Of a DNA stretch of 64,000 nucleotides, positions 1 through 64,000 are shown piece by piece. The stretch is from Erwinia persicina (lineage in GTDB: Bacteria; Pseudomonadota; Gammaproteobacteria; Enterobacterales; Enterobacteriaceae): NCBI RefSeq assembly GCF_014838825.1, contig NZ_JACYMO010000004.1:268402-332401 (forward strand), given 5' to 3'. Every line of letters starts with the position of its first letter. Position 1 is the first letter of the stretch. Both the position numbers and the translations under genes were made by a program. The notes under the pieces were generated by a model. It searched no databases, was not told the DNA's origin, and worked only from the letters and a program-made list of their open reading frames with translations.

Positions 1-1092
1 CTCTGTATCGTTAATGTAGTTACTGGATTCGCGCGTCATCACCTCATAAGTAAACGAGGTTTTCTGGCTGCCGCTGCGGTGCAGCACGCGTCCGAGCTGG
101 AAATTAAGGTTCTTGCTTTTGCCGCTGTAGCGGTAGTCGAAGCCGGTTCCCAACCCCGACTGACGATAATCGTAGTCGCTGAAGGTGACACCGGTCGTCC
201 AGTAACCGAAGGGGACAGAGTAGTGGATCAGGGTATTTTTGCTGTCGCGATCGGTTTTGGGCTGCAAAGCCTGACTGGCTGAAACGTAAAACAGGTCGCT
301 GAGTGACAGCGGGTTATCCAGGGAAAGCGTCAGGCCACCCTGATAGCGTCCGGTGCTTCTGCTGCCGGAGTCATCCAGCGACGCGCCGAGCCGCCAGTGG
401 CGAGTCTGTTTCCAGCTGACGTTGATATCGCTTTCTCCCGGTTGCTCGCCGGGAACAATCTGCATATCCGCCTGCACGGTTGGCAGCCGCTGCAGATTTT
501 CCAGCCCCTGTTCAATATCGCGCAGATCCAGCAACTCCCCGGAACGGGAAGGCAGAGCGGTATAGAGCTGGACGTAGCGATCGCTGTCCGGCGTCAGGCG
601 GATGTTGCGCACCTTTCCGGGGACCAGCATCAGCTTCAGGGTGCCGCTATTAATATCCTGCGGCGGTGCCAGCACGCGGGCGGTGACATAACCATGATCC
701 ACCAGCCGATTCTGCACGGCGCTCATCAGCAGGTTGATCCCCTTCCCACCCAGGCACTGCCCCTGCGCCTGATCGGCCAGCTTTTGCAGTGGCATCCAGT
801 GCGGGAAGGCATCCCGCCCCTGCAACTCGATGTGTTGCAGCGGGAAACAGGGCTGTTCGCTGGGGAACTGAAGGTGACTGAAGAAGCTGCCCGGTGCCTG
901 TAAACGCACGTCCGGGGTGGGCGGCGTCAGCTGACGTTCCGCGGCGCGCTGACGTTCCTGCTGATTAATCAGCTGCTGATCGCCAGCCGTGGCAGCGACC
1001 ACGCTTCCTGCGTGAAATAAACTAATAATAACGGCCAGACTACTGAGACGTGCAGGGGTTACCCCGTCTTTTCCAGACGCAATCCGTAGCAT
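1..1092 (-). CDS. Two-partner secretion outer-membrane transporter, ShlB/FhaC/HecB family (3' end outside window)
   Basis: The frame is open for 364 codons from an ATG at 1092 and runs off the left edge, so the protein is incomplete at its C-terminus. An N-terminal signal-like segment (about residues 15-34) precedes a POTRA-2 type region. The motif [20 protein letters not shown] near residues 135-155 is typical of TpsB proteins, which thread a large TpsA exoprotein (haemolysin, adhesin or CDI type) across the outer membrane. The sequence from about residue 230 ([20 protein letters not shown]) starts the beta-barrel. The partner TpsA would be expected further left, outside the window. The upstream region is very AT-rich compared with the gene, which suggests acquired DNA. 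Confidence 0.88.
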
Positions 1093-1514
1093 AGTGTTGC
1101 CCTGAGCAAGGTTTATTATTTATACGATGTTGATGCCAGGTACTTTAACGATTTCTCTTCCAGGATTGTTCCTAAACTTACATTATACTTACATTTGACT
1201 CACATTTTCGAACACAAAAAAACCCGCTAAAAGGCTATCCACACGAAAGATAATGAAAATTAAAATCTTATTAATCAATAAATTATACAATATTTAAGAA
1301 AAAATACATAAATTACCATAAGTCAAATTCACCATCTGGAATTAACCGGAAACAAGTAGAAATAGTGAAGATAATACCCCATGTATACAGTCGCCACTGG
1401 TACGGAAAAAAACCCCGCCTTATTACGCAGGCCGCCTGAAAAAGAGATTACTTTTCACCTCACACGGCAAATTCAAGTACACTCCCGCCGGGTATTCCTG
1501 CTTGAAGAAAAGGC
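1093..1514. other. AT-rich intergenic region
   Basis: About 420 bases with long A/T runs and no convincing gene. It separates two divergent genes. The only recognisable element is a Fur-box-like 19-mer, listed separately. The strong AT bias against the GC-rich flanks is the kind of DNA that H-NS tends to bind (inference). Confidence 0.6.
1249..1267. promoter_or_regulatory. Candidate Fur box
   Basis: GATAATGAAAATTAAAATC matches the 19-base Fur consensus at 15 positions by eye. It lies 157 bases before the transporter start and about 250 bases before the DUF2946 gene. In AT-rich DNA such matches arise by chance, so this is only a candidate. Confidence 0.3.
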
Positions 1515-1955
1515 GTGTCACTGATCTCATTTTCTACCGTCCGCAGCCGTCCTGCCGCCTGGCTGGCCCTGCTGGCTATTTTGCTGCTGTTCGTTGCACC
1601 GGTGATCTCTAAATCACTGGCGCAGGCGCGCGGCGGTGAAAGCACGATGATGATGCATCACGGAATGATGATGGACATGTCTGAGATGCCCGCTGTCCAT
1701 CATGAAATGGCAGACAGCGGCGATGCGAATACCCTGCCCCGACACCATCCGATGTCCATGATGGATGACAATGCCTGCGGCTACTGCGTGCTGCTGGTTC
1801 ATCTGCCCCTCGACCTGATGACGCTGCCACTGCTGTGGTCGTCATTACAGGCCGCCACGCTGCCGGACGTGCCGCTGTTCCAGCCGGTCGTCGCCCGCGT
1901 TGTTCCTCACTGCTTCCATCCCCGCGCCCCACCGCTGACGCTCGCTTCACGTTAA
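1515..1955 (+). CDS. DUF2946 family protein with Met/His-rich segment
   Basis: A 146-residue protein with a GTG start, a hydrophobic N-terminal helix (about residues 14-32), then a Met/His-rich stretch (about residues 45-75). The conserved DACGYCVLLVHLP-like motif (here NACGYCVLLVHLPL, about residues 90-103) is the hallmark of DUF2946. It is followed by a second hydrophobic segment. The family has no proven function; members often sit next to TonB receptors or PepSY membrane proteins and have been linked to copper. The Met/His richness fits a metal-handling role, which is inference. The next gene encodes a PepSY membrane protein 51 bases downstream, so the two are probably co-transcribed. Confidence 0.75.
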   Translation: MSLISFSTVRSRPAAWLALLAILLLFVAPVISKSLAQARGGESTMMMHHGMMMDMSEMPAVHHEMADSGDANTLPRHHPMSMMDDNACGYCVLLVHLPLDLMTLPLLWSSLQAATLPDVPLFQPVVARVVPHCFHPRAPPLTLASR

Positions 1956-2006
1956 TTTGACCTGCGGGCCCGCCGCAGACCCCGTGAATACCTGCAAAAC
2001 AGGTGG

Positions 2007-3446
2007 ATGGAAGAGACTATGTCAGAGAATATCCGACGTGCGGCTGCGCACGTCACCCACACCCGCAGCGCACTGATGGCGCTGCTGCGTCGACTGCATT
2101 TCTATATTGGCCTGTTTATCGCGCCGTTTATTTTTGTCGCGGCCCTGACCGGCACGCTGTATGTGATGACGCCGCAGCTGGAAAACCGGCTGTATCATTC
2201 GCAGCTGTTTACCACGGCAACCGGGCCGGACCAGTCGCTGTCTGCACAGGTGGCCAAAGCCGTTAGCGTGATGGAGCCGGCAGCCAGAATCGCTGCCGTA
2301 CGTCCGGCACCGAATGAGGGAGAGACGACCCGCGTGATGTTTGCCAGCGCCGATCTCGGGCCGTCGGAAACCCGGGCGGTGTTTATTGACCCGAAAACGC
2401 TGGACGTCGCGGGGATAATGACGGTGTACGGTACCAGCGGCGTACTGCCGTTGCGCACCTGGCTGGACTATCTGCACCGCAACCTGCTGCTGGGGGATAT
2501 TGGCCGCAACTACAGTGAGCTGGCGGCCAGCTGGCTGTGGATTGCCGCGCTTGGCGGCGCGCTGCTGTGGGCCACTCAGCGCACACCGCGCCGTAAACCT
2601 GTGCGGGCAGCGCCGACGCGGGCACAGCGTCTGGCCGGTCATCGCCACTGGCACACCACGCTGGGTATTACCCTGCTGCTGGGACTGGTGTTCTTCTCCG
2701 CGACGGGGCTGACCTGGTCACGCTGGGCCGGGGACAATATCGCCCTGATGCGCAGCCACTTTGGCTGGATGACGCCCGCGGTGAACACCGCTCTGCAACC
2801 TGAACCCGCCCTGAAAATGGCAATGCCAGCGGATGAACATGCGGAGCATTACGGCCATATGAACGTTGCCCCTCATGCTGCACCGCCAGCCCACCCGGCC
2901 GCCGTCAGTCCGGCACAGTTTGATGGCGTGCTCAACGCGGCGCGTGCCGCAGGGATCGACGCGGCCAAACTGGAGATCCGCCCCTCCTACCTGGCGGATA
3001 AAGCCTGGACCGTGAATGAGATTGACCGACGCTGGCCGACGCAGGTTGACAGCGTGGCGGTGGACCCGCAGAACAACAGCGTGACCGATAAAGTGGCGTT
3101 CGCCGACTTTGGTCTGCTGGCCAAACTGACGCGCTGGGGGGTGGATGCACATATGGGCGTGCTGTTCGGCGTAGCAAACCAGCTGGTGCTGGTGCTGTCT
3201 GGCGGCGGGCTGTGCGTGATGATTGTGATGGGCTATCGCATGTGGTGGCTGCGCCGGCCGCAGAGCGGGCAGATTTCCCCGCTGGATACCCTGCTGGGCT
3301 GCTGGCAGCCGTTGTCGATCAGCGCACGCTTTCTGCTGCTGGTGGTGACGGCGGTGGTGGCGGTCTGTTTGCCAGTGATGGGCGTGAGTTTGCTGGTGTT
3401 ACTGGGCGTGGATGTGTGGCGCTGGCGGCGCGCCGTGCGCGCCTGA
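2007..3446 (+). CDS. PepSY-associated transmembrane protein
   Basis: A 479-residue inner-membrane protein. Hydrophobic segments are visible near residues 33-57, 172-190, 215-240, 390-415 and 430-470, with a large periplasmic part between. This matches the PepSY-TM (iron-uptake associated) family, whose members resemble flavin or haem reductases linked to siderophore use. A His-rich patch (residues about 274-300, with HAEHYGHM) may bind metal. An in-frame ATG at 2019 (reading MSENIRR) is a plausible alternative start, since the Shine-Dalgarno spacing is poor for both. It is paired with the upstream DUF2946 gene and ends at a strong hairpin shared with the convergent hydrolase gene. Confidence 0.8.
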   Translation: MEETMSENIRRAAAHVTHTRSALMALLRRLHFYIGLFIAPFIFVAALTGTLYVMTPQLENRLYHSQLFTTATGPDQSLSAQVAKAVSVMEPAARIAAVRPAPNEGETTRVMFASADLGPSETRAVFIDPKTLDVAGIMTVYGTSGVLPLRTWLDYLHRNLLLGDIGRNYSELAASWLWIAALGGALLWATQRTPRRKPVRAAPTRAQRLAGHRHWHTTLGITLLLGLVFFSATGLTWSRWAGDNIALMRSHFGWMTPAVNTALQPEPALKMAMPADEHAEHYGHMNVAPHAAPPAHPAAVSPAQFDGVLNAARAAGIDAAKLEIRPSYLADKAWTVNEIDRRWPTQVDSVAVDPQNNSVTDKVAFADFGLLAKLTRWGVDAHMGVLFGVANQLVLVLSGGGLCVMIVMGYRMWWLRRPQSGQISPLDTLLGCWQPLSISARFLLLVVTAVVAVCLPVMGVSLLVLLGVDVWRWRRAVRA

Positions 3447-3474
3447 CCATCAATACAGCACCGGGATATCTGTA

Positions 3475-3503
3475 GGGGCTGACCGTTTGTTCCGGTCAGC
3501 CCC
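3475..3503. terminator. Bidirectional hairpin between convergent genes
   Basis: Perfect 10-bp stem GGGGCTGACC / GGTCAGCCCC with a 9-base loop. There is no clear T-tract, but the position between two converging genes fits a terminator. Nearly the same stem occurs again after sstT at 53792. Confidence 0.65.
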
Positions 3504-3532
3504 TCCGGATCGCGGAACAGGCCAAACGGACG

Positions 3533-4519
3533 TTACGCTAATGGCTTCGCCAGATAATGCTCCAGCATCGCCAGCAGCAGCTGATTATCCACCGACTGCA
3601 GGACATGCACCAGCCCGCCTGTCGGCTCACCAATAGCCACATCCACCCGCAGCGGCTGGCGAAAGCGCCATGACTTGCCACGCGTCATTCCCGGGCGCAG
3701 CTCCACATCAACAAAATAGTCTGCCGCCGTTGCCACCCGCTGATTAAGCAGCCAGGCCACCACCAGCGCGTCGTGGATCCAGCAGCCCGGCAGATGACGG
3801 GTCTGAATGGAATAATCAATCCACGGACGCAGCGTCTCGGTAACGAAACGCGCCAGCGGCGTGTCGATCTGCGCGATCCGGTTCAGATCCTGATGCGTCA
3901 TCAGCGTCTGGCTGGTGACATCCATCGGCACCAGAGTGATATTGGCCCCGCTGGTCAGCACCCGGTGCGCGGCCTCCGGGTCAATGCCGAAGTTGGTATC
4001 TTTAATAAAATCATCCAGCGCAAAGACACCGCCCATAATGGCGATTTCCTGAACCGCATCGGCCATCTCCGGGTAGCGCTCCAGCGCCAGTGCGACGTTA
4101 GTCAGCGGGCCGATCGCCACCAGGGTAATTTTTCCCGGATTAGCGCAAATCAGCTGCCCCATTGCGTCTGCCGCCTCGACCGCAGGCGCAGGAAATGACT
4201 GAGGCTGACGCACGCCGCGCCACAGGTGTGCCAGCTGGTTACTGTGAACACGCTGATCCAACGCGTCACGCCACGGGGCCGCTGGCTCAGACAACGCTGC
4301 CTCTGCGCCTTTCGCTACCGTTACCGGCAGTCCGAGGCGCGCCATCAGATCCTTCACCACGCTGTATCCTACCTGGCTGGGGGTGTTACCCGCCACGGTA
4401 GTGATCAGCTCAAGTGAAATTTCCGGCGCGGCCAGCGCCAGTGCAAGAGCCAGCCCGTCGTCAACGTTGGCTCCCGTAATACCGTTCCCCGGATCACAAT
4501 CAATAATCAATCTTTTCAT
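3533..4519 (-). CDS. Nucleoside hydrolase (IUNH family)
   Basis: A 328-residue soluble enzyme of the inosine/uridine-preferring nucleoside hydrolase family, which splits ribonucleosides into base and ribose. The N-terminal calcium site is recognisable as DCDPG...VDDGLAL (residues 7-25), but it carries extra residues between DPG and DD compared with the usual DTDPGxDD. This variant form is shared by a subgroup of the family. Further family marks are the ITLVAIGPLTN segment (about 128-138), IMGG (about 160) and HDALVVAWLL (about 250). It lies 12 bases after the LacI-type regulator and behind a transporter, so a uptake-and-hydrolysis operon for a nucleoside-like substrate is likely. The substrate is not evident from sequence. 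Confidence 0.9.
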   Translation of the reverse strand: MKRLIIDCDPGNGITGANVDDGLALALALAAPEISLELITTVAGNTPSQVGYSVVKDLMARLGLPVTVAKGAEAALSEPAAPWRDALDQRVHSNQLAHLWRGVRQPQSFPAPAVEAADAMGQLICANPGKITLVAIGPLTNVALALERYPEMADAVQEIAIMGGVFALDDFIKDTNFGIDPEAAHRVLTSGANITLVPMDVTSQTLMTHQDLNRIAQIDTPLARFVTETLRPWIDYSIQTRHLPGCWIHDALVVAWLLNQRVATAADYFVDVELRPGMTRGKSWRFRQPLRVDVAIGEPTGGLVHVLQSVDNQLLLAMLEHYLAKPLA

Positions 4520-4531
4520 CGTTTTATCTTA

Positions 4532-5548
4532 TTATTTTCCCGACTTACAGCCGCAGGACTCACCCAACTCAAGGTGATGAGAGAATTCACTTAACGTCTC
4601 CTCCCCTTTCCATGCCGCCAGCATTTTAATCGCCGTCTCTGCCATTTTGCGTACCGGCTGACGCACGGTGGTCAGCGAGGGCACGTGATAGGCCGACTGG
4701 TCAGTACCGTTAAAACAGACCAGCGCCAGCTGATCCGGCACGCGGAGACCGTGTTCCGACAGCGCCCGAATACAGCCGATCGCCTGGGCTTCGTTAGAGG
4801 TAAACAGCGCGCGCGGGCGCGTTGCACCCTGCATCATTCGCTGTGCCGCCTGGTAGCCGCCGTCGCGGGTATAAGGAGTATGGAATATCCACTCCGGGCG
4901 TTCTTCCACGCCGTACTCCGCCAGCGCATCACGCCAGCCGCGCAGGCGATCCTGCGTATTCAGCATCTCTGCCGGACCGCAGATGATCCCCACCTCCTGA
5001 TAGCCGTGGCTCAACAGATGGGCGGTCACCTGGTGCGATGCCGCCCGCTCGTCAACGCGGATCACGCTTACTGGCAGCCCGGGGTCAACCCTGTCCAGCA
5101 TGACAAACGGCGTACCGCTGGACTGCAGAACATCAATGTAGGGATGGCGATCGACGCTGATATAGAACAGGCCGTTCACCTGCTGACTTAACAGATTATT
5201 GATCAGCTGCAGTTCACGCTTGCGGCTGTCACCGGCATCGCCCAGCAGCATCACCATATCGTTGGCCAGCGCCTGCTGTTGCAGCTCATGGGCCAGTGAA
5301 GCAATAAAGGCATTGCCGATATTGGGTACCACCAGACCGTAGGTTTTGGTCGTCCCGGAAGCCAGCGCACGCGCCACGCTATTGGGGCGGTAGCCGGTGC
5401 GTTTGATCGCCGCCAGTACGCGTTCGCGCGTGGCGGGCGCAACCGGACGCGGACCGTTGTTGACCACGTAGCTCACCACGGCGACCGACGTTCCGGCTTC
5501 TTTCGCCACGTCGGCCCGCGTAGCCCGGTGATGAATGGTTTTTGCCAC
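4532..5548 (-). CDS. LacI-family transcriptional regulator
   Basis: A 338-residue repressor with the LacI-type N-terminal helix-turn-helix (TRADVAKEAGTSVAVVSYVV, about residues 10-29), the hinge helix (PNSVARALASGTT) and a periplasmic-binding-protein-like effector domain. The GTG at 5548 is preferred because AGGAG lies seven bases upstream; the ATG at 5554 almost touches that same ribosome site. The gene sits between the transporter and the nucleoside hydrolase, so it probably controls this unit. A palindrome with a central CG, as LacI-family proteins prefer, lies inside the promoter upstream of the transporter (7413-7430). The effector is unknown; a nucleoside or ribose-type ligand is a guess from context. 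Confidence 0.9.
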   Translation of the reverse strand: MAKTIHHRATRADVAKEAGTSVAVVSYVVNNGPRPVAPATRERVLAAIKRTGYRPNSVARALASGTTKTYGLVVPNIGNAFIASLAHELQQQALANDMVMLLGDAGDSRKRELQLINNLLSQQVNGLFYISVDRHPYIDVLQSSGTPFVMLDRVDPGLPVSVIRVDERAASHQVTAHLLSHGYQEVGIICGPAEMLNTQDRLRGWRDALAEYGVEERPEWIFHTPYTRDGGYQAAQRMMQGATRPRALFTSNEAQAIGCIRALSEHGLRVPDQLALVCFNGTDQSAYHVPSLTTVRQPVRKMAETAIKMLAAWKGEETLSEFSHHLELGESCGCKSGK

Positions 5549-5673
5549 AGGCATTCTCCTCACCAATAAACAGTTCAGGCCGGAAAAATATCCGGCCCGC
5601 GAGTTCCTTAAGATTGCCCTGCACGAAAAATGCGCGGGCCGCAGCCCACGCTATTTAACGCTGTCTTCCGTGG

Positions 5674-7068
5674 TTAAATCGCATCTTCCGGTGCATTCAG
5701 ATCGCGGCCCCGGGTTTCCGGTGCCACAAACGTGGTCAGGAAACCGATACCCGCCATCACGGCAAAATAGGTCGCAATTGGCCACCAGTGCCCGGTCCAG
5801 GCCAGCAGCGCGGAGGCCACCAGCGGTGCAGTTCCGCCGGAGAGGATCGACCCCAGCTCCTTCGCCGTGGCCATTTTGGTGTAGCGATGATGAACACCAA
5901 ACATTTCCACACCCCAGGCCGCCTGCACGCCAAAGATACCCAGCGATGCCAGCCCCATACCGGTGACGATGGTGGCAATCACAATGGCCGGCTCACGCGA
6001 GTCGAGCAGCATGAAGGCCGGGAACGCGTAGATAATCAGCAGCAGGCAGAAGCAGCGATAGGTGATGCGACGACCAAAGCGGTCGGACAGCCAGCCGGCC
6101 AGCGGGATGATCAGGAAGCCAAGCAGCGACGCAATAAACACCGCCGTAGTCGCCACGGATTTGTCCACTGCCAGCACTTTGACCACATAACCGATAATGA
6201 AGCCCTGGGCCAGATACGACGGGCCGTTTTCACCGATGCGCAGTCCGACCATGGTCAGGAAGGCACGGCTGCGACGCCAGAATCCACGGGTGTCCTGCAC
6301 AGGCGGTTCGGCGGCCAGCACCTGCTCACGCTGCGCTTCCAGCTCGGCTTTTTTGCGTTCAAATACCGGCGTTTCCCGCAGATGACGGCGGATCCACAGC
6401 GCCACCAGCGCAATCAGCGAGCTGCACAGGAACGGAATACGCCAGCCCCACTCCTGCAGTGACTGCTGATCCAGCTGTACCACGGCCAGCCATACCAGAG
6501 AAGCCAGCAGCGTGCCGCTGTTTGAACCCAGGGCAATAATCGAAGAGACCAGACCGCGACGCTGCGCCGGGGCATATTCACCCAGCATCACCGTGCCGCC
6601 GGAGAGTTCTGCACCCGCACCAAAGCCCTGGCTGAAACGCAGCAGCACCAGACATGCCGGTGCCCATACGCCAATCGAGGCATAGCTGGGGATAAGACCA
6701 ATCAGGGTGGTGGAGGCCCCCATCAGGATGATGGTTGAGACCATGACGACTTTCCGACCTTTACGGTCGCCCAGCCAGCCAAAGAACAGCGCCCCAATCG
6801 GGCGGGCAATAAAGCCCACTGACCAGGTGGCAAAGGTAGAAAGCAAGGCCATTGCCGGCGTGGCTTCAGGGAAGAAAACATCACCGAAAATAATACCGGC
6901 GGCCAGACCATACAGCGCAAAGTCGGCGTATTCCATTGCCGTGCCCAGCCAGCAGGACAGCGTCGCACGCCAGAAATCCTTGCGCCCTTCCGGGGTGGCT
7001 AAACGTTCATCTGCCGCCGAGTCGGCTGGCATTGCAGTATCCTGTGCAACGCGTTGAGGTGTAGACAT
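5674..7068 (-). CDS. MFS transporter, metabolite:H+ symporter (MHS) type
   Basis: A 464-residue membrane protein with twelve likely helices. The MHS signature is clear: AMEYADFALYG in the first helix, then the loop motif GWLGDRKGRK (GXXXDRXGRR-type) after helix 2 and RFSQGFGAGAELSGG near helix 4. Relatives include ShiA, KgtP, ProP and YhjE. The start at 7068 is chosen because of an AGGGAA site just upstream; the frame stays open 42 codons further but with no better signal. First gene of the unit with the LacI regulator and the nucleoside hydrolase. The substrate is inferred from context only. Confidence 0.88.
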   Translation of the reverse strand: MSTPQRVAQDTAMPADSAADERLATPEGRKDFWRATLSCWLGTAMEYADFALYGLAAGIIFGDVFFPEATPAMALLSTFATWSVGFIARPIGALFFGWLGDRKGRKVVMVSTIILMGASTTLIGLIPSYASIGVWAPACLVLLRFSQGFGAGAELSGGTVMLGEYAPAQRRGLVSSIIALGSNSGTLLASLVWLAVVQLDQQSLQEWGWRIPFLCSSLIALVALWIRRHLRETPVFERKKAELEAQREQVLAAEPPVQDTRGFWRRSRAFLTMVGLRIGENGPSYLAQGFIIGYVVKVLAVDKSVATTAVFIASLLGFLIIPLAGWLSDRFGRRITYRCFCLLLIIYAFPAFMLLDSREPAIVIATIVTGMGLASLGIFGVQAAWGVEMFGVHHRYTKMATAKELGSILSGGTAPLVASALLAWTGHWWPIATYFAVMAGIGFLTTFVAPETRGRDLNAPEDAI

Positions 7069-7715
7069 GAAAAATTCCCTGATGTGAGGAGTTCTGTTCG
7101 GTACCGTCCCTGGCACGCACTCCTCCTGCGGAGGAAAATTCGCCAGTGAAGATGCCGTGTTAAAAAGCATGACGAAAGGTCGGTCTGCCCTCAATAAGGA
7201 GAGTGCCAGAAAACAGGTTGCCTCAGGAGGCCACTCTTTTTCCGGTCACCCGGACCTGGCGGGCAGTGAGGTTCCCTGGTGTTGGAACGCATCTATTCGC
7301 TTTGCGCCGACGGTCTAAAATTGACCAGTCGTATAAGTTACGCGAAACAAACATTGACCTTCAGGACGCTGATAACCATCAAGCACCGTGAATTTTCACT
7401 ACACAGCTATTGTATCTACACGCGTAGATAAATCAAGGAAGCAAGAAGGTATTAATTAGATTTTCTTGACATTCAACCGGTAGGCGTCGTCAGAAAACCA
7501 AATAAAATCAATGAAATAATCAGCCTGAAAAATAGCCGATTTTTTTTCACCGTTCAAACATCGCGCAACCTTAAGACAAATGCGTATTAAGGCGCTGATT
7601 CAACGTTATAGCGCGTCAGTATTGCGCGCAGATGACAGGGTAAAGATTGAGCCGCTGTTTGTGTTTCGCCAGGGGGGTGGGTAAGCTGAAAACTGAACCC
7701 TCCAGGCGAAAAATA
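7069..7715. other. Divergent intergenic region with long leader
   Basis: About 650 bases between the transporter and the phosphatase gene. It contains the promoter/operator at 7409-7436. The start site inferred near 7402 would give the transporter mRNA a leader of about 330 bases. I see no gene and no recognisable riboswitch in it. Confidence 0.5.
7409..7436 (-). promoter_or_regulatory. Promoter with LacI-type operator in its spacer
   Basis: On the minus strand a -35 TTGATT (7431-7436) and a -10 TACAAT (7409-7414) are separated by 16 bases (7415-7430). The palindrome TATCTACACGCGTAGATA (7413-7430) fills this spacer: 7-bp arms around a central CG, as in LacI/PurR-class operators. A repressor bound there would block RNA polymerase. 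Most likely the target of the adjacent LacI-type protein. Confidence 0.65.
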
Positions 7716-8270
7716 ATGACCATTACTTTGATGCGCCACGGCAAACCCGACCACCACCTGCCCGGCCGCCGATCTGCGCTGGCGATGGCTGAGTGGTGTG
7801 AGGCTTACGATCTGGCCGAGATCTGCGACCTGCCGCCCGAACGCAGCCTGCGGCTGGCCGCGGAGGCGGCGGTGATCGTCACCAGTACGCTACCGCGCGC
7901 GCGCTCATCGCTGGCAAAACTGGGCAAATCCGCCAGCCATATCGATGAGCTGTACTGTGAAGTAGCAATGCCCGTCATGCCGCTGACTTTCCCCGCCCTG
8001 CCCCCTTTGTTCTGGCTGCCGGTGCTGCGGTGTATGTGGCTGTTTGGTTATGCCGGGAAAGTCGAATCCTGTACTCAGGCCAGGCAGCGGGCAATACTGG
8101 CCGCCGATCGGCTGATCGCGCTTTCCGCCGAGGGAAATGTGCTGCTGGTGGGGCACGGTATTATGAACAAGCTGATTGCGCGCAGGCTGCGGCACCTTGG
8201 CTGGCTGGGAGAAAAACACGCCAGCAGCCGCTACTGGAGCAGCGCAATCTATCATCCGCCGGTGATTTAG
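7716..8270 (+). CDS. Histidine phosphatase family protein
   Basis: A 184-residue protein opening with MTITLMRHGKPDHH, the RHG motif of the phosphoglycerate-mutase-like histidine phosphatases (catalytic His at residue 8). The second conserved His lies in LLVGHGIMNK (about residues 144-153). The start at 7716 places RHG at the usual distance from the N-terminus and follows an AGGCGAA site. It lacks the length of true phosphoglycerate mutases (about 230-250 residues) and has a hydrophobic stretch around residues 95-110. The substrate cannot be inferred. It stands alone upstream of the tRNA gene. Confidence 0.82.
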   Translation: MTITLMRHGKPDHHLPGRRSALAMAEWCEAYDLAEICDLPPERSLRLAAEAAVIVTSTLPRARSSLAKLGKSASHIDELYCEVAMPVMPLTFPALPPLFWLPVLRCMWLFGYAGKVESCTQARQRAILAADRLIALSAEGNVLLVGHGIMNKLIARRLRHLGWLGEKHASSRYWSSAIYHPPVI

Positions 8271-8402
8271 CCCCTCTCTGATGTGACTGACCCGGGTCGT
8301 GCAGGCCGTATGGGGGCAGTTCGGGAGAGATTACGGTTATTTTTCAATCAGTTCGCAAAAATGCTATTTTGCCTGGAAATGCAGCAGACGCGAGTTAAGC
8401 GC

Positions 8403-8431
8403 TGGATCGCGCCGCTGAGTTACATTATAAT
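8403..8431 (+). promoter_or_regulatory. tRNA promoter
   Basis: A perfect -10 TATAAT (8426-8431) lies 11 bases before the tRNA. A GC-rich discriminator (CCTGCGCC) follows it, as in stringently controlled stable RNA promoters. The -35 (TGGATC, 8403-8408) is weak. Confidence 0.6.
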
Positions 8432-8442
8432 CCTGCGCCTCA

Positions 8443-8519
8443 GGCCCCATAGCTCAGTTGGTTAGAGCACGCGACTCATAATCGCTTGGTCGCTGGTTCA
8501 AGTCCAGCTGGGGCCACCA
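8443..8519 (+). tRNA. ileX: tRNA-Ile2 (anticodon CAU, lysidine-modified type)
   Basis: A 77-base cloverleaf with encoded CCA. Acceptor GGCCCCA pairs with TGGGGCC, the anticodon loop is CTCATAA (CAT at 8477-8479) and the T arm contains GGTTCAAGTCC. CAT could mean Met, but the body closely follows E. coli ileX, whose C34 is converted to lysidine by TilS to read AUA. A terminator follows at once, so it is a single-gene transcript. No phage attachment is seen here. Confidence 0.93.
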
Positions 8520-8545
8520 AATTTTACCTGTTCAATCAGGACACT

Positions 8546-8574
8546 AAGCCACTTCGAAAGGAGTGGCTTTTTTT
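8546..8574 (+). terminator. Rho-independent terminator of the tRNA
   Basis: AAGCCACT / AGTGGCTT stem with an 8-base loop followed by a run of T. Confidence 0.9.
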
Positions 8575-8662
8575 ATGCTTTGATTTCCCTTCCCGGTTCT
8601 TATGCCACGGCTTGCCTCCCTCTTTTGGGAGGTGACGGATCACACAGTAAGTGATAGGATAC

Positions 8663-8693
8663 CTATTCATTTATCTATTCATTTATCTATTCA
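8663..8693. repeat. Tandem 12-bp direct repeats before the HipA-like gene
   Basis: CTATTCATTTAT occurs twice back to back (8663-8674, 8675-8686), then a partial third copy CTATTCA (8687-8693). They lie 17-48 bases before the start codon, over the expected promoter, so they may be binding sites of an autoregulator. Confidence 0.75.
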
Positions 8694-8710
8694 CTCAGTG
8701 ATTCAACATT

Positions 8711-10015
8711 ATGCCTGATCGCTTCGACACGATACGCCAGTTGCTCAGTCAGGGGCCAATGCAGGCACGGCAACTGATTGAAAAAATGAACATTAGCCAG
8801 CCAACACTGTCCCGCGCATTGAGGCAGCTTGGTGACGATCTTGTTCGATTCGGGGCAGGTCCCTCTATTCAATATGCCCTACGCGATACCTGGCGCAGAT
8901 TCAGCTCTGCACCTGTTTACCGCATCACCGGTGAAGGGCGCGTTCAGCCTCTTGGCGAGCTGATTCCGGTTCGCCCTGACGGGTTTGTCATGGTGCAAAC
9001 CGACAATGTGAGCCTCCATAGCGACGGGCTGCCGTGGTGGCTGTTTGACATGCGACCGCAAGGATATCTCGGGCGTGCCTGGGCATCGACGCACGCGGTC
9101 GGGCTGGGCCTGGCGGCGAACCCAGAGCAATGGTCAGACGCGGATGTGGTCAGGGCGTTGCTCGCACAGGGTCATGATGCGATCGGCAACCTGCTGATAG
9201 GGGAGCAGGCACGGGATCGTTTCCTGGAGATGCCAGAACCCCACCCCATTGATCGCGCCACAACCTACCCCGCGCTGGCCGTGGCGGCGGGTGCAGGTGA
9301 GGCGCCAGGATCATCTGCGGGTGGTGAACAGCCGAAATTCTGTACCTATACAGAACGTGGCCATGTGTTAGTGAAATTCTCGGCCCCGGATGACAACCCG
9401 GTTAGCGAACGCTGGCGCGACCTCCTGCTGGCCGAACACCTGGCGCTAAAGGTGCTGGGTGTTAAAACAGAGGTATTTGATTTTGCTGGACAGCGTTTCC
9501 TCGAGATCCCCCGATTCGATCGCATTGGCCAAATGGGCCGTGTCGGCGTCTTCTCGCTGCGGGCACTGGATGCAGAGTTTGTCGGTAATGCCAGGGCTTC
9601 ATGGCCAGCGCTGGTCAATAGCCTGATTACGGAGGGGCATGTCCATCCTGATGCCGCCGTCGACACCGCACGGCTTTGGGCATTCGGGGTCCTGATTGGC
9701 AATACCGATATGCACCTCGGAAACCTGTCGTTCATCAGTCACCATGGTCGTCCATATCACCTCGCACCGGCCTATGACGTTCTGCCTATGGGGTTCGCAC
9801 CCAAAGCGAGTGGCGCAATCGTGAACGAGCTTCGACCCGCGTCACTATCGGAAGTGATTAGCGGAGATATCTGGCGGGAAGCACTGGATCTGGCGGAGAA
9901 CTTTTTTGCTATAGCCAGCAACTGCGATCGCTTTTCTGCCCGTTTCACCCCGTGCCTTGAAGCCTTACGCCGCCACCTTGACGAGGCCAGATCGCGTATC
10001 GCCCGCCTGGGATAA
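8711..10015 (+). CDS. yjjJ: HipA-like kinase/toxin with N-terminal helix-turn-helix (YjjJ/HipH family)
   Basis: A 434-residue protein. Residues 5-45 form a winged-helix-like DNA-binding region (QARQLIEKMNISQPTLSRAL). The rest is a HipA-type kinase fold: GGEQPKF (about 208-214, nucleotide loop), GNTDMHLGN (about 333-341, catalytic Asp and Asn) and AYDVLP (about 355-360, metal site). This is the domain plan of E. coli YjjJ (HipH), which is toxic when overproduced and lacks a HipB-type partner gene. No antitoxin gene is visible here either: the upstream neighbour is a tRNA and the downstream one an oxidoreductase on the other strand. The built-in helix-turn-helix and the 12-bp repeats in front suggest self-regulation (inference). 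Confidence 0.87.
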   Translation: MPDRFDTIRQLLSQGPMQARQLIEKMNISQPTLSRALRQLGDDLVRFGAGPSIQYALRDTWRRFSSAPVYRITGEGRVQPLGELIPVRPDGFVMVQTDNVSLHSDGLPWWLFDMRPQGYLGRAWASTHAVGLGLAANPEQWSDADVVRALLAQGHDAIGNLLIGEQARDRFLEMPEPHPIDRATTYPALAVAAGAGEAPGSSAGGEQPKFCTYTERGHVLVKFSAPDDNPVSERWRDLLLAEHLALKVLGVKTEVFDFAGQRFLEIPRFDRIGQMGRVGVFSLRALDAEFVGNARASWPALVNSLITEGHVHPDAAVDTARLWAFGVLIGNTDMHLGNLSFISHHGRPYHLAPAYDVLPMGFAPKASGAIVNELRPASLSEVISGDIWREALDLAENFFAIASNCDRFSARFTPCLEALRRHLDEARSRIARLG

Positions 10016-10072
10016 GAGGCGGGTTCAACGTTATTGAGCGGTTCATTTTTCCGCTCAAGCAACTTCAGTTTG

Positions 10073-11074
10073 CTACTCCACCCGCACCACCACCTTCCCC
10101 TTCGCTCGCCCGGTTTCGACATACGCCAGCGCCTCCCGGGTTTCGGCGAAGGGAAACACCCGGTCCACCACTGGCTTAATCACCCCGGCCTCCACCAGCG
10201 CGCTAATCTCACTGAGCTGCTCGCCGCTGGCGCGCATAAAGACAAACGAATAGCGTATGCCGCGCCGTTTAGCCTGCCTCCGGATGCGGTAACTCAGCAG
10301 GCGCATCACCTGCTTCAGCCCCCAGGAGAGACCCTGTTCCGTGGCAAATGCCGGGGTTGGCGGACCGGAGATGGAGATCAGCTGGCCGCCGGGTTTCAGC
10401 ACCTGCAGCGATTTTACCAGCACATCACTGCCCAGGCTGTTCAGCACCACGTCGTAATCGTGCAGCAGGGTAGAGAAATCCTCCGTTTTATAGTCGATCA
10501 CCACATCCGCCCCCAGCGCTTTGACCCACGCCGCACTGGCGGCACTGGTGGTGGTCGCCACATACGCCCCCAGGTGTTTCGCCAGCTGAATGGCCACGGT
10601 GCCGACGCCACCGGACCCGGCGTGGATCAGCACCTTCTGCCCTTTTTTCAGTTTTGCCGTCTCTACCAGCACCTGCCAGGCGGTCAGGCTGACCAGCGGC
10701 AGGGAAGCAGCCTCTTCCATACTGAGACTGGCAGGTTTTAACGCCAGATCGCGCTCACTGACCGCAATATATTCAGCAAAGGTGCCCATACGTCGCGCGT
10801 CAGGCCGTGCATACACCTCGTCCCCGGGGCGGAAGCGCTGCACCTCCGCGCCAACCCGCACCACCACACCCGCGAGGTCGTTACCGAGGATCAGAGGCAG
10901 AGGATACGGCAGGATCATTTTGAATTCCCCCTGGCGAATTTTGGCGTCCAGCACGTTGATGCTGGCCGCCTTTACCTGCACCAGCACGTCGTCGCCGCGC
11001 AGCGCGGGCTCCGGCATCTCAGCTATTCGTCCGCCGTTTTGACGGCCATAACCGTCAATGATATACGCCTGCAT
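10073..11074 (-). CDS. NAD(P)-dependent alcohol dehydrogenase / quinone-oxidoreductase-like MDR protein
   Basis: A 333-residue medium-chain dehydrogenase/reductase. It has a GroES-like N-terminal half with GNDLAGVVVRVG (about 65-76) and a Rossmann half with HAGSGGVGTVAIQLAKHLGA (about 151-170). The structural and catalytic zinc cysteines of classical alcohol dehydrogenases are missing, so it belongs to the zinc-independent quinone reductase-like branch. Substrate unknown. It stands in a cluster with an SDR, an aldo-keto reductase and a TetR regulator, a layout often seen for detoxification of reactive carbonyls or quinones (inference). Confidence 0.85.
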   Translation of the reverse strand: MQAYIIDGYGRQNGGRIAEMPEPALRGDDVLVQVKAASINVLDAKIRQGEFKMILPYPLPLILGNDLAGVVVRVGAEVQRFRPGDEVYARPDARRMGTFAEYIAVSERDLALKPASLSMEEAASLPLVSLTAWQVLVETAKLKKGQKVLIHAGSGGVGTVAIQLAKHLGAYVATTTSAASAAWVKALGADVVIDYKTEDFSTLLHDYDVVLNSLGSDVLVKSLQVLKPGGQLISISGPPTPAFATEQGLSWGLKQVMRLLSYRIRRQAKRRGIRYSFVFMRASGEQLSEISALVEAGVIKPVVDRVFPFAETREALAYVETGRAKGKVVVRVE

Positions 11075-11155
11075 AATCTGTCTCCCGCCATTGATTCAGT
11101 GCTGTGTCTGTTCGCCCCTGAGCTTTCAGGGGCAACAGTGCAATAACGCCTCGCG

Positions 11156-11955
11156 CTAGGCCAGCTTCAGGTTTTTACGAATGCCCGCATCCAGCACGCT
11201 GTCCGGCGCAAAATGACGTAACAACCGCAGCCGGGCAGCGGCCTTACCGGCGGTATAACGGCGTTGAGGCCTGGCGGCACGCGCGGCTTTCAGCACCACA
11301 GCGGCGACCACGGAGGGGGCGTCAGCGCTCCGACCGCAAGGCTGACCGTCTCCCGCTCGCCGGCATACTCTGTCAGCAGCGCATCCGCCATCAGGTTATT
11401 CGCCTCAAACGGGGTGCGGATATAGGCCGGTTCGATGACCGACACCCGGATCCCCCGATTGCGCAGCTCATGATCGAGCGCTTCCGAATACCCCGCCACC
11501 GCATGTTTACTGGCGACATACAGCGCCACGTACGGCACGGGAACCAGCCCGAGGATGGAGCCAATATTGATGATCCGCCCGCTGCCCTGCTGCCGCATAT
11601 GGGGAACCACCGCACGGATCATCCGCACCATGCCAAAGAAATTGATATCAAACAGCGCCTGCGCCTGCAGCACAGAGCTCTCTTCCGCACCCGCCGGGCT
11701 GAGGCCGACCCCGGCATTGTTCACCAGCAGGTCGATACGACCTTCACGCTGCATCAGCTCGCTGACGGCCTCTGCCACCGATGCCTCCCGGGTGACGTCC
11801 AGCGCCAGCATCGGCAGCGATCCGGGCGCAGTGTCGGCAGCGCGTCTGCTGGTGCCGTAGACGGCGTAACCGGCCTGCAACAGCGCCTCCGCCGTCGCTT
11901 TGCCTATACCGGACGACGCGCCGGTGACCAGTGCAACGGGTTTAGTGGATGTCAT
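11156..11955 (-). pseudogene. SDR-family oxidoreductase, broken by a single-base frameshift
   Basis: The first 210 or so codons read as a classical short-chain dehydrogenase: TGASSGIGKATAEALL (cofactor loop, about residues 11-26), NNAGV (about 83-87), the active-site YVASKHAVAGYSEALDHEL (about 153-171). The frame then ends early at 11290. The next frame, down to a stop at 11156, encodes the C-terminus expected for this family (VVAAVVLKAARAA...RYTAGKAAARLRLLRHFAPDS...IRKNLKL). The join is around 11320-11335, inside a C-rich run, and one missing base explains it. It is either a real recent mutation or a sequencing error. ATG at 11955 is the preferred start (GGAG 9 bases upstream). Confidence 0.8.
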
Positions 11956-12048
11956 GGGCACGATCTCCGGTCAGGAGGGTGTACAGGCAGGTGTCGGGCT
12001 GTAAGCAGGTCAGTCTCATGGCGGCGCTCTCTTTAATCGGGTTTATAG

Positions 12049-12105
12049 ATGATGATTATCATCATTGCGTTTTTAGATGATGTATGACATATATAATAAA
12101 TGTCA
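12049..12105. promoter_or_regulatory. Divergent promoter region with two inverted repeats
   Basis: ATGATGAT-T-ATCATCAT (12049-12065) is a 17-bp near-perfect palindrome. A second dyad, TGACAT (12085-12090) / ATGTCA (12100-12105), brackets a -10-like TATAAT (12092-12097). Both lie between the divergent SDR and aldo-keto reductase genes and are candidate operators for the nearby TetR-type regulator. Confidence 0.5.
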
Positions 12106-12134
12106 ACCAACATTTAAAACAGCGAGGCATCTGC

Positions 12135-13178
12135 ATGAAATACACCACGTTTGGCCGTAACACCGGTTTACGCGTCTCTGAGCTGGCGCTCGGTACCGGT
12201 AACTTTGGTACCGGCTGGGGCTATGGTTCGGAAAGGGAAGAAGCAAAGCAGGTCTTTGACGGCTACGCCGAAGCTGGCGGTAACTTTATTGATACCGCCG
12301 ATGCCTATCAGTTTGGCCAGTCCGAACAACTGGTCGGGGAGTTTATCGCCGCAGAGCGCGATCACTTTGTGGTCGCGACAAAATACACCCTGGGTGCCTC
12401 CCCCGCAGGCGGGATCTCACGCACCGGTAACAGCCGGAAGAATATGATCCAGTCGGTGGAGAGCAGCCTTAAGCGGCTGAAAACCGACCGTATCGATCTG
12501 CTGTGGGCGCACTTCGATGACCAGCTAACGCCGCTGGAGGAGATCGTGCGCGCGTTCGACGATCTGGTGCGGGCCGGTAAGATCCAGTATGCCGGATTAT
12601 CAAACTTCCCCGCCTGGCGTGTAGCCCGTGCAGATACCCTCGCAGAGCTGCGCGGCTGGTCGCGCATTGCCGGGATCCAGGTGGAATACAGCCTGGTGCA
12701 GCGCACCGCCGAGCGCGATATGCTGCCGATGGCCGAAGCCCTGGGCATGGCGGCAACGCTGTGGTCACCGCTGGGTGGCGGTCTGCTTACCGGCAAGTAT
12801 CGTCAGAGCAACGAAGGCCGACTGACCGGCTTCGGCGGGCGGCTGGTGCATACCGAGCAGGACACCACCCTGCTGGATACGGTGATTGCCATTGCCGGGG
12901 AGCTGCAGATCCTGCCGCTGCAGGTCGCCATCGCCTGGCTGCAGCATAAAGCCGCCCGCGCCAGCACCAGCCTGATCCCGATCCTGGGCTCACGTCACCT
13001 GGGGCAGTTAAACGATACCCTGCAGGCCCTGACGGTCAGACTGGAGGCGGCCCAGGTCGAACGGCTGGACGCCGTCAGCGCAATCCCGGCCGGCACGCCG
13101 CATGAGCAGATTGCCGGAACATTACCCTCGACCCGGGGCGGCATGGACCTGGCGTCAGGCTGGCCGCCGCGCGCCTGA
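12135..13178 (+). CDS. Aldo/keto reductase
   Basis: A 347-residue (beta/alpha)8 NADPH-dependent aldo-keto reductase. The catalytic tetrad is visible: Asp in FIDTADAYQFG (about 50-60) with its Tyr, Lys in VATKYT (about 78-83) and His in LLWAHFDD (about 122-129). The C-terminal cofactor region contains SLIPILGSRHLGQL (about 281-294). The start at 12135 follows GCGAGG; a longer frame from 12084 has no ribosome site. It is divergent from the SDR and followed by a TetR regulator 82 bases downstream. Likely role is carbonyl reduction, substrate unknown. Confidence 0.9.
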   Translation: MKYTTFGRNTGLRVSELALGTGNFGTGWGYGSEREEAKQVFDGYAEAGGNFIDTADAYQFGQSEQLVGEFIAAERDHFVVATKYTLGASPAGGISRTGNSRKNMIQSVESSLKRLKTDRIDLLWAHFDDQLTPLEEIVRAFDDLVRAGKIQYAGLSNFPAWRVARADTLAELRGWSRIAGIQVEYSLVQRTAERDMLPMAEALGMAATLWSPLGGGLLTGKYRQSNEGRLTGFGGRLVHTEQDTTLLDTVIAIAGELQILPLQVAIAWLQHKAARASTSLIPILGSRHLGQLNDTLQALTVRLEAAQVERLDAVSAIPAGTPHEQIAGTLPSTRGGMDLASGWPPRA

Positions 13179-13260
13179 GTCCGTGAGTGAAGTGGCATCA
13201 CCGGTTGAGTCAGTGAGACGCATCCCCTAAGATGAGGCCCGGATAAAGCAGGAGAAGACA

Positions 13261-13839
13261 ATGGCGCGGGTATCAAAACAGCAGATGGAACGTCACCGCG
13301 AGGAGATTATCAGCGTCTCCTCGGCGCTCTTTCGTGAGCGGGGTCTGAACGGCGTCAGCGTCAACGATCTGATGGCCGCCGCCGGGTTAACCCACGGCGG
13401 TTTTTATGGTCACTTTGACTCCAAAGACGATCTGGCGGCCATCGCCAGCCGCAAGGCCTTTGAAGACTCGCGGGCGCGCTGGGAGGCGATGCCGGGCCAA
13501 CGGGATCTGCACGCGCTGGTGGAACACTATCTCTCCCCTGACCACCGTGACGGCGTGCAGGGCGGCTGTGCGATCGCGGCGTTAGCCAGCGATATCGCCA
13601 GGGAAAGCCCGGATAAACCGGTGCGCAATGTCTGGCTTGAGGGCGTAAAAGGGATGCTGGCGATGCTGGAGTCGGTCTCTGACTGCGGGGATGAGGCGCA
13701 GCGCCGTCAGCAGGCTTTGATGCAGCTTGCGCTGCTGACCGGGGCACTGACGCTGGCCCGGGCCACGTCCGGGGACGGCCTGTCCGATGAATTCCTGACC
13801 GCCGCAAAAGCAGCATTGCTGGCAGAGAAGAAGATCTAG
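13261..13839 (+). CDS. TetR-family transcriptional regulator
   Basis: A 192-residue protein with the TetR N-terminal helix-turn-helix (LFRERGLNGVSVNDLMAAAG, about 22-41, then LTHGGFYGHFDSKDDL). An AGGAGA site precedes ATG 13261. The ligand domain resembles the subgroup that often regulates adjacent aldo-keto or short-chain reductases. Probable target is the divergent promoter at 12049-12105. Converges with pqqF, whose stop is 3 bases away. Confidence 0.88.
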   Translation: MARVSKQQMERHREEIISVSSALFRERGLNGVSVNDLMAAAGLTHGGFYGHFDSKDDLAAIASRKAFEDSRARWEAMPGQRDLHALVEHYLSPDHRDGVQGGCAIAALASDIARESPDKPVRNVWLEGVKGMLAMLESVSDCGDEAQRRQQALMQLALLTGALTLARATSGDGLSDEFLTAAKAALLAEKKI

Positions 13840-13842
13840 CGA

Positions 13843-16221
13843 TCAAAAAAGGGAGTGGTTAACCAGATTGAAGGCGCGCTGACCGTCGGCCAGCAGGCGC
13901 TGATGGAACGCCAGCATGCTGTCAGGCGTCAGCGCCTGCAAGTCGGTGATACCGGGCGGAGAAATCATCTGTTGTGCCCGCAGCCAGCGATCGCGACTGG
14001 CTTCCAGCGCCCCGGTTGGCACCTGCTGCTGTTCCTTCAGCAAAGGCTGGCATGTTTCCCACAGCGCCTCCGGGCTGAGCGCCGCCAGCTCGGTATTCAT
14101 CTGCACTAAAAAATGGTCAATACATGCCGCCAGCTCCGCCGTCGTCAGATGCGGGGATTGCAGTGCAAACAGGATACCCGATCGCCCCGCCGCCTGATAA
14201 AAACGACAGCTCACCACATAGCCAATATTCTGTTCCACGCGCAGGCGCTGGAAAAACAGCGGCTGATAAATCATCGCCAGCAGCTGCCAGGCGGCCAGGC
14301 ACGCCGTACTCTCCTCCACCAGCGGGCAGAAGCGCAGCAGGGCGGCCTCCGGGCTGCGTGTTGCCACCCGGTATTCAGGCTGTGGTGGTAAAGCCTCAGG
14401 CAGCGCACGTCTCGCCGGGTTAATGGCCGCCGGAAAGGCACTCAGCAGGCAGGCGAGCTGCCGGTGCAGCTCGTGATCGCCGCCTTCCAGTACCGCACGC
14501 CAGGGGAGGTTGAGCGGCGTCTGGGCGTCTGCGGGAGGGTGCAGCGGCTGCAACTTTTCCGGCAGCGCACCGAGTAATGCCCGCACGGCAATATCATCGT
14601 GCAGCGCCTGACGCTGGCGCAGAAACTCCCGCTCTCCGCGTGCTATCACCCCAGGCGGAATAGCCGCCAGCAGCGCATTTAGCGATGCCAGCGTGCTGAC
14701 CATCAGCCCCGCCTCACCCTGTAACTGGACAAGCCAGCGCCCCTGCGGGCAAACGATCGCCAGTTCGCCCCCGCGATGGGCGCAACCCGCCGCCAGCGCC
14801 CGCAGACGGGCCTGCACGATCTGCCCCCAGGGCGCTGGCAGGTTGCATTCAGGACTGAGCAGCAGCACAGCGGGCGATTCATCGCGGCGATGATGGGCCA
14901 GCGTTGCCTGACGCACAGGCAACGTGGGGATGGCAGGCGGCAGGGGTTGTGGGAAGAACACGAACGCCTCGCCTGAGGTATCAGGCTGTACCGGTGGCCG
15001 AACGCCCGGCTGGCAGGCCAGCGTCCAGCCCTGCACCTCGAGCAGATCCAACGGGGTGCTGTCAGCAATCCACAGCCGTGATAAGGGCGCGGCAGAGAGC
15101 AGTGGGAACAGTATCGCGCCCTCGTCGTCCCCGGCCGGAGCAAAACCAAAGGCACGTTCGCGCAACTGATCCATCACCGGTAACTGCGCGAAGCGACGGC
15201 TGGCCAGCTGCGCGTAATGAGCGCGCTGCGCGGGCGTCAGTCGGGCCAGCTGTGCCAGCCAGCGATGGACGCACGCTTCAGCACGCTCGGCATTCCCGGC
15301 GTCCACCAGTACCAGTTCAAGGGTGATCACCGCCTGCTGTGCGCTGCGATACGGTAACAACAAGCGGGCAGCATCGCACAGTGCCTGCTCGCGCAGCGTG
15401 GCCATCAGGCTGCCCGCCGCTTCGTCCAGCAGCAGCTGGCGCAGTAACGCCAGCCCGCCGTCGATCCGTTGATTCAGCAAAAAGAAGAGACGCAGGCGCG
15501 GTGCACCGTTCAGTTGCAGGGCGATATCACACTCAGCAGCAGGCGTTAATGCAGGCAAGGCGGGGGGAAGCACCACGCCCGCCGGGAAGGCTTCGGCGGC
15601 CTGCTGGGCCAGTGACCACAGCACCGCGATCGGCTGCGGTCCCTGCACCCACAGCGTCACCGTATCCGCATGGTAATAACGCTGATGGAACTGCTGCAGC
15701 GCCGCACGCAGCGCAGTGTGATCGTCGCCAAAGCCCGCTGCATGACCCGTCTGAAAGCGGTGCCACAGATGGGAAACGAAGGCTGTGCTCAGCGCCGCAT
15801 CACACAGCGTGTCCTGATGGTCGGCCAGCAGGCGGCATTCGGCATCAATAGTCGCGACCTCCTGGCGGATCGCGCTGGCAGACAACAGCGGTGCCACCAG
15901 CATATCCGTCAGCCGGGGCAGCGCATCGGCCAGTTGCTCGGGGGCGCACTCGAAAAAGTACGCCGTGCTGCTGCCGAGCGTGGTGGCGTTCAGCCGTCCG
16001 CCGCGTGCGGGCAGCCAGGCCATCAGCCGCTGGTCATCCTGAAAAGCCTGGCTGCCGGCAAACAGCAGGTGCTCCAGCAGATGGGCCAGCCCCGGCCACG
16101 CGTCCGGTTCATGATGGCTGCCCACCTCCACCTGCAGCAGCGCGGCGGCGCGAGTGGCCTGCGGATCGTGGATCAGCTCAACCCGTAAACCGTTGCTTAA
16201 GCGTCGCTGCAGATGCTGCAT
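13843..16221 (-). CDS. pqqF: PQQ biosynthesis peptidase PqqF (M16 zinc peptidase)
   Basis: A 792-residue inverzincin-type protease. The inverted zinc motif HLLEH lies at residues 47-51, followed by LLFAG. PqqF works with PqqG-like partners, or alone in enterobacteria, to cut the PqqA peptide and release the linked Glu-Tyr unit. It is the last gene of pqqABCDEF, three bases after pqqE, as in Klebsiella. Length fits the enterobacterial family (about 760-800 residues). Confidence 0.94.
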   Translation of the reverse strand: MQHLQRRLSNGLRVELIHDPQATRAAALLQVEVGSHHEPDAWPGLAHLLEHLLFAGSQAFQDDQRLMAWLPARGGRLNATTLGSSTAYFFECAPEQLADALPRLTDMLVAPLLSASAIRQEVATIDAECRLLADHQDTLCDAALSTAFVSHLWHRFQTGHAAGFGDDHTALRAALQQFHQRYYHADTVTLWVQGPQPIAVLWSLAQQAAEAFPAGVVLPPALPALTPAAECDIALQLNGAPRLRLFFLLNQRIDGGLALLRQLLLDEAAGSLMATLREQALCDAARLLLPYRSAQQAVITLELVLVDAGNAERAEACVHRWLAQLARLTPAQRAHYAQLASRRFAQLPVMDQLRERAFGFAPAGDDEGAILFPLLSAAPLSRLWIADSTPLDLLEVQGWTLACQPGVRPPVQPDTSGEAFVFFPQPLPPAIPTLPVRQATLAHHRRDESPAVLLLSPECNLPAPWGQIVQARLRALAAGCAHRGGELAIVCPQGRWLVQLQGEAGLMVSTLASLNALLAAIPPGVIARGEREFLRQRQALHDDIAVRALLGALPEKLQPLHPPADAQTPLNLPWRAVLEGGDHELHRQLACLLSAFPAAINPARRALPEALPPQPEYRVATRSPEAALLRFCPLVEESTACLAAWQLLAMIYQPLFFQRLRVEQNIGYVVSCRFYQAAGRSGILFALQSPHLTTAELAACIDHFLVQMNTELAALSPEALWETCQPLLKEQQQVPTGALEASRDRWLRAQQMISPPGITDLQALTPDSMLAFHQRLLADGQRAFNLVNHSLF

Positions 16222-16224
16222 CCG

Positions 16225-17373
16225 TTACCCTTTAAAGATCAGCTGAGCGTTGACCCGCTGTGAGTTCGCGCGGTTGCGGAACTGGAGCTGGCTCACCTGA
16301 ATATTCGTGCAGTTGGCCTGCTCACGCGCCTCAAGGATCATACCGTGATGCTCTGATTTACTGCACACCGGGTCAGCATTATCCGCATTGCCGGTCAGCA
16401 TAAAGGCCTGACAGCGGCAGCCGCCAAAGTCCTTCTCTTTTTCTGAACAGGAACGACAGGGTTCCGGCATCCAGTCGAAGCCGCGATAGCGGTTAAAGCC
16501 GAAAGAGTGAAACCAGATATCTTCCAGGCTCTGTTCCAGCACCGACGGAAACTGCACGGGCAGCTGGCGGGCGCTGTGGCAGGGCAGCGCCATGCCTTCC
16601 GGCGTGACGCTGAGAAAGATCGCCCCCCATCCGCCCATGCAGCCCTTAGGCCGCTCTTCGTAATAATCGGGCGTGACAAACAGCAGGTTAGCCAGGTTAT
16701 CGCTGGCGGCCATTTTCTCGCGATAGCGATGCACCACCGCTTCCGCCCGCTCAATCTGCTCACGCGTGGGCAGCAGCCCTTCGCGGTTGAGCTGGGCCCA
16801 GCCGTAAAACTGGCAGGTGGCCAGTTCGACATCGTCCGCTTCCAGCTCAATACAGAGTTCGATGATACGGTCGATCTGGTCGATATTATGGCGGTGCAGC
16901 ACGAAATTAAGCACCATCGGGTAACCGTGTGCTTTCACCGCCCGCGCCATCTCCAGCTTCTGCTGAAACGCTTTCTTTGACCCGGCCAGGGCCGCATTCA
17001 GCACTTCATCGCTGGCCTGGAAGCTGATCTGGATATGATCCAACCCGGCTTCCGCAAAGGCGTCGATCTTCTTCTGCGTCAGGCCGATGCCGGAGGTGAT
17101 CAGATTGGTGTAAAAACCCAGATCGCGGGCGGCCTTGATCAGCTCAGGCAGATCCTTACGCACCAGCGGTTCCCCACCGGAGAAACCGATCTGCACTGCG
17201 CCCATCGCCCGCGCCTGTTTAAACACCTCGATCCACTGCGCGGTGGTCAGCTCTTTTTCCTGCTGCGCAAAGTCCAGCGGGTTAGAGCAGTACGGGCACT
17301 GCAGCGGACAGCGGTAGGTCAGCTCGGCCAGCAGCCAGAGCGGCGGTTTAACGGCAGGGTTAAGCGGGTTCAC
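16225..17373 (-). CDS. pqqE: PqqA peptide cyclase PqqE (radical SAM)
   Basis: A 382-residue radical SAM/SPASM enzyme that makes the carbon-carbon bond between the Glu and Tyr side chains of PqqA. The radical SAM cluster motif is CPLQCPYC (CxxxCxxC, about residues 21-28) and the SAM-binding GGEP follows at about 66. The C-terminal SPASM cysteines are seen in [17 protein letters not shown] and PVCSK. The preferred start is GTG 17373, which overlaps the end of pqqD and gives the usual N-terminus ([18 protein letters not shown]). The frame is open to another GTG at 17397. Confidence 0.95.
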
Positions 17374-17641
17374 GGAAGATAATCCACTTCTGTTCACGGG
17401 CTGCCGCGAAGAACTCTTTCACGTCGTCATCCACGCCACCCGCTTCCGGGAAGCGCGTGTTCAGCGCCAGGATAATCTCTGACAGCGTACGTTGCCCATC
17501 GACCAGCTCGAGGATCATCGTGGCGCTGTCATTCAGTTTTGCCATGCCTTCCGGGTAGAGGATCACATGGCAGTTCTGCACTTCTTCCCACTGCAGGCGA
17601 TAGCCACGGCGGAACATCGGGGTCGTTTGTTCATTGATCAC
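17360..17641 (-). CDS. pqqD: PQQ biosynthesis peptide chaperone PqqD
   Basis: A 93-residue RiPP recognition element that holds PqqA and delivers it to PqqE. The sequence [20 protein letters not shown] and [20 protein letters not shown] are typical. The GTG start at 17641 overlaps the pqqC stop (GTGA), indicating translational coupling. Its end overlaps the start of pqqE. Confidence 0.94.
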
Positions 17642-18393
17642 AGCAGTTTTCCTCTGTGCCAGACCGCCTGGTCCGTCACGGTATGGTACGGCGGGCGGTT
17701 GAGGACGTAAGCCAGGGTCATGGCGTCCAGCATGGTCCACAGGATATCGAGTTTGAACTGTAAAATTTCCAGCATCCGCTGCTGTTTTTCCACGGTATTA
17801 CAATATTCCAGTGCCAGCTGTAAACCATGCTCTACGTCGCGGCGCGCCTGGCTCAGACGGCCACGGAAATAACCGTATCCCTCTTCTTCAATCCAGGTGT
17901 AGTGCTGTGGCCAGCTGTCGAGCCGCGACTGGTGGATCTGCGGTGCAAACAGCTCGGTCAGCGAGCTACAGGCCGCTTCCTGCCACACCGCGCGGCGGGC
18001 AAAGTTAACGTAAGCATCCACGGCGAAACGCACGCCGGGTAAGACCATCCGCTCAGAAAGCAGCACATCACGCTCCAGCCCTACGGCTTCCCCCAGCCGC
18101 AGCCAGGCTTCGATGCCGCCATCGCTGTCGCCCTGCCCGTCGTGGTCGAGAATGCGTTGCACCCACTTACGCCGCGTCAGCGGATCCGGGCAGTTCGCCA
18201 TGATCGCCGCATCTTTCAGCGGGATGCGGGTCTGGTAATAAAAACGGTTCGCCACCCAGCCCTGGATCTGTTCACGTGTGGCCTCACCGTTATGCATGGC
18301 AATATGGAACGGATGGTGGATATGGTAAAAAGCACCGCGATCGCGCAGCGCCTGTTCAAACTGTTCCGGGGTCATCAGCGTCGGTTGGGTCAT
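17638..18393 (-). CDS. pqqC: Pyrroloquinoline-quinone synthase PqqC
   Basis: A 251-residue cofactor-free oxidase catalysing the last step, ring closure and eight-electron oxidation to PQQ. The conserved segments [30 protein letters not shown] and [14 protein letters not shown] match PqqC. It overlaps pqqB by the four bases ATGA. Confidence 0.95.
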
Positions 18394-19301
18394 AGTTCAA
18401 TACTCATGCCATCATAACTGACCTCAATGCCCCGCGCGGTCAGCGCCTGGCGCTCGGCAGAGGATTCATCAAGGATCGGGTTAGTGTTATTAATATGGAT
18501 CAGGATCTTACGTTTTGCCGGCAGACGGCTCAGCACCGTCATCAGGCCCTGCTCTTCACCCAGCGCCAGGTGGCCCATATCGCGGCCCGTATTGCGTCCG
18601 ACGCCGGTATTCGCCAGCTCGTTATCCTGCCACAGCGTGCCATCAATCAGCAGGCAGTCGGCCTGCGCCATTAACGCCAGCAGCGGCGCATCGGGCTCAC
18701 CTAAGCCTGGCGCATACAGCAGCTTACTGCCGCTGGTGGTATTTTCGATCATCAGCGCTATGTTGTGGCCAGGGAGCGGTCGCCCGCGATACGGTGAATA
18801 GGGGGGCGCATTGCTGAGGATCGGGATCGCGGTAAAGGTTAACGCCGGGCAGACCGCCACAGAGAAAGGCTGCGCGGGCGCAATGGCGTGGTGGATCAGT
18901 CCGCCGTTCCAGTGCTTTAGCATGGTAAAGATCGGGAAGCCGCTGGTCAGATCCGCATGCACTTCCGGGGTACACCACACCGGATGCGGGCAACCTTCAC
19001 GCAGGTTAAGTAAACCGGTGCAGTGGTCGATCTGGCTGTCGGTCAGAATGATCGATCCTATCGCCGTGCCGCGCAGCACGCCCTGCCTGTGCAGCTCCGG
19101 GTTGGCAGCAATCTGGTGGCAAATATCCGGCGAGGCATTACACAGCACCCAGTCGGTACCGTTATCACTGACGGCAATCGAGGACTGCGTCCGCGCGGTG
19201 GCGGGGATAGTGCCGTCACGTACGCCCTGGCAGTTGTGACAGTGACAGTTCCATTGTGGGAAACCACCGCCAGCCGCAGAGCCGAGAACTTTGATTTTCA
19301 T
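18390..19301 (-). CDS. pqqB: PQQ biosynthesis protein PqqB (metallo-beta-lactamase fold)
   Basis: A 303-residue protein with the N-terminus [18 protein letters not shown]. It shows metal-site features of the metallo-beta-lactamase fold ([11 protein letters not shown] at about 109-119, LIDGTLW, and GHLALGEE). PqqB is thought to hydroxylate the tyrosine of the excised Glu-Tyr. It is separated from pqqA by 236 bases that hold a hairpin terminator and a palindromic repeat. Confidence 0.94.
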
Positions 19302-19315
19302 GGGTCAACCAGCAG

Positions 19316-19346
19316 AAGAAATAAAAATGCCTGCTACAGCGCAGGC
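19316..19346 (-). terminator. Internal terminator/attenuator between pqqA and pqqB
   Basis: On the minus strand an 8-bp stem ATGCCTGC / GCAGGCAT with a 6-base loop is followed directly by TTTTTATTT. It has the form of a rho-independent terminator and lies only about 20 bases before pqqB. It would let pqqA be made in excess over the enzymes. Confidence 0.75.
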
Positions 19347-19417
19347 ATCCACATGACTTACCTGAATAATTCGTGCTGTCGCAGTGACAGTACGAAGTAG
19401 GGAGATCAGGCATTAGC

Positions 19418-19536
19418 CTAAATAATTCGAGTTGCAGCAAGGCGGCAAGTGTGAGAATCCCCGGGAGCTTACTCAGGTAAGTGACCGGGGTGAGCACACG
19501 CAGCCAACGCAGTTGCAGCTTGAAGTATGACGGCGA
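19418..19536. repeat. Intergenic palindromic repeat, copy A
   Basis: About 120 bases with imperfect inverted ends (TTCGAGTTGCAGCAAGGCGGC at the left, GCAGTTGCAGCTTGAA at the right) and a central hairpin CCCCGG..CTTAC..GTAAG..CCGGGG. Related copies lie at 39165-39266 and 51189-51315. Placed directly behind pqqA. Confidence 0.75.
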
Positions 19537-19537
19537 A

Positions 19538-19609
19538 TTAGCGGTTGGAGATGTACAGAGTCACTTCCAGGCCCAGACGCATATCGATAAAGGTCGGTTT
19601 AGTCCACAT
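19538..19609 (-). CDS. pqqA: PQQ precursor peptide PqqA
   Basis: A 23-residue peptide, MWTKPTFIDMRLGLEVTLYI followed by SNR. Glu15 and Tyr19 are the residues that become PQQ. The ATG at 19609 is chosen because AGGA lies 7 bases upstream; an in-frame ATG two codons earlier (19615) almost overlaps that site. Very short but unmistakable because it is conserved and leads the pqqBCDEF genes. Confidence 0.95.
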   Translation of the reverse strand: MWTKPTFIDMRLGLEVTLYISNR

Positions 19610-19760
19610 AGTCATTTCCTCAGGTGTTTAAAAAACGGCCGCACTGCATTCAGTGTCGGCAAATGATCGGCATGTTGTCAAATTACAGGAATTTGGCGGC
19701 ACAGATGTTGCGCCTATGATAAATCGATATCAACCCTAAAATCTGCGCGGTTTATGCTGT

Positions 19761-19782
19761 TTTTGAACTATTTGGTTCAAAA
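19761..19782. promoter_or_regulatory. Palindrome upstream of pqqA
   Basis: Perfect 8-bp arms TTTTGAAC (19761-19768) and GTTCAAAA (19775-19782) around a 6-base spacer. It lies about 150 bases before pqqA and just past the end of the dipeptidase gene. Candidate operator; no T-tract makes it less like a terminator. Confidence 0.45.
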
Positions 19783-19790
19783 CTCAGATC

Positions 19791-20828
19791 TTATTCACCC
19801 CAGGTTTTTTTCAGTACCCGCAGCCAGTTGGTTCGACAGAGTTTAGCCAGCAGCGGTTCCCCGTAACCCGCTTCACGCAGCGCATCCAGCAGGCGCGGCA
19901 GCCCGGTCACATCCCCGATCTCGTTGGGCAGGTTGATGCCATCAAAGTCCGAGCCAAAAGCAACGCGGTCTTCCCCCAGCTTTTCCAGCAGATAGTCGAG
20001 GTGCTGCACCATCACACTGAGCGGCATATCGCCGTCACGTTTGCCGTCAGGGCGCAGAAACGCCGTACCGAAGTTCAGCCCCACCAGCCCGTCGCTTTCT
20101 GCAATAGCGGCCAGCTGGCTGTCGGTCAGATTGCGCGGTTGCGGGCATATGGCATGGACATTTGAGTGGCTGGCCACCAGCGGCGCTTCGCTCAGGCGCG
20201 CCGTGTCCCAAAAGGCTTTTTCATTCATGTGCGACAGGTCGATCATCAGGCGGCACTGATTGCAGGCGCGGATCAGACGCTTACCTGCGGCGGTCAGCCC
20301 GTCTCCGGTATCCGGTGAACCCGGGAAGCTGCCGCTGATCCCCGTACCAAAGCGGTTCGGCAGATTCCAGAAGGGCCCGATGCTGCGCAACCCGGCCTGC
20401 TGCCAGCTTTCCAGCTGGCTGAGATCCTCATCCAGCGCGTCTGCACCTTCCATATGCATCACCATCGCCAGCACGCCGTTTGCCATACACTGCTCGATGT
20501 CGCTGACGCCGCGGCAGATTTTCGCCTGGCCTGCCGACTGCGCCTCCAGCTGCTGCAGGATGGCGATCTGCTCTCCGGTGATGGTCAGCGCATCGAACGG
20601 CTCTGCCTGACGCGTGGGGAACTTCGCCACGTAATCCGCTGGCGGCACAAAAATCGCAAACAGACCGCCGGCAAAGCCGCCTTCGCGCATCCGCGTCAGG
20701 TCAAGATGGCCACTGAGGCGCTGATGCAGGAAAGCCTGCGCCGGATCCTGCGCATGGTGCAGCCAGAGATGCAGTAACACATCGTTATGACCGTCAAAGA
20801 GGGGAGCGTTCGGAGAAGAGTTTGTCAT
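19791..20828 (-). CDS. Membrane dipeptidase family protein (peptidase M19)
   Basis: A 345-residue zinc dipeptidase. The opening LFDGHNDVLLHLW contains the HxD zinc ligands (residues about 12-14). Other M19 marks are EGADALDED (about 123-131, bridging Glu), IDLSHMNEKAFWD (about 195-207), VASHSNVHAI (about 217-226) and FGSDFDGI (about 295-302). The start at 20828 is used; the frame is open 37 codons further without a ribosome site. No signal peptide is seen. It lies directly upstream of pqqA on the same strand, so it may act on peptide debris or on a Glu-Tyr-type dipeptide from PqqA processing; that link is speculative. Confidence 0.88.
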   Translation of the reverse strand: MTNSSPNAPLFDGHNDVLLHLWLHHAQDPAQAFLHQRLSGHLDLTRMREGGFAGGLFAIFVPPADYVAKFPTRQAEPFDALTITGEQIAILQQLEAQSAGQAKICRGVSDIEQCMANGVLAMVMHMEGADALDEDLSQLESWQQAGLRSIGPFWNLPNRFGTGISGSFPGSPDTGDGLTAAGKRLIRACNQCRLMIDLSHMNEKAFWDTARLSEAPLVASHSNVHAICPQPRNLTDSQLAAIAESDGLVGLNFGTAFLRPDGKRDGDMPLSVMVQHLDYLLEKLGEDRVAFGSDFDGINLPNEIGDVTGLPRLLDALREAGYGEPLLAKLCRTNWLRVLKKTWGE

Positions 20829-20893
20829 GGTTGCGCCAGCGTTCGCCTGAGAAGCAGAACAGGATAGCGCAGTTTGGCGGGATGGGGGACAGG

Positions 20894-20921
20894 CAAAAAC
20901 CAGGGCGGGCACGAACCCGCC
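20894..20921 (-). terminator. Terminator after ogr
   Basis: GGCGGG / CCCGCC stem (20904-20921) followed on the minus strand by CTGGTTTTTG. Marks the left edge of the tailocin unit. Confidence 0.8.
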
Positions 20922-20928
20922 GCTGGGG

Positions 20929-21147
20929 TTAGCTGCCAAGACGGCTGGTACGGGTTTTCACCGCTGCCGGTGGCGGCGTGGTGGCCTCCACCGGCCGGGC
21001 CACAATTCCGGTAATACTCTCCATCGATTTAAAGGTACAACTGCAGTTCAGATTCTGGCACTGGTGATAGCGTTCCTTGGTCTCACTGCTGAGGATCCGG
21101 CTGGAACGGGCATGGCTGTTATGCTGGCAAATCGGGCAAGGCATCAT
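20929..21147 (-). CDS. ogr: Late-gene activator, Ogr/Delta/B-type zinc-finger protein
   Basis: A 72-residue homologue of P2 Ogr and 186 B. The motif CPICQH...ARSSR...TKERYHQCQNLNCSCTF supplies the four zinc cysteines (about residues 4, 7, 31, 36). These proteins bind TGT-N12-ACA sites about 55 bases before late starts and contact the RNA polymerase alpha subunit. ATG 21147 follows GGAGG at 6 bases. Two matching sites occur in this locus, at 26674 and 32603. Its own promoter carries CI-type operators (21175-21226). Confidence 0.93.
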   Translation of the reverse strand: MMPCPICQHNSHARSSRILSSETKERYHQCQNLNCSCTFKSMESITGIVARPVEATTPPPAAVKTRTSRLGS

Positions 21148-21174
21148 GGCTGACCTCCACTGGTCATCAGTTAA

Positions 21175-21226
21175 ACTCACACATTGTGAATTTAACTAAT
21201 TATATTCACTTAAAGTGAATCATCAA
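21175..21226 (-). promoter_or_regulatory. ogr promoter with two dyad operators
   Basis: Minus-strand -35 TTGATG (21221-21226), 16-base spacer, -10 TATAAT (21199-21204). The spacer is filled by ATTCACTTAAAGTGAAT (21204-21220), a near-perfect palindrome. A second dyad ACTCACACATTGTGAAT (21175-21191) covers the start region. Both fit ATTCAC-N5-GTGAAT. In phage 186 the CI repressor shuts off pB, the promoter of the Ogr homologue B, so these are likely CI operators. Confidence 0.75.
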
Positions 21227-22362
21227 GTGGTTTTTTCACTTCCCGTGACATTATTCGGTTTAACGTCAATGTCCCAGGTTTCACCACCCACCGATTTTTC
21301 CAGGTTCACCGTTGTACGAAATCCATTATTATCAATCACATGATTCACTTTGATTATTGTCCACTGTTGGGCATCAATCATCGTTTTGAACCCGCTCAAC
21401 CGTATCGGTGTTTCCGGTATCAACACTGGCATTCCCTGAGCAATCACAAAACTCATGCTCGCGGTCATCGCCTGGCGTTTCTTCCAGTCAGCCTTCGCGG
21501 CGTCCATCGCCTCTTCCTGGGTTTTAAATACCCCAGGTATCTGAGCATAACGTTCATAAAGCGGCTGCGGGATGTCCTGTCTGGCCGTGCCGGGAAAACG
21601 CTCGGGTTGGTTTTCAGGGATGACTCGGAACACTCTCACCGTGCCACTGCTGGCTTTATCGAGCTGCATCCATTTGGCCTTAACGCCACTAAAATGCATC
21701 TGTGATACCACCTGATAATCATGCTTATCACCGTCTTTACGTGTGAGCAGGAGTTGTGGGATCGCCAGCCCACTGACGGTTTTGTTCGCCCCCCGTACCA
21801 GCATCAACACTTTGTCCTTCTTGATCGTGACCGTTGCACCATATTTTGTTGCCATGGTGGTCAGAAACTGTGCGTCGGTAAGACCACTCTGATCTTCATG
21901 ATCAATCTCAATTGAGGCCAGTTCACCAGCAACTTCTGCCCCAAGTTCATTGCGTTTCGCAATCTGCAATACCATGGCCCCCAGCGTGGTCTTATCGTAT
22001 GAATGGTTTCCCTTTTCCATTAACGAATCACTCAGATTGGCGCTGCGCCCGACCAGCTTCAACTGATCGGGAGCACCGCTGTGATGCAACTCATCAATAA
22101 CAAAATCCCCTTTGCAGAACAGTGGCCTGCCCTGCCAGCCGATATACACCCGCAGGATAGCGCCACGCTGCGGCATCATGAGCCTGCCATCACTGTCATC
22201 CAGTAACAGCGTCAGCGCGTCAGCTTCTAAACCGCGAGCATCATCAATGGTCAAACTCAGCAGGCGTGGCCGCAGGTTCTCAGTGATATCCAGATTATTG
22301 AGTTGAATCAGATAGTCAGGTGCCAACGGCGCACCGATATCCACCGGTAAACTGTTATTCAT
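21223..22362 (-). CDS. D: Phage late control protein D (tail hub / baseplate)
   Basis: A 379-residue homologue of P2 gpD (387 residues), the hub at the tail tip that joins tube and spike, similar to T4 gp27. Diagnostic stretches are PDYLIQLNNLDITENL near the N-terminus and SLTIDDARGLEADALTLLLD following it. It overlaps U by four bases and its 3' end carries the -35 of ogr. Confidence 0.92.
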   Translation of the reverse strand: MNNSLPVDIGAPLAPDYLIQLNNLDITENLRPRLLSLTIDDARGLEADALTLLLDDSDGRLMMPQRGAILRVYIGWQGRPLFCKGDFVIDELHHSGAPDQLKLVGRSANLSDSLMEKGNHSYDKTTLGAMVLQIAKRNELGAEVAGELASIEIDHEDQSGLTDAQFLTTMATKYGATVTIKKDKVLMLVRGANKTVSGLAIPQLLLTRKDGDKHDYQVVSQMHFSGVKAKWMQLDKASSGTVRVFRVIPENQPERFPGTARQDIPQPLYERYAQIPGVFKTQEEAMDAAKADWKKRQAMTASMSFVIAQGMPVLIPETPIRLSGFKTMIDAQQWTIIKVNHVIDNNGFRTTVNLEKSVGGETWDIDVKPNNVTGSEKTT

Positions 22363-22832
22363 ACGATGCTCCCTGCCAGGGTTGAGACCTGGGAACTCAC
22401 ATTGCCGTAAATTCGCTCCGCCTGCTGCTTGAGATCACCAAACATGGCACTTCTCGATTCATCGACTCGTTTCAGTTTTAGCGTAAAATTGATCTTCCGA
22501 GCCGTGCCGTTTTCCAGTAAGTCAGCATGCACACCGTTGATATTTTCAATGACAAACATGCCATAAAGAAATCCTTCACCATTGAGTAAAGGCCATGCCT
22601 GCCCCGCTTCTGCTATATCCATCAGCGCCGCCAACGCAGGAGCTCCCCCGGTGATTTCCGGGCGCAACTCACCCTGCAACGTGATGTTTTCTTCGCCGAC
22701 ACCCAGAAACTGTTGTGCCGGGCGAGTACCAATACGGCTGCCCGCTGCCCAACGATACGCACTTTCCTGCGTCATCGTCTGAAATGGCAAAGTGCGACGT
22801 TTAAAAATAAACATACCGAGTATCATCATCAT
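22359..22832 (-). CDS. U: Phage tail protein U
   Basis: A 157-residue homologue of P2 gpU (159 residues), a tail-tip assembly protein. The segments LGMFIFKRRTLPFQTM and RIGTRPAQQFLGVGEENITL match. The start with three Met codons aligns with P2 U. Lies between T and D with tight spacing. Confidence 0.92.
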   Translation of the reverse strand: MMMILGMFIFKRRTLPFQTMTQESAYRWAAGSRIGTRPAQQFLGVGEENITLQGELRPEITGGAPALAALMDIAEAGQAWPLLNGEGFLYGMFVIENINGVHADLLENGTARKINFTLKLKRVDESRSAMFGDLKQQAERIYGNVSSQVSTLAGSIV

Positions 22833-22835
22833 GGT

Positions 22836-24368
22836 TTATTGCCCCCAGAAGCTGCTGCGTTGGTTGATAGCAGCACGCGCCTGCGTTTGCTGCTGATGGT
22901 TGTCGATCATCGTGCGAACCTCCGCTTCCCCCATACCTGTAGGAACGTTGATCACATAGCTGCTGTTAAAGGTGTTCTGCTGGCTGTTGCTGGTGCTGGT
23001 GCTGGACGCTGTAACGGGTTGATAGCGGGCACCGCCAAAGGCGACAGGTGCGGGAGTATCCGGCGCAGCAAAGTCTGCGCCCCCCAGGGCGACCGAGGGA
23101 CGCTGTGCTGACGGATCGTCACTCAGCGAGGTTTCTGCATCGGCCGCTTTTTTATCGGCTAACCCAAGCTTTTCCAGCAGCCAGCTGACTTTTCCACCGA
23201 GCGTACGTAAAATCGTCAGGGGCAAACTCAATCCATTTACCAAAGCCTCACCGACAAAACGCCCAAGATTCCCCAGCTGCTCCAGCTTCTGCGCCGTCAT
23301 TTCAATCGGTGAGAAAAACGCCTTTATACTGTCAAAAGCACTGTCAATCTGCTTACCTGCCTCATCAAAAATGACCGTTAACGGTTTAAATGCGTCGAAT
23401 AGTGGCGTCAGCACAGCGCTGATCCCTTCAACCACCCCGCCAAAGAACGCGCTGAGCGGCTCCCAGTACTGGTAAATCAACGCAGCAGCGCCGACGATAG
23501 CGGCAATGGCTATACCGACAGGCAACGTGATCGCCCCCAGCGCCGCAGCGATCGCCCCACCAGCAAAAGTAAACACGCTACTCAGGATCCCAGCGCCCGC
23601 CATCAACAGATTCAGGCCACTGAGTACTGGCACCACCACAGAACCGATCCCGCCGAGTGCGGCAATCAGCAGCCCGCCCCCCGCCACCAGTTGGGTGATC
23701 CCGCCCGCCAGCGTGGAGTTGTCCTGGATCCATTGATCAACGCCGGTTAATAGCCCAGTGGCGGTCTGCGTCAGGGAACGCAGCGTACCGTCCAGTTGGG
23801 TAAACACTGTCAGGCTGATGCTGTCGATCGCGGCATTAAGCTGGCCGATATCCCCTGCGAGGTTATCGGCGGCGGGCATGGCGATTGCGGACGGCGGGCG
23901 GACATCAGACGATGTTGCCGCCTCCTTTGGCGGCGCGCCCGACCGTGCCGTCATCACCTGATAGCCCGGCTGCAGCAGCTTCGCCCCCTGGCGCGCCACG
24001 CCCATCGCCTGGCTGCTGACCGCACCGATTTTATCCACCACGCCCTGCCCGGTCTGAAAGCGCTGCTGCACCTTGCCTTGCCCGAGCTGAAAGCGCTGCT
24101 GTGCTTTATTAAGGTTATTTCTGACACGCTGCGGGCGCTCATGCGCCTCGGTCACGCGGATCACCTGCAGGCGTTCCCTGCTGGCGTCGAGTGCGGATTT
24201 ACTGTTGCGCGTTGCTGCCCGGGTACGTTCGGCGCTGGCCCTCAGCGCCACGCGCTGCTGAAACATCGCAAGGCCGAGGGACTGGGTTTCCCCCGGCAGA
24301 TCGTTTAAAAACAGGTTCGCCCGGATCACCGCTTTGCGCAGCCCATCCAGACCGAGGTTAATACTCAT
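22836..24368 (-). CDS. T: Tail tape-measure protein T (short form)
   Basis: 510 residues. N-terminal charged, coiled-coil-rich part (about 20-130, many Gln/Arg/Ala), a central Gly/Ala-rich hydrophobic block (about 225-300) and a C-terminal part ending in QARAAINQRSSFWGQ. Position after E/E' and before U defines it as T. P2 gpT has 815 residues, so this one is about 60% as long. Tape-measure length sets tail length, so a shorter tail is expected. ATG 24368 overlaps the E' stop (TGATG); a GTG one codon earlier is possible. Confidence 0.88.
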   Translation of the reverse strand: MSINLGLDGLRKAVIRANLFLNDLPGETQSLGLAMFQQRVALRASAERTRAATRNSKSALDASRERLQVIRVTEAHERPQRVRNNLNKAQQRFQLGQGKVQQRFQTGQGVVDKIGAVSSQAMGVARQGAKLLQPGYQVMTARSGAPPKEAATSSDVRPPSAIAMPAADNLAGDIGQLNAAIDSISLTVFTQLDGTLRSLTQTATGLLTGVDQWIQDNSTLAGGITQLVAGGGLLIAALGGIGSVVVPVLSGLNLLMAGAGILSSVFTFAGGAIAAALGAITLPVGIAIAAIVGAAALIYQYWEPLSAFFGGVVEGISAVLTPLFDAFKPLTVIFDEAGKQIDSAFDSIKAFFSPIEMTAQKLEQLGNLGRFVGEALVNGLSLPLTILRTLGGKVSWLLEKLGLADKKAADAETSLSDDPSAQRPSVALGGADFAAPDTPAPVAFGGARYQPVTASSTSTSNSQQNTFNSSYVINVPTGMGEAEVRTMIDNHQQQTQARAAINQRSSFWGQ

Positions 24369-24804
24369 CACAACTCTCCACTCTGTGTACCGCTACGCAC
24401 AATGGCCTTATGCCGCCAGTCGAGCAGTTCTGCCAGCGACATGGCGTTCATTTCCGACGGCGACCAGTGAAAGATGGCGGCGATATCCGCCATCAGATCC
24501 TCTACCGTCAGGCCGTTGGGCCAGCGGACGTGTCCGGTTTCGCGGACAAAAAACCGATCACCCGTCCGCCCAGCTCAATCAGATCGACCGGGTCGAGATT
24601 GAGGCATTCCGATTTGGTCAGGTTCGGCAGCGTGATACGCGGCAGAACAGTGATCAACGCGTCAACGTCCGATCCGGCCAGATCGACCAGACGCGTACCG
24701 CGCAGCGTGCCGGCGTTGGGTTTAATCAGTTCCACGCTGTTAATCACGGTGTCGCCACGCACGATCGGCGTGACCAGCTGGAGGGTATTTTCTGCTTGTG
24801 ACAT
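24368..24804 (-). CDS. E': Tail assembly chaperone E+E' made by -1 frameshifting
   Basis: gpE reads in frame from 24804 to 24508. A -1 slip at TTTTTTG lets ribosomes continue in the E' frame to a stop at 24368. The added part contains VRWPNGLTVEDLMADIAAIF and HWSPSEMNAMSLAELLDWRH, as in P2 E'. The extended protein is a scaffold for the tape measure. No separate start codon is needed for E'. Confidence 0.85.
24508..24804 (-). CDS. E: Phage tail protein E
   Basis: 98 residues, P2 gpE type (91 residues in P2): TLRGTRLVDLAGSDVDALIT and LPRITLPNLTKSECLNLDPV. The most abundant product of the E/E' pair; ends shortly after the slippery site. Confidence 0.9.
   Translation of the reverse strand: MSQAENTLQLVTPIVRGDTVINSVELIKPNAGTLRGTRLVDLAGSDVDALITVLPRITLPNLTKSECLNLDPVDLIELGGRVIGFLSAKPDTSAGPTA
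24547..24553 (-). promoter_or_regulatory. -1 ribosomal frameshift site
   Basis: TTTTTTG in the E frame (GGT TTT TTG), the same heptamer type used in P2 E/E'. Confidence 0.82.
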
Positions 24805-24865
24805 AAGCGTTCCTTTACGGGTAAAGCGGGTCGGATATGCCCGACTCCTGCGGGGTATGCAATTA

Positions 24866-24885
24866 GGGGCGGGTCTGCCCGCCCC
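24866..24885 (-). other. GC-rich hairpin between FII and E
   Basis: GGGGCGGG / CCCGCCCC stem with a 4-base loop, no T-tract. It may protect the FI-FII message or reduce read-through into the less needed E-T-U-D genes. Confidence 0.5.
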
Positions 24886-24911
24886 CTGCGGTTACGTCAT
24901 TACGGGACGGG

Positions 24912-25421
24912 TTACACCAGGCCGATGTTTTTACGGTGCCCGGCCAGGCGGTCGACACCATTCACTATCTCGACCATGTTCACAGTGTCGATTTCGATCA
25001 GCGGTTTACCGTTCCAGGTCAGCTTGTAATAGGTGCATTTGGTGGTGATTTTGGTTTCACTCTCCTCACCCTGCTTACTTTCACCAAAATCGAACTGCTG
25101 ATGCTTGCCGCGCAGTTCCACCTCCACTGCGATGGTCTCGTCGGTGTCGTCACGCTGGTAAGATCCCATAAAGCGCAACGGCACCGTTGCCCCGCCCCAC
25201 TGGGTAAGGATGCGATCGTCGAGTCCGGCAAGGGTCCATTCAAGATCCAGCGCATCGTCTTCCAGACCGTTATCAATGTGCGCCACGCCGTTCATGCCGC
25301 CGCCGCGATAGGGATCCAGCTTGCGCGCCAGTTTCGGCAGCGTCAGCGAGGTCACCACGCCCTGGTAGCTGTTAGCATCGTTGAATAAATTCAGGTATTT
25401 CAGTTTCTTGGGCATTGCCAT
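24912..25421 (-). CDS. FII: Tail tube protein FII
   Basis: 169 residues, close to P2 FII (172): MAMPKKLKYLNLFNDANSYQ at the start, RFMGSYQRDDTDETIAVEV in the middle, and VNGVDRLAGHRKNIGL at the end. Forms the inner tube that is driven through the target envelope. Confidence 0.94.
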   Translation of the reverse strand: MAMPKKLKYLNLFNDANSYQGVVTSLTLPKLARKLDPYRGGGMNGVAHIDNGLEDDALDLEWTLAGLDDRILTQWGGATVPLRFMGSYQRDDTDETIAVEVELRGKHQQFDFGESKQGEESETKITTKCTYYKLTWNGKPLIEIDTVNMVEIVNGVDRLAGHRKNIGLV

Positions 25422-25433
25422 GGGGTTTTCTCC

Positions 25434-26603
25434 TTAGCGGTTCACAGAAGCGGCGAAGTTCGCCAGGTAGCTGTCGGTAATACGCTGACGCAGCGTCAGA
25501 TCTTCCAGCGGCGGCACCGGGGTGTAGTCGTAGTCGATATACAGCTTGCCGGCTTTCAGGCTCTCCTGATTATTGGCGCTTTCGTCGTACCAGCAGTTGG
25601 CGCCCAGCAGGTAACCGGCGTTGATCAGCTCGCGGAATTTCGCGTTGATGCCGGCGATGATTTCGCGCACCAGCGTGGGCGTCAGCGGTTTGTCGTTGGC
25701 CCACATATGCGCATCGGCCATGGTGTCGGCAATCACCTGCGCCGAGCGGGTGTAGTTCTCGAAGGCGAACAGCGGGTCATCGCTACAGGTGCGGTTGCCC
25801 CAGAAGCGGAAGCCGTCTTTGCGGACCAGGGTGGTCACGCCGGCTTCGTTCAGCAGGTCGGCATCGGTACCGGTCTGCTGCAGATCCCAGAATACCGAGG
25901 CGTTAACGCCAGTGACGCCGTTAACGCCAACGTTGGACAGGGTCTTATGCCAGCCGGTGTCGTTGTCAATTTTGGCGCGCAGTCCAAGCGCCCGCGCCGT
26001 CGCCCAGGCGGTGTCGGCCTCGCTGGTAAGGGTGTTCCAGGCCACAAAATCTGGCCAGATCACCATCAGCTCACGCTGGCTGAAGTTATCGCGATACTTG
26101 ATGGCCTCAGTCAGGGTCTTGCAGCCGTAAGCCGAGATATAACCGAACGCACGCAGCTGCTGGCACACCGAGGCCAGGGCGGTAGCGACCTCCAGCGAGT
26201 CCAGCCCTGGCACGCCAAGAATGCGCGGCTTAACGCCGAGGTCAGTCTGCGCACTCAGCAGCGCTTTCATCCCGGTATAACGCCCGTTCTCGTCCGTGCC
26301 GCCGATAATGTTGCTGGTCGTCTCAGCGGCGTCTTTACCTTCCGCTACGCGCACCACAACGGTCACCGGCTTACTCTGGTCGGCAATCGCACGCAGTGAC
26401 TGTGCCAGGGTACCCTGGGTACCGGCTTTACCCAGCGCGGCCAGGACATCAGTGATCAATACCGCCGTATTCAGCGGGAAGGTGGTGGCATCGGCATCTT
26501 CTGCAGTACAGATCATGCCGACGATGGAAGTGGAAACCGCTGAGATGCTGCGGGTTCCGTCATTCACTTCTACGACGCGTACGCCGTGGTGGTAATTTGC
26601 CAT
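25434..26603 (-). CDS. FI: Contractile tail sheath protein FI
   Basis: 389 residues, like P2 FI (396). Opens MANYHHGVRVVEVNDGTRSI and contains SKPVTVVVRVAEG, a sheath-fold insertion domain and the conserved C-terminus LRQRITDSYLANFAASVNR. ATG 26603 is chosen after an AGGAG site; the longer open frame to 26636 lacks one. First gene of the FI-FII-E-T-U-D unit, preceded by an Ogr box. Confidence 0.94.
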   Translation of the reverse strand: MANYHHGVRVVEVNDGTRSISAVSTSIVGMICTAEDADATTFPLNTAVLITDVLAALGKAGTQGTLAQSLRAIADQSKPVTVVVRVAEGKDAAETTSNIIGGTDENGRYTGMKALLSAQTDLGVKPRILGVPGLDSLEVATALASVCQQLRAFGYISAYGCKTLTEAIKYRDNFSQRELMVIWPDFVAWNTLTSEADTAWATARALGLRAKIDNDTGWHKTLSNVGVNGVTGVNASVFWDLQQTGTDADLLNEAGVTTLVRKDGFRFWGNRTCSDDPLFAFENYTRSAQVIADTMADAHMWANDKPLTPTLVREIIAGINAKFRELINAGYLLGANCWYDESANNQESLKAGKLYIDYDYTPVPPLEDLTLRQRITDSYLANFAASVNR

Positions 26604-26673
26604 CTTTATTGCACTCCTTTGTTGGGGTGAGGTCATGATGACAAGAAATTAACGGGCGGGCATGCGATGGCCG

Positions 26674-26693
26674 TTGTGGGGCGCAGGGGACAA
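26674..26693 (-). promoter_or_regulatory. Ogr box before FI (late promoter)
   Basis: TTGT-N12-ACAA, an exact extended form of the P2 late-promoter element TGT-N12-ACA. Its centre (about 26684) is 80 bases before the FI start codon, which leaves room for a start site 55 bases downstream of the box centre. Confidence 0.82.
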
Positions 26694-26775
26694 CGCAACA
26701 CTTAAAAAGTTAATATAAACAGGTAGTTAAAAAGATAAAAAACCTGTTCAACGAAGACAGAATGTTTTAAAAAAC

Positions 26776-26811
26776 AAAAAAAAAGCGCCCCTGCCTGTCA
26801 GCAGAGGAGCT
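26776..26811 (-). terminator. Terminator after the tail-fibre gene
   Basis: Imperfect GC-rich stem (AGCTCCTCTGC / GCAGGGGCGCT) followed on the minus strand by nine T. Separates the X-to-H operon from the FI operon. Confidence 0.88.
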
Positions 26812-26847
26812 CTTCATTAAACGTGCGATAAGGCGGAAAACAGCGTA

Positions 26848-28161
26848 CTACGCGCTGCGATACCAACCCATTAACTTGATAAAACTGTTGGTAATGGCCA
26901 ATGCCGCGCCCGACCCCGTACTGGCGGTGGTACCGGAAACGGTGTGGGTGTGGGCTCCGATACCAACGGTATGAGTGTGAGCGCCAATAGCGACTGTGTG
27001 AATATGAGCACCGGCAGCAGTTGTTGTTTGAGTAATATAACTCGCATCCGTTGTACTAATGAATGAAAGCTGGGTTTTATTGCCTTCCTTATTCCGACCG
27101 CTAATCGTATGAGTATGTTCCCCTGTACTGTTGGTGCTTTTACTACCATAGTCAAACGTACTGGTCGGCTTAGTTCCATAATCAAACGAACTGGTTGTCC
27201 CCGAGAAGGTGTGGTTATGCGCGGGCAAATTCGCCACCGACAGGCTGACCGCATCCGCGCCACCGGTAGTAAAGGCATCGCTCCCGTCCGCTTTTGCCAG
27301 GCGAATGGTTCTGTTTTCACCAATATATTTCCACGTCGTGCCGGGGAATAACGTATTCGGGTTTTTATTCTGGGCAAACCAGGTGACGATCCCGACCGGA
27401 TAGATCTCGTTCAGAACGTTGCGGTTAGCCAGATCGTATGCGGCTTTCACCGCTTTTGGTGTCGCAGCCTGCGTTTCACTGCTGCTGTTGGTGGCGCTGC
27501 TCAGCATTACCACCCCCTTTGCCGCGAGCGTGGCATCAGGCTGAGTGCGGTTAGCCAGGTCGTAAGCCGCTTTTACCGCTTTTGGTGTCGCAGCCTGCGT
27601 TTCACTGCCGCTGTTGATAGCGCTGCTCAGCATCACCATTCCCTTCGCCGCCAGCGTGGCATCAGGATGATTACGGCTCTGTTCATGGCTGGCAATGCGC
27701 AGATTGACATACTCTTCGGTAGCAAAGATCAGACTGTCATCCAGCGTCAGGGCAATTGCTTCACTGCTGCTGACCGCCAGCACCATACGCAGAGTCTGCG
27801 TTCGTCCTGATCCCTCCTCCAGCGCCGGCTTATAGGTCTCGGCCATATTACTTACCGCCAGCAGCGTGCCGTCTCCCGCCAGAAGGCCCAGCTCACGCAT
27901 CCAGAACCCACCAGCGCTGGCCGGGATAATGGTTTCAATCACCAGCCAGTTTTTATGGCTGCTCTCCACCTTGACCGAATTGACAGCCTGACGGTACACC
28001 TCATGCACCAGTCCGGTCTGCCCCGGCAACGGCGTGGTCGGCTGACCGCTGCCGTCACCGACCACCATGGTTTTGATATCGACCTGAGTACCACCCTGCA
28101 TCGCTGCGGCGATGCGCGCCTGTCCTGCCGTAGTCACGACAGATTTAAATTTTAACGCCAT
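26848..28161 (-). CDS. H: Tail fibre protein H-type with Gp10-like collar tip
   Basis: 437 residues. Residues 1-150 match the P2 gpH N-terminus that attaches to the baseplate (VTTAGQARIAAAMQGG, GGFWMRELGLL). Then two near-identical tail-fibre repeats (LAAKGMVMLSSAINSGSETQ and its copy, about 180-260). The C-terminal part (YPVGIVTWF...FPGTTWKYIGENRTIRL) resembles T4 gp10 / collar-type tips and has repeated HxH motifs (HNHTFSG, HTHTISG, HIHTVAIGAHTHTVGIGAH). P2 H has 669 residues, so the shaft is shorter. No chaperone gene G follows. Determines which strains are killed. Confidence 0.9.
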   Translation of the reverse strand: MALKFKSVVTTAGQARIAAAMQGGTQVDIKTMVVGDGSGQPTTPLPGQTGLVHEVYRQAVNSVKVESSHKNWLVIETIIPASAGGFWMRELGLLAGDGTLLAVSNMAETYKPALEEGSGRTQTLRMVLAVSSSEAIALTLDDSLIFATEEYVNLRIASHEQSRNHPDATLAAKGMVMLSSAINSGSETQAATPKAVKAAYDLANRTQPDATLAAKGVVMLSSATNSSSETQAATPKAVKAAYDLANRNVLNEIYPVGIVTWFAQNKNPNTLFPGTTWKYIGENRTIRLAKADGSDAFTTGGADAVSLSVANLPAHNHTFSGTTSSFDYGTKPTSTFDYGSKSTNSTGEHTHTISGRNKEGNKTQLSFISTTDASYITQTTTAAGAHIHTVAIGAHTHTVGIGAHTHTVSGTTASTGSGAALAITNSFIKLMGWYRSA

Positions 28162-28171
28162 GTAAAACCTC

Positions 28172-28699
28172 TCACGCGGGGAAAATCGTAACCGTTTCAG
28201 CGTCATACTGAACGGCACCTGTCCAGACAATGCCCTGAATATCCTGGGTGATCGTCAGGGCGGTTAAATGACGGCTGACGGCTTTTGCATCCGCAATCAG
28301 CCGCTCCATCTCGTTAAACATCGCTTCATCAATACCCGACTCCAGCACGCCAATTTCCAGGCGAAACGTGCCCGGCGGCTCCTGGTTCTGCCACCATTCG
28401 GTGATGTTGATGACATAACCCAGCGGCTCGACCACGCGCCGGATCGCGGCGATGGTGCCCTTACGGCGGTGAACGAACTGTGCGGACGCCACCACGGCAC
28501 GCTTTGTCTCCTCCGGCCAGGTCTGATCCCAGCGGTCAACGGACCAGGCCCAGGCCAGATAGGGCAACAGCGCGACCGGACAGGTCTGCGGGTTCCACAG
28601 GGTGCGCAGCGGCACCGGTAACTGCTGAAGATGGGCGCAGGCTTCGGCGGCAGCCACCTCCAGTGGCGACGATCCGGCGGGCAGCAGACGATCACTCAT
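28172..28699 (-). CDS. I: Phage tail protein I (baseplate)
   Basis: 175 residues, P2 gpI type (tail wedge that connects fibre to baseplate). Contains LRTLWNPQTCPVALLPYLAW and AWSVDRWDQTWPEETKRAVV. ATG 28699 overlaps the end of J by 8 bases. Confidence 0.92.
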   Translation of the reverse strand: MSDRLLPAGSSPLEVAAAEACAHLQQLPVPLRTLWNPQTCPVALLPYLAWAWSVDRWDQTWPEETKRAVVASAQFVHRRKGTIAAIRRVVEPLGYVINITEWWQNQEPPGTFRLEIGVLESGIDEAMFNEMERLIADAKAVSRHLTALTITQDIQGIVWTGAVQYDAETVTIFPA

Positions 28700-29600
28700 C
28701 GGAGCCTCCCACACGGATCCGGTGGCCGGTACACCAGCCTGCCTGGGTTTTATCCAGCACCACGTCGCGTGCGGGCTGAGTCAGCTCCACTCGTTGCACC
28801 CCTTCAACGTGCAGCGCAGCAAACAGCGCCGACTGGCGGATATCGCGCCCCAGACGGCTCTGGGCGGTGACAAAGGCAGCCAGCCGCGCTTCTGCCGCCG
28901 CGCGGATGGGTTCCGCTTCCGGGCCGGGATAGAGGTACAGCGTGGCATCCACGCTGTACTCCACGATAGCCGCCGACCGCACGCTGACGCGGTCAGCGAC
29001 CGGGCGGACATTTTCATCATTCAGCGCGATATTGACCGCCGCCAGCACCTCCGCACTGGCCTCGCCACGACCTTCGCGTGACAGCACAGTGATCAGCACT
29101 TCTGCCGGGGCCGGACTGGTCGCACTGACATCAGCCACCCGCCCGTCAGCGCTGCGGGCGTGGTACTCATAGGCCCCACCCGGACCGGCCACGCTCAGTC
29201 CCTCAAAAGCCTGAGCGATACGCAGACGGAAATCGTCGTCGCTCTCAAGTAACGCGGGTACGGTTGGCCGGGTACTGTTATCAGCGGGCCTCAGGACCAG
29301 ACGGGTCACGCCATTGTTGATACCGAGCTGGTCGAGATCGCTTCCCGTCGCGAAGGCCACCATCGTGCCTTTCGCGGCCTCATTAATCCGCTGCCGCAGG
29401 ATCAGTTCGCGATAGGCATTCTCCTCCAGCAGCTTAACAATGGGCTCAGACTCCAGTTCAAGAGTGCGGGTGATGACCGCCTGCTGATCGGCCGGATAGA
29501 GCGCAATCAGACGGGTTTTACGCGCCTGAAGCAGCGTTTCAAAATCCAGCGCTTCGACGATGTTCGGCGCAGGTAACTGACTTAAATCAATGGTGGCCAT
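28692..29600 (-). CDS. J: Baseplate assembly protein J
   Basis: 302 residues, the same length as P2 gpJ. N-terminus DLSQLPAPNIVEALDFETLL, with QRINEAAKGTMVAFATGSDL and LDQLGINNGVTR. Forms the baseplate wedge with W and I, like T4 gp6. Confidence 0.93.
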   Translation of the reverse strand: MATIDLSQLPAPNIVEALDFETLLQARKTRLIALYPADQQAVITRTLELESEPIVKLLEENAYRELILRQRINEAAKGTMVAFATGSDLDQLGINNGVTRLVLRPADNSTRPTVPALLESDDDFRLRIAQAFEGLSVAGPGGAYEYHARSADGRVADVSATSPAPAEVLITVLSREGRGEASAEVLAAVNIALNDENVRPVADRVSVRSAAIVEYSVDATLYLYPGPEAEPIRAAAEARLAAFVTAQSRLGRDIRQSALFAALHVEGVQRVELTQPARDVVLDKTQAGWCTGHRIRVGGSDE

Positions 29601-29605
29601 AGTAG

Positions 29606-29950
29606 TTAACTCACTGGAATGGATAAGGAAAAAGTGGACTGATTGCTGGTACCGCTCAACGCGACCTCCATGCGGCCGTCAAGACCCGGCTGGTAGCTGA
29701 TGCTGTCGAGGGTGATGCGCGGCTCCCAGCGCAGCAGCGCCATGTAGCAGGCTGACATAATCTGCAGACGCAGCGTCTCGTTCTGCGGCTGGTCGATCAG
29801 CGCCGACAGCAGCGATCCGTAGTCGCGGCGCATCACCCGTGATCCCTGCGGGGTCAGCAGAATATCGCGCACCGACTGGCGAATATGATCGCTGTCTGCC
29901 AGTGATAGCCCGCTGTCGCGCTGCATACCTGACCAGGTTGCTGTATTCAT
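29606..29950 (-). CDS. W: Baseplate wedge protein W (gp25-like)
   Basis: 114 residues, P2 gpW type (115). Contains SVRDILLTPQGSRVMRRDYG and PRITLDSISYQPG; gp25-like lysozyme-fold baseplate protein without enzyme activity. ATG 29950 overlaps the V stop by one base. Confidence 0.92.
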   Translation of the reverse strand: MNTATWSGMQRDSGLSLADSDHIRQSVRDILLTPQGSRVMRRDYGSLLSALIDQPQNETLRLQIMSACYMALLRWEPRITLDSISYQPGLDGRMEVALSGTSNQSTFSLSIPVS

Positions 29951-30540
29951 CACTGTGGCCCCGCTGTTTTGCTGCCACCGCTCTCGACACCCGCGTGAAC
30001 GTGGCTGTGGACGACGATACCGTTCGAAGAGAAGCTGCCGCCGCTGTGGCTGATCGTGCCCTGTAGCGTGCCCCCCTCGCTGAGCACAAAAGTTTTCGCC
30101 TTCAGCTGCTGAGTGCACTCCACCAGCGGGCTGTCGAGGGTGATTTTTACCGCCGCCCGGATGCTGGCCGACTGGATACCGCTGGCTGTCAGCGCACCGC
30201 TCTGCGGTTCGTAGGCGATTTGCGCCCCGTCCGGGAACTGCCAGCACACCGCATCCTGCGATGCCGAAGGCGGCGGGAAGGCATCGGAGAAGATCCCCGG
30301 CAGCACAAAGGCGGTGGTCAGTTCACCGCTCAGCGCCAGCAGCAGCACCTGCTCACCCGGCGAGGGGGCATGCCAGCTGCGAACCTGGCCCGCGCTGCTG
30401 CTCAGCCACGGCAGCCAGCCGGTGAGGTTGCCGTCGCTCTTTACCCGGCATCGCGCCCGGGGAAGATCGACCTCGCTGACCGTACCGATGCGCAACAGGT
30501 TGTTGAGCTGGCGGCGGGTTTCCACGACAAATTCATTCAT
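29950..30540 (-). CDS. V: Baseplate spike protein V
   Basis: 196 residues, P2 gpV type (211). OB-fold N-terminus (LLRIGTVSEVDLPRARCRV), then a beta-rich shaft, and a C-terminal HSHVHAG iron-binding type tip followed by a short tail. This is the membrane-piercing needle. ATG 30540 follows AAGGAG. It comes 19 bases after R: P2 gene S is missing between them. Confidence 0.93.
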   Translation of the reverse strand: MNEFVVETRRQLNNLLRIGTVSEVDLPRARCRVKSDGNLTGWLPWLSSSAGQVRSWHAPSPGEQVLLLALSGELTTAFVLPGIFSDAFPPPSASQDAVCWQFPDGAQIAYEPQSGALTASGIQSASIRAAVKITLDSPLVECTQQLKAKTFVLSEGGTLQGTISHSGGSFSSNGIVVHSHVHAGVESGGSKTAGPQ

Positions 30541-30559
30541 TGCGTACTCCTTCTGGCTT

Positions 30560-31018
30560 TCAGACTGCAGGCCATTCACTGACCAGCTGATGGTTGATAT
30601 AGAGCTGCCACGGGCGGGACACGGCTTCCGGCACCGCTGGCTCCGGCAAATGGGTCACACTCAGGGCCCCGTCGCTTTCGCTGACCAGCACGCGCTCGGT
30701 CAGCGGGATCACCAGGCTGAAGTCGCCGTTAACGCTGCTGCTGAACACCATGCCGTTTTCACGTCTGGCCGCCGTGGTCATCAGGTCGGGTTGATTTTCC
30801 CGCAGCCACAGCAGCAGGGAGACCACCAGGGCATCCCGGTCGTCGCCGGCGTCGCTGACGGTAATGCGCAGCGGGTACTGGTATTCAAAACTCAGTGAGG
30901 CTGCGGGCGTACAGACCACCCTGCCCTGCTCCAGCGAAAGGGTCAGCCGTTCAGGGTGATTCTGCAGGTCGGGTACGCGGGCCAGTAAGGCCTCGCGCAG
31001 TCGTTTGGGTTTTAACAT
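30560..31018 (-). CDS. R: Tail completion protein R
   Basis: 152 residues, P2 gpR type (155). Opens MLKPKRLREALLARV; contains LLLWLRENQPDLMTT and RPWQLYINHQLVSEWPAV at the end. gpR finishes the head-proximal end of the tail, so it is kept in a headless particle. ATG 31018 has AGGAG at 7 bases; the previous codon is also ATG. Confidence 0.92.
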   Translation of the reverse strand: MLKPKRLREALLARVPDLQNHPERLTLSLEQGRVVCTPAASLSFEYQYPLRITVSDAGDDRDALVVSLLLWLRENQPDLMTTAARRENGMVFSSSVNGDFSLVIPLTERVLVSESDGALSVTHLPEPAVPEAVSRPWQLYINHQLVSEWPAV

Positions 31019-31265
31019 CATGTTGCTCCTGACACTGTTTAAGGGTTTCGACTTGCAGGCCGCACGTCAGCAGCGCCTGCTCCAGCTGGCGGATCGCCGT
31101 CAGCAGATCCCCCTGCGTCTCTGGCTGAACCGCCGGTACCGGACAACTGCTGATGACGGGACAACCACGCCAGATAATCACTGGCGGTGGCGAAAGCGGG
31201 GTGCTGCTGCAGCCGGATAATCCCGTCAGGCAGAGCAGCATGGCTCCAGTTTTGTAGTGCCTCAT
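30951..31265 (-). CDS. lysC: Outer spanin Rz1-like lipoprotein (LysC type)
   Basis: 104 residues starting MRHYKTGAMLLCLTGLSGCS: a signal peptide with lipobox LTGLSGC, then a Pro-rich segment (TPLSPPP). It lies in another frame inside the Rz gene and extends past it, as Rz1 genes do, and it also overlaps the start of R. With Rz it joins inner and outer membranes in the last lysis step. Confidence 0.82.
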   Translation of the reverse strand: MRHYKTGAMLLCLTGLSGCSSTPLSPPPVIIWRGCPVISSCPVPAVQPETQGDLLTAIRQLEQALLTCGLQVETLKQCQEQHDVKTQTTARGLTGPRTRPAESP

Positions 31266-31542
31266 TGCTGTGCAGGACCCTCTGATCGTTGACATATTGT
31301 TTCAGGGTGATATCGCCGGCCCTGAGCAGGGACTGGCGCAGCGTGCGCTCGGCCTCGGCCTGGCGGGAGATATCCGCTTTCAATTGCCTGATGACGGCGT
31401 TTCGCTGATCCAGCCCCGCGTGGAGCACGGCGTTACGCTGCTGCAGTTCGATGCGCTCACGGTACAGAATGGCCAGCCAGCGCCCGCCGCCGCCCAGCGC
31501 GATCAGCAGCACCAGCGCCAGGGTTATCCATAATCGGGTCAT
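31039..31542 (-). CDS. lysB: Inner spanin Rz-like protein (LysB type)
   Basis: 167 residues starting MTRLWITLALVLLIALGG: an N-terminal membrane anchor and a long coiled-coil (about 30-85, rich in Gln/Arg/Leu). Holds the embedded Rz1 gene. Starts 4 bases within the endolysin end. Confidence 0.83.
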   Translation of the reverse strand: MTRLWITLALVLLIALGGGGRWLAILYRERIELQQRNAVLHAGLDQRNAVIRQLKADISRQAEAERTLRQSLLRAGDITLKQYVNDQRVLHSNEALQNWSHAALPDGIIRLQQHPAFATASDYLAWLSRHQQLSGTGGSARDAGGSADGDPPAGAGAADVRPASRNP

Positions 31543-32048
31543 CCCACCCCCTTCATGCACAGGGCGCGTTCAGCGTTTCTTCGCGCCTCAATTCCCTTAT
31601 TACGTACGCCCGCGACATACACCCAGCGCATCAGCTGGTCGCACGCTGCCCGCCACTGCTGCTGATTGATCAGCCGGGCATAGGTGGAGCGACAGACCGC
31701 GCCCACGCCGACGTTAAAGGCAAAGGAGACGGTGGCGTCCCAGACCCCCTGCGGCATCGTCACCTGCAGGCAGCGGGCGATACCGCGCTCTACCCGCTGT
31801 ACGTCGTCAATCAGATTGACCGCTACCTGACGTTCACTGACCGTCGTCACGGGCGTCACCCCCCGGGTATGGCCGATACCGTTCGTCCAGACGCCCGCAC
31901 TGCACTGATACGGTGATGTCCGGCAGCCCTCAGCCCTGGCCAGCAGCTGCAGGCCCTCGCCGGAGATCTGCAACGTGGAGAACGACGGCAGCGTGACGGC
32001 CAGCGCCAGTACGGCCAGCACCGCACATTTTTTAGCGGGTGAATTCAT
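31539..32048 (-). CDS. Endolysin, GH24 lysozyme with SAR-type N-terminus
   Basis: 169 residues. A weakly hydrophobic N-terminal segment (about 9-27, many Ala/Leu/Thr/Ser) fits a signal-arrest-release helix. The catalytic set reads E-x8-C-x5-T (EGCRTSPYQ C SAGVW T, about 40-55); C replaces the usual D, a variant known in the P21/P1-like group. VWDATVSFAFNVGVGA follows. Cuts peptidoglycan to release particles. Overlaps the holin gene by 17 bases. Confidence 0.9.
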   Translation of the reverse strand: MNSPAKKCAVLAVLALAVTLPSFSTLQISGEGLQLLARAEGCRTSPYQCSAGVWTNGIGHTRGVTPVTTVSERQVAVNLIDDVQRVERGIARCLQVTMPQGVWDATVSFAFNVGVGAVCRSTYARLINQQQWRAACDQLMRWVYVAGVRNKGIEARRNAERALCMKGVG

Positions 32049-32259
32049 CTTCGCTCCCGTTTCTCTGTCGCTGTTGCCACAACCGCCAGGTCTTACGGCG
32101 GTAATGCCAGTTGATAAAGAAGTTCGCGATGTTGATGCACAGCGTCACCACAGCCACCAGCGCACCCACCATAAAGGCGATGTCCTGTACGGTGTGCCGG
32201 CTGGCCCACATCATCATCACACTGGTGAAATAGCCGATCAGTGAGCTGCTTTTCTCCAT
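32032..32259 (-). CDS. Holin
   Basis: 75 residues with two hydrophobic parts (about 7-20 and 28-50, AFMVGALVAVVTLCINIANF) and a highly charged C-terminus (HYRRKTWRLWQQRQR). Size, order and neighbours (X before, endolysin after) mark it as the holin or pinholin that triggers lysis. Confidence 0.82.
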   Translation of the reverse strand: MEKSSSLIGYFTSVMMMWASRHTVQDIAFMVGALVAVVTLCINIANFFINWHYRRKTWRLWQQRQRNGSEDEFTR

Positions 32260-32262
32260 CGG

Positions 32263-32466
32263 TCAGCTCCACAGATTGAGCGTTTCGTGGGTGGCAGAAA
32301 GGGAGAGCGACGGAAGCTCAATCGGATAACCGTGAGGCAACCGGGCTCCCTGTTCAGCCAGTCCGCGATTCGCGGCATAAACGGCTTCCACCACCTGCCG
32401 CGTGCGGCCATAGTGGCGAAAACAGATCTCATCGACGCAGTCATCCTGCAGGGCATAAATTTTCAT
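32263..32466 (-). CDS. X: Tail protein X (LysM-like)
   Basis: 67 residues, same length as P2 gpX. MKIYALQDDCVDEICFRHYG, then ANRGLAEQGARLPHGYPIEL and a final NLWS. First gene of the late lysis/baseplate operon, 3 bases before the holin. In P2 it follows the head genes, which are absent here. Confidence 0.93.
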   Translation of the reverse strand: MKIYALQDDCVDEICFRHYGRTRQVVEAVYAANRGLAEQGARLPHGYPIELPSLSLSATHETLNLWS

Positions 32467-32602
32467 TTTTCACTCCCCCGTAGCGGGTATTACGCTGACA
32501 GAAACGGCCGGGAAAGAGGTTGGGGTGATGACTTCCGCTTCCCAGTGCCGGGTAATCTCAACCAGTGTGCGTTCTCAACTTATGGCGCTCAATTGGGGGG
32601 TG

Positions 32603-32622
32603 TTGTAAGGCGAGTGTGACAA
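32603..32622 (-). promoter_or_regulatory. Ogr box before the X-to-H operon (late promoter)
   Basis: TTGT-N12-ACAA, the same form as the box at 26674. It lies about 147 bases before gpX and downstream of the terminator at 32696, so the operon starts here. The dyad is symmetrical; the gene order shows it serves the minus strand. Confidence 0.82.
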
Positions 32623-32695
32623 CGTGAAGCGCCCTGGCCGGGGCGGATACGGCCTGTATTCATTGGCAGGCGGCGGTACGGCGGGGGCAACAGGC

Positions 32696-32721
32696 AAAAA
32701 AAAAGCCTCCGTCAGGAGGCT
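32696..32721 (-). terminator. Terminator after the LexA-controlled small gene
   Basis: AGCCTCC / GGAGGCT stem with a 4-base loop, followed on the minus strand by nine T. Isolates the small gene from the late operon. Confidence 0.92.
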
Positions 32722-32819
32722 TCAGCAGAACAGGATGCAGGGGGGAATATCATGTCCAGCCAGACAGCGATCGGCGTCTCCGGGCGACAGAGGACACCCG
32801 GAGCCTGTGCTGATAAACG

Positions 32820-33011
32820 TTAACGTTCAGGTTTGTGGGGGGAAAAGACGACCGAGAACTGGGCGTTTTTCAGCTCTATACCGCTGGCAATATCGGCGAT
32901 CAAAAGCAGCGCTATTTCACGGTCACGCTCCCTGCAAACCCCTTCAGAGGTTAATCTTGCTATCAGTTCCACGCGTTCCAGAATCACGCTTTCGGCTAAT
33001 TCTTTGTCCAC
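32820..33011 (-). CDS. SOS-controlled small protein, candidate CI antirepressor (Tum-like role)
   Basis: 63 residues, GTG start at 33011 with a GGGGGAG site. I do not recognise the family. The sequence is mostly helical and charged in the first half (ILERVELIARLTSEG, then RERDREIALLLIADIASG). Position gives the role: a LexA box overlaps its promoter and a strong terminator follows, so it is the only product of an SOS-induced transcript in a locus with a 186-type CI. In phage 186 the LexA-controlled Tum protein inactivates CI. It does not resemble DinI in sequence. An early-phage leftover of no function is the alternative. Confidence 0.62.
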   Translation of the reverse strand: MDKELAESVILERVELIARLTSEGVCRERDREIALLLIADIASGIELKNAQFSVVFSPHKPER

Positions 33012-33027
33012 AACTCCCCCTTCATTT

Positions 33028-33047
33028 CACTGTACGTATATACAGTA
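33028..33047 (-). promoter_or_regulatory. LexA (SOS) box over the small-gene promoter
   Basis: CACTGTACGTATATACAGTA on the plus strand: CTG-N10-CAG with an AT-rich alternating core, close to the LexA consensus. It directly follows a minus-strand -10 TATGAT (33047-33052), so bound LexA would block transcription of the 63-codon gene. Confidence 0.9.
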
Positions 33048-33466
33048 TCATAGCACTTACCAATAAGAAAAGTTTTTTACGCGTACCAGCAACAATCTTT
33101 ATCACACTGATAATTATCAAAATAATCCGTCACATCCCCTTTAGGGATGTCTGCCACCTCTGCGGCTCTCTTGCCTTTATTTCGGGTCATCAGCGTGAGG
33201 TTGTCATGTTTAAAAAAGGGCTTCAACGCCGCTTAATTAATTAGCGTGGCTCATCTGGATGCCGCGCACAGCGGGGCGCTGTGCATTATTCACTAAAGAT
33301 GAATTGCGGGTCTGGCATGACGAAAACGGCGGGTTTTCGGGTTGTAAAAATGACCATAATCGGGCAAAATCTACGCTAATCCTTATGCTCTCCACCCTGA
33401 CGTGCCCATAAAGCTACAATAATATTTGCGCACTCCCCAAAAAATGAAATCACCAGGAGTATGAGA
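33048..33466. other. Regulatory intergenic region before cI
   Basis: About 400 bases with no gene. Contains a GCACAGC / GCTGTGC hairpin (33266-33284), the CI-type dyad at 33288-33304 and a -10-like TACAAT (33415-33420). A DNA remnant of lost early genes is possible. Confidence 0.5.
33288..33304. promoter_or_regulatory. CI-operator-like dyad upstream of cI
   Basis: ATTCACTAAAGATGAAT agrees with the ogr-promoter palindrome (21204-21220) at 14 of 17 positions and keeps the outer arms. It suggests that CI also controls its own region. Confidence 0.55.
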
Positions 33467-34081
33467 GTGAGCCTGAAAATCGACTTTCAGAACGGCGCAA
33501 AAGAGGTGCTGGATCGTGTCCTCCAGGCCTACGGATTTACCACGAAGCTGGCGCTGGCTGAACATCTGGGTATTGCCAGTAGTAGCCTGGCTAATCGTTA
33601 TTCACGCGGCCATTTTCCCTCAGACATCGTGATCCGCTGCATGGCGGATACCCATGCCACGCTGCAGTGGCTGGCGACCGGCCAGGGAGAGTCGCCGTCT
33701 GCCACCCCGGGGAACGATGGCCCACGGCCTTCCACCGCCGGGCATGGCCAGTCGCTGCCCCGCCAGCGGCTGGACGGCGGGAAACTGACCGACCTGGCTG
33801 ACATGACGCTGGAAGCCGCCTTCTTTGAAGGCTGGTCCGTCGCCCCCGATCGGCCGCTGATGGTGATTGACGGCCAACAGCAGTTCATCGCCGAGCAGAC
33901 GTTCAGTGAGATCCAGGACGGTGACTGGCTGGTGTCGCTGGAGGGCCAGATCAGCGTTCGCAGCCTCACCCGTATTCCGCCAGGACGTGTGCGGGTGGCC
34001 AACGGCCAGCAGCAGTTCGAGTGCGGGCTGAACGAAATCATCCCGCTGGCCCGCATCGTGATTGCCTGCCGCCCGGTGTAA
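33467..34081 (+). CDS. cI: 186-type CI repressor
   Basis: 204 residues. N-terminal phage CI helix-turn-helix: VLDRVLQAYGFTTKLALAEH followed by LGIASSSLANRYSRG, closely like 186 CI, then LQWLATGQGE. A Pro/Gly/Gln-rich linker (about 80-105) leads to the C-terminal oligomerisation domain (IQDGDWLVSLEGQISVRSL, VANGQQQFECGLNEI). 186 CI is not cleaved through RecA but is inactivated by Tum. GTG 33467 has AGGAG at 7 bases; ATG 33461 is too close to it. Faces away from the tail genes and ends at a perfect hairpin. Confidence 0.92.
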   Translation: MSLKIDFQNGAKEVLDRVLQAYGFTTKLALAEHLGIASSSLANRYSRGHFPSDIVIRCMADTHATLQWLATGQGESPSATPGNDGPRPSTAGHGQSLPRQRLDGGKLTDLADMTLEAAFFEGWSVAPDRPLMVIDGQQQFIAEQTFSEIQDGDWLVSLEGQISVRSLTRIPPGRVRVANGQQQFECGLNEIIPLARIVIACRPV

Positions 34082-34093
34082 AGGCTGCAGAGA

Positions 34094-34120
34094 AATAAGG
34101 CCACACCCTGTGGCCTTATT
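34094..34120. terminator. Bidirectional terminator
   Basis: Perfect 12-bp stem AATAAGGCCACA / TGTGGCCTTATT with a 3-base loop; A-rich on one side and T-rich on the other, serving cI and the convergent SulP gene. Confidence 0.9.
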
Positions 34121-34127
34121 AGGGCGT

Positions 34128-35618
34128 TTACCCCTGCGCCAGCGTGCCCTGCCACGGCCACTGATTCAGCTGAATTCCCCGTTTTTTCGCGCCTTCGCCA
34201 AAATCATGCAGCAACGCTTTGACATCCGGGTCGATATATTCCGCGCTATCGTGATCGACAATCACCACACTGTTCTCCGGGATCTCCGCAAGCAGCCCCT
34301 TCAGACGTGGATTGTGCATAAAGGTCAGATTCTGCTGGAAGCGCAGAACATAATGATCGTCGTAGCGCGTCAGCAGCATGGCGTTGCGGTGGCTTTTATA
34401 GATGCTGAACAGGATCTGCGTCGCCAGGCCGATACCAATCCCCGCCAGCATCCCAAACATCAGAATACCGCCAATCGTGGCAAGGAACGGCACCGACTGC
34501 GGTGCGTCCTGACGGATCTGCGAGACAAACAGCCCCGGTGTGGCCAGCTTGTAACCGGTATACAGCAGAACCGCCGCAAGGCTCGCCAGCGGGATAGCAT
34601 TCAGCACTCCGCTAAACCACAGACCACACACCAGCAGCAGCGCGCCGTGCAGCAGGATCGACAGTTTGCTCTGCGCCCCCGCGCTGACGTTAACCGAACT
34701 GCGCACAATCACCGCAGTGATCGGCAGTCCGCCGAGAAAGCCGGACAAGGCATTACCGATCCCCTGTGCGCGCATCTCTTTATCGGGTGACGGGGCCGGA
34801 TACTGCGGGCGCAGCTTTTTCAGCGCTTCCTGACTGAGCAGGGTTTCCAGGCTGGCCACAATCGCCAGCGTGGCGGCCACCAGATAGACCGCCGGATTCT
34901 GCCATGCCTGCCAGTCCGGCCGTTCCAGCTCGCCGGTCAGGGCGGTAAAGCTGTCAAAGGTGGGCAGAGAGATACGCGGCAGACCGGATGCGAGGTCGGG
35001 GAAAAAGCGCCCCCCCAGCACCGTGGCCAGGCAGCCCAGCAACACCGCCACCAGCGGGCCCGGCATCCAGCCCAGCCAGCGGTTATTTTTGACGGTTTTA
35101 GTGGTCCACAGCCAGAGCACCAGCAGCCCTGCAGACGCCACGGCGATCGCAGGCAGAGAGATATTGAGCGACCCGCCGTTCAGCAGTGAGGCCAGATCGC
35201 TTTCGCCCGCCGCACCAAGGGCAACCGGAATTTGCTGGATGATCAGCAGTATACCAATGGCGGCCAGCATCCCCTTGATCACGCTGCCCGGAACCAGGGT
35301 AATAAAACGCCCGGCACGCAGCGCCCCCATCAGGAACTGCAACACCCCGGCAATCATCAGCGCCAGCAGCAGGGCTGAAAACGATCCCAGCGTCTCGACA
35401 GCCCCGGTGACAATCGTCACCAGCCCGGCAGCCGGACCGCTGACCGCAAACTTTGACGGGCTGAAGGTGGTCACCACCAGCCCCCCTATCACGCCGGTCA
35501 GCAGGCCGACAAAGGGCGGCAACCCGCTGGCCTGGGCGATCCCCAGGCACAGGGGGAGCGCCACCAGAAACACCACCAGTCCGGCGGGAATATCCTGACG
35601 TAACGTCTTCATATTCAT
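34128..35618 (-). CDS. SulP family anion transporter (probable bicarbonate transporter)
   Basis: 496 residues, about 11-12 membrane helices, then a STAS-like C-terminal region (about 430-490: ENSVVIVDHDSAEYIDPDVK). The N-terminus DIPAGLVVFLVALPLCLGIA and FAVSGPAAGLVTIV are typical of SulP. The gene overlaps the carbonic anhydrase gene by four bases. SulP proteins coupled to carbonic anhydrase usually move bicarbonate (BicA-like), which is the best guess over sulfate. Confidence 0.9.
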   Translation of the reverse strand: MNMKTLRQDIPAGLVVFLVALPLCLGIAQASGLPPFVGLLTGVIGGLVVTTFSPSKFAVSGPAAGLVTIVTGAVETLGSFSALLLALMIAGVLQFLMGALRAGRFITLVPGSVIKGMLAAIGILLIIQQIPVALGAAGESDLASLLNGGSLNISLPAIAVASAGLLVLWLWTTKTVKNNRWLGWMPGPLVAVLLGCLATVLGGRFFPDLASGLPRISLPTFDSFTALTGELERPDWQAWQNPAVYLVAATLAIVASLETLLSQEALKKLRPQYPAPSPDKEMRAQGIGNALSGFLGGLPITAVIVRSSVNVSAGAQSKLSILLHGALLLVCGLWFSGVLNAIPLASLAAVLLYTGYKLATPGLFVSQIRQDAPQSVPFLATIGGILMFGMLAGIGIGLATQILFSIYKSHRNAMLLTRYDDHYVLRFQQNLTFMHNPRLKGLLAEIPENSVVIVDHDSAEYIDPDVKALLHDFGEGAKKRGIQLNQWPWQGTLAQG

Positions 35619-36238
35619 ACGCTACCCTCCTCTGTCTGCTGGACAAGCTCTTTCAGATGCCCGCTGTGCAGATCGTACACGCAGCCAAACACCTCCAACG
35701 CCACACCTTCACGCCAGGCCTTCAGCACCGGGTCGGTTTTCACCAGCTGGCTGAACTGCGCCAGCACATTCGCTTCCACCAGGCGATTGAGGTGCGCCCC
35801 CGGTTCCTCATCGCCCGCCTGCGTTGCCAGGGCGGGTGACAGGGCATTTCGCAGTTGGGTGATACGCCGTGCCAGCGGCGAGTTTTCATCCCCCAGGGGG
35901 ATGTCCGGCAGGGTCAGCGCCGCCTGCACGCCCCCACAGCCGTAATGCCCACAAAGTACAATGCTGGAAACCTTCAAATATTCAAGGGCATACTGCAATA
36001 CGCTCATAAAGTTATCGTCATGACTCACGACCATATTGGCGATATTACGATGTACAAAGAGCTCCCCGGGGTGCGCACCGGTCAGCACCTCCGCCGGCAC
36101 GCGGCTGTCGGAACACCCGATCCATAAAGCATGGGGCTGCTGCCCGTCCACATTTTGCCGGAAATAGTGCGGATTACGTTGGCGTCGCTGTAAGGCCCAA
36201 CTGCGGTTTTTCGCTAACAGGGGTTTTAGGGTCGTCAA
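35615..36238 (-). CDS. Beta-carbonic anhydrase
   Basis: 207 residues. Zinc ligands and active site: CSDSR (about residues 43-47) and HYGCGG (about 98-103), the beta-class set. Interconverts CO2 and bicarbonate. Co-translated with the SulP transporter downstream (ATGA overlap). Similar in type to E. coli Can, but the pairing differs from the can locus of E. coli. Confidence 0.93.
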   Translation of the reverse strand: MTTLKPLLAKNRSWALQRRQRNPHYFRQNVDGQQPHALWIGCSDSRVPAEVLTGAHPGELFVHRNIANMVVSHDDNFMSVLQYALEYLKVSSIVLCGHYGCGGVQAALTLPDIPLGDENSPLARRITQLRNALSPALATQAGDEEPGAHLNRLVEANVLAQFSQLVKTDPVLKAWREGVALEVFGCVYDLHSGHLKELVQQTEEGSV

Positions 36239-36732
36239 AATAGAATCTCTCTTCCGGGAAGCTGGGAAATAAGTTCTAACATCTTAGTGAATAGAAAGTG
36301 ATTAAGATTAATCTTAACTGACAATAAATAACGGAAATGTAAACTTGCTTAAATTTTCTTTATTTACACTCATTATGCAGGCATGGAAAAAATATAAGTA
36401 AATCTTATTACCCTGCCAAAATAAATAACAGTGAACATTATAAGCAAATAAAATCAATAAGTTACAATAAAATAGCACAACATTGAAATAGCGGATATTT
36501 TGGATGGCAATGTTTTTTAAATACCCGAATCTCTTTTATTAACTAATAAAACCAAATCAACATTCCTTCCGGTACAGTGTTAAATTCTTATCTTACTGCT
36601 CAGGCTGAATTTATTATTTAGTTACCCGGGTTATCAATTATTGTCAGTAAATGCGCCATAATTTAAGCGGATTTACATTTCACAGTCTGTCAGAGAAGAC
36701 CCGCTGCGGCGGGGAACCTGTTTTGCCCGGCA
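36239..36732. other. AT-rich intergenic region without gene
   Basis: Nearly 500 bases, very AT-rich, between the carbonic anhydrase start and the end of idnR. I see only possible promoters for the carbonic anhydrase gene and no coding or RNA gene. Confidence 0.55.
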
Positions 36733-37728
36733 TCAGATTGTCTCCCCCATAAAGATCTGATAGCTCAGATCGATGGAGTCTGCCGAGAAGCGGCTGTCAC
36801 CGATCTTTTTCAGCAGCAGTTCAGCGGCGGTATAACCGATAGCGTAACGAGGCGTGATCACACTGGCCATGCTCGGGTACATCTCGCGGCTGATATCCAG
36901 CCCGTGGAAGCCGGCAATCGCGATGCGGCCCGGTACGGCAATACCGTGGCGCTGGCAGTGCAGCAGGGCGCCCAGTGACAGATCGTCGTTGGTGCAGAAC
37001 ACGGCATCCAGATCGGGGAACTGCTCCAGCGCGCTGGCCAGCATCGCGGCCCCCAGTTTCTGCGAGGAGATCGCTTTCGGGTTAACCCGGTTGCCCACGC
37101 CGCCGCGCTCCTCCATCGCCTGACAGTAACCACGGTAGCGAAACTCATCCCGGCGGTCATCCTGGGAACCGAAGTAGATCACCCGCCTGCGCCCCTGGTC
37201 GAGCAGCGTGCGCGTCATATCGTAACCGGCGCTGAAGTTGTTAAACCCCACCTGCATGTCCAGGCAGGAGCCCTGGGTATCCATCACTTCAACAATCGGG
37301 ATCTGCGCCGCCCGCAGATACTTCACCGCGCGCAGGGTGTGATCTTTTTCACTGAGGATAATGCCGTCAATGTTGTACGACAGCAGATTAATGATCTGCT
37401 CCTCTTCGGTCTGTTTGTCATAGTTGTAGTTGGCAATCAGCGTCTGGTAGCGCCCCTCCTGGGTCGCCGCTTCGATACCGCTGAGGAGGTCAGCAAAGAT
37501 CTGATTTTTAAACGAGGGGATCAGCACGCCGAGGGTATAGCTCTTCGAGCTGAGGAGCATCTCCGGCGCACGGTTAGGAATGTAGTTAATTTCTTCGATA
37601 ATCTGCGCGATCTTCGCCCCGGTTTCCGGTGATACCCGGTCAGGCGTGCGCAGGTAACGGCTGACCGTCATTTTCGTCACGCCAGCCAGCGTGGCGATGT
37701 CCTGTAGCGATATGCGGTGCGATCTCAT
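36733..37728 (-). CDS. idnR: LacI-type regulator of idonate/gluconate genes
   Basis: 331 residues. N-terminal helix-turn-helix SLQDIATLAGVTKMTVSRYL, close to GntR/IdnR, then a sugar-binding-like domain (LGVLIPSFKNQIFADLLSGI). E. coli IdnR senses idonate or 5-ketogluconate and activates idn while affecting gnt genes. It is the last gene of idnDOTR, after an internal terminator. A fitting operator lies before idnD (41174-41189). Confidence 0.9.
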   Translation of the reverse strand: MRSHRISLQDIATLAGVTKMTVSRYLRTPDRVSPETGAKIAQIIEEINYIPNRAPEMLLSSKSYTLGVLIPSFKNQIFADLLSGIEAATQEGRYQTLIANYNYDKQTEEEQIINLLSYNIDGIILSEKDHTLRAVKYLRAAQIPIVEVMDTQGSCLDMQVGFNNFSAGYDMTRTLLDQGRRRVIYFGSQDDRRDEFRYRGYCQAMEERGGVGNRVNPKAISSQKLGAAMLASALEQFPDLDAVFCTNDDLSLGALLHCQRHGIAVPGRIAIAGFHGLDISREMYPSMASVITPRYAIGYTAAELLLKKIGDSRFSADSIDLSYQIFMGETI

Positions 37729-37748
37729 GCGTTTCCAGCGTTCAAAAG

Positions 37749-37777
37749 AAAAAAGGGCCAGGCACCTGCCTGACCCT
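37749..37777 (-). terminator. Terminator between idnT and idnR
   Basis: AGGGTCAGGCA / TGCCTGGCCCT stem (one mismatch) followed by TTTTTT on the minus strand; would lower idnR relative to idnDOT. Confidence 0.8.
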
Positions 37778-37791
37778 GTGTCGCAATACTG

Positions 37792-39111
37792 TTAATGGAT
37801 GATGGCGTTTAAAATCAGCACACCGGCCAGGCCGAGGAAGGAGATCAGCGTTTCCATCACCGTCCAGGTTTTCAGCGTCTCAATCACGCTCAGGTTGAAA
37901 TAGCCTTTAAACAGCCAGAAGCCCGGGTCATTGACGTGTGAAGCAATGACGCTACCGGAGCCCACGGCCAGTACCATCAGCGCCGGGTCGGCGTGGGTAA
38001 TGGCAATAATGGGCGTAACGATACCGGCGGTAGTAATGGCCGCTACGGTGGCAGAGCCCAGCGCAATACGCAGCATCGCTGCTACCGTCCAGCACATCAG
38101 CAGCGGAGAGAGTGATGAACCCTTCATCATGTTAGCGATGTAGTCACCCACGCCGCTGTCCACCAGCACCTGCTTAAAGGCACCGCCACCCGCAATGATA
38201 AAGACGATCATAGCGATAGCCGCAATGGATGAACTGCACATCTCCATCACTTCTTCCATTTTACGCCCGTTGCGCAGACCCAGCGTAAACACCGCAATCA
38301 CCACGGAAATAAACAGCGCGACCGCCGGATTCCCCACAAATTCGAAGAACTGGCGCAGCACGTTCTCTTTCGGCGTGGTCAGCTCAAATACTGCCGCCAC
38401 CGCCATCAGGATCACCGGGATCACCGCAGCAAAGATGCTGGTCCAGAACCCTGGCATTTCGTGATCTTCAAAGATTTTCGGGTTATACAGGCCTTCCGGC
38501 GGCGACTTCTCGAAACCTTTGAGGAATTTTGAGAAGATCGGCCCGGCGATAATCACGGTAGGAATGGTGATGATCATGCCGTAGAGCAGCGTGGTGCCCA
38601 GATTTGCGCCAAAGATGGTGGCAATGGCCGTAGGCCCCGGGTGCGGCGGCAGGAAGCAGTGCGTCACGGACAGCGCGGCGACCATCGGCAGCCCCACGTA
38701 CAGCATCGGCATGCCCGAGGCGGCGACCACGGTAAACACCAGCGGCAGCAACAGCACAAAGCCAATCTCGTAGAACATCGCCAGACCGACAATCAGGCCG
38801 GTGACCATCAGCGCCCACTGCACGCGTTGTTTACCGAAGGAGGCAATCAGCGTGGTGGCGACGCGCTGCGCGGCCCCGGTATCTGACACCAGCTTACCCA
38901 GCATCGCCCCGAAGCCGAGGATCAGCGCCAGGCTGCCGAGCGTACCGCCGACCCCTTTCTGAATGGAGGCGATCACCGCCAGCGGTGTCATCCCCTCTGC
39001 CACACCAACCACGGCAGAGACAAATATCAGCGCAATAAAGCCGTTGACCTTGAAGACGATCATCAGCACCAGCAGCAGGATTACGCCAATAGCTATTATT
39101 GTAATGGGCAT
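37792..39111 (-). CDS. idnT: L-idonate/gluconate transporter (GntP family)
   Basis: 439 residues, about 12 membrane segments, GntP-family pattern: THCFLPPHPGPTAIATIFGA (about 150-170), HVNDPGFWLFKGYF near the C-terminus. Takes up L-idonate, 5-ketogluconate and gluconate by proton symport. Lies after idnO with a palindromic repeat in the 160-base gap. Confidence 0.92.
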   Translation of the reverse strand: MPITIIAIGVILLLVLMIVFKVNGFIALIFVSAVVGVAEGMTPLAVIASIQKGVGGTLGSLALILGFGAMLGKLVSDTGAAQRVATTLIASFGKQRVQWALMVTGLIVGLAMFYEIGFVLLLPLVFTVVAASGMPMLYVGLPMVAALSVTHCFLPPHPGPTAIATIFGANLGTTLLYGMIITIPTVIIAGPIFSKFLKGFEKSPPEGLYNPKIFEDHEMPGFWTSIFAAVIPVILMAVAAVFELTTPKENVLRQFFEFVGNPAVALFISVVIAVFTLGLRNGRKMEEVMEMCSSSIAAIAMIVFIIAGGGAFKQVLVDSGVGDYIANMMKGSSLSPLLMCWTVAAMLRIALGSATVAAITTAGIVTPIIAITHADPALMVLAVGSGSVIASHVNDPGFWLFKGYFNLSVIETLKTWTVMETLISFLGLAGVLILNAIIH

Positions 39112-39164
39112 AAAGCACTTCCTTTAAAAGTAGAGGTACAGTTCTGATAAGCGTGCTTATCCGG

Positions 39165-39266
39165 AAGGTTTCTGGTTGCAACAGGGCGGCGACTCAACAC
39201 CTCCCCGAAGCGTAACCGGGACGTGCGCAGGAAGCCAACACCGCTGCAGCCTGAAAGATAAAGGAT
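39165..39266. repeat. Intergenic palindromic repeat, copy B (diverged)
   Basis: Keeps the edges GGTTGCAACAGGGCGGCGAC and GAAGCCAACACCGCTGCAGC seen in copies A and C, while the central hairpin is degraded. Lies between idnO and idnT. Confidence 0.6.
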
Positions 39267-39269
39267 AAA

Positions 39270-40034
39270 CTACACCGCGACGCGCATCCCACCATCGACA
39301 AAAAGTAGGTGCCCGTTCACAAAATCAGACGCTTTCGAGGCAAGGAACACCGCCGCGCCGATCAATTCCTCCGGATTACCCCAGCGTGCGGCAGGCGTAC
39401 GTTTGCATAACCAGGCGGTGAAGGCTTCATCGTCGGCCAGCGCCTGGGTCATCTCGGTTTTGAAATACCCCGGGGCGATACCGTTGACCTGAATGTTGTG
39501 GCGCGCCAGCTCAACGCACATACCGCGCGTCAGCATGGTGACGGCCCCTTTCGATGCGGCATAGGGGGTGATGGTGTCACGCCCCAGCTCGCTCTGCATG
39601 GAGCCGATATTGATAATTTTGCCTTTCTGACGCGTCACCATCTGGCGGGCAACGGCCTGGGAGACCAGGAATACGGCCGTCTGATTAACCGCGATCACGT
39701 CGTTCCAGTCCTGCTCCGGGAACTCGAGGAACGGGCGGCGGCGCTGAATACCGGCGTTGTTGACCAGAACATCAATCGGGCCAATTTCAGCCTCAATTTT
39801 CTCGACTGCCGCATTCACTTCGGCGGACTGCGTCACGTTAAAAGCCACCGCGTGCGCCCTGTACCCCTGCTGACGCAGGTCGTCGGCAGCCTTATCGGCT
39901 CCCTGCTGGGTGGTGGCGTTAATAATTACCTCCGCCCCGGCTTCAGCCAGCCCTCTGGCCATCAGGAAACCAATACCACGGCCAGAACCGGTGATCAGCA
40001 CACGTTTATTATCGAGCGAAAAAAGCGTTGTCAT
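39270..40034 (-). CDS. idnO: 5-keto-D-gluconate 5-reductase (SDR)
   Basis: 254 residues. TGSGRGIGFLMARGLAEAGA (cofactor loop), VLVNNAGIQRRRPFLEFPEQ and the active-site TPYAASKGAVTMLTRGMCVE match E. coli IdnO closely. Reduces 5-ketogluconate to gluconate. ATG 40034 has AAGGA five bases upstream; an in-frame ATG at 40040 overlaps that site. Confidence 0.94.
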   Translation of the reverse strand: MTTLFSLDNKRVLITGSGRGIGFLMARGLAEAGAEVIINATTQQGADKAADDLRQQGYRAHAVAFNVTQSAEVNAAVEKIEAEIGPIDVLVNNAGIQRRRPFLEFPEQDWNDVIAVNQTAVFLVSQAVARQMVTRQKGKIINIGSMQSELGRDTITPYAASKGAVTMLTRGMCVELARHNIQVNGIAPGYFKTEMTQALADDEAFTAWLCKRTPAARWGNPEELIGAAVFLASKASDFVNGHLLFVDGGMRVAV

Positions 40035-40043
40035 GGTCATCCT

Positions 40044-41075
40044 TTAAAAAGTCAGCTGCACTTTGGCGGCCCGGCTCTTGTCACCGGCAAACTGCAGTGC
40101 CGCATCAATATTCTGGTAGTCATATTCACCGCTGAACAGCGGCAGTGGGTTGACGGTGCCGTTACCCAGCCACTCCACCGCCGTGTTGAATTCGGTGGTA
40201 AAGCGGAACGAGCCCACCAGACTGATCTCTTTAGCGATCAGCATCATAATCGGGAAGGCTGGCACGTCGCCGCCCATGCCCACCTGCACCAGGGTGCCTT
40301 TCGCCCGCGTCACTTCCAGGCAGCGCGTCAGTGAGGAAGGATGGCCCGAGGCTTCAAACGCCACGTCAAAGTAGCCTTTGTCTGCCAGGTACGGGGTGAA
40401 GTCCCCGCTGGCAGCATGAACAGTGGCGGTTGCCCCCATCGCAAGCGCCATTTCCAGCGAGCGCTCGCTGACGTCGGCACAAACCACTTCTGCCGCCCCT
40501 TTGGCCTTTGCGGCAGCGGCAATCAGGCAACCGATTGGGCCCACGCCAGAGATAAAGACCTTTTTGCCCTGCAATTCGCCGCCCTGATTGGCCGCGTGGA
40601 TGCAGACCGCCAGCGGCTCGGCAAACACCATCACTTTGTCGTCTGCAGCATTGTCGTAAGGGATGCACTGGCTGCTGTCGACGACTTTGAACTGGGTGAA
40701 GCCGCCATCCACATGTGGGTAGTACATTGCACTGCCGAAGAAGCGCATGGTGGTACACTGGTTATCTTCACCGGCCAGGCAATATTTACAGCTGCCGCAG
40801 GGTTTTGACGGATTGACCGCCACTTTCTGGCCCTCGTGCAGCGCCGGGTTGTCGCTTTTCACCACCTGCCCAATCACTTCGTGACCGAGGATCATCGGCA
40901 TTTTTACCGCAAAACTGCCGACTTTACCGTGCTGATAGTAGTGCAGGTCGGAGCCGCAGATGCCGCCACGGGTGATGCGAACCAGCGTGCCTTCGCCCGT
41001 GTAATTCACCTGCTGGCTGATAACTTCAACCTGCTCTTTACCGTTGATCATGCAGGATTGTGTGAGGGTGCTCAT
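40044..41075 (-). CDS. idnD: L-idonate 5-dehydrogenase (zinc MDR)
   Basis: 343 residues, the length of E. coli IdnD. Catalytic zinc Cys in ITRGGICGSDLHYYQHG, the HE pair in MILGHEVIG, structural-zinc cysteines in PCGSCKYCLAGEDNQC, Rossmann ISGVGPIGCLIAAAAKAKGA. Oxidises L-idonate to 5-ketogluconate. First gene of the operon. Confidence 0.94.
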   Translation of the reverse strand: MSTLTQSCMINGKEQVEVISQQVNYTGEGTLVRITRGGICGSDLHYYQHGKVGSFAVKMPMILGHEVIGQVVKSDNPALHEGQKVAVNPSKPCGSCKYCLAGEDNQCTTMRFFGSAMYYPHVDGGFTQFKVVDSSQCIPYDNAADDKVMVFAEPLAVCIHAANQGGELQGKKVFISGVGPIGCLIAAAAKAKGAAEVVCADVSERSLEMALAMGATATVHAASGDFTPYLADKGYFDVAFEASGHPSSLTRCLEVTRAKGTLVQVGMGGDVPAFPIMMLIAKEISLVGSFRFTTEFNTAVEWLGNGTVNPLPLFSGEYDYQNIDAALQFAGDKSRAAKVQLTF

Positions 41076-41136
41076 GGTGGTCTCCAGTACGTGTCGGTAT
41101 ATGGCGCCTATCAAATCGATGTTTAACTTGTAATTC

Positions 41137-41152
41137 TGTGAATCAGATCACC
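41137..41152 (-). promoter_or_regulatory. CRP site before idnD
   Basis: TGTGAATCAGATCACC: TGTGA-N6-TCACC, nine of ten conserved positions. 60-75 bases before idnD. Confidence 0.75.
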
Positions 41153-41173
41153 AAAATTCATGTTACTAAATCA

Positions 41174-41189
41174 ATGTTACGCATAACGT
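41174..41189 (-). promoter_or_regulatory. IdnR/GntR operator before idnD
   Basis: ATGTTACGCATAACGT, an inverted repeat close to the E. coli GntR/IdnR operator (ATGTTA-N4-TAACAT). Upstream of the CRP site, a position suited to activation by IdnR. Confidence 0.75.
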
Positions 41190-41247
41190 GAAGCGCGTTG
41201 TCCTTTCTCTGCGAGATATTCAGTGGCATTCATCACAAAGCGATTAA

Positions 41248-43314
<2,067 letters not shown>

Positions 43315-43318
43315 AGCA

Positions 43319-43846
43319 TTATCCTGTGACTGCCCCGCTGGTTTGCACGCAGCGCCGGCGCAGTTCACGACGGAAAACCTCTATCGTCCACATCCACAGG
43401 ATATGCCCGAGGGTTTCGGAAAAAATCTCTTCCACCGGCAAGTGCCAGATCGGGGGTGCCCATCCCCCCACGGGCAGCACAATCCCATGGAAAATGACGG
43501 TGATAGCCAGCGCAAAGCCCACGCCCTGCCACAGCGTTATTTTCGGGAAAATCTCTGCCAGCCAGCAGTAGAACATGGCAAAAAAGAGGGAAAACAGGTG
43601 ATGCACACCCGCCACCCCCCAGTTTACGAGGTGGCCGGAATAGTGATAAACCATATTATTCACAGTAAAGCCAAAGTCACTGAGCATCTCAGCCGGAGGA
43701 ATGGCCCGGTCAGGGGTTCGCGGCGGGAAGGGATTTTCGGTTCCCCATTTTACAAAACTGGCGACATTCCCCCCCATAAAACCGGAGAAAAGTGCTGCAG
43801 CAACGTGACGTTGTGGTGCAGGATGGCTAACGGCCAGGGTGTTCAT
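43319..43846 (-). CDS. YagU-like inner membrane protein (DUF1440)
   Basis: 175 residues with about four hydrophobic segments; contains ALFSGFMGGNVASFVKWGTE and GVAGVHHLFSLFFAMFY, similar to E. coli YagU, reported to help acid resistance. ATG 43846 has GGAAGGAC upstream; the longer open frame to 43957 lacks a ribosome site. Convergent with fadH. Confidence 0.85.
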   Translation of the reverse strand: MNTLAVSHPAPQRHVAAALFSGFMGGNVASFVKWGTENPFPPRTPDRAIPPAEMLSDFGFTVNNMVYHYSGHLVNWGVAGVHHLFSLFFAMFYCWLAEIFPKITLWQGVGFALAITVIFHGIVLPVGGWAPPIWHLPVEEIFSETLGHILWMWTIEVFRRELRRRCVQTSGAVTG

Positions 43847-44020
43847 AGGATGTCCTTCCATTGACAGTGATTTAATCCAATCGTCCCCAAAGGATACCCT
43901 GTTTCCCGTCCCCGGTTTACAGCAGGAATGGCGAAAAATGCGCACTGAATAAAACATTAAAAATGTCGCATCGCACCTGTAGTATCACTGCAACGCCTCC
44001 GAGATAAAAAGGAACCTACG

Positions 44021-44734
44021 ATGCCGCACTCCTGTCATTCTGCCCTGCTCTCCCGCCTGAGCTGGCTTGACCACGCGTTTATGTCCGCAGGCGAACGCCC
44101 CCCTGAAGCAACGCTGTATAACCAGCAGCGCCACAGTGCCCGCGTCATTTCCGATGTGGAGGCCCGGCCGGTGAAAAGTCAGGAAGCTGACGGTCTGATA
44201 GGTACCGGCAGTACGCCCGTGGCGATCTACACCGCTGACTGCCTGCCGGTGCTGATTGCCGATACGCGTCAGCGACAGGTGGCAGCGGTGCACGGGGGAT
44301 TAAAAGGCATACTGAGCGGGGTGATGGGTAACGCCATCGCGCAGCTGTTTGTACGCGGAGCCACGCCGGACAGCCTGTTTATAGCCATCGGCCCGGCTAT
44401 CGGCCCGTGCTGCTATGAGCTCGGTCAGGATGTGATCGCCCGGGCACAGCAGGATGACCCGCATCACCTGGCAGAGCTGATGTCATGGTCTGCCACTCCC
44501 TTTCGTAACCCGTCGGCCGTGCGCCCGCAGGCGCAGGGAACCACCGGTGGCATCTGGTTTGATCTGCCACTGCTGGCAAAACGCATTGCGCTACGCGCCG
44601 GGGTGCCGGAAAGCCAGATTGAGCTATCGCAGGTGTGTACCTACTGTATGGCTGAGGAGCAGGCGAGTTACCGCCGCAACAGCCACTTTCAGCAGGGCTA
44701 TCAGCAGCGATTTTCGTGGATTGCGAAGCGATAA
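44021..44734 (+). CDS. Laccase-domain protein, YfiH-like (second paralogue type)
   Basis: 237 residues of the multicopper polyphenol oxidase / YfiH family, now known mainly as purine nucleoside phosphorylases acting on adenosine. Metal ligands are recognisable in YTADCLPVLIAD, VAAVHGG and GPAIGPCCYELG. The end TYCMAEEQASYRRNSHFQQG fits. This copy is not yfiH itself by context (yfiH lies near clpB/rluD), so it is likely a paralogue. Confidence 0.82.
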   Translation: MPHSCHSALLSRLSWLDHAFMSAGERPPEATLYNQQRHSARVISDVEARPVKSQEADGLIGTGSTPVAIYTADCLPVLIADTRQRQVAAVHGGLKGILSGVMGNAIAQLFVRGATPDSLFIAIGPAIGPCCYELGQDVIARAQQDDPHHLAELMSWSATPFRNPSAVRPQAQGTTGGIWFDLPLLAKRIALRAGVPESQIELSQVCTYCMAEEQASYRRNSHFQQGYQQRFSWIAKR

Positions 44735-44757
44735 CGTCAGGAACGAGGTGTGTTTTT

Positions 44758-44779
44758 CCCCCGGTAAGAGCACCGGGGG
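44758..44779. terminator. Hairpin between convergent genes
   Basis: Perfect CCCCCGGT / ACCGGGGG stem with a 6-base loop, preceded by TTTTT. Between the laccase-domain gene and rlmG. Confidence 0.6.
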
Positions 44780-44788
44780 CCCGGCGGG

Positions 44789-45916
44789 TTACGGCATTTT
44801 TACCGAACGTAACACCACAAACTTCTGATTGCTCGCCACGGTGGTGCAGTTGCCAAACAGCTTCTTCATCTTATGGTAGTTGTCGAGGTGACGGTTACCG
44901 ACAATCCGCAGCTCGCCGCCATCCTGCAGGCAGCGGCGCGCATCGCGCAGCATCTGCCAGGCAATATGGTCGGTCACCGCGCTCTGCTGGTGGAAGGGCG
45001 GATTGCACAGCACTGCGTGCAGCCGGTCTGACGGATAACCTGCCAGCGAATTATTGACGTGGAACGTGCTGCGTTCCCTGTCCTGCGGGCAGTTCACTTC
45101 AATATTCATCCGGCTGGACGCCACTGCCATATACGACTCATCGACAAAATGGACCTGCGATAGCGGGTTCTGCTGCAGCGCCATCAGGCCAATCACGCCA
45201 TTGCCACAGCCCAGGTCGACAATCTCACCTTCCAGATCGGAGGGCAGGTGCTGTAAGAAGAAGCGCGCCCCCACATCCAGCCCACCACGCGAAAAGACGT
45301 TAGCATGGTTGTGGATCTGGTACGGCGTGCCGTCCAGCTGCCAGCGGGCAATCACGTCGTCCGCTTTCAGCTCGGGCGCGCTGAAGGTGCAGTAAATCAG
45401 TCGGGCCTTTTTACGCGCCAGCGAGGTGGTAGTGGCACCGAGAATTTTTTCAAACAGCTGCAGCGTGGAGGTATGGATATCTTTCGCTTTTCCGGCGGCC
45501 ACAATCTGGGTTTCCGGGGTCACAACGTCGCGCAGCGCACGCAGCTGGTATTCCAGCAGCGCGAGGGTTTTTGGCACCTTAATCAGAACGCGGGCCGGGG
45601 CGGCGGGTAAAGGGCTCAGGCTGTCGAGCAGCTGCACGTCCCCTTCATCCAGATGGTTCAGCGCCAGGTTCTGGCGCGTCGCCTGCTGGTTCAGCCAGGA
45701 GTCACTGATGCTGTATACGCCCTCACCGGCCAGCGCACAGGCCAGCGCACCGAAGGTGTCGTTAAAGATCAGCGTCACGCCGCTGACCGGGGCATCGCCC
45801 AGATGCTGCAACAGATATTCGTCGGCCGCATCCCAGGCCTGCAACGGGCTTTCTTCGCGCATTTGGGGAAAACGATGCAGCGTCAGCATGCGGTTGCTTA
45901 GTTCGAGTTGGCTCAT
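44789..45916 (-). CDS. rlmG: 23S rRNA (guanine-1835-N2)-methyltransferase
   Basis: 375 residues. N-terminal degenerate and C-terminal active methyltransferase domains; the SAM site is [19 protein letters not shown] (about 231-249) and the catalytic AVLCNPPFH (about 293-301, NPPF). N-terminus [17 protein letters not shown]. Matches E. coli RlmG (YgjO) in order with fadH and ygjP. Confidence 0.94.
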
Positions 45917-45998
45917 GGGATCACCTTAGTGGTAAAATTCCCGCGTTTTATCCCCTAAAACGGGCGCACAGTAAACGTTTTTCTTTACCGGAGTCAGT

Positions 45999-46502
45999 AT
46001 GTCGTCGCTTATTTATCTGCAAGGTTACCCCGAATCGCTGCTGTCACAGGTGCGCACGCTGATTGAACAGCAGCGTCTGACGGAGGTGATCAATAAGCGT
46101 TATCCGTCCTCCCACAGCATTACCAGCGACAAAGCGCTGTATGACTACGCGCTGGATTTAAAAAATCAGTCGCTGCGTAACGCACCGCCGCTGAACAAAG
46201 TTCTCTACGACAGCAAGATTAAGGTGATGAAGCATGCGCTGGGATTACATACGGCCATTTCACGCGTGCAGGGCGGCAAGCTGAAGGCAAAAGCGGAGAT
46301 CCGCGTGGCGACCATTTTTAAAAATGCCCCGGAAGCCTTCCTGCGGATGATCGTGGTACATGAGCTGGCGCATATTAAAGAAAAAGATCACAACAAGGCG
46401 TTCTATCAGCTGTGCTCCCATATGGAGCCGCAGTACCACCAGCTGGAGTTTGATACGCGCCTGTGGCTGACGGCACAGGCGCTGGAAGGACGTGAAGGCT
46501 AA
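45999..46502 (+). CDS. ygjP: YgjP family metallohydrolase-like protein (DUF45)
   Basis: 167 residues. Zinc motif HELAHIKEKDH (about 121-131) of the WLM/SprT-like group. Conserved next to rlmG; substrate unknown. Confidence 0.9.
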   Translation: MSSLIYLQGYPESLLSQVRTLIEQQRLTEVINKRYPSSHSITSDKALYDYALDLKNQSLRNAPPLNKVLYDSKIKVMKHALGLHTAISRVQGGKLKAKAEIRVATIFKNAPEAFLRMIVVHELAHIKEKDHNKAFYQLCSHMEPQYHQLEFDTRLWLTAQALEGREG

Positions 46503-46521
46503 ACCGCCAGGCGCCGGCGTT

Positions 46522-47457
46522 TTACCATTTACCCGATGCGCCACCACCACCGCTGCGACCGCCGCCGCCGCTAAATCCGCCGCTGCTGCTGTCTGAATCA
46601 TCGTCACGCGAAGAACGATCGTCGTCGCGGTCGTCAGAACGATCGCGACTCCCCCCGCCCCCCCCGGTTAGCGTCCCGATCAGTGAGGAAATCAGCATCT
46701 GCATCATCAGGCTACCGCCAAACAGCAGGCCGACATTATCACCGCTGACGCCCGCGATGCCGTCGTTTAGCAGCGTGTTGACCAGGGAAACGCCGGTGAC
46801 TATCGCGCTGACCAGCAGCCCCCTGAGCAGGGAATTACGACGCAGGAAGAAGAAGGGCAGAACAATCATGCCCAGCAGCCAGAGGCCAATGCTGCCCGCA
46901 GAGAGCGAAATGGCGTCACCGGATGATGACGGCACCGGCGCGGCGACCGGGCGCGGCGCGACGACAGGCGCATCCCCCTCCACCGGCACACCAAGCTGGC
47001 GGGAGATGGCCTGAACGCCGGCCACCAGCCCCTGACCATAGTCCCCCTCCCTGAAGCGCGGAATAATGCTGCCATTAATCACCTGGCTGGCCTGCACGTC
47101 GGTAAAATCACCCTCCAGCCCGTAACCGACCTCAATTCGCACGGTACGATCGGTCTTTGCCATGACCAGCAGCAGGCCGTCATCGCGGGCCTTATCTCCC
47201 AGTTTCCAGGCGTCAAACACCCGGGTAGCGTACTGCTCAATACTGTCATCCCCGGTGGTATCCACCGCCAGTACTGCCAGCTGATGGCCGGTTTTTTTTT
47301 CCAGCGTCACAATCTGGCGATTTATCTGCTCCACCTCTCGGGGACTCAGTACCCCCGCATTATCCGTCACACGCTGCTGTAACGTCGGTACAGCGACCGT
47401 TGCGGCCATACTGGTGAAGGGCAGACAGAACAGCAGGATCAGGGTGAGATATCGCAT
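46522..47457 (-). CDS. TPM-domain protein, YgcG family
   Basis: 311 residues: signal peptide (about 1-18), TPM domain (VTDNAGVLSPREVEQINRQI to about 150), two or three hydrophobic segments (about 195-255) and a low-complexity tail of Asp/Arg/Ser then Gly (GGFSGGGGRSGGGGASGKW). These proteins are usually paired with LemA, as here; roles in membrane quality control are proposed, not proven. Confidence 0.88.
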   Translation of the reverse strand: MRYLTLILLFCLPFTSMAATVAVPTLQQRVTDNAGVLSPREVEQINRQIVTLEKKTGHQLAVLAVDTTGDDSIEQYATRVFDAWKLGDKARDDGLLLVMAKTDRTVRIEVGYGLEGDFTDVQASQVINGSIIPRFREGDYGQGLVAGVQAISRQLGVPVEGDAPVVAPRPVAAPVPSSSGDAISLSAGSIGLWLLGMIVLPFFFLRRNSLLRGLLVSAIVTGVSLVNTLLNDGIAGVSGDNVGLLFGGSLMMQMLISSLIGTLTGGGGGSRDRSDDRDDDRSSRDDDSDSSSGGFSGGGGRSGGGGASGKW

Positions 47458-47466
47458 GGCTGTCCC

Positions 47467-48081
47467 TTATTTCGCGCTGGCAGGCTTTGAGAAATCGACC
47501 AGAGGTGCCGTTGAGATCTGCTTTACATTCTCCGGCTGGAAGTTCTCTTTGCGCTGATAGCCCATCACTTTGGCGGTCAGCGAACCGGGGAACTGGCGGA
47601 TCAGCAGATTGTAGTCCTGCACCGCCCGCACATAGCGCTGACGCGCCACGGTAATCCGGTTTTCGGTGCCTTCCAGCTGCACCATCAGCGTGCTGAACAT
47701 TTTGTCGGCCTTCAAATCGGGGTAGCGTTCGCTGATCACCAGCAGGCGGGACATGGCACTGCTCAGCTCAGACTGTGACTGCTGGAACGCCTGCATCGCC
47801 TGCGCATCGTCCGGGGCATTTTGCACCTGCGTCAGGCTGCCGATTTTGGCGCGGGCATCCGCAATGCTTTTAAAGACTTCGGCTTCATGGCTGGCGCTCG
47901 CCTTTGCGGTCGAGACCAGGTTGGGGATCAGATCGGCACGGCGCTGGTACTGGTTCAGCACCTCGGACCATTCAGCGGAGACGGCTTCGTCGCGCTGTTG
48001 GATCTGGTTATAGTCGCAGCCGGAAAGCCAGAACATCACCGGCAGCAGCAGCAGCCAGCGAAAACGCGCAGGAAATGACAT
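47467..48081 (-). CDS. LemA family lipoprotein
   Basis: 204 residues. Signal peptide with lipobox (WLSGC, Cys at about 21), then LemA coiled-coil: YNQIQQRDEAVSAEWSEVLN, YQRRADLIPNLV. C-terminal ENFQPENVKQISTAPLVDF. 9 bases before the TPM gene, so one operon. Start at 48081, chosen for the signal peptide. Confidence 0.9.
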   Translation of the reverse strand: MSFPARFRWLLLLPVMFWLSGCDYNQIQQRDEAVSAEWSEVLNQYQRRADLIPNLVSTAKASASHEAEVFKSIADARAKIGSLTQVQNAPDDAQAMQAFQQSQSELSSAMSRLLVISERYPDLKADKMFSTLMVQLEGTENRITVARQRYVRAVQDYNLLIRQFPGSLTAKVMGYQRKENFQPENVKQISTAPLVDFSKPASAK

Positions 48082-48152
48082 TATTTCGTCCTTAAAATGA
48101 AAATAGTGGCAGGAGGGCATCATACACATCTCTCCTGATATCGCTGTTTCGT

Positions 48153-49853
48153 TTATATAAAATCTTTTGCCTGCTGGATTAAACTGGTTTTTGTCAGCGC
48201 CCCGAGATATTTCCGCTCCAGCGGATTATTCAGCACCGGCAGGCGCTCCAGCGTGACCCGGGCAAAGGCGTCCCAGCCCTCTTTTATTGTCTGGTTTTCA
48301 TAGATGGTCGGGAAGTTTGCATCCATGACACAGCTGATAGGCGAGGTCAGCGTAATCTCTTTATCCAGTACCTTGTGCGAGATATCGTGGATTGACACAG
48401 CGCCAAGAAATTCGCCCTGCTCACCAATGACATAAACAAAACGTTCACGTTTCAGCGTGCTGACCGCCAGCGCTTTGCCGACGGAGTCCTGCGGAGTGAG
48501 TGCCGCCCCGGAGACAATAAACTGGGAGATGATGCCGTTATCAAAATCAAATTTGGCATCAGAGCGGCTGAAATGGCTGCTCATCATGGAATAGGCGCTG
48601 CGGGCATGCAGACGATACACGGTCATTGAGGCCAGCACGCTGGCGATCATCGCCGGAAACAGCAGGCTGCTGTTGAGCGTCATCTCCAGCACCATCAGCA
48701 TCGCCATTAAGGGAGCCTGGCTGACCGAGGCGAGGACCGCGCCCATGCCGACGGCAGCAAACACTTCGGCGTTCCCTACCGGCATTCCGGCGGCAGAGGC
48801 CAGCAGTGCCACCATTTCGCCCATTAGCGCGCCGATCAGCAACGCCGGGGTAAACAGCCCCCCCACTGCGCTGGATCCCACGGAAATGGCCGTTGCCAGC
48901 ATTTTCAGCAGCAGCAGCGCCAGCAGCACGGGCAGAAGAAAATCGCCCGCCATAATACGCACAATCACTTCGTAGCCATTACCCAGAATCTGGGTACTGC
49001 CAATGGCCAGCGAGCCCACCAGCAGTCCCCCCAGCCCGAGGCGCAACGGCAGGTTGTTGATGCGGGTAAAGCAGCGCTTACTCTGCCCGATCAGCCAGAG
49101 CATTGCCCAGCCCATCAGCCCTGCCAGCAGGCCGATACCGACGGTCAGCGCAATGCTACCGGGTGTCAGGTCAAACTGGCTGTGGGAAAAGGGGTACATG
49201 GCGGAACGGTGGCCGAGCGACCACATGGTCAGCACCGCCACCCCGGAGGAGATGATCAGCGGGATAAGCCGCTGCATGGCCGAGATGCCAAAGGCAATTT
49301 CAGCAACAAAAATCGCGGAGGCCAGCGGCGCATGATACACCGACGAGAGCCCCGCCGCCGCGGCCATGGCCACCACGTCGCTGTTTTTCAGCGGTAGCGA
49401 CCGGAACCACCAGCGGCCCATCAGGCTCCCCGCTAAGGCCGACAGCTGCACCATCGGCCCCTCACGGCCGATAGACGCCCCGCTGCTGATACTGGCCAGC
49501 GATGACAGGCTGCGGAACAGCGAGGTACGGGCAGGCACCGCATCAAGCTGTGCGTTGATCACCTCCAGATAGTCAGTACGCACCGTCTGTTTTTGTTCAA
49601 TGGCCGTGGCATAGCGCAGCAGAAAACCCGCGATCAACCCGCCGCAGCCGACAATCAGCGGCCAGATATACCAGGGGTAAACCTGCATCGCCCGGGTAAT
49701 ATCGGTCTGGCCACGAAACAGCAGGCTATCGATCAGGTTAATCGCTTCACGAAAGCCCAGCGTCACCAGGGAAGCCACCAGCCCGACCGGGATTGCCACC
49801 AGAATACTGGTCCAGTTAAGTGCATGTTTACTCTGCGGGCTGCGAACGCTCAT
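48153..49853 (-). CDS. ClC-family chloride channel/transporter with CBS domains
   Basis: 566 residues. Ion-path motifs GREGPMVQ (about 129-136, gating Glu) and GSSAVGGLFTPALLIG (about 320-335). Roughly residues 1-430 are membrane, then two CBS domains follow (about 440-560), unlike E. coli ClcA and ClcB, which end without them. Cl-/H+ exchange is likely because of the gating Glu; a regulatory nucleotide may bind the CBS pair. Confidence 0.9.
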   Translation of the reverse strand: MSVRSPQSKHALNWTSILVAIPVGLVASLVTLGFREAINLIDSLLFRGQTDITRAMQVYPWYIWPLIVGCGGLIAGFLLRYATAIEQKQTVRTDYLEVINAQLDAVPARTSLFRSLSSLASISSGASIGREGPMVQLSALAGSLMGRWWFRSLPLKNSDVVAMAAAAGLSSVYHAPLASAIFVAEIAFGISAMQRLIPLIISSGVAVLTMWSLGHRSAMYPFSHSQFDLTPGSIALTVGIGLLAGLMGWAMLWLIGQSKRCFTRINNLPLRLGLGGLLVGSLAIGSTQILGNGYEVIVRIMAGDFLLPVLLALLLLKMLATAISVGSSAVGGLFTPALLIGALMGEMVALLASAAGMPVGNAEVFAAVGMGAVLASVSQAPLMAMLMVLEMTLNSSLLFPAMIASVLASMTVYRLHARSAYSMMSSHFSRSDAKFDFDNGIISQFIVSGAALTPQDSVGKALAVSTLKRERFVYVIGEQGEFLGAVSIHDISHKVLDKEITLTSPISCVMDANFPTIYENQTIKEGWDAFARVTLERLPVLNNPLERKYLGALTKTSLIQQAKDFI

Positions 49854-49986
49854 CGGGTTCCCTCGGGATGATTTTCTGTATGGTGCGAGAGGTGAGCTGA
49901 AAAATCAAATCCCTCCTTTTAGTCATTGCCAGGCTGCACACAGATGGTAATCTGCTTTTTCGTTCACTCAGCCGCACAGGAACACT

Positions 49987-50973
49987 ATGATTCGCTTTGC
50001 CGTCGTTGGAACCAACTGGATCACCCGTCAGTTTATCGATGCTGCCCATGAAACCGGGAAAATGAAGCTGACCGCCGTTTATTCACGCTCACTGGCGCAG
50101 GCAGAGACCTTCGCCAGCGACTATCCGGTCGAGCAGTTGTTTGACTCGCTGGAGGAGATGGCGGCATCGGATGCAATCGATGCGGTGTATATTGCCAGCC
50201 CCAACGCGCTGCACTGCCCGCAGGCCCTGCTGTTCCTGCGCCACCGTAAACATGTGATCTGTGAAAAGCCGCTGGCCTCCAATCTGCGTGAAGTCGATGC
50301 GATGATCGCCTGTGCCGCCGAACATCAAGTGGTGCTGTTTGAAGCGTTTAAAACCGCCAGCCTGCCCAATTTTCTCGCACTGCAACAGGCGCTGCCGAAA
50401 GTGGGCCGGCTGCGTAAAGCCTTTATTAACTACTGCCAGTACTCTTCCCGCTATCAGCGTTACCTTGACGGGGAAAACCCCAACACGTTCAATCCCGCCT
50501 GGTCCAACGGCTCCATTATGGATATTGGCTACTACTGCCTGGGGACAGCGGTGAGCCTGTGGGGTGAACCGGACAGCATCGTCGCCAGCGCCAGCCTGCT
50601 GGACAGCGGCGTTGACGGTCACGGCACGGCGATCCTTAACTACGGCGATTTCGATGTCACGCTGCAGCACTCCAAAATCAGCCAGTCGACCCTGCCGAGT
50701 GAAATCCAGGGTGAAGACGGCTCGCTGGTGGTGGAGCAGGTTTCCGAATGTCAGCGTCTCAGCTTTGTCCCGCGCGGTGGTAAGGCGCAGGATCTGACGC
50801 AGCCGCAGCATATCAACACCATGCTGTACGAAGCAGAGGTGTTCGCCCGGCTGGTGGAAAATAATCAGGTCGATCACCCCGGGCTGGCGACCTCGCGGAT
50901 CACCGCAAAGGTGCTGACCGAAATCCGCCGTCAGACCGGCGTGGTGTTCCCGGCTGACACGGCTGCTGTGTAA
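49987..50973 (+). CDS. ygjR: Gfo/Idh/MocA family oxidoreductase YgjR
   Basis: 328 residues. N-terminal Rossmann (RFAVVGTNWITRQFIDAAHE), EKPLASN (about 94-100, catalytic Lys region), then the C-terminal alpha/beta domain. Substrate unknown. Upstream of alx as in E. coli. Confidence 0.9.
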   Translation: MIRFAVVGTNWITRQFIDAAHETGKMKLTAVYSRSLAQAETFASDYPVEQLFDSLEEMAASDAIDAVYIASPNALHCPQALLFLRHRKHVICEKPLASNLREVDAMIACAAEHQVVLFEAFKTASLPNFLALQQALPKVGRLRKAFINYCQYSSRYQRYLDGENPNTFNPAWSNGSIMDIGYYCLGTAVSLWGEPDSIVASASLLDSGVDGHGTAILNYGDFDVTLQHSKISQSTLPSEIQGEDGSLVVEQVSECQRLSFVPRGGKAQDLTQPQHINTMLYEAEVFARLVENNQVDHPGLATSRITAKVLTEIRRQTGVVFPADTAAV

Positions 50974-51029
50974 ATATTTCTAAATATTACTGAAGAAGAT
51001 TGACCTGCCGCAGCGGGCCGCCTATCTTT

Positions 51030-51165
51030 TGCCTCAGCAAAGGGGAGTAACTTCTTCGTCAGTTAATCGTCAATACGACATCCACATGATGTCCGGTTAC
51101 TGAGCAACCTTATCCTGGTTGTAAGTGAGACCTTGCCGGGAGGCGAGGTTTGCTTACAGCATCAA
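51030..51165 (+). ncRNA. yybP-ykoY (Mn2+) riboswitch before alx
   Basis: Contains the conserved AAAGGGGAGTAACTTCTTCG (from 51039) and the paired CCTTGCCGGGAGGCGAGGTT (51131-51150) enclosed by GTAAG / CTTAC. In E. coli the alx leader (PRE element) is this class; it responds to Mn2+ and alkaline pH. Confidence 0.88.
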
Positions 51166-51188
51166 TAATATTGTGGCTGATGCCTTCC

Positions 51189-51315
51189 GATATACCCTAC
51201 AGACGTCAGGTCGCAGACAGGCGGCAACTTAACGGTTCTCCACCCGCTTACATCAGTAAGTGACCGGGGTTCGTGAAGTCAGCCAACGTATCTGCAGCAT
51301 GAAAGATGACGGGTA
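51189..51315. repeat. Intergenic palindromic repeat, copy C
   Basis: Same family as copies A and B: GCAGACAGGCGGCAAC at the left, central CTTAC-ATCA-GTAAG followed by TGACCGGGG, then GTCAGCCAACGTATCTGCAG. It is inserted between the riboswitch and the alx start codon. Confidence 0.7.
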
Positions 51316-51348
51316 ATTGGCCATTTTTTATTTTGCACGGGATGATAT

Positions 51349-52311
51349 ATGAACACTGTCGGCACACCGTTACTCTGGGGCAGCTTCGCTGTCGTCGTCG
51401 TGATAATGCTGGCGATTGACCTGCTGTTGCAGGGCCGTCGCGGCTCGCACACCATGACCATGAAACAGGCCGCTGCCTGGTCGCTGGTCTGGGTGACGCT
51501 CTCTCTGTTATTTAATGCTGCCTTCTGGTGGTACCTCAACGACACCGTCGGGCGCGAAGTGGCGGACACTCAGGCGCTGGCGTTCCTCACCGGTTATCTG
51601 ATTGAAAAAGCGCTGGCCGTCGACAACGTGTTTGTCTGGCTGATGCTGTTCAGCTATTTTGCCGTACCGGCCGCGCTGCAGCGCAGGGTGCTGATTTACG
51701 GCGTGCTGGGTGCGATCGTCCTGCGTACCATCATGATCTTTGCCGGAAGCTGGCTGGTGACTCAGTTTAGCTGGCTGCTGTACATCTTCGGTGCCTTCCT
51801 GCTGTTCACCGGGATTAAAATGGCCCTGGCGAAGGAAGATGACAGCGCTATTGGCGACAAGCCGCTGGTACGCTGGCTGCGCAGCCGTATGCGTATGACC
51901 GACAAAATCGAAGGCGAGAAGTTCTTTGTGCGTAAAAATGGCGTGCTGTTTGCGACGCCGCTGCTGCTGGTACTGATTATGGTGGAACTGAGTGACGTAA
52001 TTTTCGCCGTTGACAGTATTCCGGCCATCTTTGCCGTGACCACCGATCCATTTATCGTGCTGACCTCCAATCTGTTCGCCATCCTCGGCCTGCGTGCGAT
52101 GTACTTCCTGCTGGCGAACGTGGCAGAGCGCTTCTCGATGCTGAAGTATGGCCTGTCGGTGATCCTGGTGTTTATCGGCGTGAAGATGTTAATCGTCGAC
52201 TTCTTCCATATTCCGATTGCCATCTCGCTGGGCGTAGTAGGCGGTATTCTGGCCCTGACGCTGATTATCAACGCGGTGGTCAACTACCGTAACGATCGTA
52301 AAGTATCCTGA
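51349..52311 (+). CDS. alx: TerC-family membrane protein Alx
   Basis: 320 residues, about nine helices. [20 protein letters not shown] start and [19 protein letters not shown] core (acidic residues for metal transport) are near-identical to E. coli Alx, a Mn2+ exporter induced by Mn2+ and high pH. Controlled by the upstream riboswitch. Confidence 0.95.
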
Positions 52312-52352
52312 CGAGACGGGGCGGCTGGAAAAAGGTCGCCCCCACCGGGTAG

Positions 52353-52376
52353 GATCGCCAGGGGCGATCATTTTTT
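52353..52376 (+). terminator. Terminator after alx
   Basis: GATCGCC / GGCGATC stem, 3-base loop, then ATTTTTT. Confidence 0.92.
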
Positions 52377-52544
52377 CGATCGCCCTCCTGGCACACGACG
52401 ACCAGAATAGAGGGTCTTCCCCTACAGATAACCCTGATATCCCTGTGCAGCCCCTCATTTTTCCCTTTCCCTGCCAGATGATTTCCTTATACTGCCCCAC
52501 GCAAACACACTCCAATACATCGATAACGATAGCGATTTTAAACT

Positions 52545-53783
52545 ATGCGTACTGAAAAAAGTGGCCACGGGCTGATTCGTCGCCTGATGCAGGGTAGCCT
52601 GGTAACACAAATCATGATCGGTCTGGTGGCAGGTATTGCCCTGGCCTGGTTTTCGAAAAGCAATGCGCTGGCGGTGGGCCTGCTCGGTGAGCTGTTTGTC
52701 AGCGCGCTGAAAGCGGTAGCCCCGCTTCTGGTGCTGGTGCTGGTGATCGCCTCGATTGCTAACCATCAGCAGGGGCAGAAAACCAATATTCGCCCCATCA
52801 TTATGCTTTATCTGCTCAGTACCTTCTGCGCGGCGATTGTCGCCGTGGTGGGCAGCCATCTGCTGCCGCAGAACCTGACATTGAGGACGGCCAGCACTGA
52901 GATTGTGCCGCCATCGGGGATCCTGGAGGTGCTGCGTGGCCTGCTAATGAGCATGGTGACCAACCCGGTTGAAGCCGTGATGAAAGCCAATTACATCGGT
53001 ATTCTGGTCTGGGCGATTGGCTTGGGCTTTGCCTTCCGCCACAGCAGCGACAGCACCCGTACCTTCCTGAATGATGCCTCCGATGCCGTCACCCGCCTGG
53101 TGCGGATTGTGATCCGCTTCGCGCCGATCGGGATTTTTGGCCTGGTCGGGTCGATTCTGGCCTCAACCGGCTTTGACGCGCTGTGGGACTATGCCAGCCT
53201 GCTGGTACTGCTGATTGGCTGTATGCTGCTGATGGCACTGGTGTTTAACCCGCTGCTGGTGTGGTGGCAGATCCGCCGTAACCCGTATCCGCTGGTCTTT
53301 ACCTGCCTGCGCGAAAGTGGCGTGACCGCCTTCTTCACTCGCAGCTCGGCCGCCAATATTCCGGTCAATATGGCACTGGCGAAAAAACTCGGTCTGAATG
53401 AGGATACCTATTCGGTCTCGATCCCGATTGGTGCCAATATCAGCATGGCGGGAGCGTCAATCACCATCACCGTGCTGACGCTGGCGGCCGTTAATACGCT
53501 GGGCATCCACGTCGACGTGCCGACCGCCATTCTGCTGAGTCTGGTCGCTTCAATTTGTGCCTGCGGGGCCTCGGGCGTGGCTGGCGGTTCCCTGCTGCTG
53601 ATCCCGGTAGCCTGCAACATGTTCGGTATTCCGAATGAAGTCGCGATGCAGGTGGTGGCCGTGGGCTTTATCATCGGCGTATTACAGGATTCAGCTGAAA
53701 CCGCCCTGAATTCGTCGGCGGATATCCTGTTTACCGCTGCGGCCTGCATGGCCGACGATCGCCGCGCCGCAAAGAACGCGTAA
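52545..53783 (+). CDS. sstT: Serine/threonine:Na+ symporter
   Basis: 412 residues of the dicarboxylate/amino acid:cation symporter family. [20 protein letters not shown] and the substrate-site [20 protein letters not shown] match SstT. Same place as in E. coli, between alx and uxa. Confidence 0.95.
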
Positions 53784-53791
53784 ATCGCCAC

Positions 53792-53818
53792 GGGCTGACC
53801 AAAAGACCAGGTCAGCCC
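53792..53818. terminator. Bidirectional hairpin between sstT and uxaA
   Basis: GGGCTGACC / GGTCAGCCC stem with a 9-base loop, almost the same stem as at 3475. Confidence 0.7.
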
Positions 53819-53857
53819 CTGTGCCTTCCGCTCACCCGTTGCCGGTGACAGGCGGAA

Positions 53858-55348
53858 TTACAGCGTGACCCCACTTTTAAATATCGCCAGCTCGCGAAAA
53901 TCATTCTCTTCGTTCCGCGTCTGCTGCCCGTTGGCGATGGCCACGATGGTATCGACAAACTGCGCCAGCAGCGCAGGCATCTCCACGCCGTGGATCAGCT
54001 GTCCGGCATCGAAATCAATCCAGTGGGGCTTTTTCGCTGCCAGCTCGCTGTTGGTGGCAAGTTTCACCGTCGGCACAAAGCCCCCGTAAGGCGTACCGCG
54101 TCCGGTACTGAACAGCACCATATGGCAGCCTGCCCCGGCCAGGGCGCTGGTGGCAACGGCATCGTTACCCGGTGCGCTGAGTAAATTCAGCCCCGGCCGC
54201 GTCAGGCGCTGCCCGTACTTCAACACATCCACCACCTGACTCTGTCCGGCTTTCTGGGTACAGCCCAGCGACTTCTCTTCCAGCGTGGTGATGCCTCCGG
54301 CTTTATTGCCCGGGGACGGATTTTCATAAATCGGCTGGTTGTGGGCAATAAAGTACTGCTTGAAGTCGTTAATCAGGGTGACGGTTTTTTCAAAGGTCGC
54401 CGCGTCGCGACAGCGGCTCATCAAAATACGTTCCGCGCCGAACATCTCCGGTACCTCGGTCAGTACCGTGGTGCCGCCGTTGGCAATCATCTGGTCAGAG
54501 AAACGTCCGAGCAGCGGATTGGCGGTGATCCCCGACAGGCCGTCCGATCCCCCGCACTCCAGACCGAACTTCAGTTCGCTGAGCTGGCCCGGCTGGCGGC
54601 GATCGTGGCGCATCGCCTCATACAGCGGGTGCAGTAACGCCAGGCCGGCTTCCACTTCATCGTCCTGCTGCTGGCAGACCATAAACTTCACCCGCTGAGG
54701 GTCAACGTGACCAAGCGTCTCGCGGAACACGTCTACCTGGTTGTTTTCGCAGCCGAGGCCTATCACCAGCACGGCACCGGCGTTGGGGTGCCGCACCATA
54801 TTTTGCAGCATGGTGCGGGTATTCTCATGATCCTGGCCGAGCTGCGAACAGCCGAAAGGGTGGCTGAACAGATGGACGCCATCAATACCGGCCGCCCCGG
54901 CGGTCTCTTTCAGGAAACGCTGCAGGATCTGGCGGGCAATGCCGTTGACACAGCCCACGGTGGGCAGGATCCACAGCTCATTGCGAATGCCCACTTCACC
55001 GCTGCTGCGGCGATAGACCTGTATCTCACGATCGGCGGCCTGTTCAGGCAGCGTGACGAAATCCGGCTGATACTGGTACTCATTCAGGTCGCTCAGATTG
55101 GTACGCGCATTGTTCGAGTGGATCATCTCCCCTGCGGCGATCGCCTGGGTTGTATGCCCAATGGGCAGGCCATACTTCACGACCTGTGCGCCTTCTGGCA
55201 GCGGCTGGAGGGCAAATTTGTGTCCACGGCCGACCGGCTGCTTCAGCACCAGCGACTGCCCGACCTCGTGGATGTGCTCGCCTTCGTCCAGGTCACGCAG
55301 CGCGACGGCGACATTATCCAGACTGTGTATCTTAATGATGCTTTGCAT
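53858..55348 (-). CDS. uxaA: Altronate dehydratase
   Basis: 496 residues. SAF-like N-terminal domain, then [20 protein letters not shown] (about 272-291) and [18 protein letters not shown]. Converts D-altronate to 2-keto-3-deoxygluconate. Last gene of uxaCBA; overlaps uxaB by 17 bases. Confidence 0.95.
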
Positions 55349-56807
55349 GTTTCCCGCCTTGTGTGATCTGTGCCAGCGCGGCGCGCATCCCGCATGAGGT
55401 GATCTGCTGCAGTTGCGCCGTCACGCACTCTGCCAGGCCGGACAGCCCGGTCAGATCCTGGCCCCAGTGCCCGGTGTCACTCAGCACCTCGTCCACCAGC
55501 TGTCGCAGGGTGATAACGTGGTCATCAACCTGTGGCCACAGCGCGGCAAAGCGCGCCAGCCAGTGAGCGTCATCCTGCAGCGGGTAGCGCTCACCGTCAC
55601 GTTCGCCCCGGTAGTACGCCAGCAGCGCGGCCAGCGCAAAGCTCAGATAAGGTGGCGGCGTGCCGTGCTGCGCCTGCTGCCACAGCAGGGCGGGCAGCAG
55701 GCGGGTACGGAATTTCGTCATGCTGTTCAGGGCGATGCTACTGAGCTGGTGGCGAATAAACGGATTACGAAAACGGGTCAGCACCGCATCCGCAAAAGCG
55801 TTCAGCTCCGCCACCGGCTGTGCCAGCGTCGGAATGATTTCATGACGCAGCGTCTCATCGACAAAGCTGGCGACAGCCGGATCGTTCATCGCGTCGCCCA
55901 CGGCGCTCAAACCGGCGAGAAAGGCCACCGGTACCATCGCCGTATGTGCGCCGTTGAGGATGGCCACTTTGCGCGCTTTATAGGGTTTGATGTCGTCCAC
56001 CAGACGGATATTCAGATCCAGCTTGTTCAGCCGCAGCGCCTCCGCGACAGAAGAGGGTCCCTGGATCACCAGCTGGTAATACACTTCACCCGCCACCAGA
56101 TAGTCATCCTGATAGCCCAGCCCGGCTTCCAGTTCGCGGGCATCCTGCGGATAGCCGGTGACGATGCGATCCACCAGCGTGGAACAGAACGTGTTGTGCT
56201 GGCTGACCCACTGCATAAAGTCTGCCGGCAGCTGCCAGCGCTGCGCCGTCTGTAACACGCACGACCGCAACGCCTCTCCGTTATCGTCAATCAGCTCGCA
56301 CGGCAGCATGATCCAGCCTTTGTCTGCCGCGCCGTTAAAGTGCTGCCAGCGCGCCAGCAGCAGGCGCGTTAACTTAGCCGGGAAGCTGACAGGCGGCGCG
56401 GACGCCAGCGTATCTGCCGGGTCAACGTAGATCCCTGTCTCGGTGGTATTGGACACCACAATGCGCAGCCGGGGATCGTGTGCCAGCGCCATAAAAGCGG
56501 CAAAATCCTCTGTGGGCTGGATTTCGCGGTTCACCGAGCGGATCAGTCGCGCCTCACTGACTACCTTGCCCTGGGCAGTGATCCCCCTGATCAGGGTGGT
56601 GTAAAGCCCGTCCTGACTGTTCAGACTGCGGGGACTGCTGCTGGCGCGCGGCCTGACCACCACCACACCGGCCGCCAGGTCGGTATGCTCATTGAGCAGG
56701 TCGACCTGCCAGTCGATAAAGGCGCGCAGGAAATTGCCCTCTCCGAACTGGATAATGCGCTCAGGATAGCGCGGCCCCGGAAAATCGTGTCGGTTCAGCT
56801 TGCGCAT
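55332..56807 (-). CDS. uxaB: Tagaturonate reductase (altronate oxidoreductase)
   Basis: 491 residues. [20 protein letters not shown] and [18 protein letters not shown] at the N-terminus; [20 protein letters not shown] later. NADH-dependent reduction of tagaturonate. In E. coli uxaB is elsewhere; the uxaCBA order is typical of pectolytic relatives. Start 56807 follows GGAAGAG. Confidence 0.95.
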
Positions 56808-56829
56808 TTTCTCTTCCTTCATTATCCGG

Positions 56830-58239
56830 TTACAGCTCAATGGCGAAGTAATCGCGGGCGTTGTTAAAGCAGATGTTCTGCACCATTCCGCCCAGCAGCG
56901 CGATATCCCCCGGCGCTTCGCCTTTTTCTACCCAGCGGCCGATCATCTGGCACAGCAGACGGCGGAAATATTCGTGGCGGGTGTAAGAGAGGAAGCTGCG
57001 GCTGTCGGTCAGCATACCGACGAAGCGGCTTAACAGGCCCATCTGCGCCAGTTGGGTCATCTGCCGTTCCATGCCATCTTTCTGATCGTTAAACCACCAG
57101 GCTGAACCAAACTGCATTTTGCCCGGCTGCCCTTCCCCCTGGAAATTTCCGACCATCGTCGCCAGCACTTCGTTATCGCGCGGGTTCAGGCAGTAGAGGA
57201 TGGTTTTGGGCAGCGCGTTATCACGGTTCTGCGCATCCAGCAGTCTCGACAGCGGTTCTGCCAGCGGGCGATCGTTAATCGAGTCAAAGCCGACATCCGG
57301 CCCCAGAAGCTGTAGCTGGCGGCGATTGTTATTGCGCAGTGCGCCAATGTGGTACTGCTGCACCCAACCCCGGCGGGCATATTCGGCCCCCAGCCACACC
57401 AGCACGGCGGTCTTGAACTGGGCGACCTCACTTTCCGGCGGGATCTGCCCACCGAGGCGGCGCGCCAGGATGGCATCCAGCGTCGCGTCATCCGCCTCGC
57501 CATACAGCACCACATCCAGCGCATGGTCAGATACCTTACAGCCGTGGGCGGCAAAGTGGTCGAGCCGCACGGTCAGCGCGCGTCGCAGATCATCAAAGCG
57601 GGTGATAGCGACATCGGCTACCGCAGACAGGGTGTGCAGATAGTCGGTGAATCCTTCCGCCTCTATATTGAATGCCTTATCCGGACGCCAGCTCGGCAGC
57701 ACTTTCGTGGCAAAGCTGCCATCTTCGGCCAGTGCGCGATGATGGCGCAGGTCGTCCACCGGATCATCGGTGGTGCCAACCATTTTCACCTTCATCTGCT
57801 GCATGATGCCGCGCGCGCTGAAGGCCTCCTGCGCCAGCATTTCGTTGCACTGGTTCCAGATGGCATCTGCCGTCGCGGGCGACAGCAGCGTATTGGTAAT
57901 GCCAAACGGACGGCGCAGCTCCAGATGCGTCCAGTGGTACAGGGGATTACCAATGGTGTCCGGCACCGTGCGCGCCCAGGCATCAAACTTCGCCCGGTCG
58001 CTGGCTTCTCCGGTACACAGGGCTTCCGCAACGCCGTTAGCACGCATCGCCCGCCATTTGTAGTGGTCGCCCTTCAGCCAGATGTCGTACAGATTGTTAA
58101 AACGGTAGTTTTCGGCAATTTGCTGCGGCGGCAGGTGGCAGTGATAGTCAAAGATCGGCTGGTCAGCGGCGTAATCATGGTAAAGCCGGCGGGCAAATTC
58201 ACTGTCGAGTAGAAAGTCTTCACTCATAAAGCGTGACAT
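56830..58239 (-). CDS. uxaC: Glucuronate/galacturonate isomerase
   Basis: 469 residues. [20 protein letters not shown] then [14 protein letters not shown] contains the metal-binding [23 protein letters not shown] ends the protein. First step of hexuronate breakdown. Divergent from exuT. Confidence 0.96.
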
Positions 58240-58270
58240 GGGGTCTCTCCTGCTGGGTCTGATGCCAGTA

Positions 58271-58288
58271 AAGTTATCATACCAATTA
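58271..58288 (-). promoter_or_regulatory. ExuR/UxuR-like operator before uxaC
   Basis: AAGTTATCATACCAATTA agrees with the palindrome AAATTGGTATACCAATTT at about 13 of 18 positions; one half is well kept. Confidence 0.55.
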
Positions 58289-58309
58289 CGATTGCCGCTG
58301 AAATAATAG

Positions 58310-58325
58310 TGCGAATGCGATCACA
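58310..58325 (-). promoter_or_regulatory. CRP site between uxaC and exuT
   Basis: TGCGAATGCGATCACA, i.e. TGTGA-N6-TCGCA on the minus strand, nine of ten conserved positions. A weaker site TGTGATGGCTCTCAAC lies at 58431-58446 on the exuT side. Confidence 0.6.
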
Positions 58326-58610
58326 AAAACATCACTATTTATCCGTGAATAACGCTGTCTTTCACGCCTTCAGAAGCTATCTTCCTGTGTTTTCAGTAGT
58401 TTTATTATCCCTCATTACAAAAATGGTTTTTGTGATGGCTCTCAACTTTTAAATCTGTATGACAAGTTATCGTGTCGGCGTTCGATACTGAGCAGGCAAG
58501 GTTGTCGTGAAATTACCGTGCGGGTGCTGTACGCAGCAGGCCGTCCCGCCCCTTACAGATGCACGTCCCCCTGACGTGACATCAACAATAATTACGGGAA
58601 GAGGTTTTAA

Positions 58611-59924
58611 ATGCGTAAAATTAAAGGGTTACGCTGGTACATGATCGGTCTGGTGACCATCGGTACCATCCTGGGTTACCTGACGCGTAACGCCATTGCC
58701 GTGGCGGCCCCCACGCTGGAGACAGAGCTGCATATCACTACGCAACAGTATTCCTATATTGTTGCCGCCTATTCAGCCTGCTACACCATCATGCAACCGG
58801 TCGCCGGCTATATCCTGGACGTGCTGGGGACCAAAATCGGTTATGCCCTGTTCGCCATTCTCTGGGCGGTGTTCTGCGCCGCCACCGCGCTGGCAGGCAG
58901 CTGGGGTGGGCTGGCGATTGCCAGGGGGGCCGTGGGCGCCGCTGAAGCGGCCATGATCCCCGCCGGGCTGAAGGCCAGCAGCGAATGGTTCCCGGCGAAG
59001 GAGCGTTCAATTGCCGTCGGCTATTTCAATGTCGGGTCGTCGATTGGTGCCATGCTGGCTCCCCCGCTGGTCGTGTGGGCGATCGTGGCACACAGCTGGC
59101 AGATGGCCTTTATCATTACCGGCGTGTTGAGCATGATCTGGGCGCTGTGCTGGCTGGTGTTCTATAAGCATCCGAAAGATCAGAAGAAACTGGATCCTGA
59201 AGAGCGCGAATACATCCTTTCCGGCCAGGAAGCCCAGCATCAGACCCATAACGGCAAAAAAATGTCCGCCTGGCAGATCGTGCGTAACCGTCAGTTCTGG
59301 GGCATTGCCCTGCCGCGCTTTCTGGCGGAACCCGCCTGGGGCACATTCAACGCCTGGATCCCGCTGTTTATGTTCAAGGCGTACGGCTTCAACCTTAAAG
59401 AGATTGCGATGTTCGCCTGGATGCCGATGCTGTTTGCTGACCTCGGCTGTATTGTCGGGGGCTATCTGCCGCCGTTCTTCCAGCGTGTGTTTGGCGTTAA
59501 CCTGATCGTCTCGCGCAAGCTGGTGGTCACCATGGGGGCGGTACTGATGATTGGCCCGGGCACCATCGGGTTGTTTACCAGTCCTTATGCCGCTATTGCT
59601 CTGCTGTGCGTTGGCGGTTTTGCCCATCAGGCACTTTCCGGTTCGCTGATCACCCTCTCTTCTGACGTTTTCGGCCGCAATGAAGTGGCCACCGCAAACG
59701 GGCTGACCGGTATGGCAGCCTGGACCGCCAGTACCATGTTCGCCCTCGTTGTCGGCGCGCTCGCCGATACCATGGGGTTCAGCCCGCTGTTTGCTGCGCT
59801 GGCGGTGTTTGACCTGTTAGGGGCGGTCGCCATCTGGACACTGCTGAAAAATAAACCCATTTCCGAGCTGGAGCAGGAGAAAAAAGAGAAAATGACCGGG
59901 GTGGTGACACAGCATTCCGCATAA
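58611..59924 (+). CDS. exuT: Hexuronate transporter (MFS)
   Basis: 437 residues, about 12 helices. MRKIKGLRWYMIGLVTIGTI start and RNAIAVAAPTLETELHITTQ match E. coli ExuT of the anion:cation symporter family. Takes up galacturonate and glucuronate. Followed by a terminator, so exuR is transcribed separately. Confidence 0.95.
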   Translation: MRKIKGLRWYMIGLVTIGTILGYLTRNAIAVAAPTLETELHITTQQYSYIVAAYSACYTIMQPVAGYILDVLGTKIGYALFAILWAVFCAATALAGSWGGLAIARGAVGAAEAAMIPAGLKASSEWFPAKERSIAVGYFNVGSSIGAMLAPPLVVWAIVAHSWQMAFIITGVLSMIWALCWLVFYKHPKDQKKLDPEEREYILSGQEAQHQTHNGKKMSAWQIVRNRQFWGIALPRFLAEPAWGTFNAWIPLFMFKAYGFNLKEIAMFAWMPMLFADLGCIVGGYLPPFFQRVFGVNLIVSRKLVVTMGAVLMIGPGTIGLFTSPYAAIALLCVGGFAHQALSGSLITLSSDVFGRNEVATANGLTGMAAWTASTMFALVVGALADTMGFSPLFAALAVFDLLGAVAIWTLLKNKPISELEQEKKEKMTGVVTQHSA

Positions 59925-59933
59925 TTCCGCGGA

Positions 59934-59975
59934 CGGCCCCTGCAGTATCCTCACTGTAGTGGCCGCCCTTTTGTT
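59934..59975 (+). terminator. Terminator after exuT
   Basis: Long stem CGGCCCCTGCAGT / ACTGTAGTGGCCG with two mismatches, followed by CCCTTTTGTTTT. Confidence 0.8.
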
Positions 59976-60130
59976 TTGGTCGGCCAGTCGCGCAGACCGG
60001 CCCCGTGGGGCAGAGCATGAACCAGGGTGACCACAATCGCAGGGCCGCCCTGCAGGACACCGCGATGTCGTGGCGGATTTCATCTCACACCGAGTACCGT
60101 TTTTGCAGGAGGGTCGACCCGCCACCGTGA

Positions 60131-60148
60131 AAAGTGGTATAACAAATT
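60131..60148 (+). promoter_or_regulatory. ExuR-like operator before exuR
   Basis: AAAGTGGTATAACAAATT agrees with AAATTGGTATACCAATTT at 15 of 18 positions. 36-53 bases before exuR, suggesting autoregulation. Confidence 0.7.
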
Positions 60149-60183
60149 CCATTATCAGTGTGACCTGAAGGGGAACGTGGATC

Positions 60184-60960
60184 ATGGAATTAACCGAGTC
60201 GCGCCGTCTCTATCAACAGCTGGCCGCCGAGCTGAAAAGACGCCTGGAACAGGGCATTTACCCGGTGGGTGAAAAATTACCTGCGGAGCGGTTTATTGCA
60301 GAAGAGATGGGCGTCAGCCGGACCGTGGTTCGGGAAGCGATCATCATGCTGGAAGTGGAAGGCTACGTTGAAGTGCGGAAAGGTTCCGGTATCCATGTCA
60401 TTTCCCAGCGCCAGCAAAATCGCGTCGCCACCAGCAGTCAGCTGGAGTTTGCCAGCTTCGGGCCCTTTGAACTGTTGCAGGCCCGTCAGCTGATTGAAAG
60501 TAACGTCGCCGAGTTTGCCGCCACCCAGGTGACGCGCCAGGACATCCTGCAGTTAATGGCGATCCAGACTCAGGCGCGGAAAGAAGATCGTTTCCGCGAT
60601 TCCGAATGGGATATGAAATTCCATGTGCAGATTGCGCTGGCGACGCAAAACAGCGCGCTGGCGGCCATTGTAGAAAAGATGTGGTTACACCGTCTGCACA
60701 ACCCGTACTGGCTAAAACTGCATGAACATATTGATGAGAAGTCGATTGAAAGCTGGTGTGAAGATCATGACAATATCCTGAAAGCCCTGATGCGCAAGGA
60801 CCCGGCGGCCAGTAAGCTGGCCATGTGGCAGCACCTGGAAAACACTAAACAGATGTTATTCCATGCCACAACAGATGACTTCGAATTTAACGTTGACCGC
60901 TACATGTTTGCTGAAAACCCGGTCGTCATGCCAGAAACAGTGGCAAACAGCGAAAAATAG
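60184..60960 (+). CDS. exuR: Hexuronate operon repressor (GntR/FadR type)
   Basis: 258 residues. Winged helix [20 protein letters not shown] / [20 protein letters not shown] then a FadR-like FCD effector domain with metal-binding His residues ([14 protein letters not shown]). Galacturonate or glucuronate release it from uxa and exu promoters. Confidence 0.95.
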
Positions 60961-61276
60961 CACTCTTCATCCAGGCTGAGTTAACTCCTTGAGTCAAAAT
61001 ACCTTCAGTAGTGTCAGCCTGTGTAAAACTCCTTCCAGACAACGCAGTACAACGGTAAAACATCGTTAGCGCTGTGTTTCTTCCTGTCCAGGCTTGCGTA
61101 ATTTTGTTACAGTTATCTGCCTTTTTTACCCTTTCCTGCGCGGGTAAATAAGGAGAGGTCATATTCACCAGCCATGCTGTTCCGCCGCCCGTTTTATGCT
61201 TATCTGCACCAATATAACGATGAATTAAGTGTGCAAAAAAGATGAAACAGGCCAACTATGACGTTCAGGACTATTA
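60961..61276. other. Intergenic region before yqjA
   Basis: About 315 bases. I see no gene; it should carry the yqjA-mzrA promoter. In E. coli this promoter is CpxR-controlled, but I did not find a convincing GTAAA-N5-GTAAA site. Confidence 0.5.
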
Positions 61277-61951
61277 ATGGATATTTTCAAATCTCTGGTG
61301 CACGCTCTCTGGCAACAGGATTATGCCACCCTCGCTGACCCGACGCTGGTATGGGCGATTTACTTTGTTCTGTTTATGATTCTGTTCCTCGAAAACGGAC
61401 TGCTGCCCGCCGCCTTTCTTCCGGGTGACAGCCTGCTGATTCTGGTCGGCGTGCTGATAGCCAAAGGGACCATGAATTTTGCCCTGACAGTGTGTGTCCT
61501 GACCACGGCGGCCAGTCTTGGTTGCTGGGTAAGTTATATACAGGGCCGATGGCTGGGAAATACGGTCACCGTGCAAAAATGGCTGTCCCATCTGCCTGCG
61601 CAATATCATCAGCGTGCCCATCAGATGTTTCACCGCCACGGTCTTTCCGCGCTGCTGGTGGGCCGCTTCATCGCTTTTGTCCGTACGCTGCTGCCCACCA
61701 TTGCCGGCCTTTCTGGCCTGAGCAATGCCCGTTTTCAGTTTTTCAACTGGATGAGCGCCCTGCTGTGGGTGCTGATTTTGACCGTGATGGGATACGCGCT
61801 GGGTAAGACGCCGATTTTCCTGAAGTATGAAGATCAACTGATGTTCTGCCTGATGTTACTGCCCCTGTTTTTACTGGTGTTTGGCCTGTGCGGTTCGCTG
61901 TATGTCCTGTGGCGTAAGAAGCAATCCACCAATGAGAAAGGAAACTCATGA
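61277..61951 (+). CDS. yqjA: DedA family membrane protein YqjA
   Basis: 224 residues. [20 protein letters not shown] (about 36-55) and [20 protein letters not shown] (about 130-150) are the DedA signatures. DedA proteins are linked to undecaprenyl-phosphate or lipid flipping and proton-dependent homeostasis. ATGA overlap with mzrA. Confidence 0.94.
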
Positions 61952-62340
61952 TGCCAGGTTTTATGAAATTACCGACGCGTATTCTGCGCCTGCTGCCGCT
62001 GATGGCGATGATGACCATCGCTCTGCTGGCTCTGGCCCTGATGCCCAGCCTGTTTCGCAGTGAAAACGCCCTGCAGATCCGGGCTGCCCGTCAGGGGATC
62101 AGCCTGCCGGATGGCTTTTATGTTTATCAGACGCTCAATGCACAGGGCATCCACATAAAAAGTATCACTCCCGAACAGAATTCGCTGATTATCAAATTTG
62201 ACTCTATGGAGCAGAGCGCCGCCGCCGAAAAAGTGCTGCGTAAACTGTTGCCCTACGGCTTTGATATTGCGCGCCATGATAATAATGATGCGGCTGCCTG
62301 GATAAATCGCATCAGCCTGCGGCCACAGTCTGTCGGCTGA
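61948..62340 (+). CDS. mzrA: EnvZ/OmpR modulator MzrA
   Basis: 130 residues. One membrane helix (about 14-32), then a periplasmic part ([40 protein letters not shown]) similar to E. coli MzrA, which binds EnvZ and links Cpx to OmpR. A second Met follows the first; either can start. Confidence 0.88.
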
Positions 62341-62500
62341 TTCCCCCGCCCCTTCACCGGGGCTATCCGTGAGAATATTCTCTGTTTTTGAGGTTTTGCT
62401 ATTTTCTGTCTATGCTTCATAAGCAGTAAAATGCGATACACCTGTTTCAGGACAACGATATCCGGCACTTGATATCTCGCAAAGGAAGGTCACAACCGCG

Positions 62501-62872
62501 ATGAAAAACCACTTTATTCTGGGCGTTAGCCTGCTAACACTCGCCACTTTCTCGCAGGCAGATACGCTCTGTCAGCAGAAAGAACAGTCTATCCGGCATG
62601 AAATCGATATGGCGAAAAAACACGACAATCAGCGTCGGGTTAACGGTCTTGAACGGGCGTTAACGGAAACCCACGCGAACTGTAGCGACGCCGGTTTGAA
62701 AGAAGCACACCAGGACAAGATCAGGCAGCATGAGAAAAAAGTGGCCGAGCGGGAACAGGAACTGAAACAGGAAAAAGCGGAAGGAAATGACCGCGAAAAG
62801 ATTGCTAAACGCGAACAGAAACTGGCTGATGCCCAACATGAGCTGAAGGAAGTGCAGAGTACAGCCTGGTAA
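62501..62872 (+). CDS. yqjC: DUF1090 periplasmic protein YqjC
   Basis: 123 residues. Signal peptide (MKNHFILGVSLLTLATFSQA), then a charged helical body with two Cys (about 24 and 60), typical of DUF1090. Function unknown; first of yqjCDEK. Confidence 0.9.
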   Translation: MKNHFILGVSLLTLATFSQADTLCQQKEQSIRHEIDMAKKHDNQRRVNGLERALTETHANCSDAGLKEAHQDKIRQHEKKVAEREQELKQEKAEGNDREKIAKREQKLADAQHELKEVQSTAW

Positions 62873-62920
62873 GGGCCACACTCTGCCAACGTCATTAAAA
62901 CTAAGGTAAAGGAGTTTTCA

Positions 62921-63226
62921 ATGTCTAAAGATACTACATCAGAACATCTGCGCGCCGAGCTGAAAAACCTGGCTGACACCCTGGAAGAAGTATTAACGAC
63001 CTCCGGTGAGAAGTCTAAAACCGAGCTGGACAAACTGCGCAGCAAGGCCCAGAGCGCACTGAAAGAGACCCGCGCCCGTCTGGGTGATTCCGGCGACCGC
63101 ATTGCACAGACCACCCGCGAAGCGGCAGAGCGTACCGATGTGTACGTGCGCGATAACCCGTGGACCAGCGTAGGTATTGGCGCCGCAGTTGGCGTAGTCC
63201 TGGGCGTACTGCTGACCCGTCGTTAA
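62921..63226 (+). CDS. yqjD: ElaB/YqjD/DUF883 family membrane-anchored protein
   Basis: 101 residues: soluble charged helix, then NPWTSVGIGAAVGVVLGVLL, a C-terminal tail anchor. E. coli YqjD binds ribosomes at the membrane in stationary phase under RpoS control. AAGGAG site before ATG. Confidence 0.93.
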   Translation: MSKDTTSEHLRAELKNLADTLEEVLTTSGEKSKTELDKLRSKAQSALKETRARLGDSGDRIAQTTREAAERTDVYVRDNPWTSVGIGAAVGVVLGVLLTRR

Positions 63227-63227
63227 T

Positions 63228-63620
63228 ATGGCAGAACATCAGCCAAGCCACGGCCCCGGCAAAGGGGTCTTAAACATCGGTCAGCGAATTGTTACTACTC
63301 TGGTGGGGATAGTGGAAACACGCATCCGGCTGGCGGTAGTAGAGCTGGAAGCTGAAAAAGCCAACCTGATACAGATGCTGTTGATGGTGGGCCTGACGAT
63401 GCTGTTTACTGCCTTTGGTCTGATGAGCCTGATGGTGCTGGTTATCTGGGCGGTGGATGCGCAGTATCGTCTGATGGCCATTGCCATTACGACCGGCGTG
63501 CTGTTTGCACTGGCGCTGATTTTCGGTCTCTGGACGCTGGCTAAATCACGTCGTTCAACGCTTCTTAGCGCCACCCGCAAGGAGCTGTCGGAAGACCGCA
63601 AGCTGCTGGAGGATGACTGA
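63228..63620 (+). CDS. yqjE: Phage-holin-family-like membrane protein YqjE
   Basis: 130 residues with two hydrophobic helices (about 46-70 and 77-100) and charged ends, DUF1469 type. One base after yqjD and overlapping yqjK by one base, so co-translated. Confidence 0.9.
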   Translation: MAEHQPSHGPGKGVLNIGQRIVTTLVGIVETRIRLAVVELEAEKANLIQMLLMVGLTMLFTAFGLMSLMVLVIWAVDAQYRLMAIAITTGVLFALALIFGLWTLAKSRRSTLLSATRKELSEDRKLLEDD

Positions 63621-63901
63621 TGAGCCGCGAACGGAACGCACGTAAAGCTGAACTGCTACGGCAGATCCAGCAGCAGCGGCTGGATCTGAGCGCCGGGCGT
63701 AAAGCCTGGCTCGATACTACGGCTCGCTACGACCATGGGTTTTTGACGCTGCTCAGTGCCAAACGTTGGCTGACCATCGGCAGCGGGGTCATGGCAATCT
63801 GGTCCGTGCGTAATCCGCGGTTTATGGGCCGCTGGGCCAGGCGTGGCCTCGGTGCCTGGAGCACCTGGCGCATGGTACGTAACTATCTGCCGCGCCGATA
63901 A
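63620..63901 (+). CDS. yqjK: YqjK-like protein
   Basis: 93 residues. Basic N-terminal half (MSRERNARKAELLRQIQQQR), a short hydrophobic stretch (WLTIGSGVMAIWSV) and a basic tail. Last gene of yqjCDEK; function unknown. Confidence 0.88.
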   Translation: MSRERNARKAELLRQIQQQRLDLSAGRKAWLDTTARYDHGFLTLLSAKRWLTIGSGVMAIWSVRNPRFMGRWARRGLGAWSTWRMVRNYLPRR

Positions 63902-63912
63902 TCTTCTGCACT

Positions 63913-63939
63913 AGCGGCCGCAGCGATGCTGCGGCCGCT
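63913..63939 (+). terminator. Hairpin after yqjK
   Basis: Perfect 12-bp stem AGCGGCCGCAGC / GCTGCGGCCGCT with a 3-base loop; T-rich DNA (AGTTTTCTTG) follows after a short gap. Confidence 0.75.
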
Positions 63940-64000
63940 CCTCCCCCAGTTTTCTTGAATAACTTCGACAGATTATCTCGCTTACAATGTTTTGCGTCCC

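What the first reader, a model, noticed from the sequence alone, without database searches (positions are those of the whole stretch)
20894..34120. A selectively trimmed P2-type element: probable R-type tailocin
Seen: X, holin, endolysin, Rz/Rz1, R, V, W, J, I, H, FI, FII, E/E', T, U, D and ogr in P2 order, all frames intact. Absent: Q, P, O, N, M, L, S, G, integrase, excisionase and replication genes. Known: contractile bacteriocins (pyocin R, xenorhabdicin, carotovoricin) derive from such elements. Inference: this locus makes tail-like particles that kill related strains and are released by lysis.
Basis: partly seen in the sequence, partly recalled or inferred. Interest (0 to 1): 0.95.

Follow-up and report, generated by a model that had tools for sequence, protein, structure and literature searches.

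The report
Headless phage-tail weapon of Erwinia
An Erwinia bacterium carries an intact set of phage-tail and cell-lysis genes without phage-head genes beside them, likely a weapon that would be switched on by DNA damage and is predicted to release short contractile particles that kill related bacteria.

Summary
The finding holds. Head genes, S, G, integrase and gpA are absent; the genome gave no P2 capsid, portal or Terminase_6N match. Five of 37 Erwinia genomes carry the locus, mostly under purifying selection; between this strain and E. persicina only the fibre tip differs strongly among tail genes. Predicted control: LexA box, Tum-N, CI, ogr promoter, two Ogr boxes, conserved in all five. 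Among 43 comparable Enterobacterales loci, S and head gene L are lost together; the tape measure is under 700 aa in 19 of 22 headless loci and 0 of 16 headed ones measured, shortest here (495-511 aa). All 21 headless loci showing gene X have a LexA-type box 421-925 bp before it. Headless loci fall in several tree clades. In a sixth Erwinia the tail genes are gone but lysis genes and switch remain. Verdict: a new, compact member of the P2-type R-tailocins (nearest: pantailocins); killing is untested.

The parts
33461..34081 (+). CI repressor (Phage_CI_repr + Phage_CI_C; no peptidase S24 match)
   Evidence: Pfam; PHROG
33289..33303 (.). CI-operator-like palindrome TTCATCTTTAGTGAA between CI and Tum-N (function inferred)
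   Evidence: a TTCA[CT]N5[GA]TGAA match between CI and Tum-N in 6 of 6 Erwinia loci compared
33030..33045 (.). LexA-type box CTGTATATACGTACAG, start 34 bp before the Tum-N start codon
   Evidence: only CTGTN8ACAG in the window
32820..33011 (-). 63-aa Tum-N, matches the first 60 residues of 186 Tum; lacks the DinI domain
32603..32622 (.). Ogr box TTGTN12ACAA upstream of X (late promoter 1, inferred)
32263..32466 (-). X, tail protein X
32032..32259 (-). holin
   Evidence: phrog_20; Pfam below cut-off
31539..32048 (-). endolysin (phage lysozyme)
31039..31560 (-). Rz (likely starts at the internal ATG)
30951..31295 (-). Rz1/LysC
30560..31021 (-). R, tail completion/terminator
29950..30579 (-). V, spike (likely starts at the internal ATG; the G004 frame starts there)
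29606..29953 (-). W, gp25-like baseplate wedge
   Evidence: scanned as the longer frame 29606-30247
28692..29600 (-). J, baseplate wedge
28172..28714 (-). I, tail protein I
26848..28161 (-). H, tail fibre, 437 aa from ATG; tip with GxHxH motifs resembling T4 gp37
26674..26693 (.). Ogr box TTGTN12ACAA upstream of FI (late promoter 2, inferred)
25434..26636 (-). FI, sheath (real start probably ATG at 26603, 389 aa; inferred)
24912..25421 (-). FII, tube
24368..24804 (-). E (24508-24804) and E' by a -1 shift at TTTTTTG 24547-24553 (shift inferred)
22836..24371 (-). T, tape measure, 511 aa
22359..22832 (-). U
21223..22362 (-). D, baseplate hub
21176..21226 (-). ogr promoter (pB-like, read by eye): TTGATG-N16-TATAAT with palindrome TTCACTTTAAGTGAA in the spacer and a second, TTCACAATGTGTGAG (CI operators by analogy with 186 pB)
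20929..21180 (-). ogr, late activator (zinc finger)

Best explanation
The locus encodes a complete contractile P2/186-type phage tail with lysis genes but no head genes, and likely works as an R-type tailocin: a particle predicted to be induced by DNA damage, released by lysis and able to kill related Erwinia. Shown in sequence: gene content, open frames, absence of head genes from the locus, conserved regulatory sites, purifying selection on most genes, variable fibre tip. Inferred steps: DNA damage would remove LexA from its box; the 63-aa Tum-N antirepressor would disable the CI repressor; the ogr promoter, whose spacer holds a CI-operator-like palindrome, would fire; Ogr would activate two late promoters (upstream of X and of FI); tail proteins would assemble on a short tape measure; holin, lysozyme and spanins would lyse the cell; the H fibre tip would select the target and the sheath drive the tube through its envelope.
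For: Genes. No head genes in the locus, no P2 capsid, portal or Terminase_6N in the genome. Same locus in 5 of 37 Erwinia genomes by CI of at least 66% and sheath of at least 90% identity. dN/dS window vs E. rhapontici 0.04-0.37 for 13 tail genes. Fibre: 315 of 319 shaft residues identical to E. persicina but 33 of 73 in the tip. Switch: one CTGTN8ACAG, two TTGTN12ACAA and one TTCACN5GTGAA in 64 kb, each at the expected promoter, with counterparts in the five loci. Tum-N matches 186 Tum 1-60 without its DinI domain; PMC3121763 passages (54) cite, as a personal communication, antirepressor activity in the upstream half of the split tum of PSP3. S and L lost together: 22 S-minus loci, none with L in view. 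A LexA-type box 421-925 bp before X in 21 of 21 headless loci that show X (74, 75).
Against: No particle, expression or killing data. LexA and Ogr patterns alone are not rare (shuffled windows reach the observed numbers in 46 and 14 of 100; 68, 66), and a looser TGTN12ACA has three further matches inside the locus; the case rests on position and conservation. H has no G-type chaperone gene next to it. Only three head families were searched in the genome. Spanin genes show weak constraint (dN/dS 0.65 for Rz1 vs E. rhapontici, 0.85 for Rz vs E. aphidicola; 49). Action of Tum-N on this CI is inferred from 186.
Confidence: 0.82

Rival explanations
1. A decaying P2/186 prophage remnant with no present function; the open frames are simply recent.
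For: It derives from a phage family; the same chromosomal neighbourhood holds a complete prophage in one Erwinia (G026), is empty in others, and holds a tail-less remnant in G020; spanins Rz/Rz1 show relaxed constraint.
Against: Same gene content in five Erwinia genomes with dS up to 1 and more, dN/dS mostly below 0.2; regulatory sites conserved; the genes missing relative to ENT90 and 186 are head, S, G, integration and replication genes.
Confidence: 0.1
2. A helper-dependent phage or satellite whose tail is completed by head genes elsewhere.
For: Headed ENT90-like prophages occur in other Erwinia (G016, G026).
Against: No P2 capsid, portal or Terminase_6N in the own genome; no integrase or gpA match in the window; S, which accompanies L in all 16 S-plus loci where L could be looked for, is missing.
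Confidence: 0.03
3. An extracellular contractile injection system delivering an effector rather than a bacteriocin.
For: Same sheath-tube architecture.
Against: The 20 proteins of the locus match P2 tail, lysis or regulatory families; no cargo or AAA ATPase family among them.
Confidence: 0.03

Closest known systems
Pantailocins (Pantoea ananatis, P. stewartii subsp. indologenes)
   Same: Six headless Pantoea loci: P2/186-type tail, S and L not found, Tum-N with LexA box, ogr, lysis genes; in the four looked at at full length, a CI repressor, then SulP/carbonic anhydrase, on one side and a tRNA-Met(cat) on the ogr side. P. allii islands are described between rpoD and sulP (PMC12873547 passages).
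   Different: All six Pantoea loci have gpA, some have G, T is 653-820 aa; the core tree does not group them with the Erwinia clade, the D+U tree groups P. ananatis alone with it at 0.8. They are genome-collection contigs, not the two strains of the original paper, which is not held.
Phage ENT90 and phage 186 (Peduoviridae)
   Same: Gene order, sheath 83% (ENT90) and 73.5% (186) identical, CI, Tum N-terminus with LexA box; 186 pB operators and B-site layout.
   Different: The phages have heads, S, gpA and integrase; T is 825 and 812 aa; 186 Tum also has a DinI domain.
Xenorhabdicin
   Same: P2-type tailocin locus with OgrK, CI and a gene annotated DinI (PMC13280938 passages).
   Different: Hypervariable region between sheath and fibre. 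Xenorhabdus loci found here, taken by me as xenorhabdicin-like: sheath 68-70% identical, T 1096 aa in L042 and 602 in L059.
Dickeyocin P2D1
   Same: Headless P2-type tail locus with reported killing (PMC10719855 passages).
   Different: 22-kb cluster, stated there to lack the tape-measure protein; the Dickeya oryzae locus L023 found here has a T frame of 681 aa.

Membership tests
R-type tailocin | contractile sheath, tube, baseplate, spike, fibre genes intact | tested here: met
R-type tailocin | no capsid, portal, terminase in locus or genome | tested here: met
   locus; genome only for PF05125, PF04860, PF03237
R-type tailocin | lysis cassette for release | tested here: met
R-type tailocin | DNA-free particles that kill bacteria | not testable with these tools
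   needs induction, microscopy, spot tests
P2/186-derived tailocin | closest to the Peduoviridae tail module | tested here: met
186-type SOS switch | LexA-controlled antirepressor, CI, CI-operator ogr promoter, Ogr boxes | tested here: met
   sequence level only:
186-type SOS switch | Tum-N inactivates CI in vivo | not testable with these tools
   needs reporter assay
Pantailocin | monophyly with Pantoea headless loci | tested here: inconclusive
   core and lysis-gene trees against, D+U tree weakly for P. ananatis only
Pantailocin | island flanked by rpoD and sulP | tested here: inconclusive
   SulP and tRNA flanks shared; rpoD was not searched for and none was noticed in the window ORF list
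R-pyocin / carotovoricin | own lineage and PrtR/RdgA-type cleavable repressor | tested here: inconclusive
   CI shows no S24 peptidase match; pyocin and carotovoricin sequences not compared here; regulator names recalled
extracellular contractile injection system | AAA ATPase and cargo genes | tested here: not met
   none among the 20 scanned proteins

The most novel reading that the evidence does not exclude
Headless tails have been made several times from 186/ENT90-type prophages by the same edits (head module and S lost together, tape measure usually cut by 15-40%), while an SOS switch is always kept: a LexA box driving a protein of about 60 aa just upstream of the tail operon, a Tum-type antirepressor in Erwinia, Pantoea and Siccibacter and a diverged one in Kosakonia. 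The Erwinia clade is the most reduced and builds the shortest particle, and in one species the weapon itself has been shed, leaving a stand-alone DNA-damage-triggered lysis cassette.
Probability: 0.4. Interest if true: 0.65.

Novelty: new member of a known kind. Interest (0 to 1): 0.45.

Why it matters
It extends P2-type tailocins to a clade of plant-associated Erwinia, for which the paper listings seen here show no tailocin report (PMC library only, longer lists seen in part). It gives a base-level, testable wiring diagram for induction by antirepressor rather than repressor cleavage, a quantitative prediction for particle length, and a comparative rule (S lost with the head, tape measure usually shortened, LexA box before X) that could help tell tailocins from prophage remnants in genome annotation.

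Tried and rejected
Scars of deleted head genes: the gap between Tum-N and X in 5 loci was compared in six frames with O, L, N, M and P proteins of ENT90 and 186; nothing exceeded the mean of 60 shuffles by 3 sd. DinI identity of the 63-aa protein: rejected, no Pfam family up to E 1, while 186 Tum has DinI at 87-145. Attachment-site remnant at the tailocin edges: the tRNA at 8443-8519 matches the 186 att stretch (50 of 51); other matches in the window are 10-15 bases, none at the tailocin edges. Single origin of headless loci: not supported by the trees. Spread of this CI: of 295 family genomes sampled, 10 reach E 1e-45, and apart from the own genome none exceeds 51% identity; the high-identity Erwinia genomes do not appear there, so that sample does not measure the genus. 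Against tape-measure shortening: three headless Pantoea loci have 819-820 aa, and Xenorhabdus L041/L042 have 1077 and 1096 aa frames but lie outside the 43-locus count, as do L050 (519) and L016 (288, possibly broken). Against a Tum-type switch everywhere: Tum-N is found by homology in 13 of 22 headless loci; in 8 Kosakonia/Enterobacter loci the LexA box is followed by a 61-65 aa frame with no BLAST match to Tum, and L023 does not show the region. Stops: tblastn spans of H (E. persicina, E. rhapontici), Rz (E. aphidicola, G004, G020) and V (G004) contained in-frame stops; for H and V they lie before the likely ATG, and the Rz frames run 202, 202 and 150 aa.
Full report
WHAT IS THERE. Between a dipeptidase gene beside pqq and a SulP transporter/carbonic anhydrase pair lie 20 genes: on the minus strand Tum-N, X, holin, lysozyme, Rz, Rz1, R, V, W, J, I, H, FI, FII, E (with E' by a -1 shift), T, U, D, ogr; on the plus strand CI. 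No match in the window to S, L, M, N, O, P, Q, gpA, integrase or G (tblastn with ENT90 and 186 proteins). In the whole genome: 0 matches to the P2 capsid, phage portal and Terminase_6N families, and one Phage_sheath_1 match, this one.

RELATIVES. The best matches in named genomes are Erwinia persicina (sheath 99%), E. rhapontici (94%) and E. aphidicola (90%). A sixth, G020, has CI (76%) and no sheath match at all. The five have the same tailocin genes. Against E. rhapontici dN/dS is 0.04-0.37 over 13 tail genes (highest T), 0.09 lysozyme, 0.16 holin, 0.36 Rz, 0.65 Rz1, 0.19 CI, 0.11 Tum-N, 0.06 ogr. Against E. aphidicola Rz reaches 0.85, so the spanins are little constrained.

SITE. In five other Erwinia genomes (G002, G015, G018, G031, G032) the dipeptidase and SulP matches lie 77-124 bp apart; four of these gaps were read and hold no gene: an empty site. 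In E. aphidicola and G004 the tailocin is beside the dipeptidase but SulP is elsewhere. The window's tRNA-Met(cat) at 8443-8519 matches the 186 attachment stretch in 50 of 51 bases. In four Pantoea genomes the headless locus lies between such a tRNA and SulP, in the same order and orientation, and in Erwinia G026 a complete ENT90-like prophage does. That the tailocin arose from such a prophage is an inference.

SWITCH. The window holds one CTGTN8ACAG (33030), two TTGTN12ACAA (26674, 32603) and one TTCACN5GTGAA (21205). Shuffled windows reach these numbers in 46, 14 and 6 of 100, so single patterns prove little, and the looser TGTN12ACA has three further matches in the locus. But the first lies 34 bp before Tum-N, the pair before X and FI, and the last between -35 and -10 of the ogr promoter, and counterparts recur at the same places in all five tailocin loci (57 bp before the FI match in all five, 139 or 156 bp before X; ogr palindrome TTCACTTTAAGTGAA or TTCACTTAAAGTGAA). 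The 186 ogr-type promoter pB, annotated with two CI sites, reads TTCACAAAAAGTGAA and TTCACGAATTGAGAA. The 186 B sites themselves read GTTGTN12CCA, so the match to the Ogr consensus (recalled) is closer here than in 186. The Ogr box before FI is about as far from the likely start of FI as the B site of 186 is from J (my arithmetic). The 63-aa protein, called DinI by PHROG, has no DinI domain; it matches the first 60 residues of 186 Tum, whose DinI domain is at 87-145. Passages of PMC3121763 say that Tum binds its repressor, that its second half resembles DinI, and, citing a personal communication, that in PSP3 the upstream half of a split tum has the antirepressor activity. One search lists 20 distinct loci or phages with a match at E 1e-3 (repeat rows set aside; most of the other subjects, many of them short there, have none): 18 have a protein matching the Tum N-terminus with a LexA box 34-41 bp before the start, 186 with full-length Tum among them; the two Xenorhabdus rows (L042, L059) are different or partial. 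Of the 22 headless loci counted below, 13 have Tum-N by homology; all 21 that show X have a CTGTN8ACAG 421-925 bp before it, and in the 8 Kosakonia/Enterobacter loci without a Tum match it is followed by a 61-65 aa frame. Whether that frame is a diverged Tum-N is a guess from a short shared stretch seen by eye.

FIBRE. H has a P2-type N-terminus, repeats and a tip with GxHxH motifs; by sequence it matches the T4 gp37 tip structure 2xgf at E 6.4e-11 over residues 304-410. Against E. persicina the shaft is identical in 315 of 319 aligned residues and the tip in 33 of 73; against E. rhapontici 186 of 231 and 19 of 77, against G004 256 of 319 and 52 of 85. The other tail genes are 96-100% identical between window and E. 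persicina. E. aphidicola L003 has a different H (47%) and was left out of that alignment. No G-type chaperone lies in the 215 bp between H and FI.

COMPARATIVE RULE. The loci are the best 80 of 131 by sheath match plus three unnamed Erwinia and the window. Of 63 Enterobacterales loci examined, 43 show both R and V. S is absent in 22 and present in 21. None of the 22 has L in view (X is visible in 21); all 16 S-plus loci with X visible and at least 348 bp upstream have L; L029 has only 65 bp of room and four more do not show X. T could be measured in all 22 S-minus loci (495-820 aa, 19 under 700) and in 16 of 21 S-plus loci (809-975 aa, none under 700). Three Pantoea loci (819-820) are headless but not shortened. 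Loci are related, so these are not independent counts; in the core tree of 50 loci the headless ones fall in several places (Erwinia; P. ananatis beside ENT90 at 0.73; P. septica group; L060/L011 beside headed L014 at 1.0; Kosakonia/Siccibacter; Dickeya; Xenorhabdus), but some deep supports are low; the lysis-gene tree puts the Erwinia clade beside headed Mixta L008 at 0.94. The window's T aligns well to 186 T 481-808, weakly to 113-212 (score 80 against a maximum of 68 in 100 shuffles), so mostly the middle has gone.

THE STRIPPED RELATIVE. G020 keeps ogr, its operators, Rz (ending about 23 residues early), Rz1, lysozyme, holin, the Ogr box, Tum-N, the LexA box and CI with open frames; all other tail genes gave no match and X is a short remnant by eye. 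Its lysis genes show dN/dS of 0.12 (holin) and 0.16 (lysozyme) against E. rhapontici, which includes time before the loss. Whether it still lyses cells is unknown.

LITERATURE. Seen as passages: PMC12873547, PMC12090994, PMC10719855, PMC13280938, PMC3121763, PMC9650351 on E. persicina genomes, whose main text holds no 'tailocin' or 'prophage' (62). The pantailocin paper PMC10870728 is not held; nothing of it was read. Listings only. The 135 nm P2 tail length, the Ogr consensus and the pyocin/carotovoricin regulators are recalled.

VERDICT. It is a new, compact member of the P2/186-type R-tailocins; the induction circuit, short tape measure and stripped relative are the parts worth a specialist's attention.

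Noticed in passing
L163 (G020) about 14591-19075: Tail genes lost but lysis genes, CI, Tum-N, ogr and their sites present with open frames; no sheath match in that genome: possibly a stand-alone SOS lysis cassette.
   Followed up: partly
window 8443-8519: tRNA-Met(cat), probably tRNA-Ile2, matches the 186 attachment stretch in 50 of 51 bases, 12 kb from the tailocin.
   Followed up: partly
L024, L025, L026, L030, L031, L036, L037, L038, upstream of X: Headless Kosakonia/Enterobacter loci have a LexA-type box followed by a 61-65 aa frame with no BLAST match to Tum; a possible second family of small SOS antirepressors.
   Followed up: partly
window 32820-34081 versus E. persicina L004: CI and Tum-N have dS 0.32-0.44 while the tail genes except H (0.45) have 0-0.07: repressor and antirepressor seem exchanged or evolving together.
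   Followed up: no
window 21223-22832 versus E. rhapontici L002: D and U have dS 0.08 while FI and FII have 0.60-0.75: probable recent recombination.
   Followed up: no
G004 locus (L170), oriented 9752-9990: Terminator-like unit GCTTCGGCGGGGTTTTTTG repeated three times at 112-bp steps next to CI.
   Followed up: no
L041, L042 (Xenorhabdus): Unusually long tape-measure frames of 1077 and 1096 aa, against the shortening seen elsewhere.
   Followed up: no
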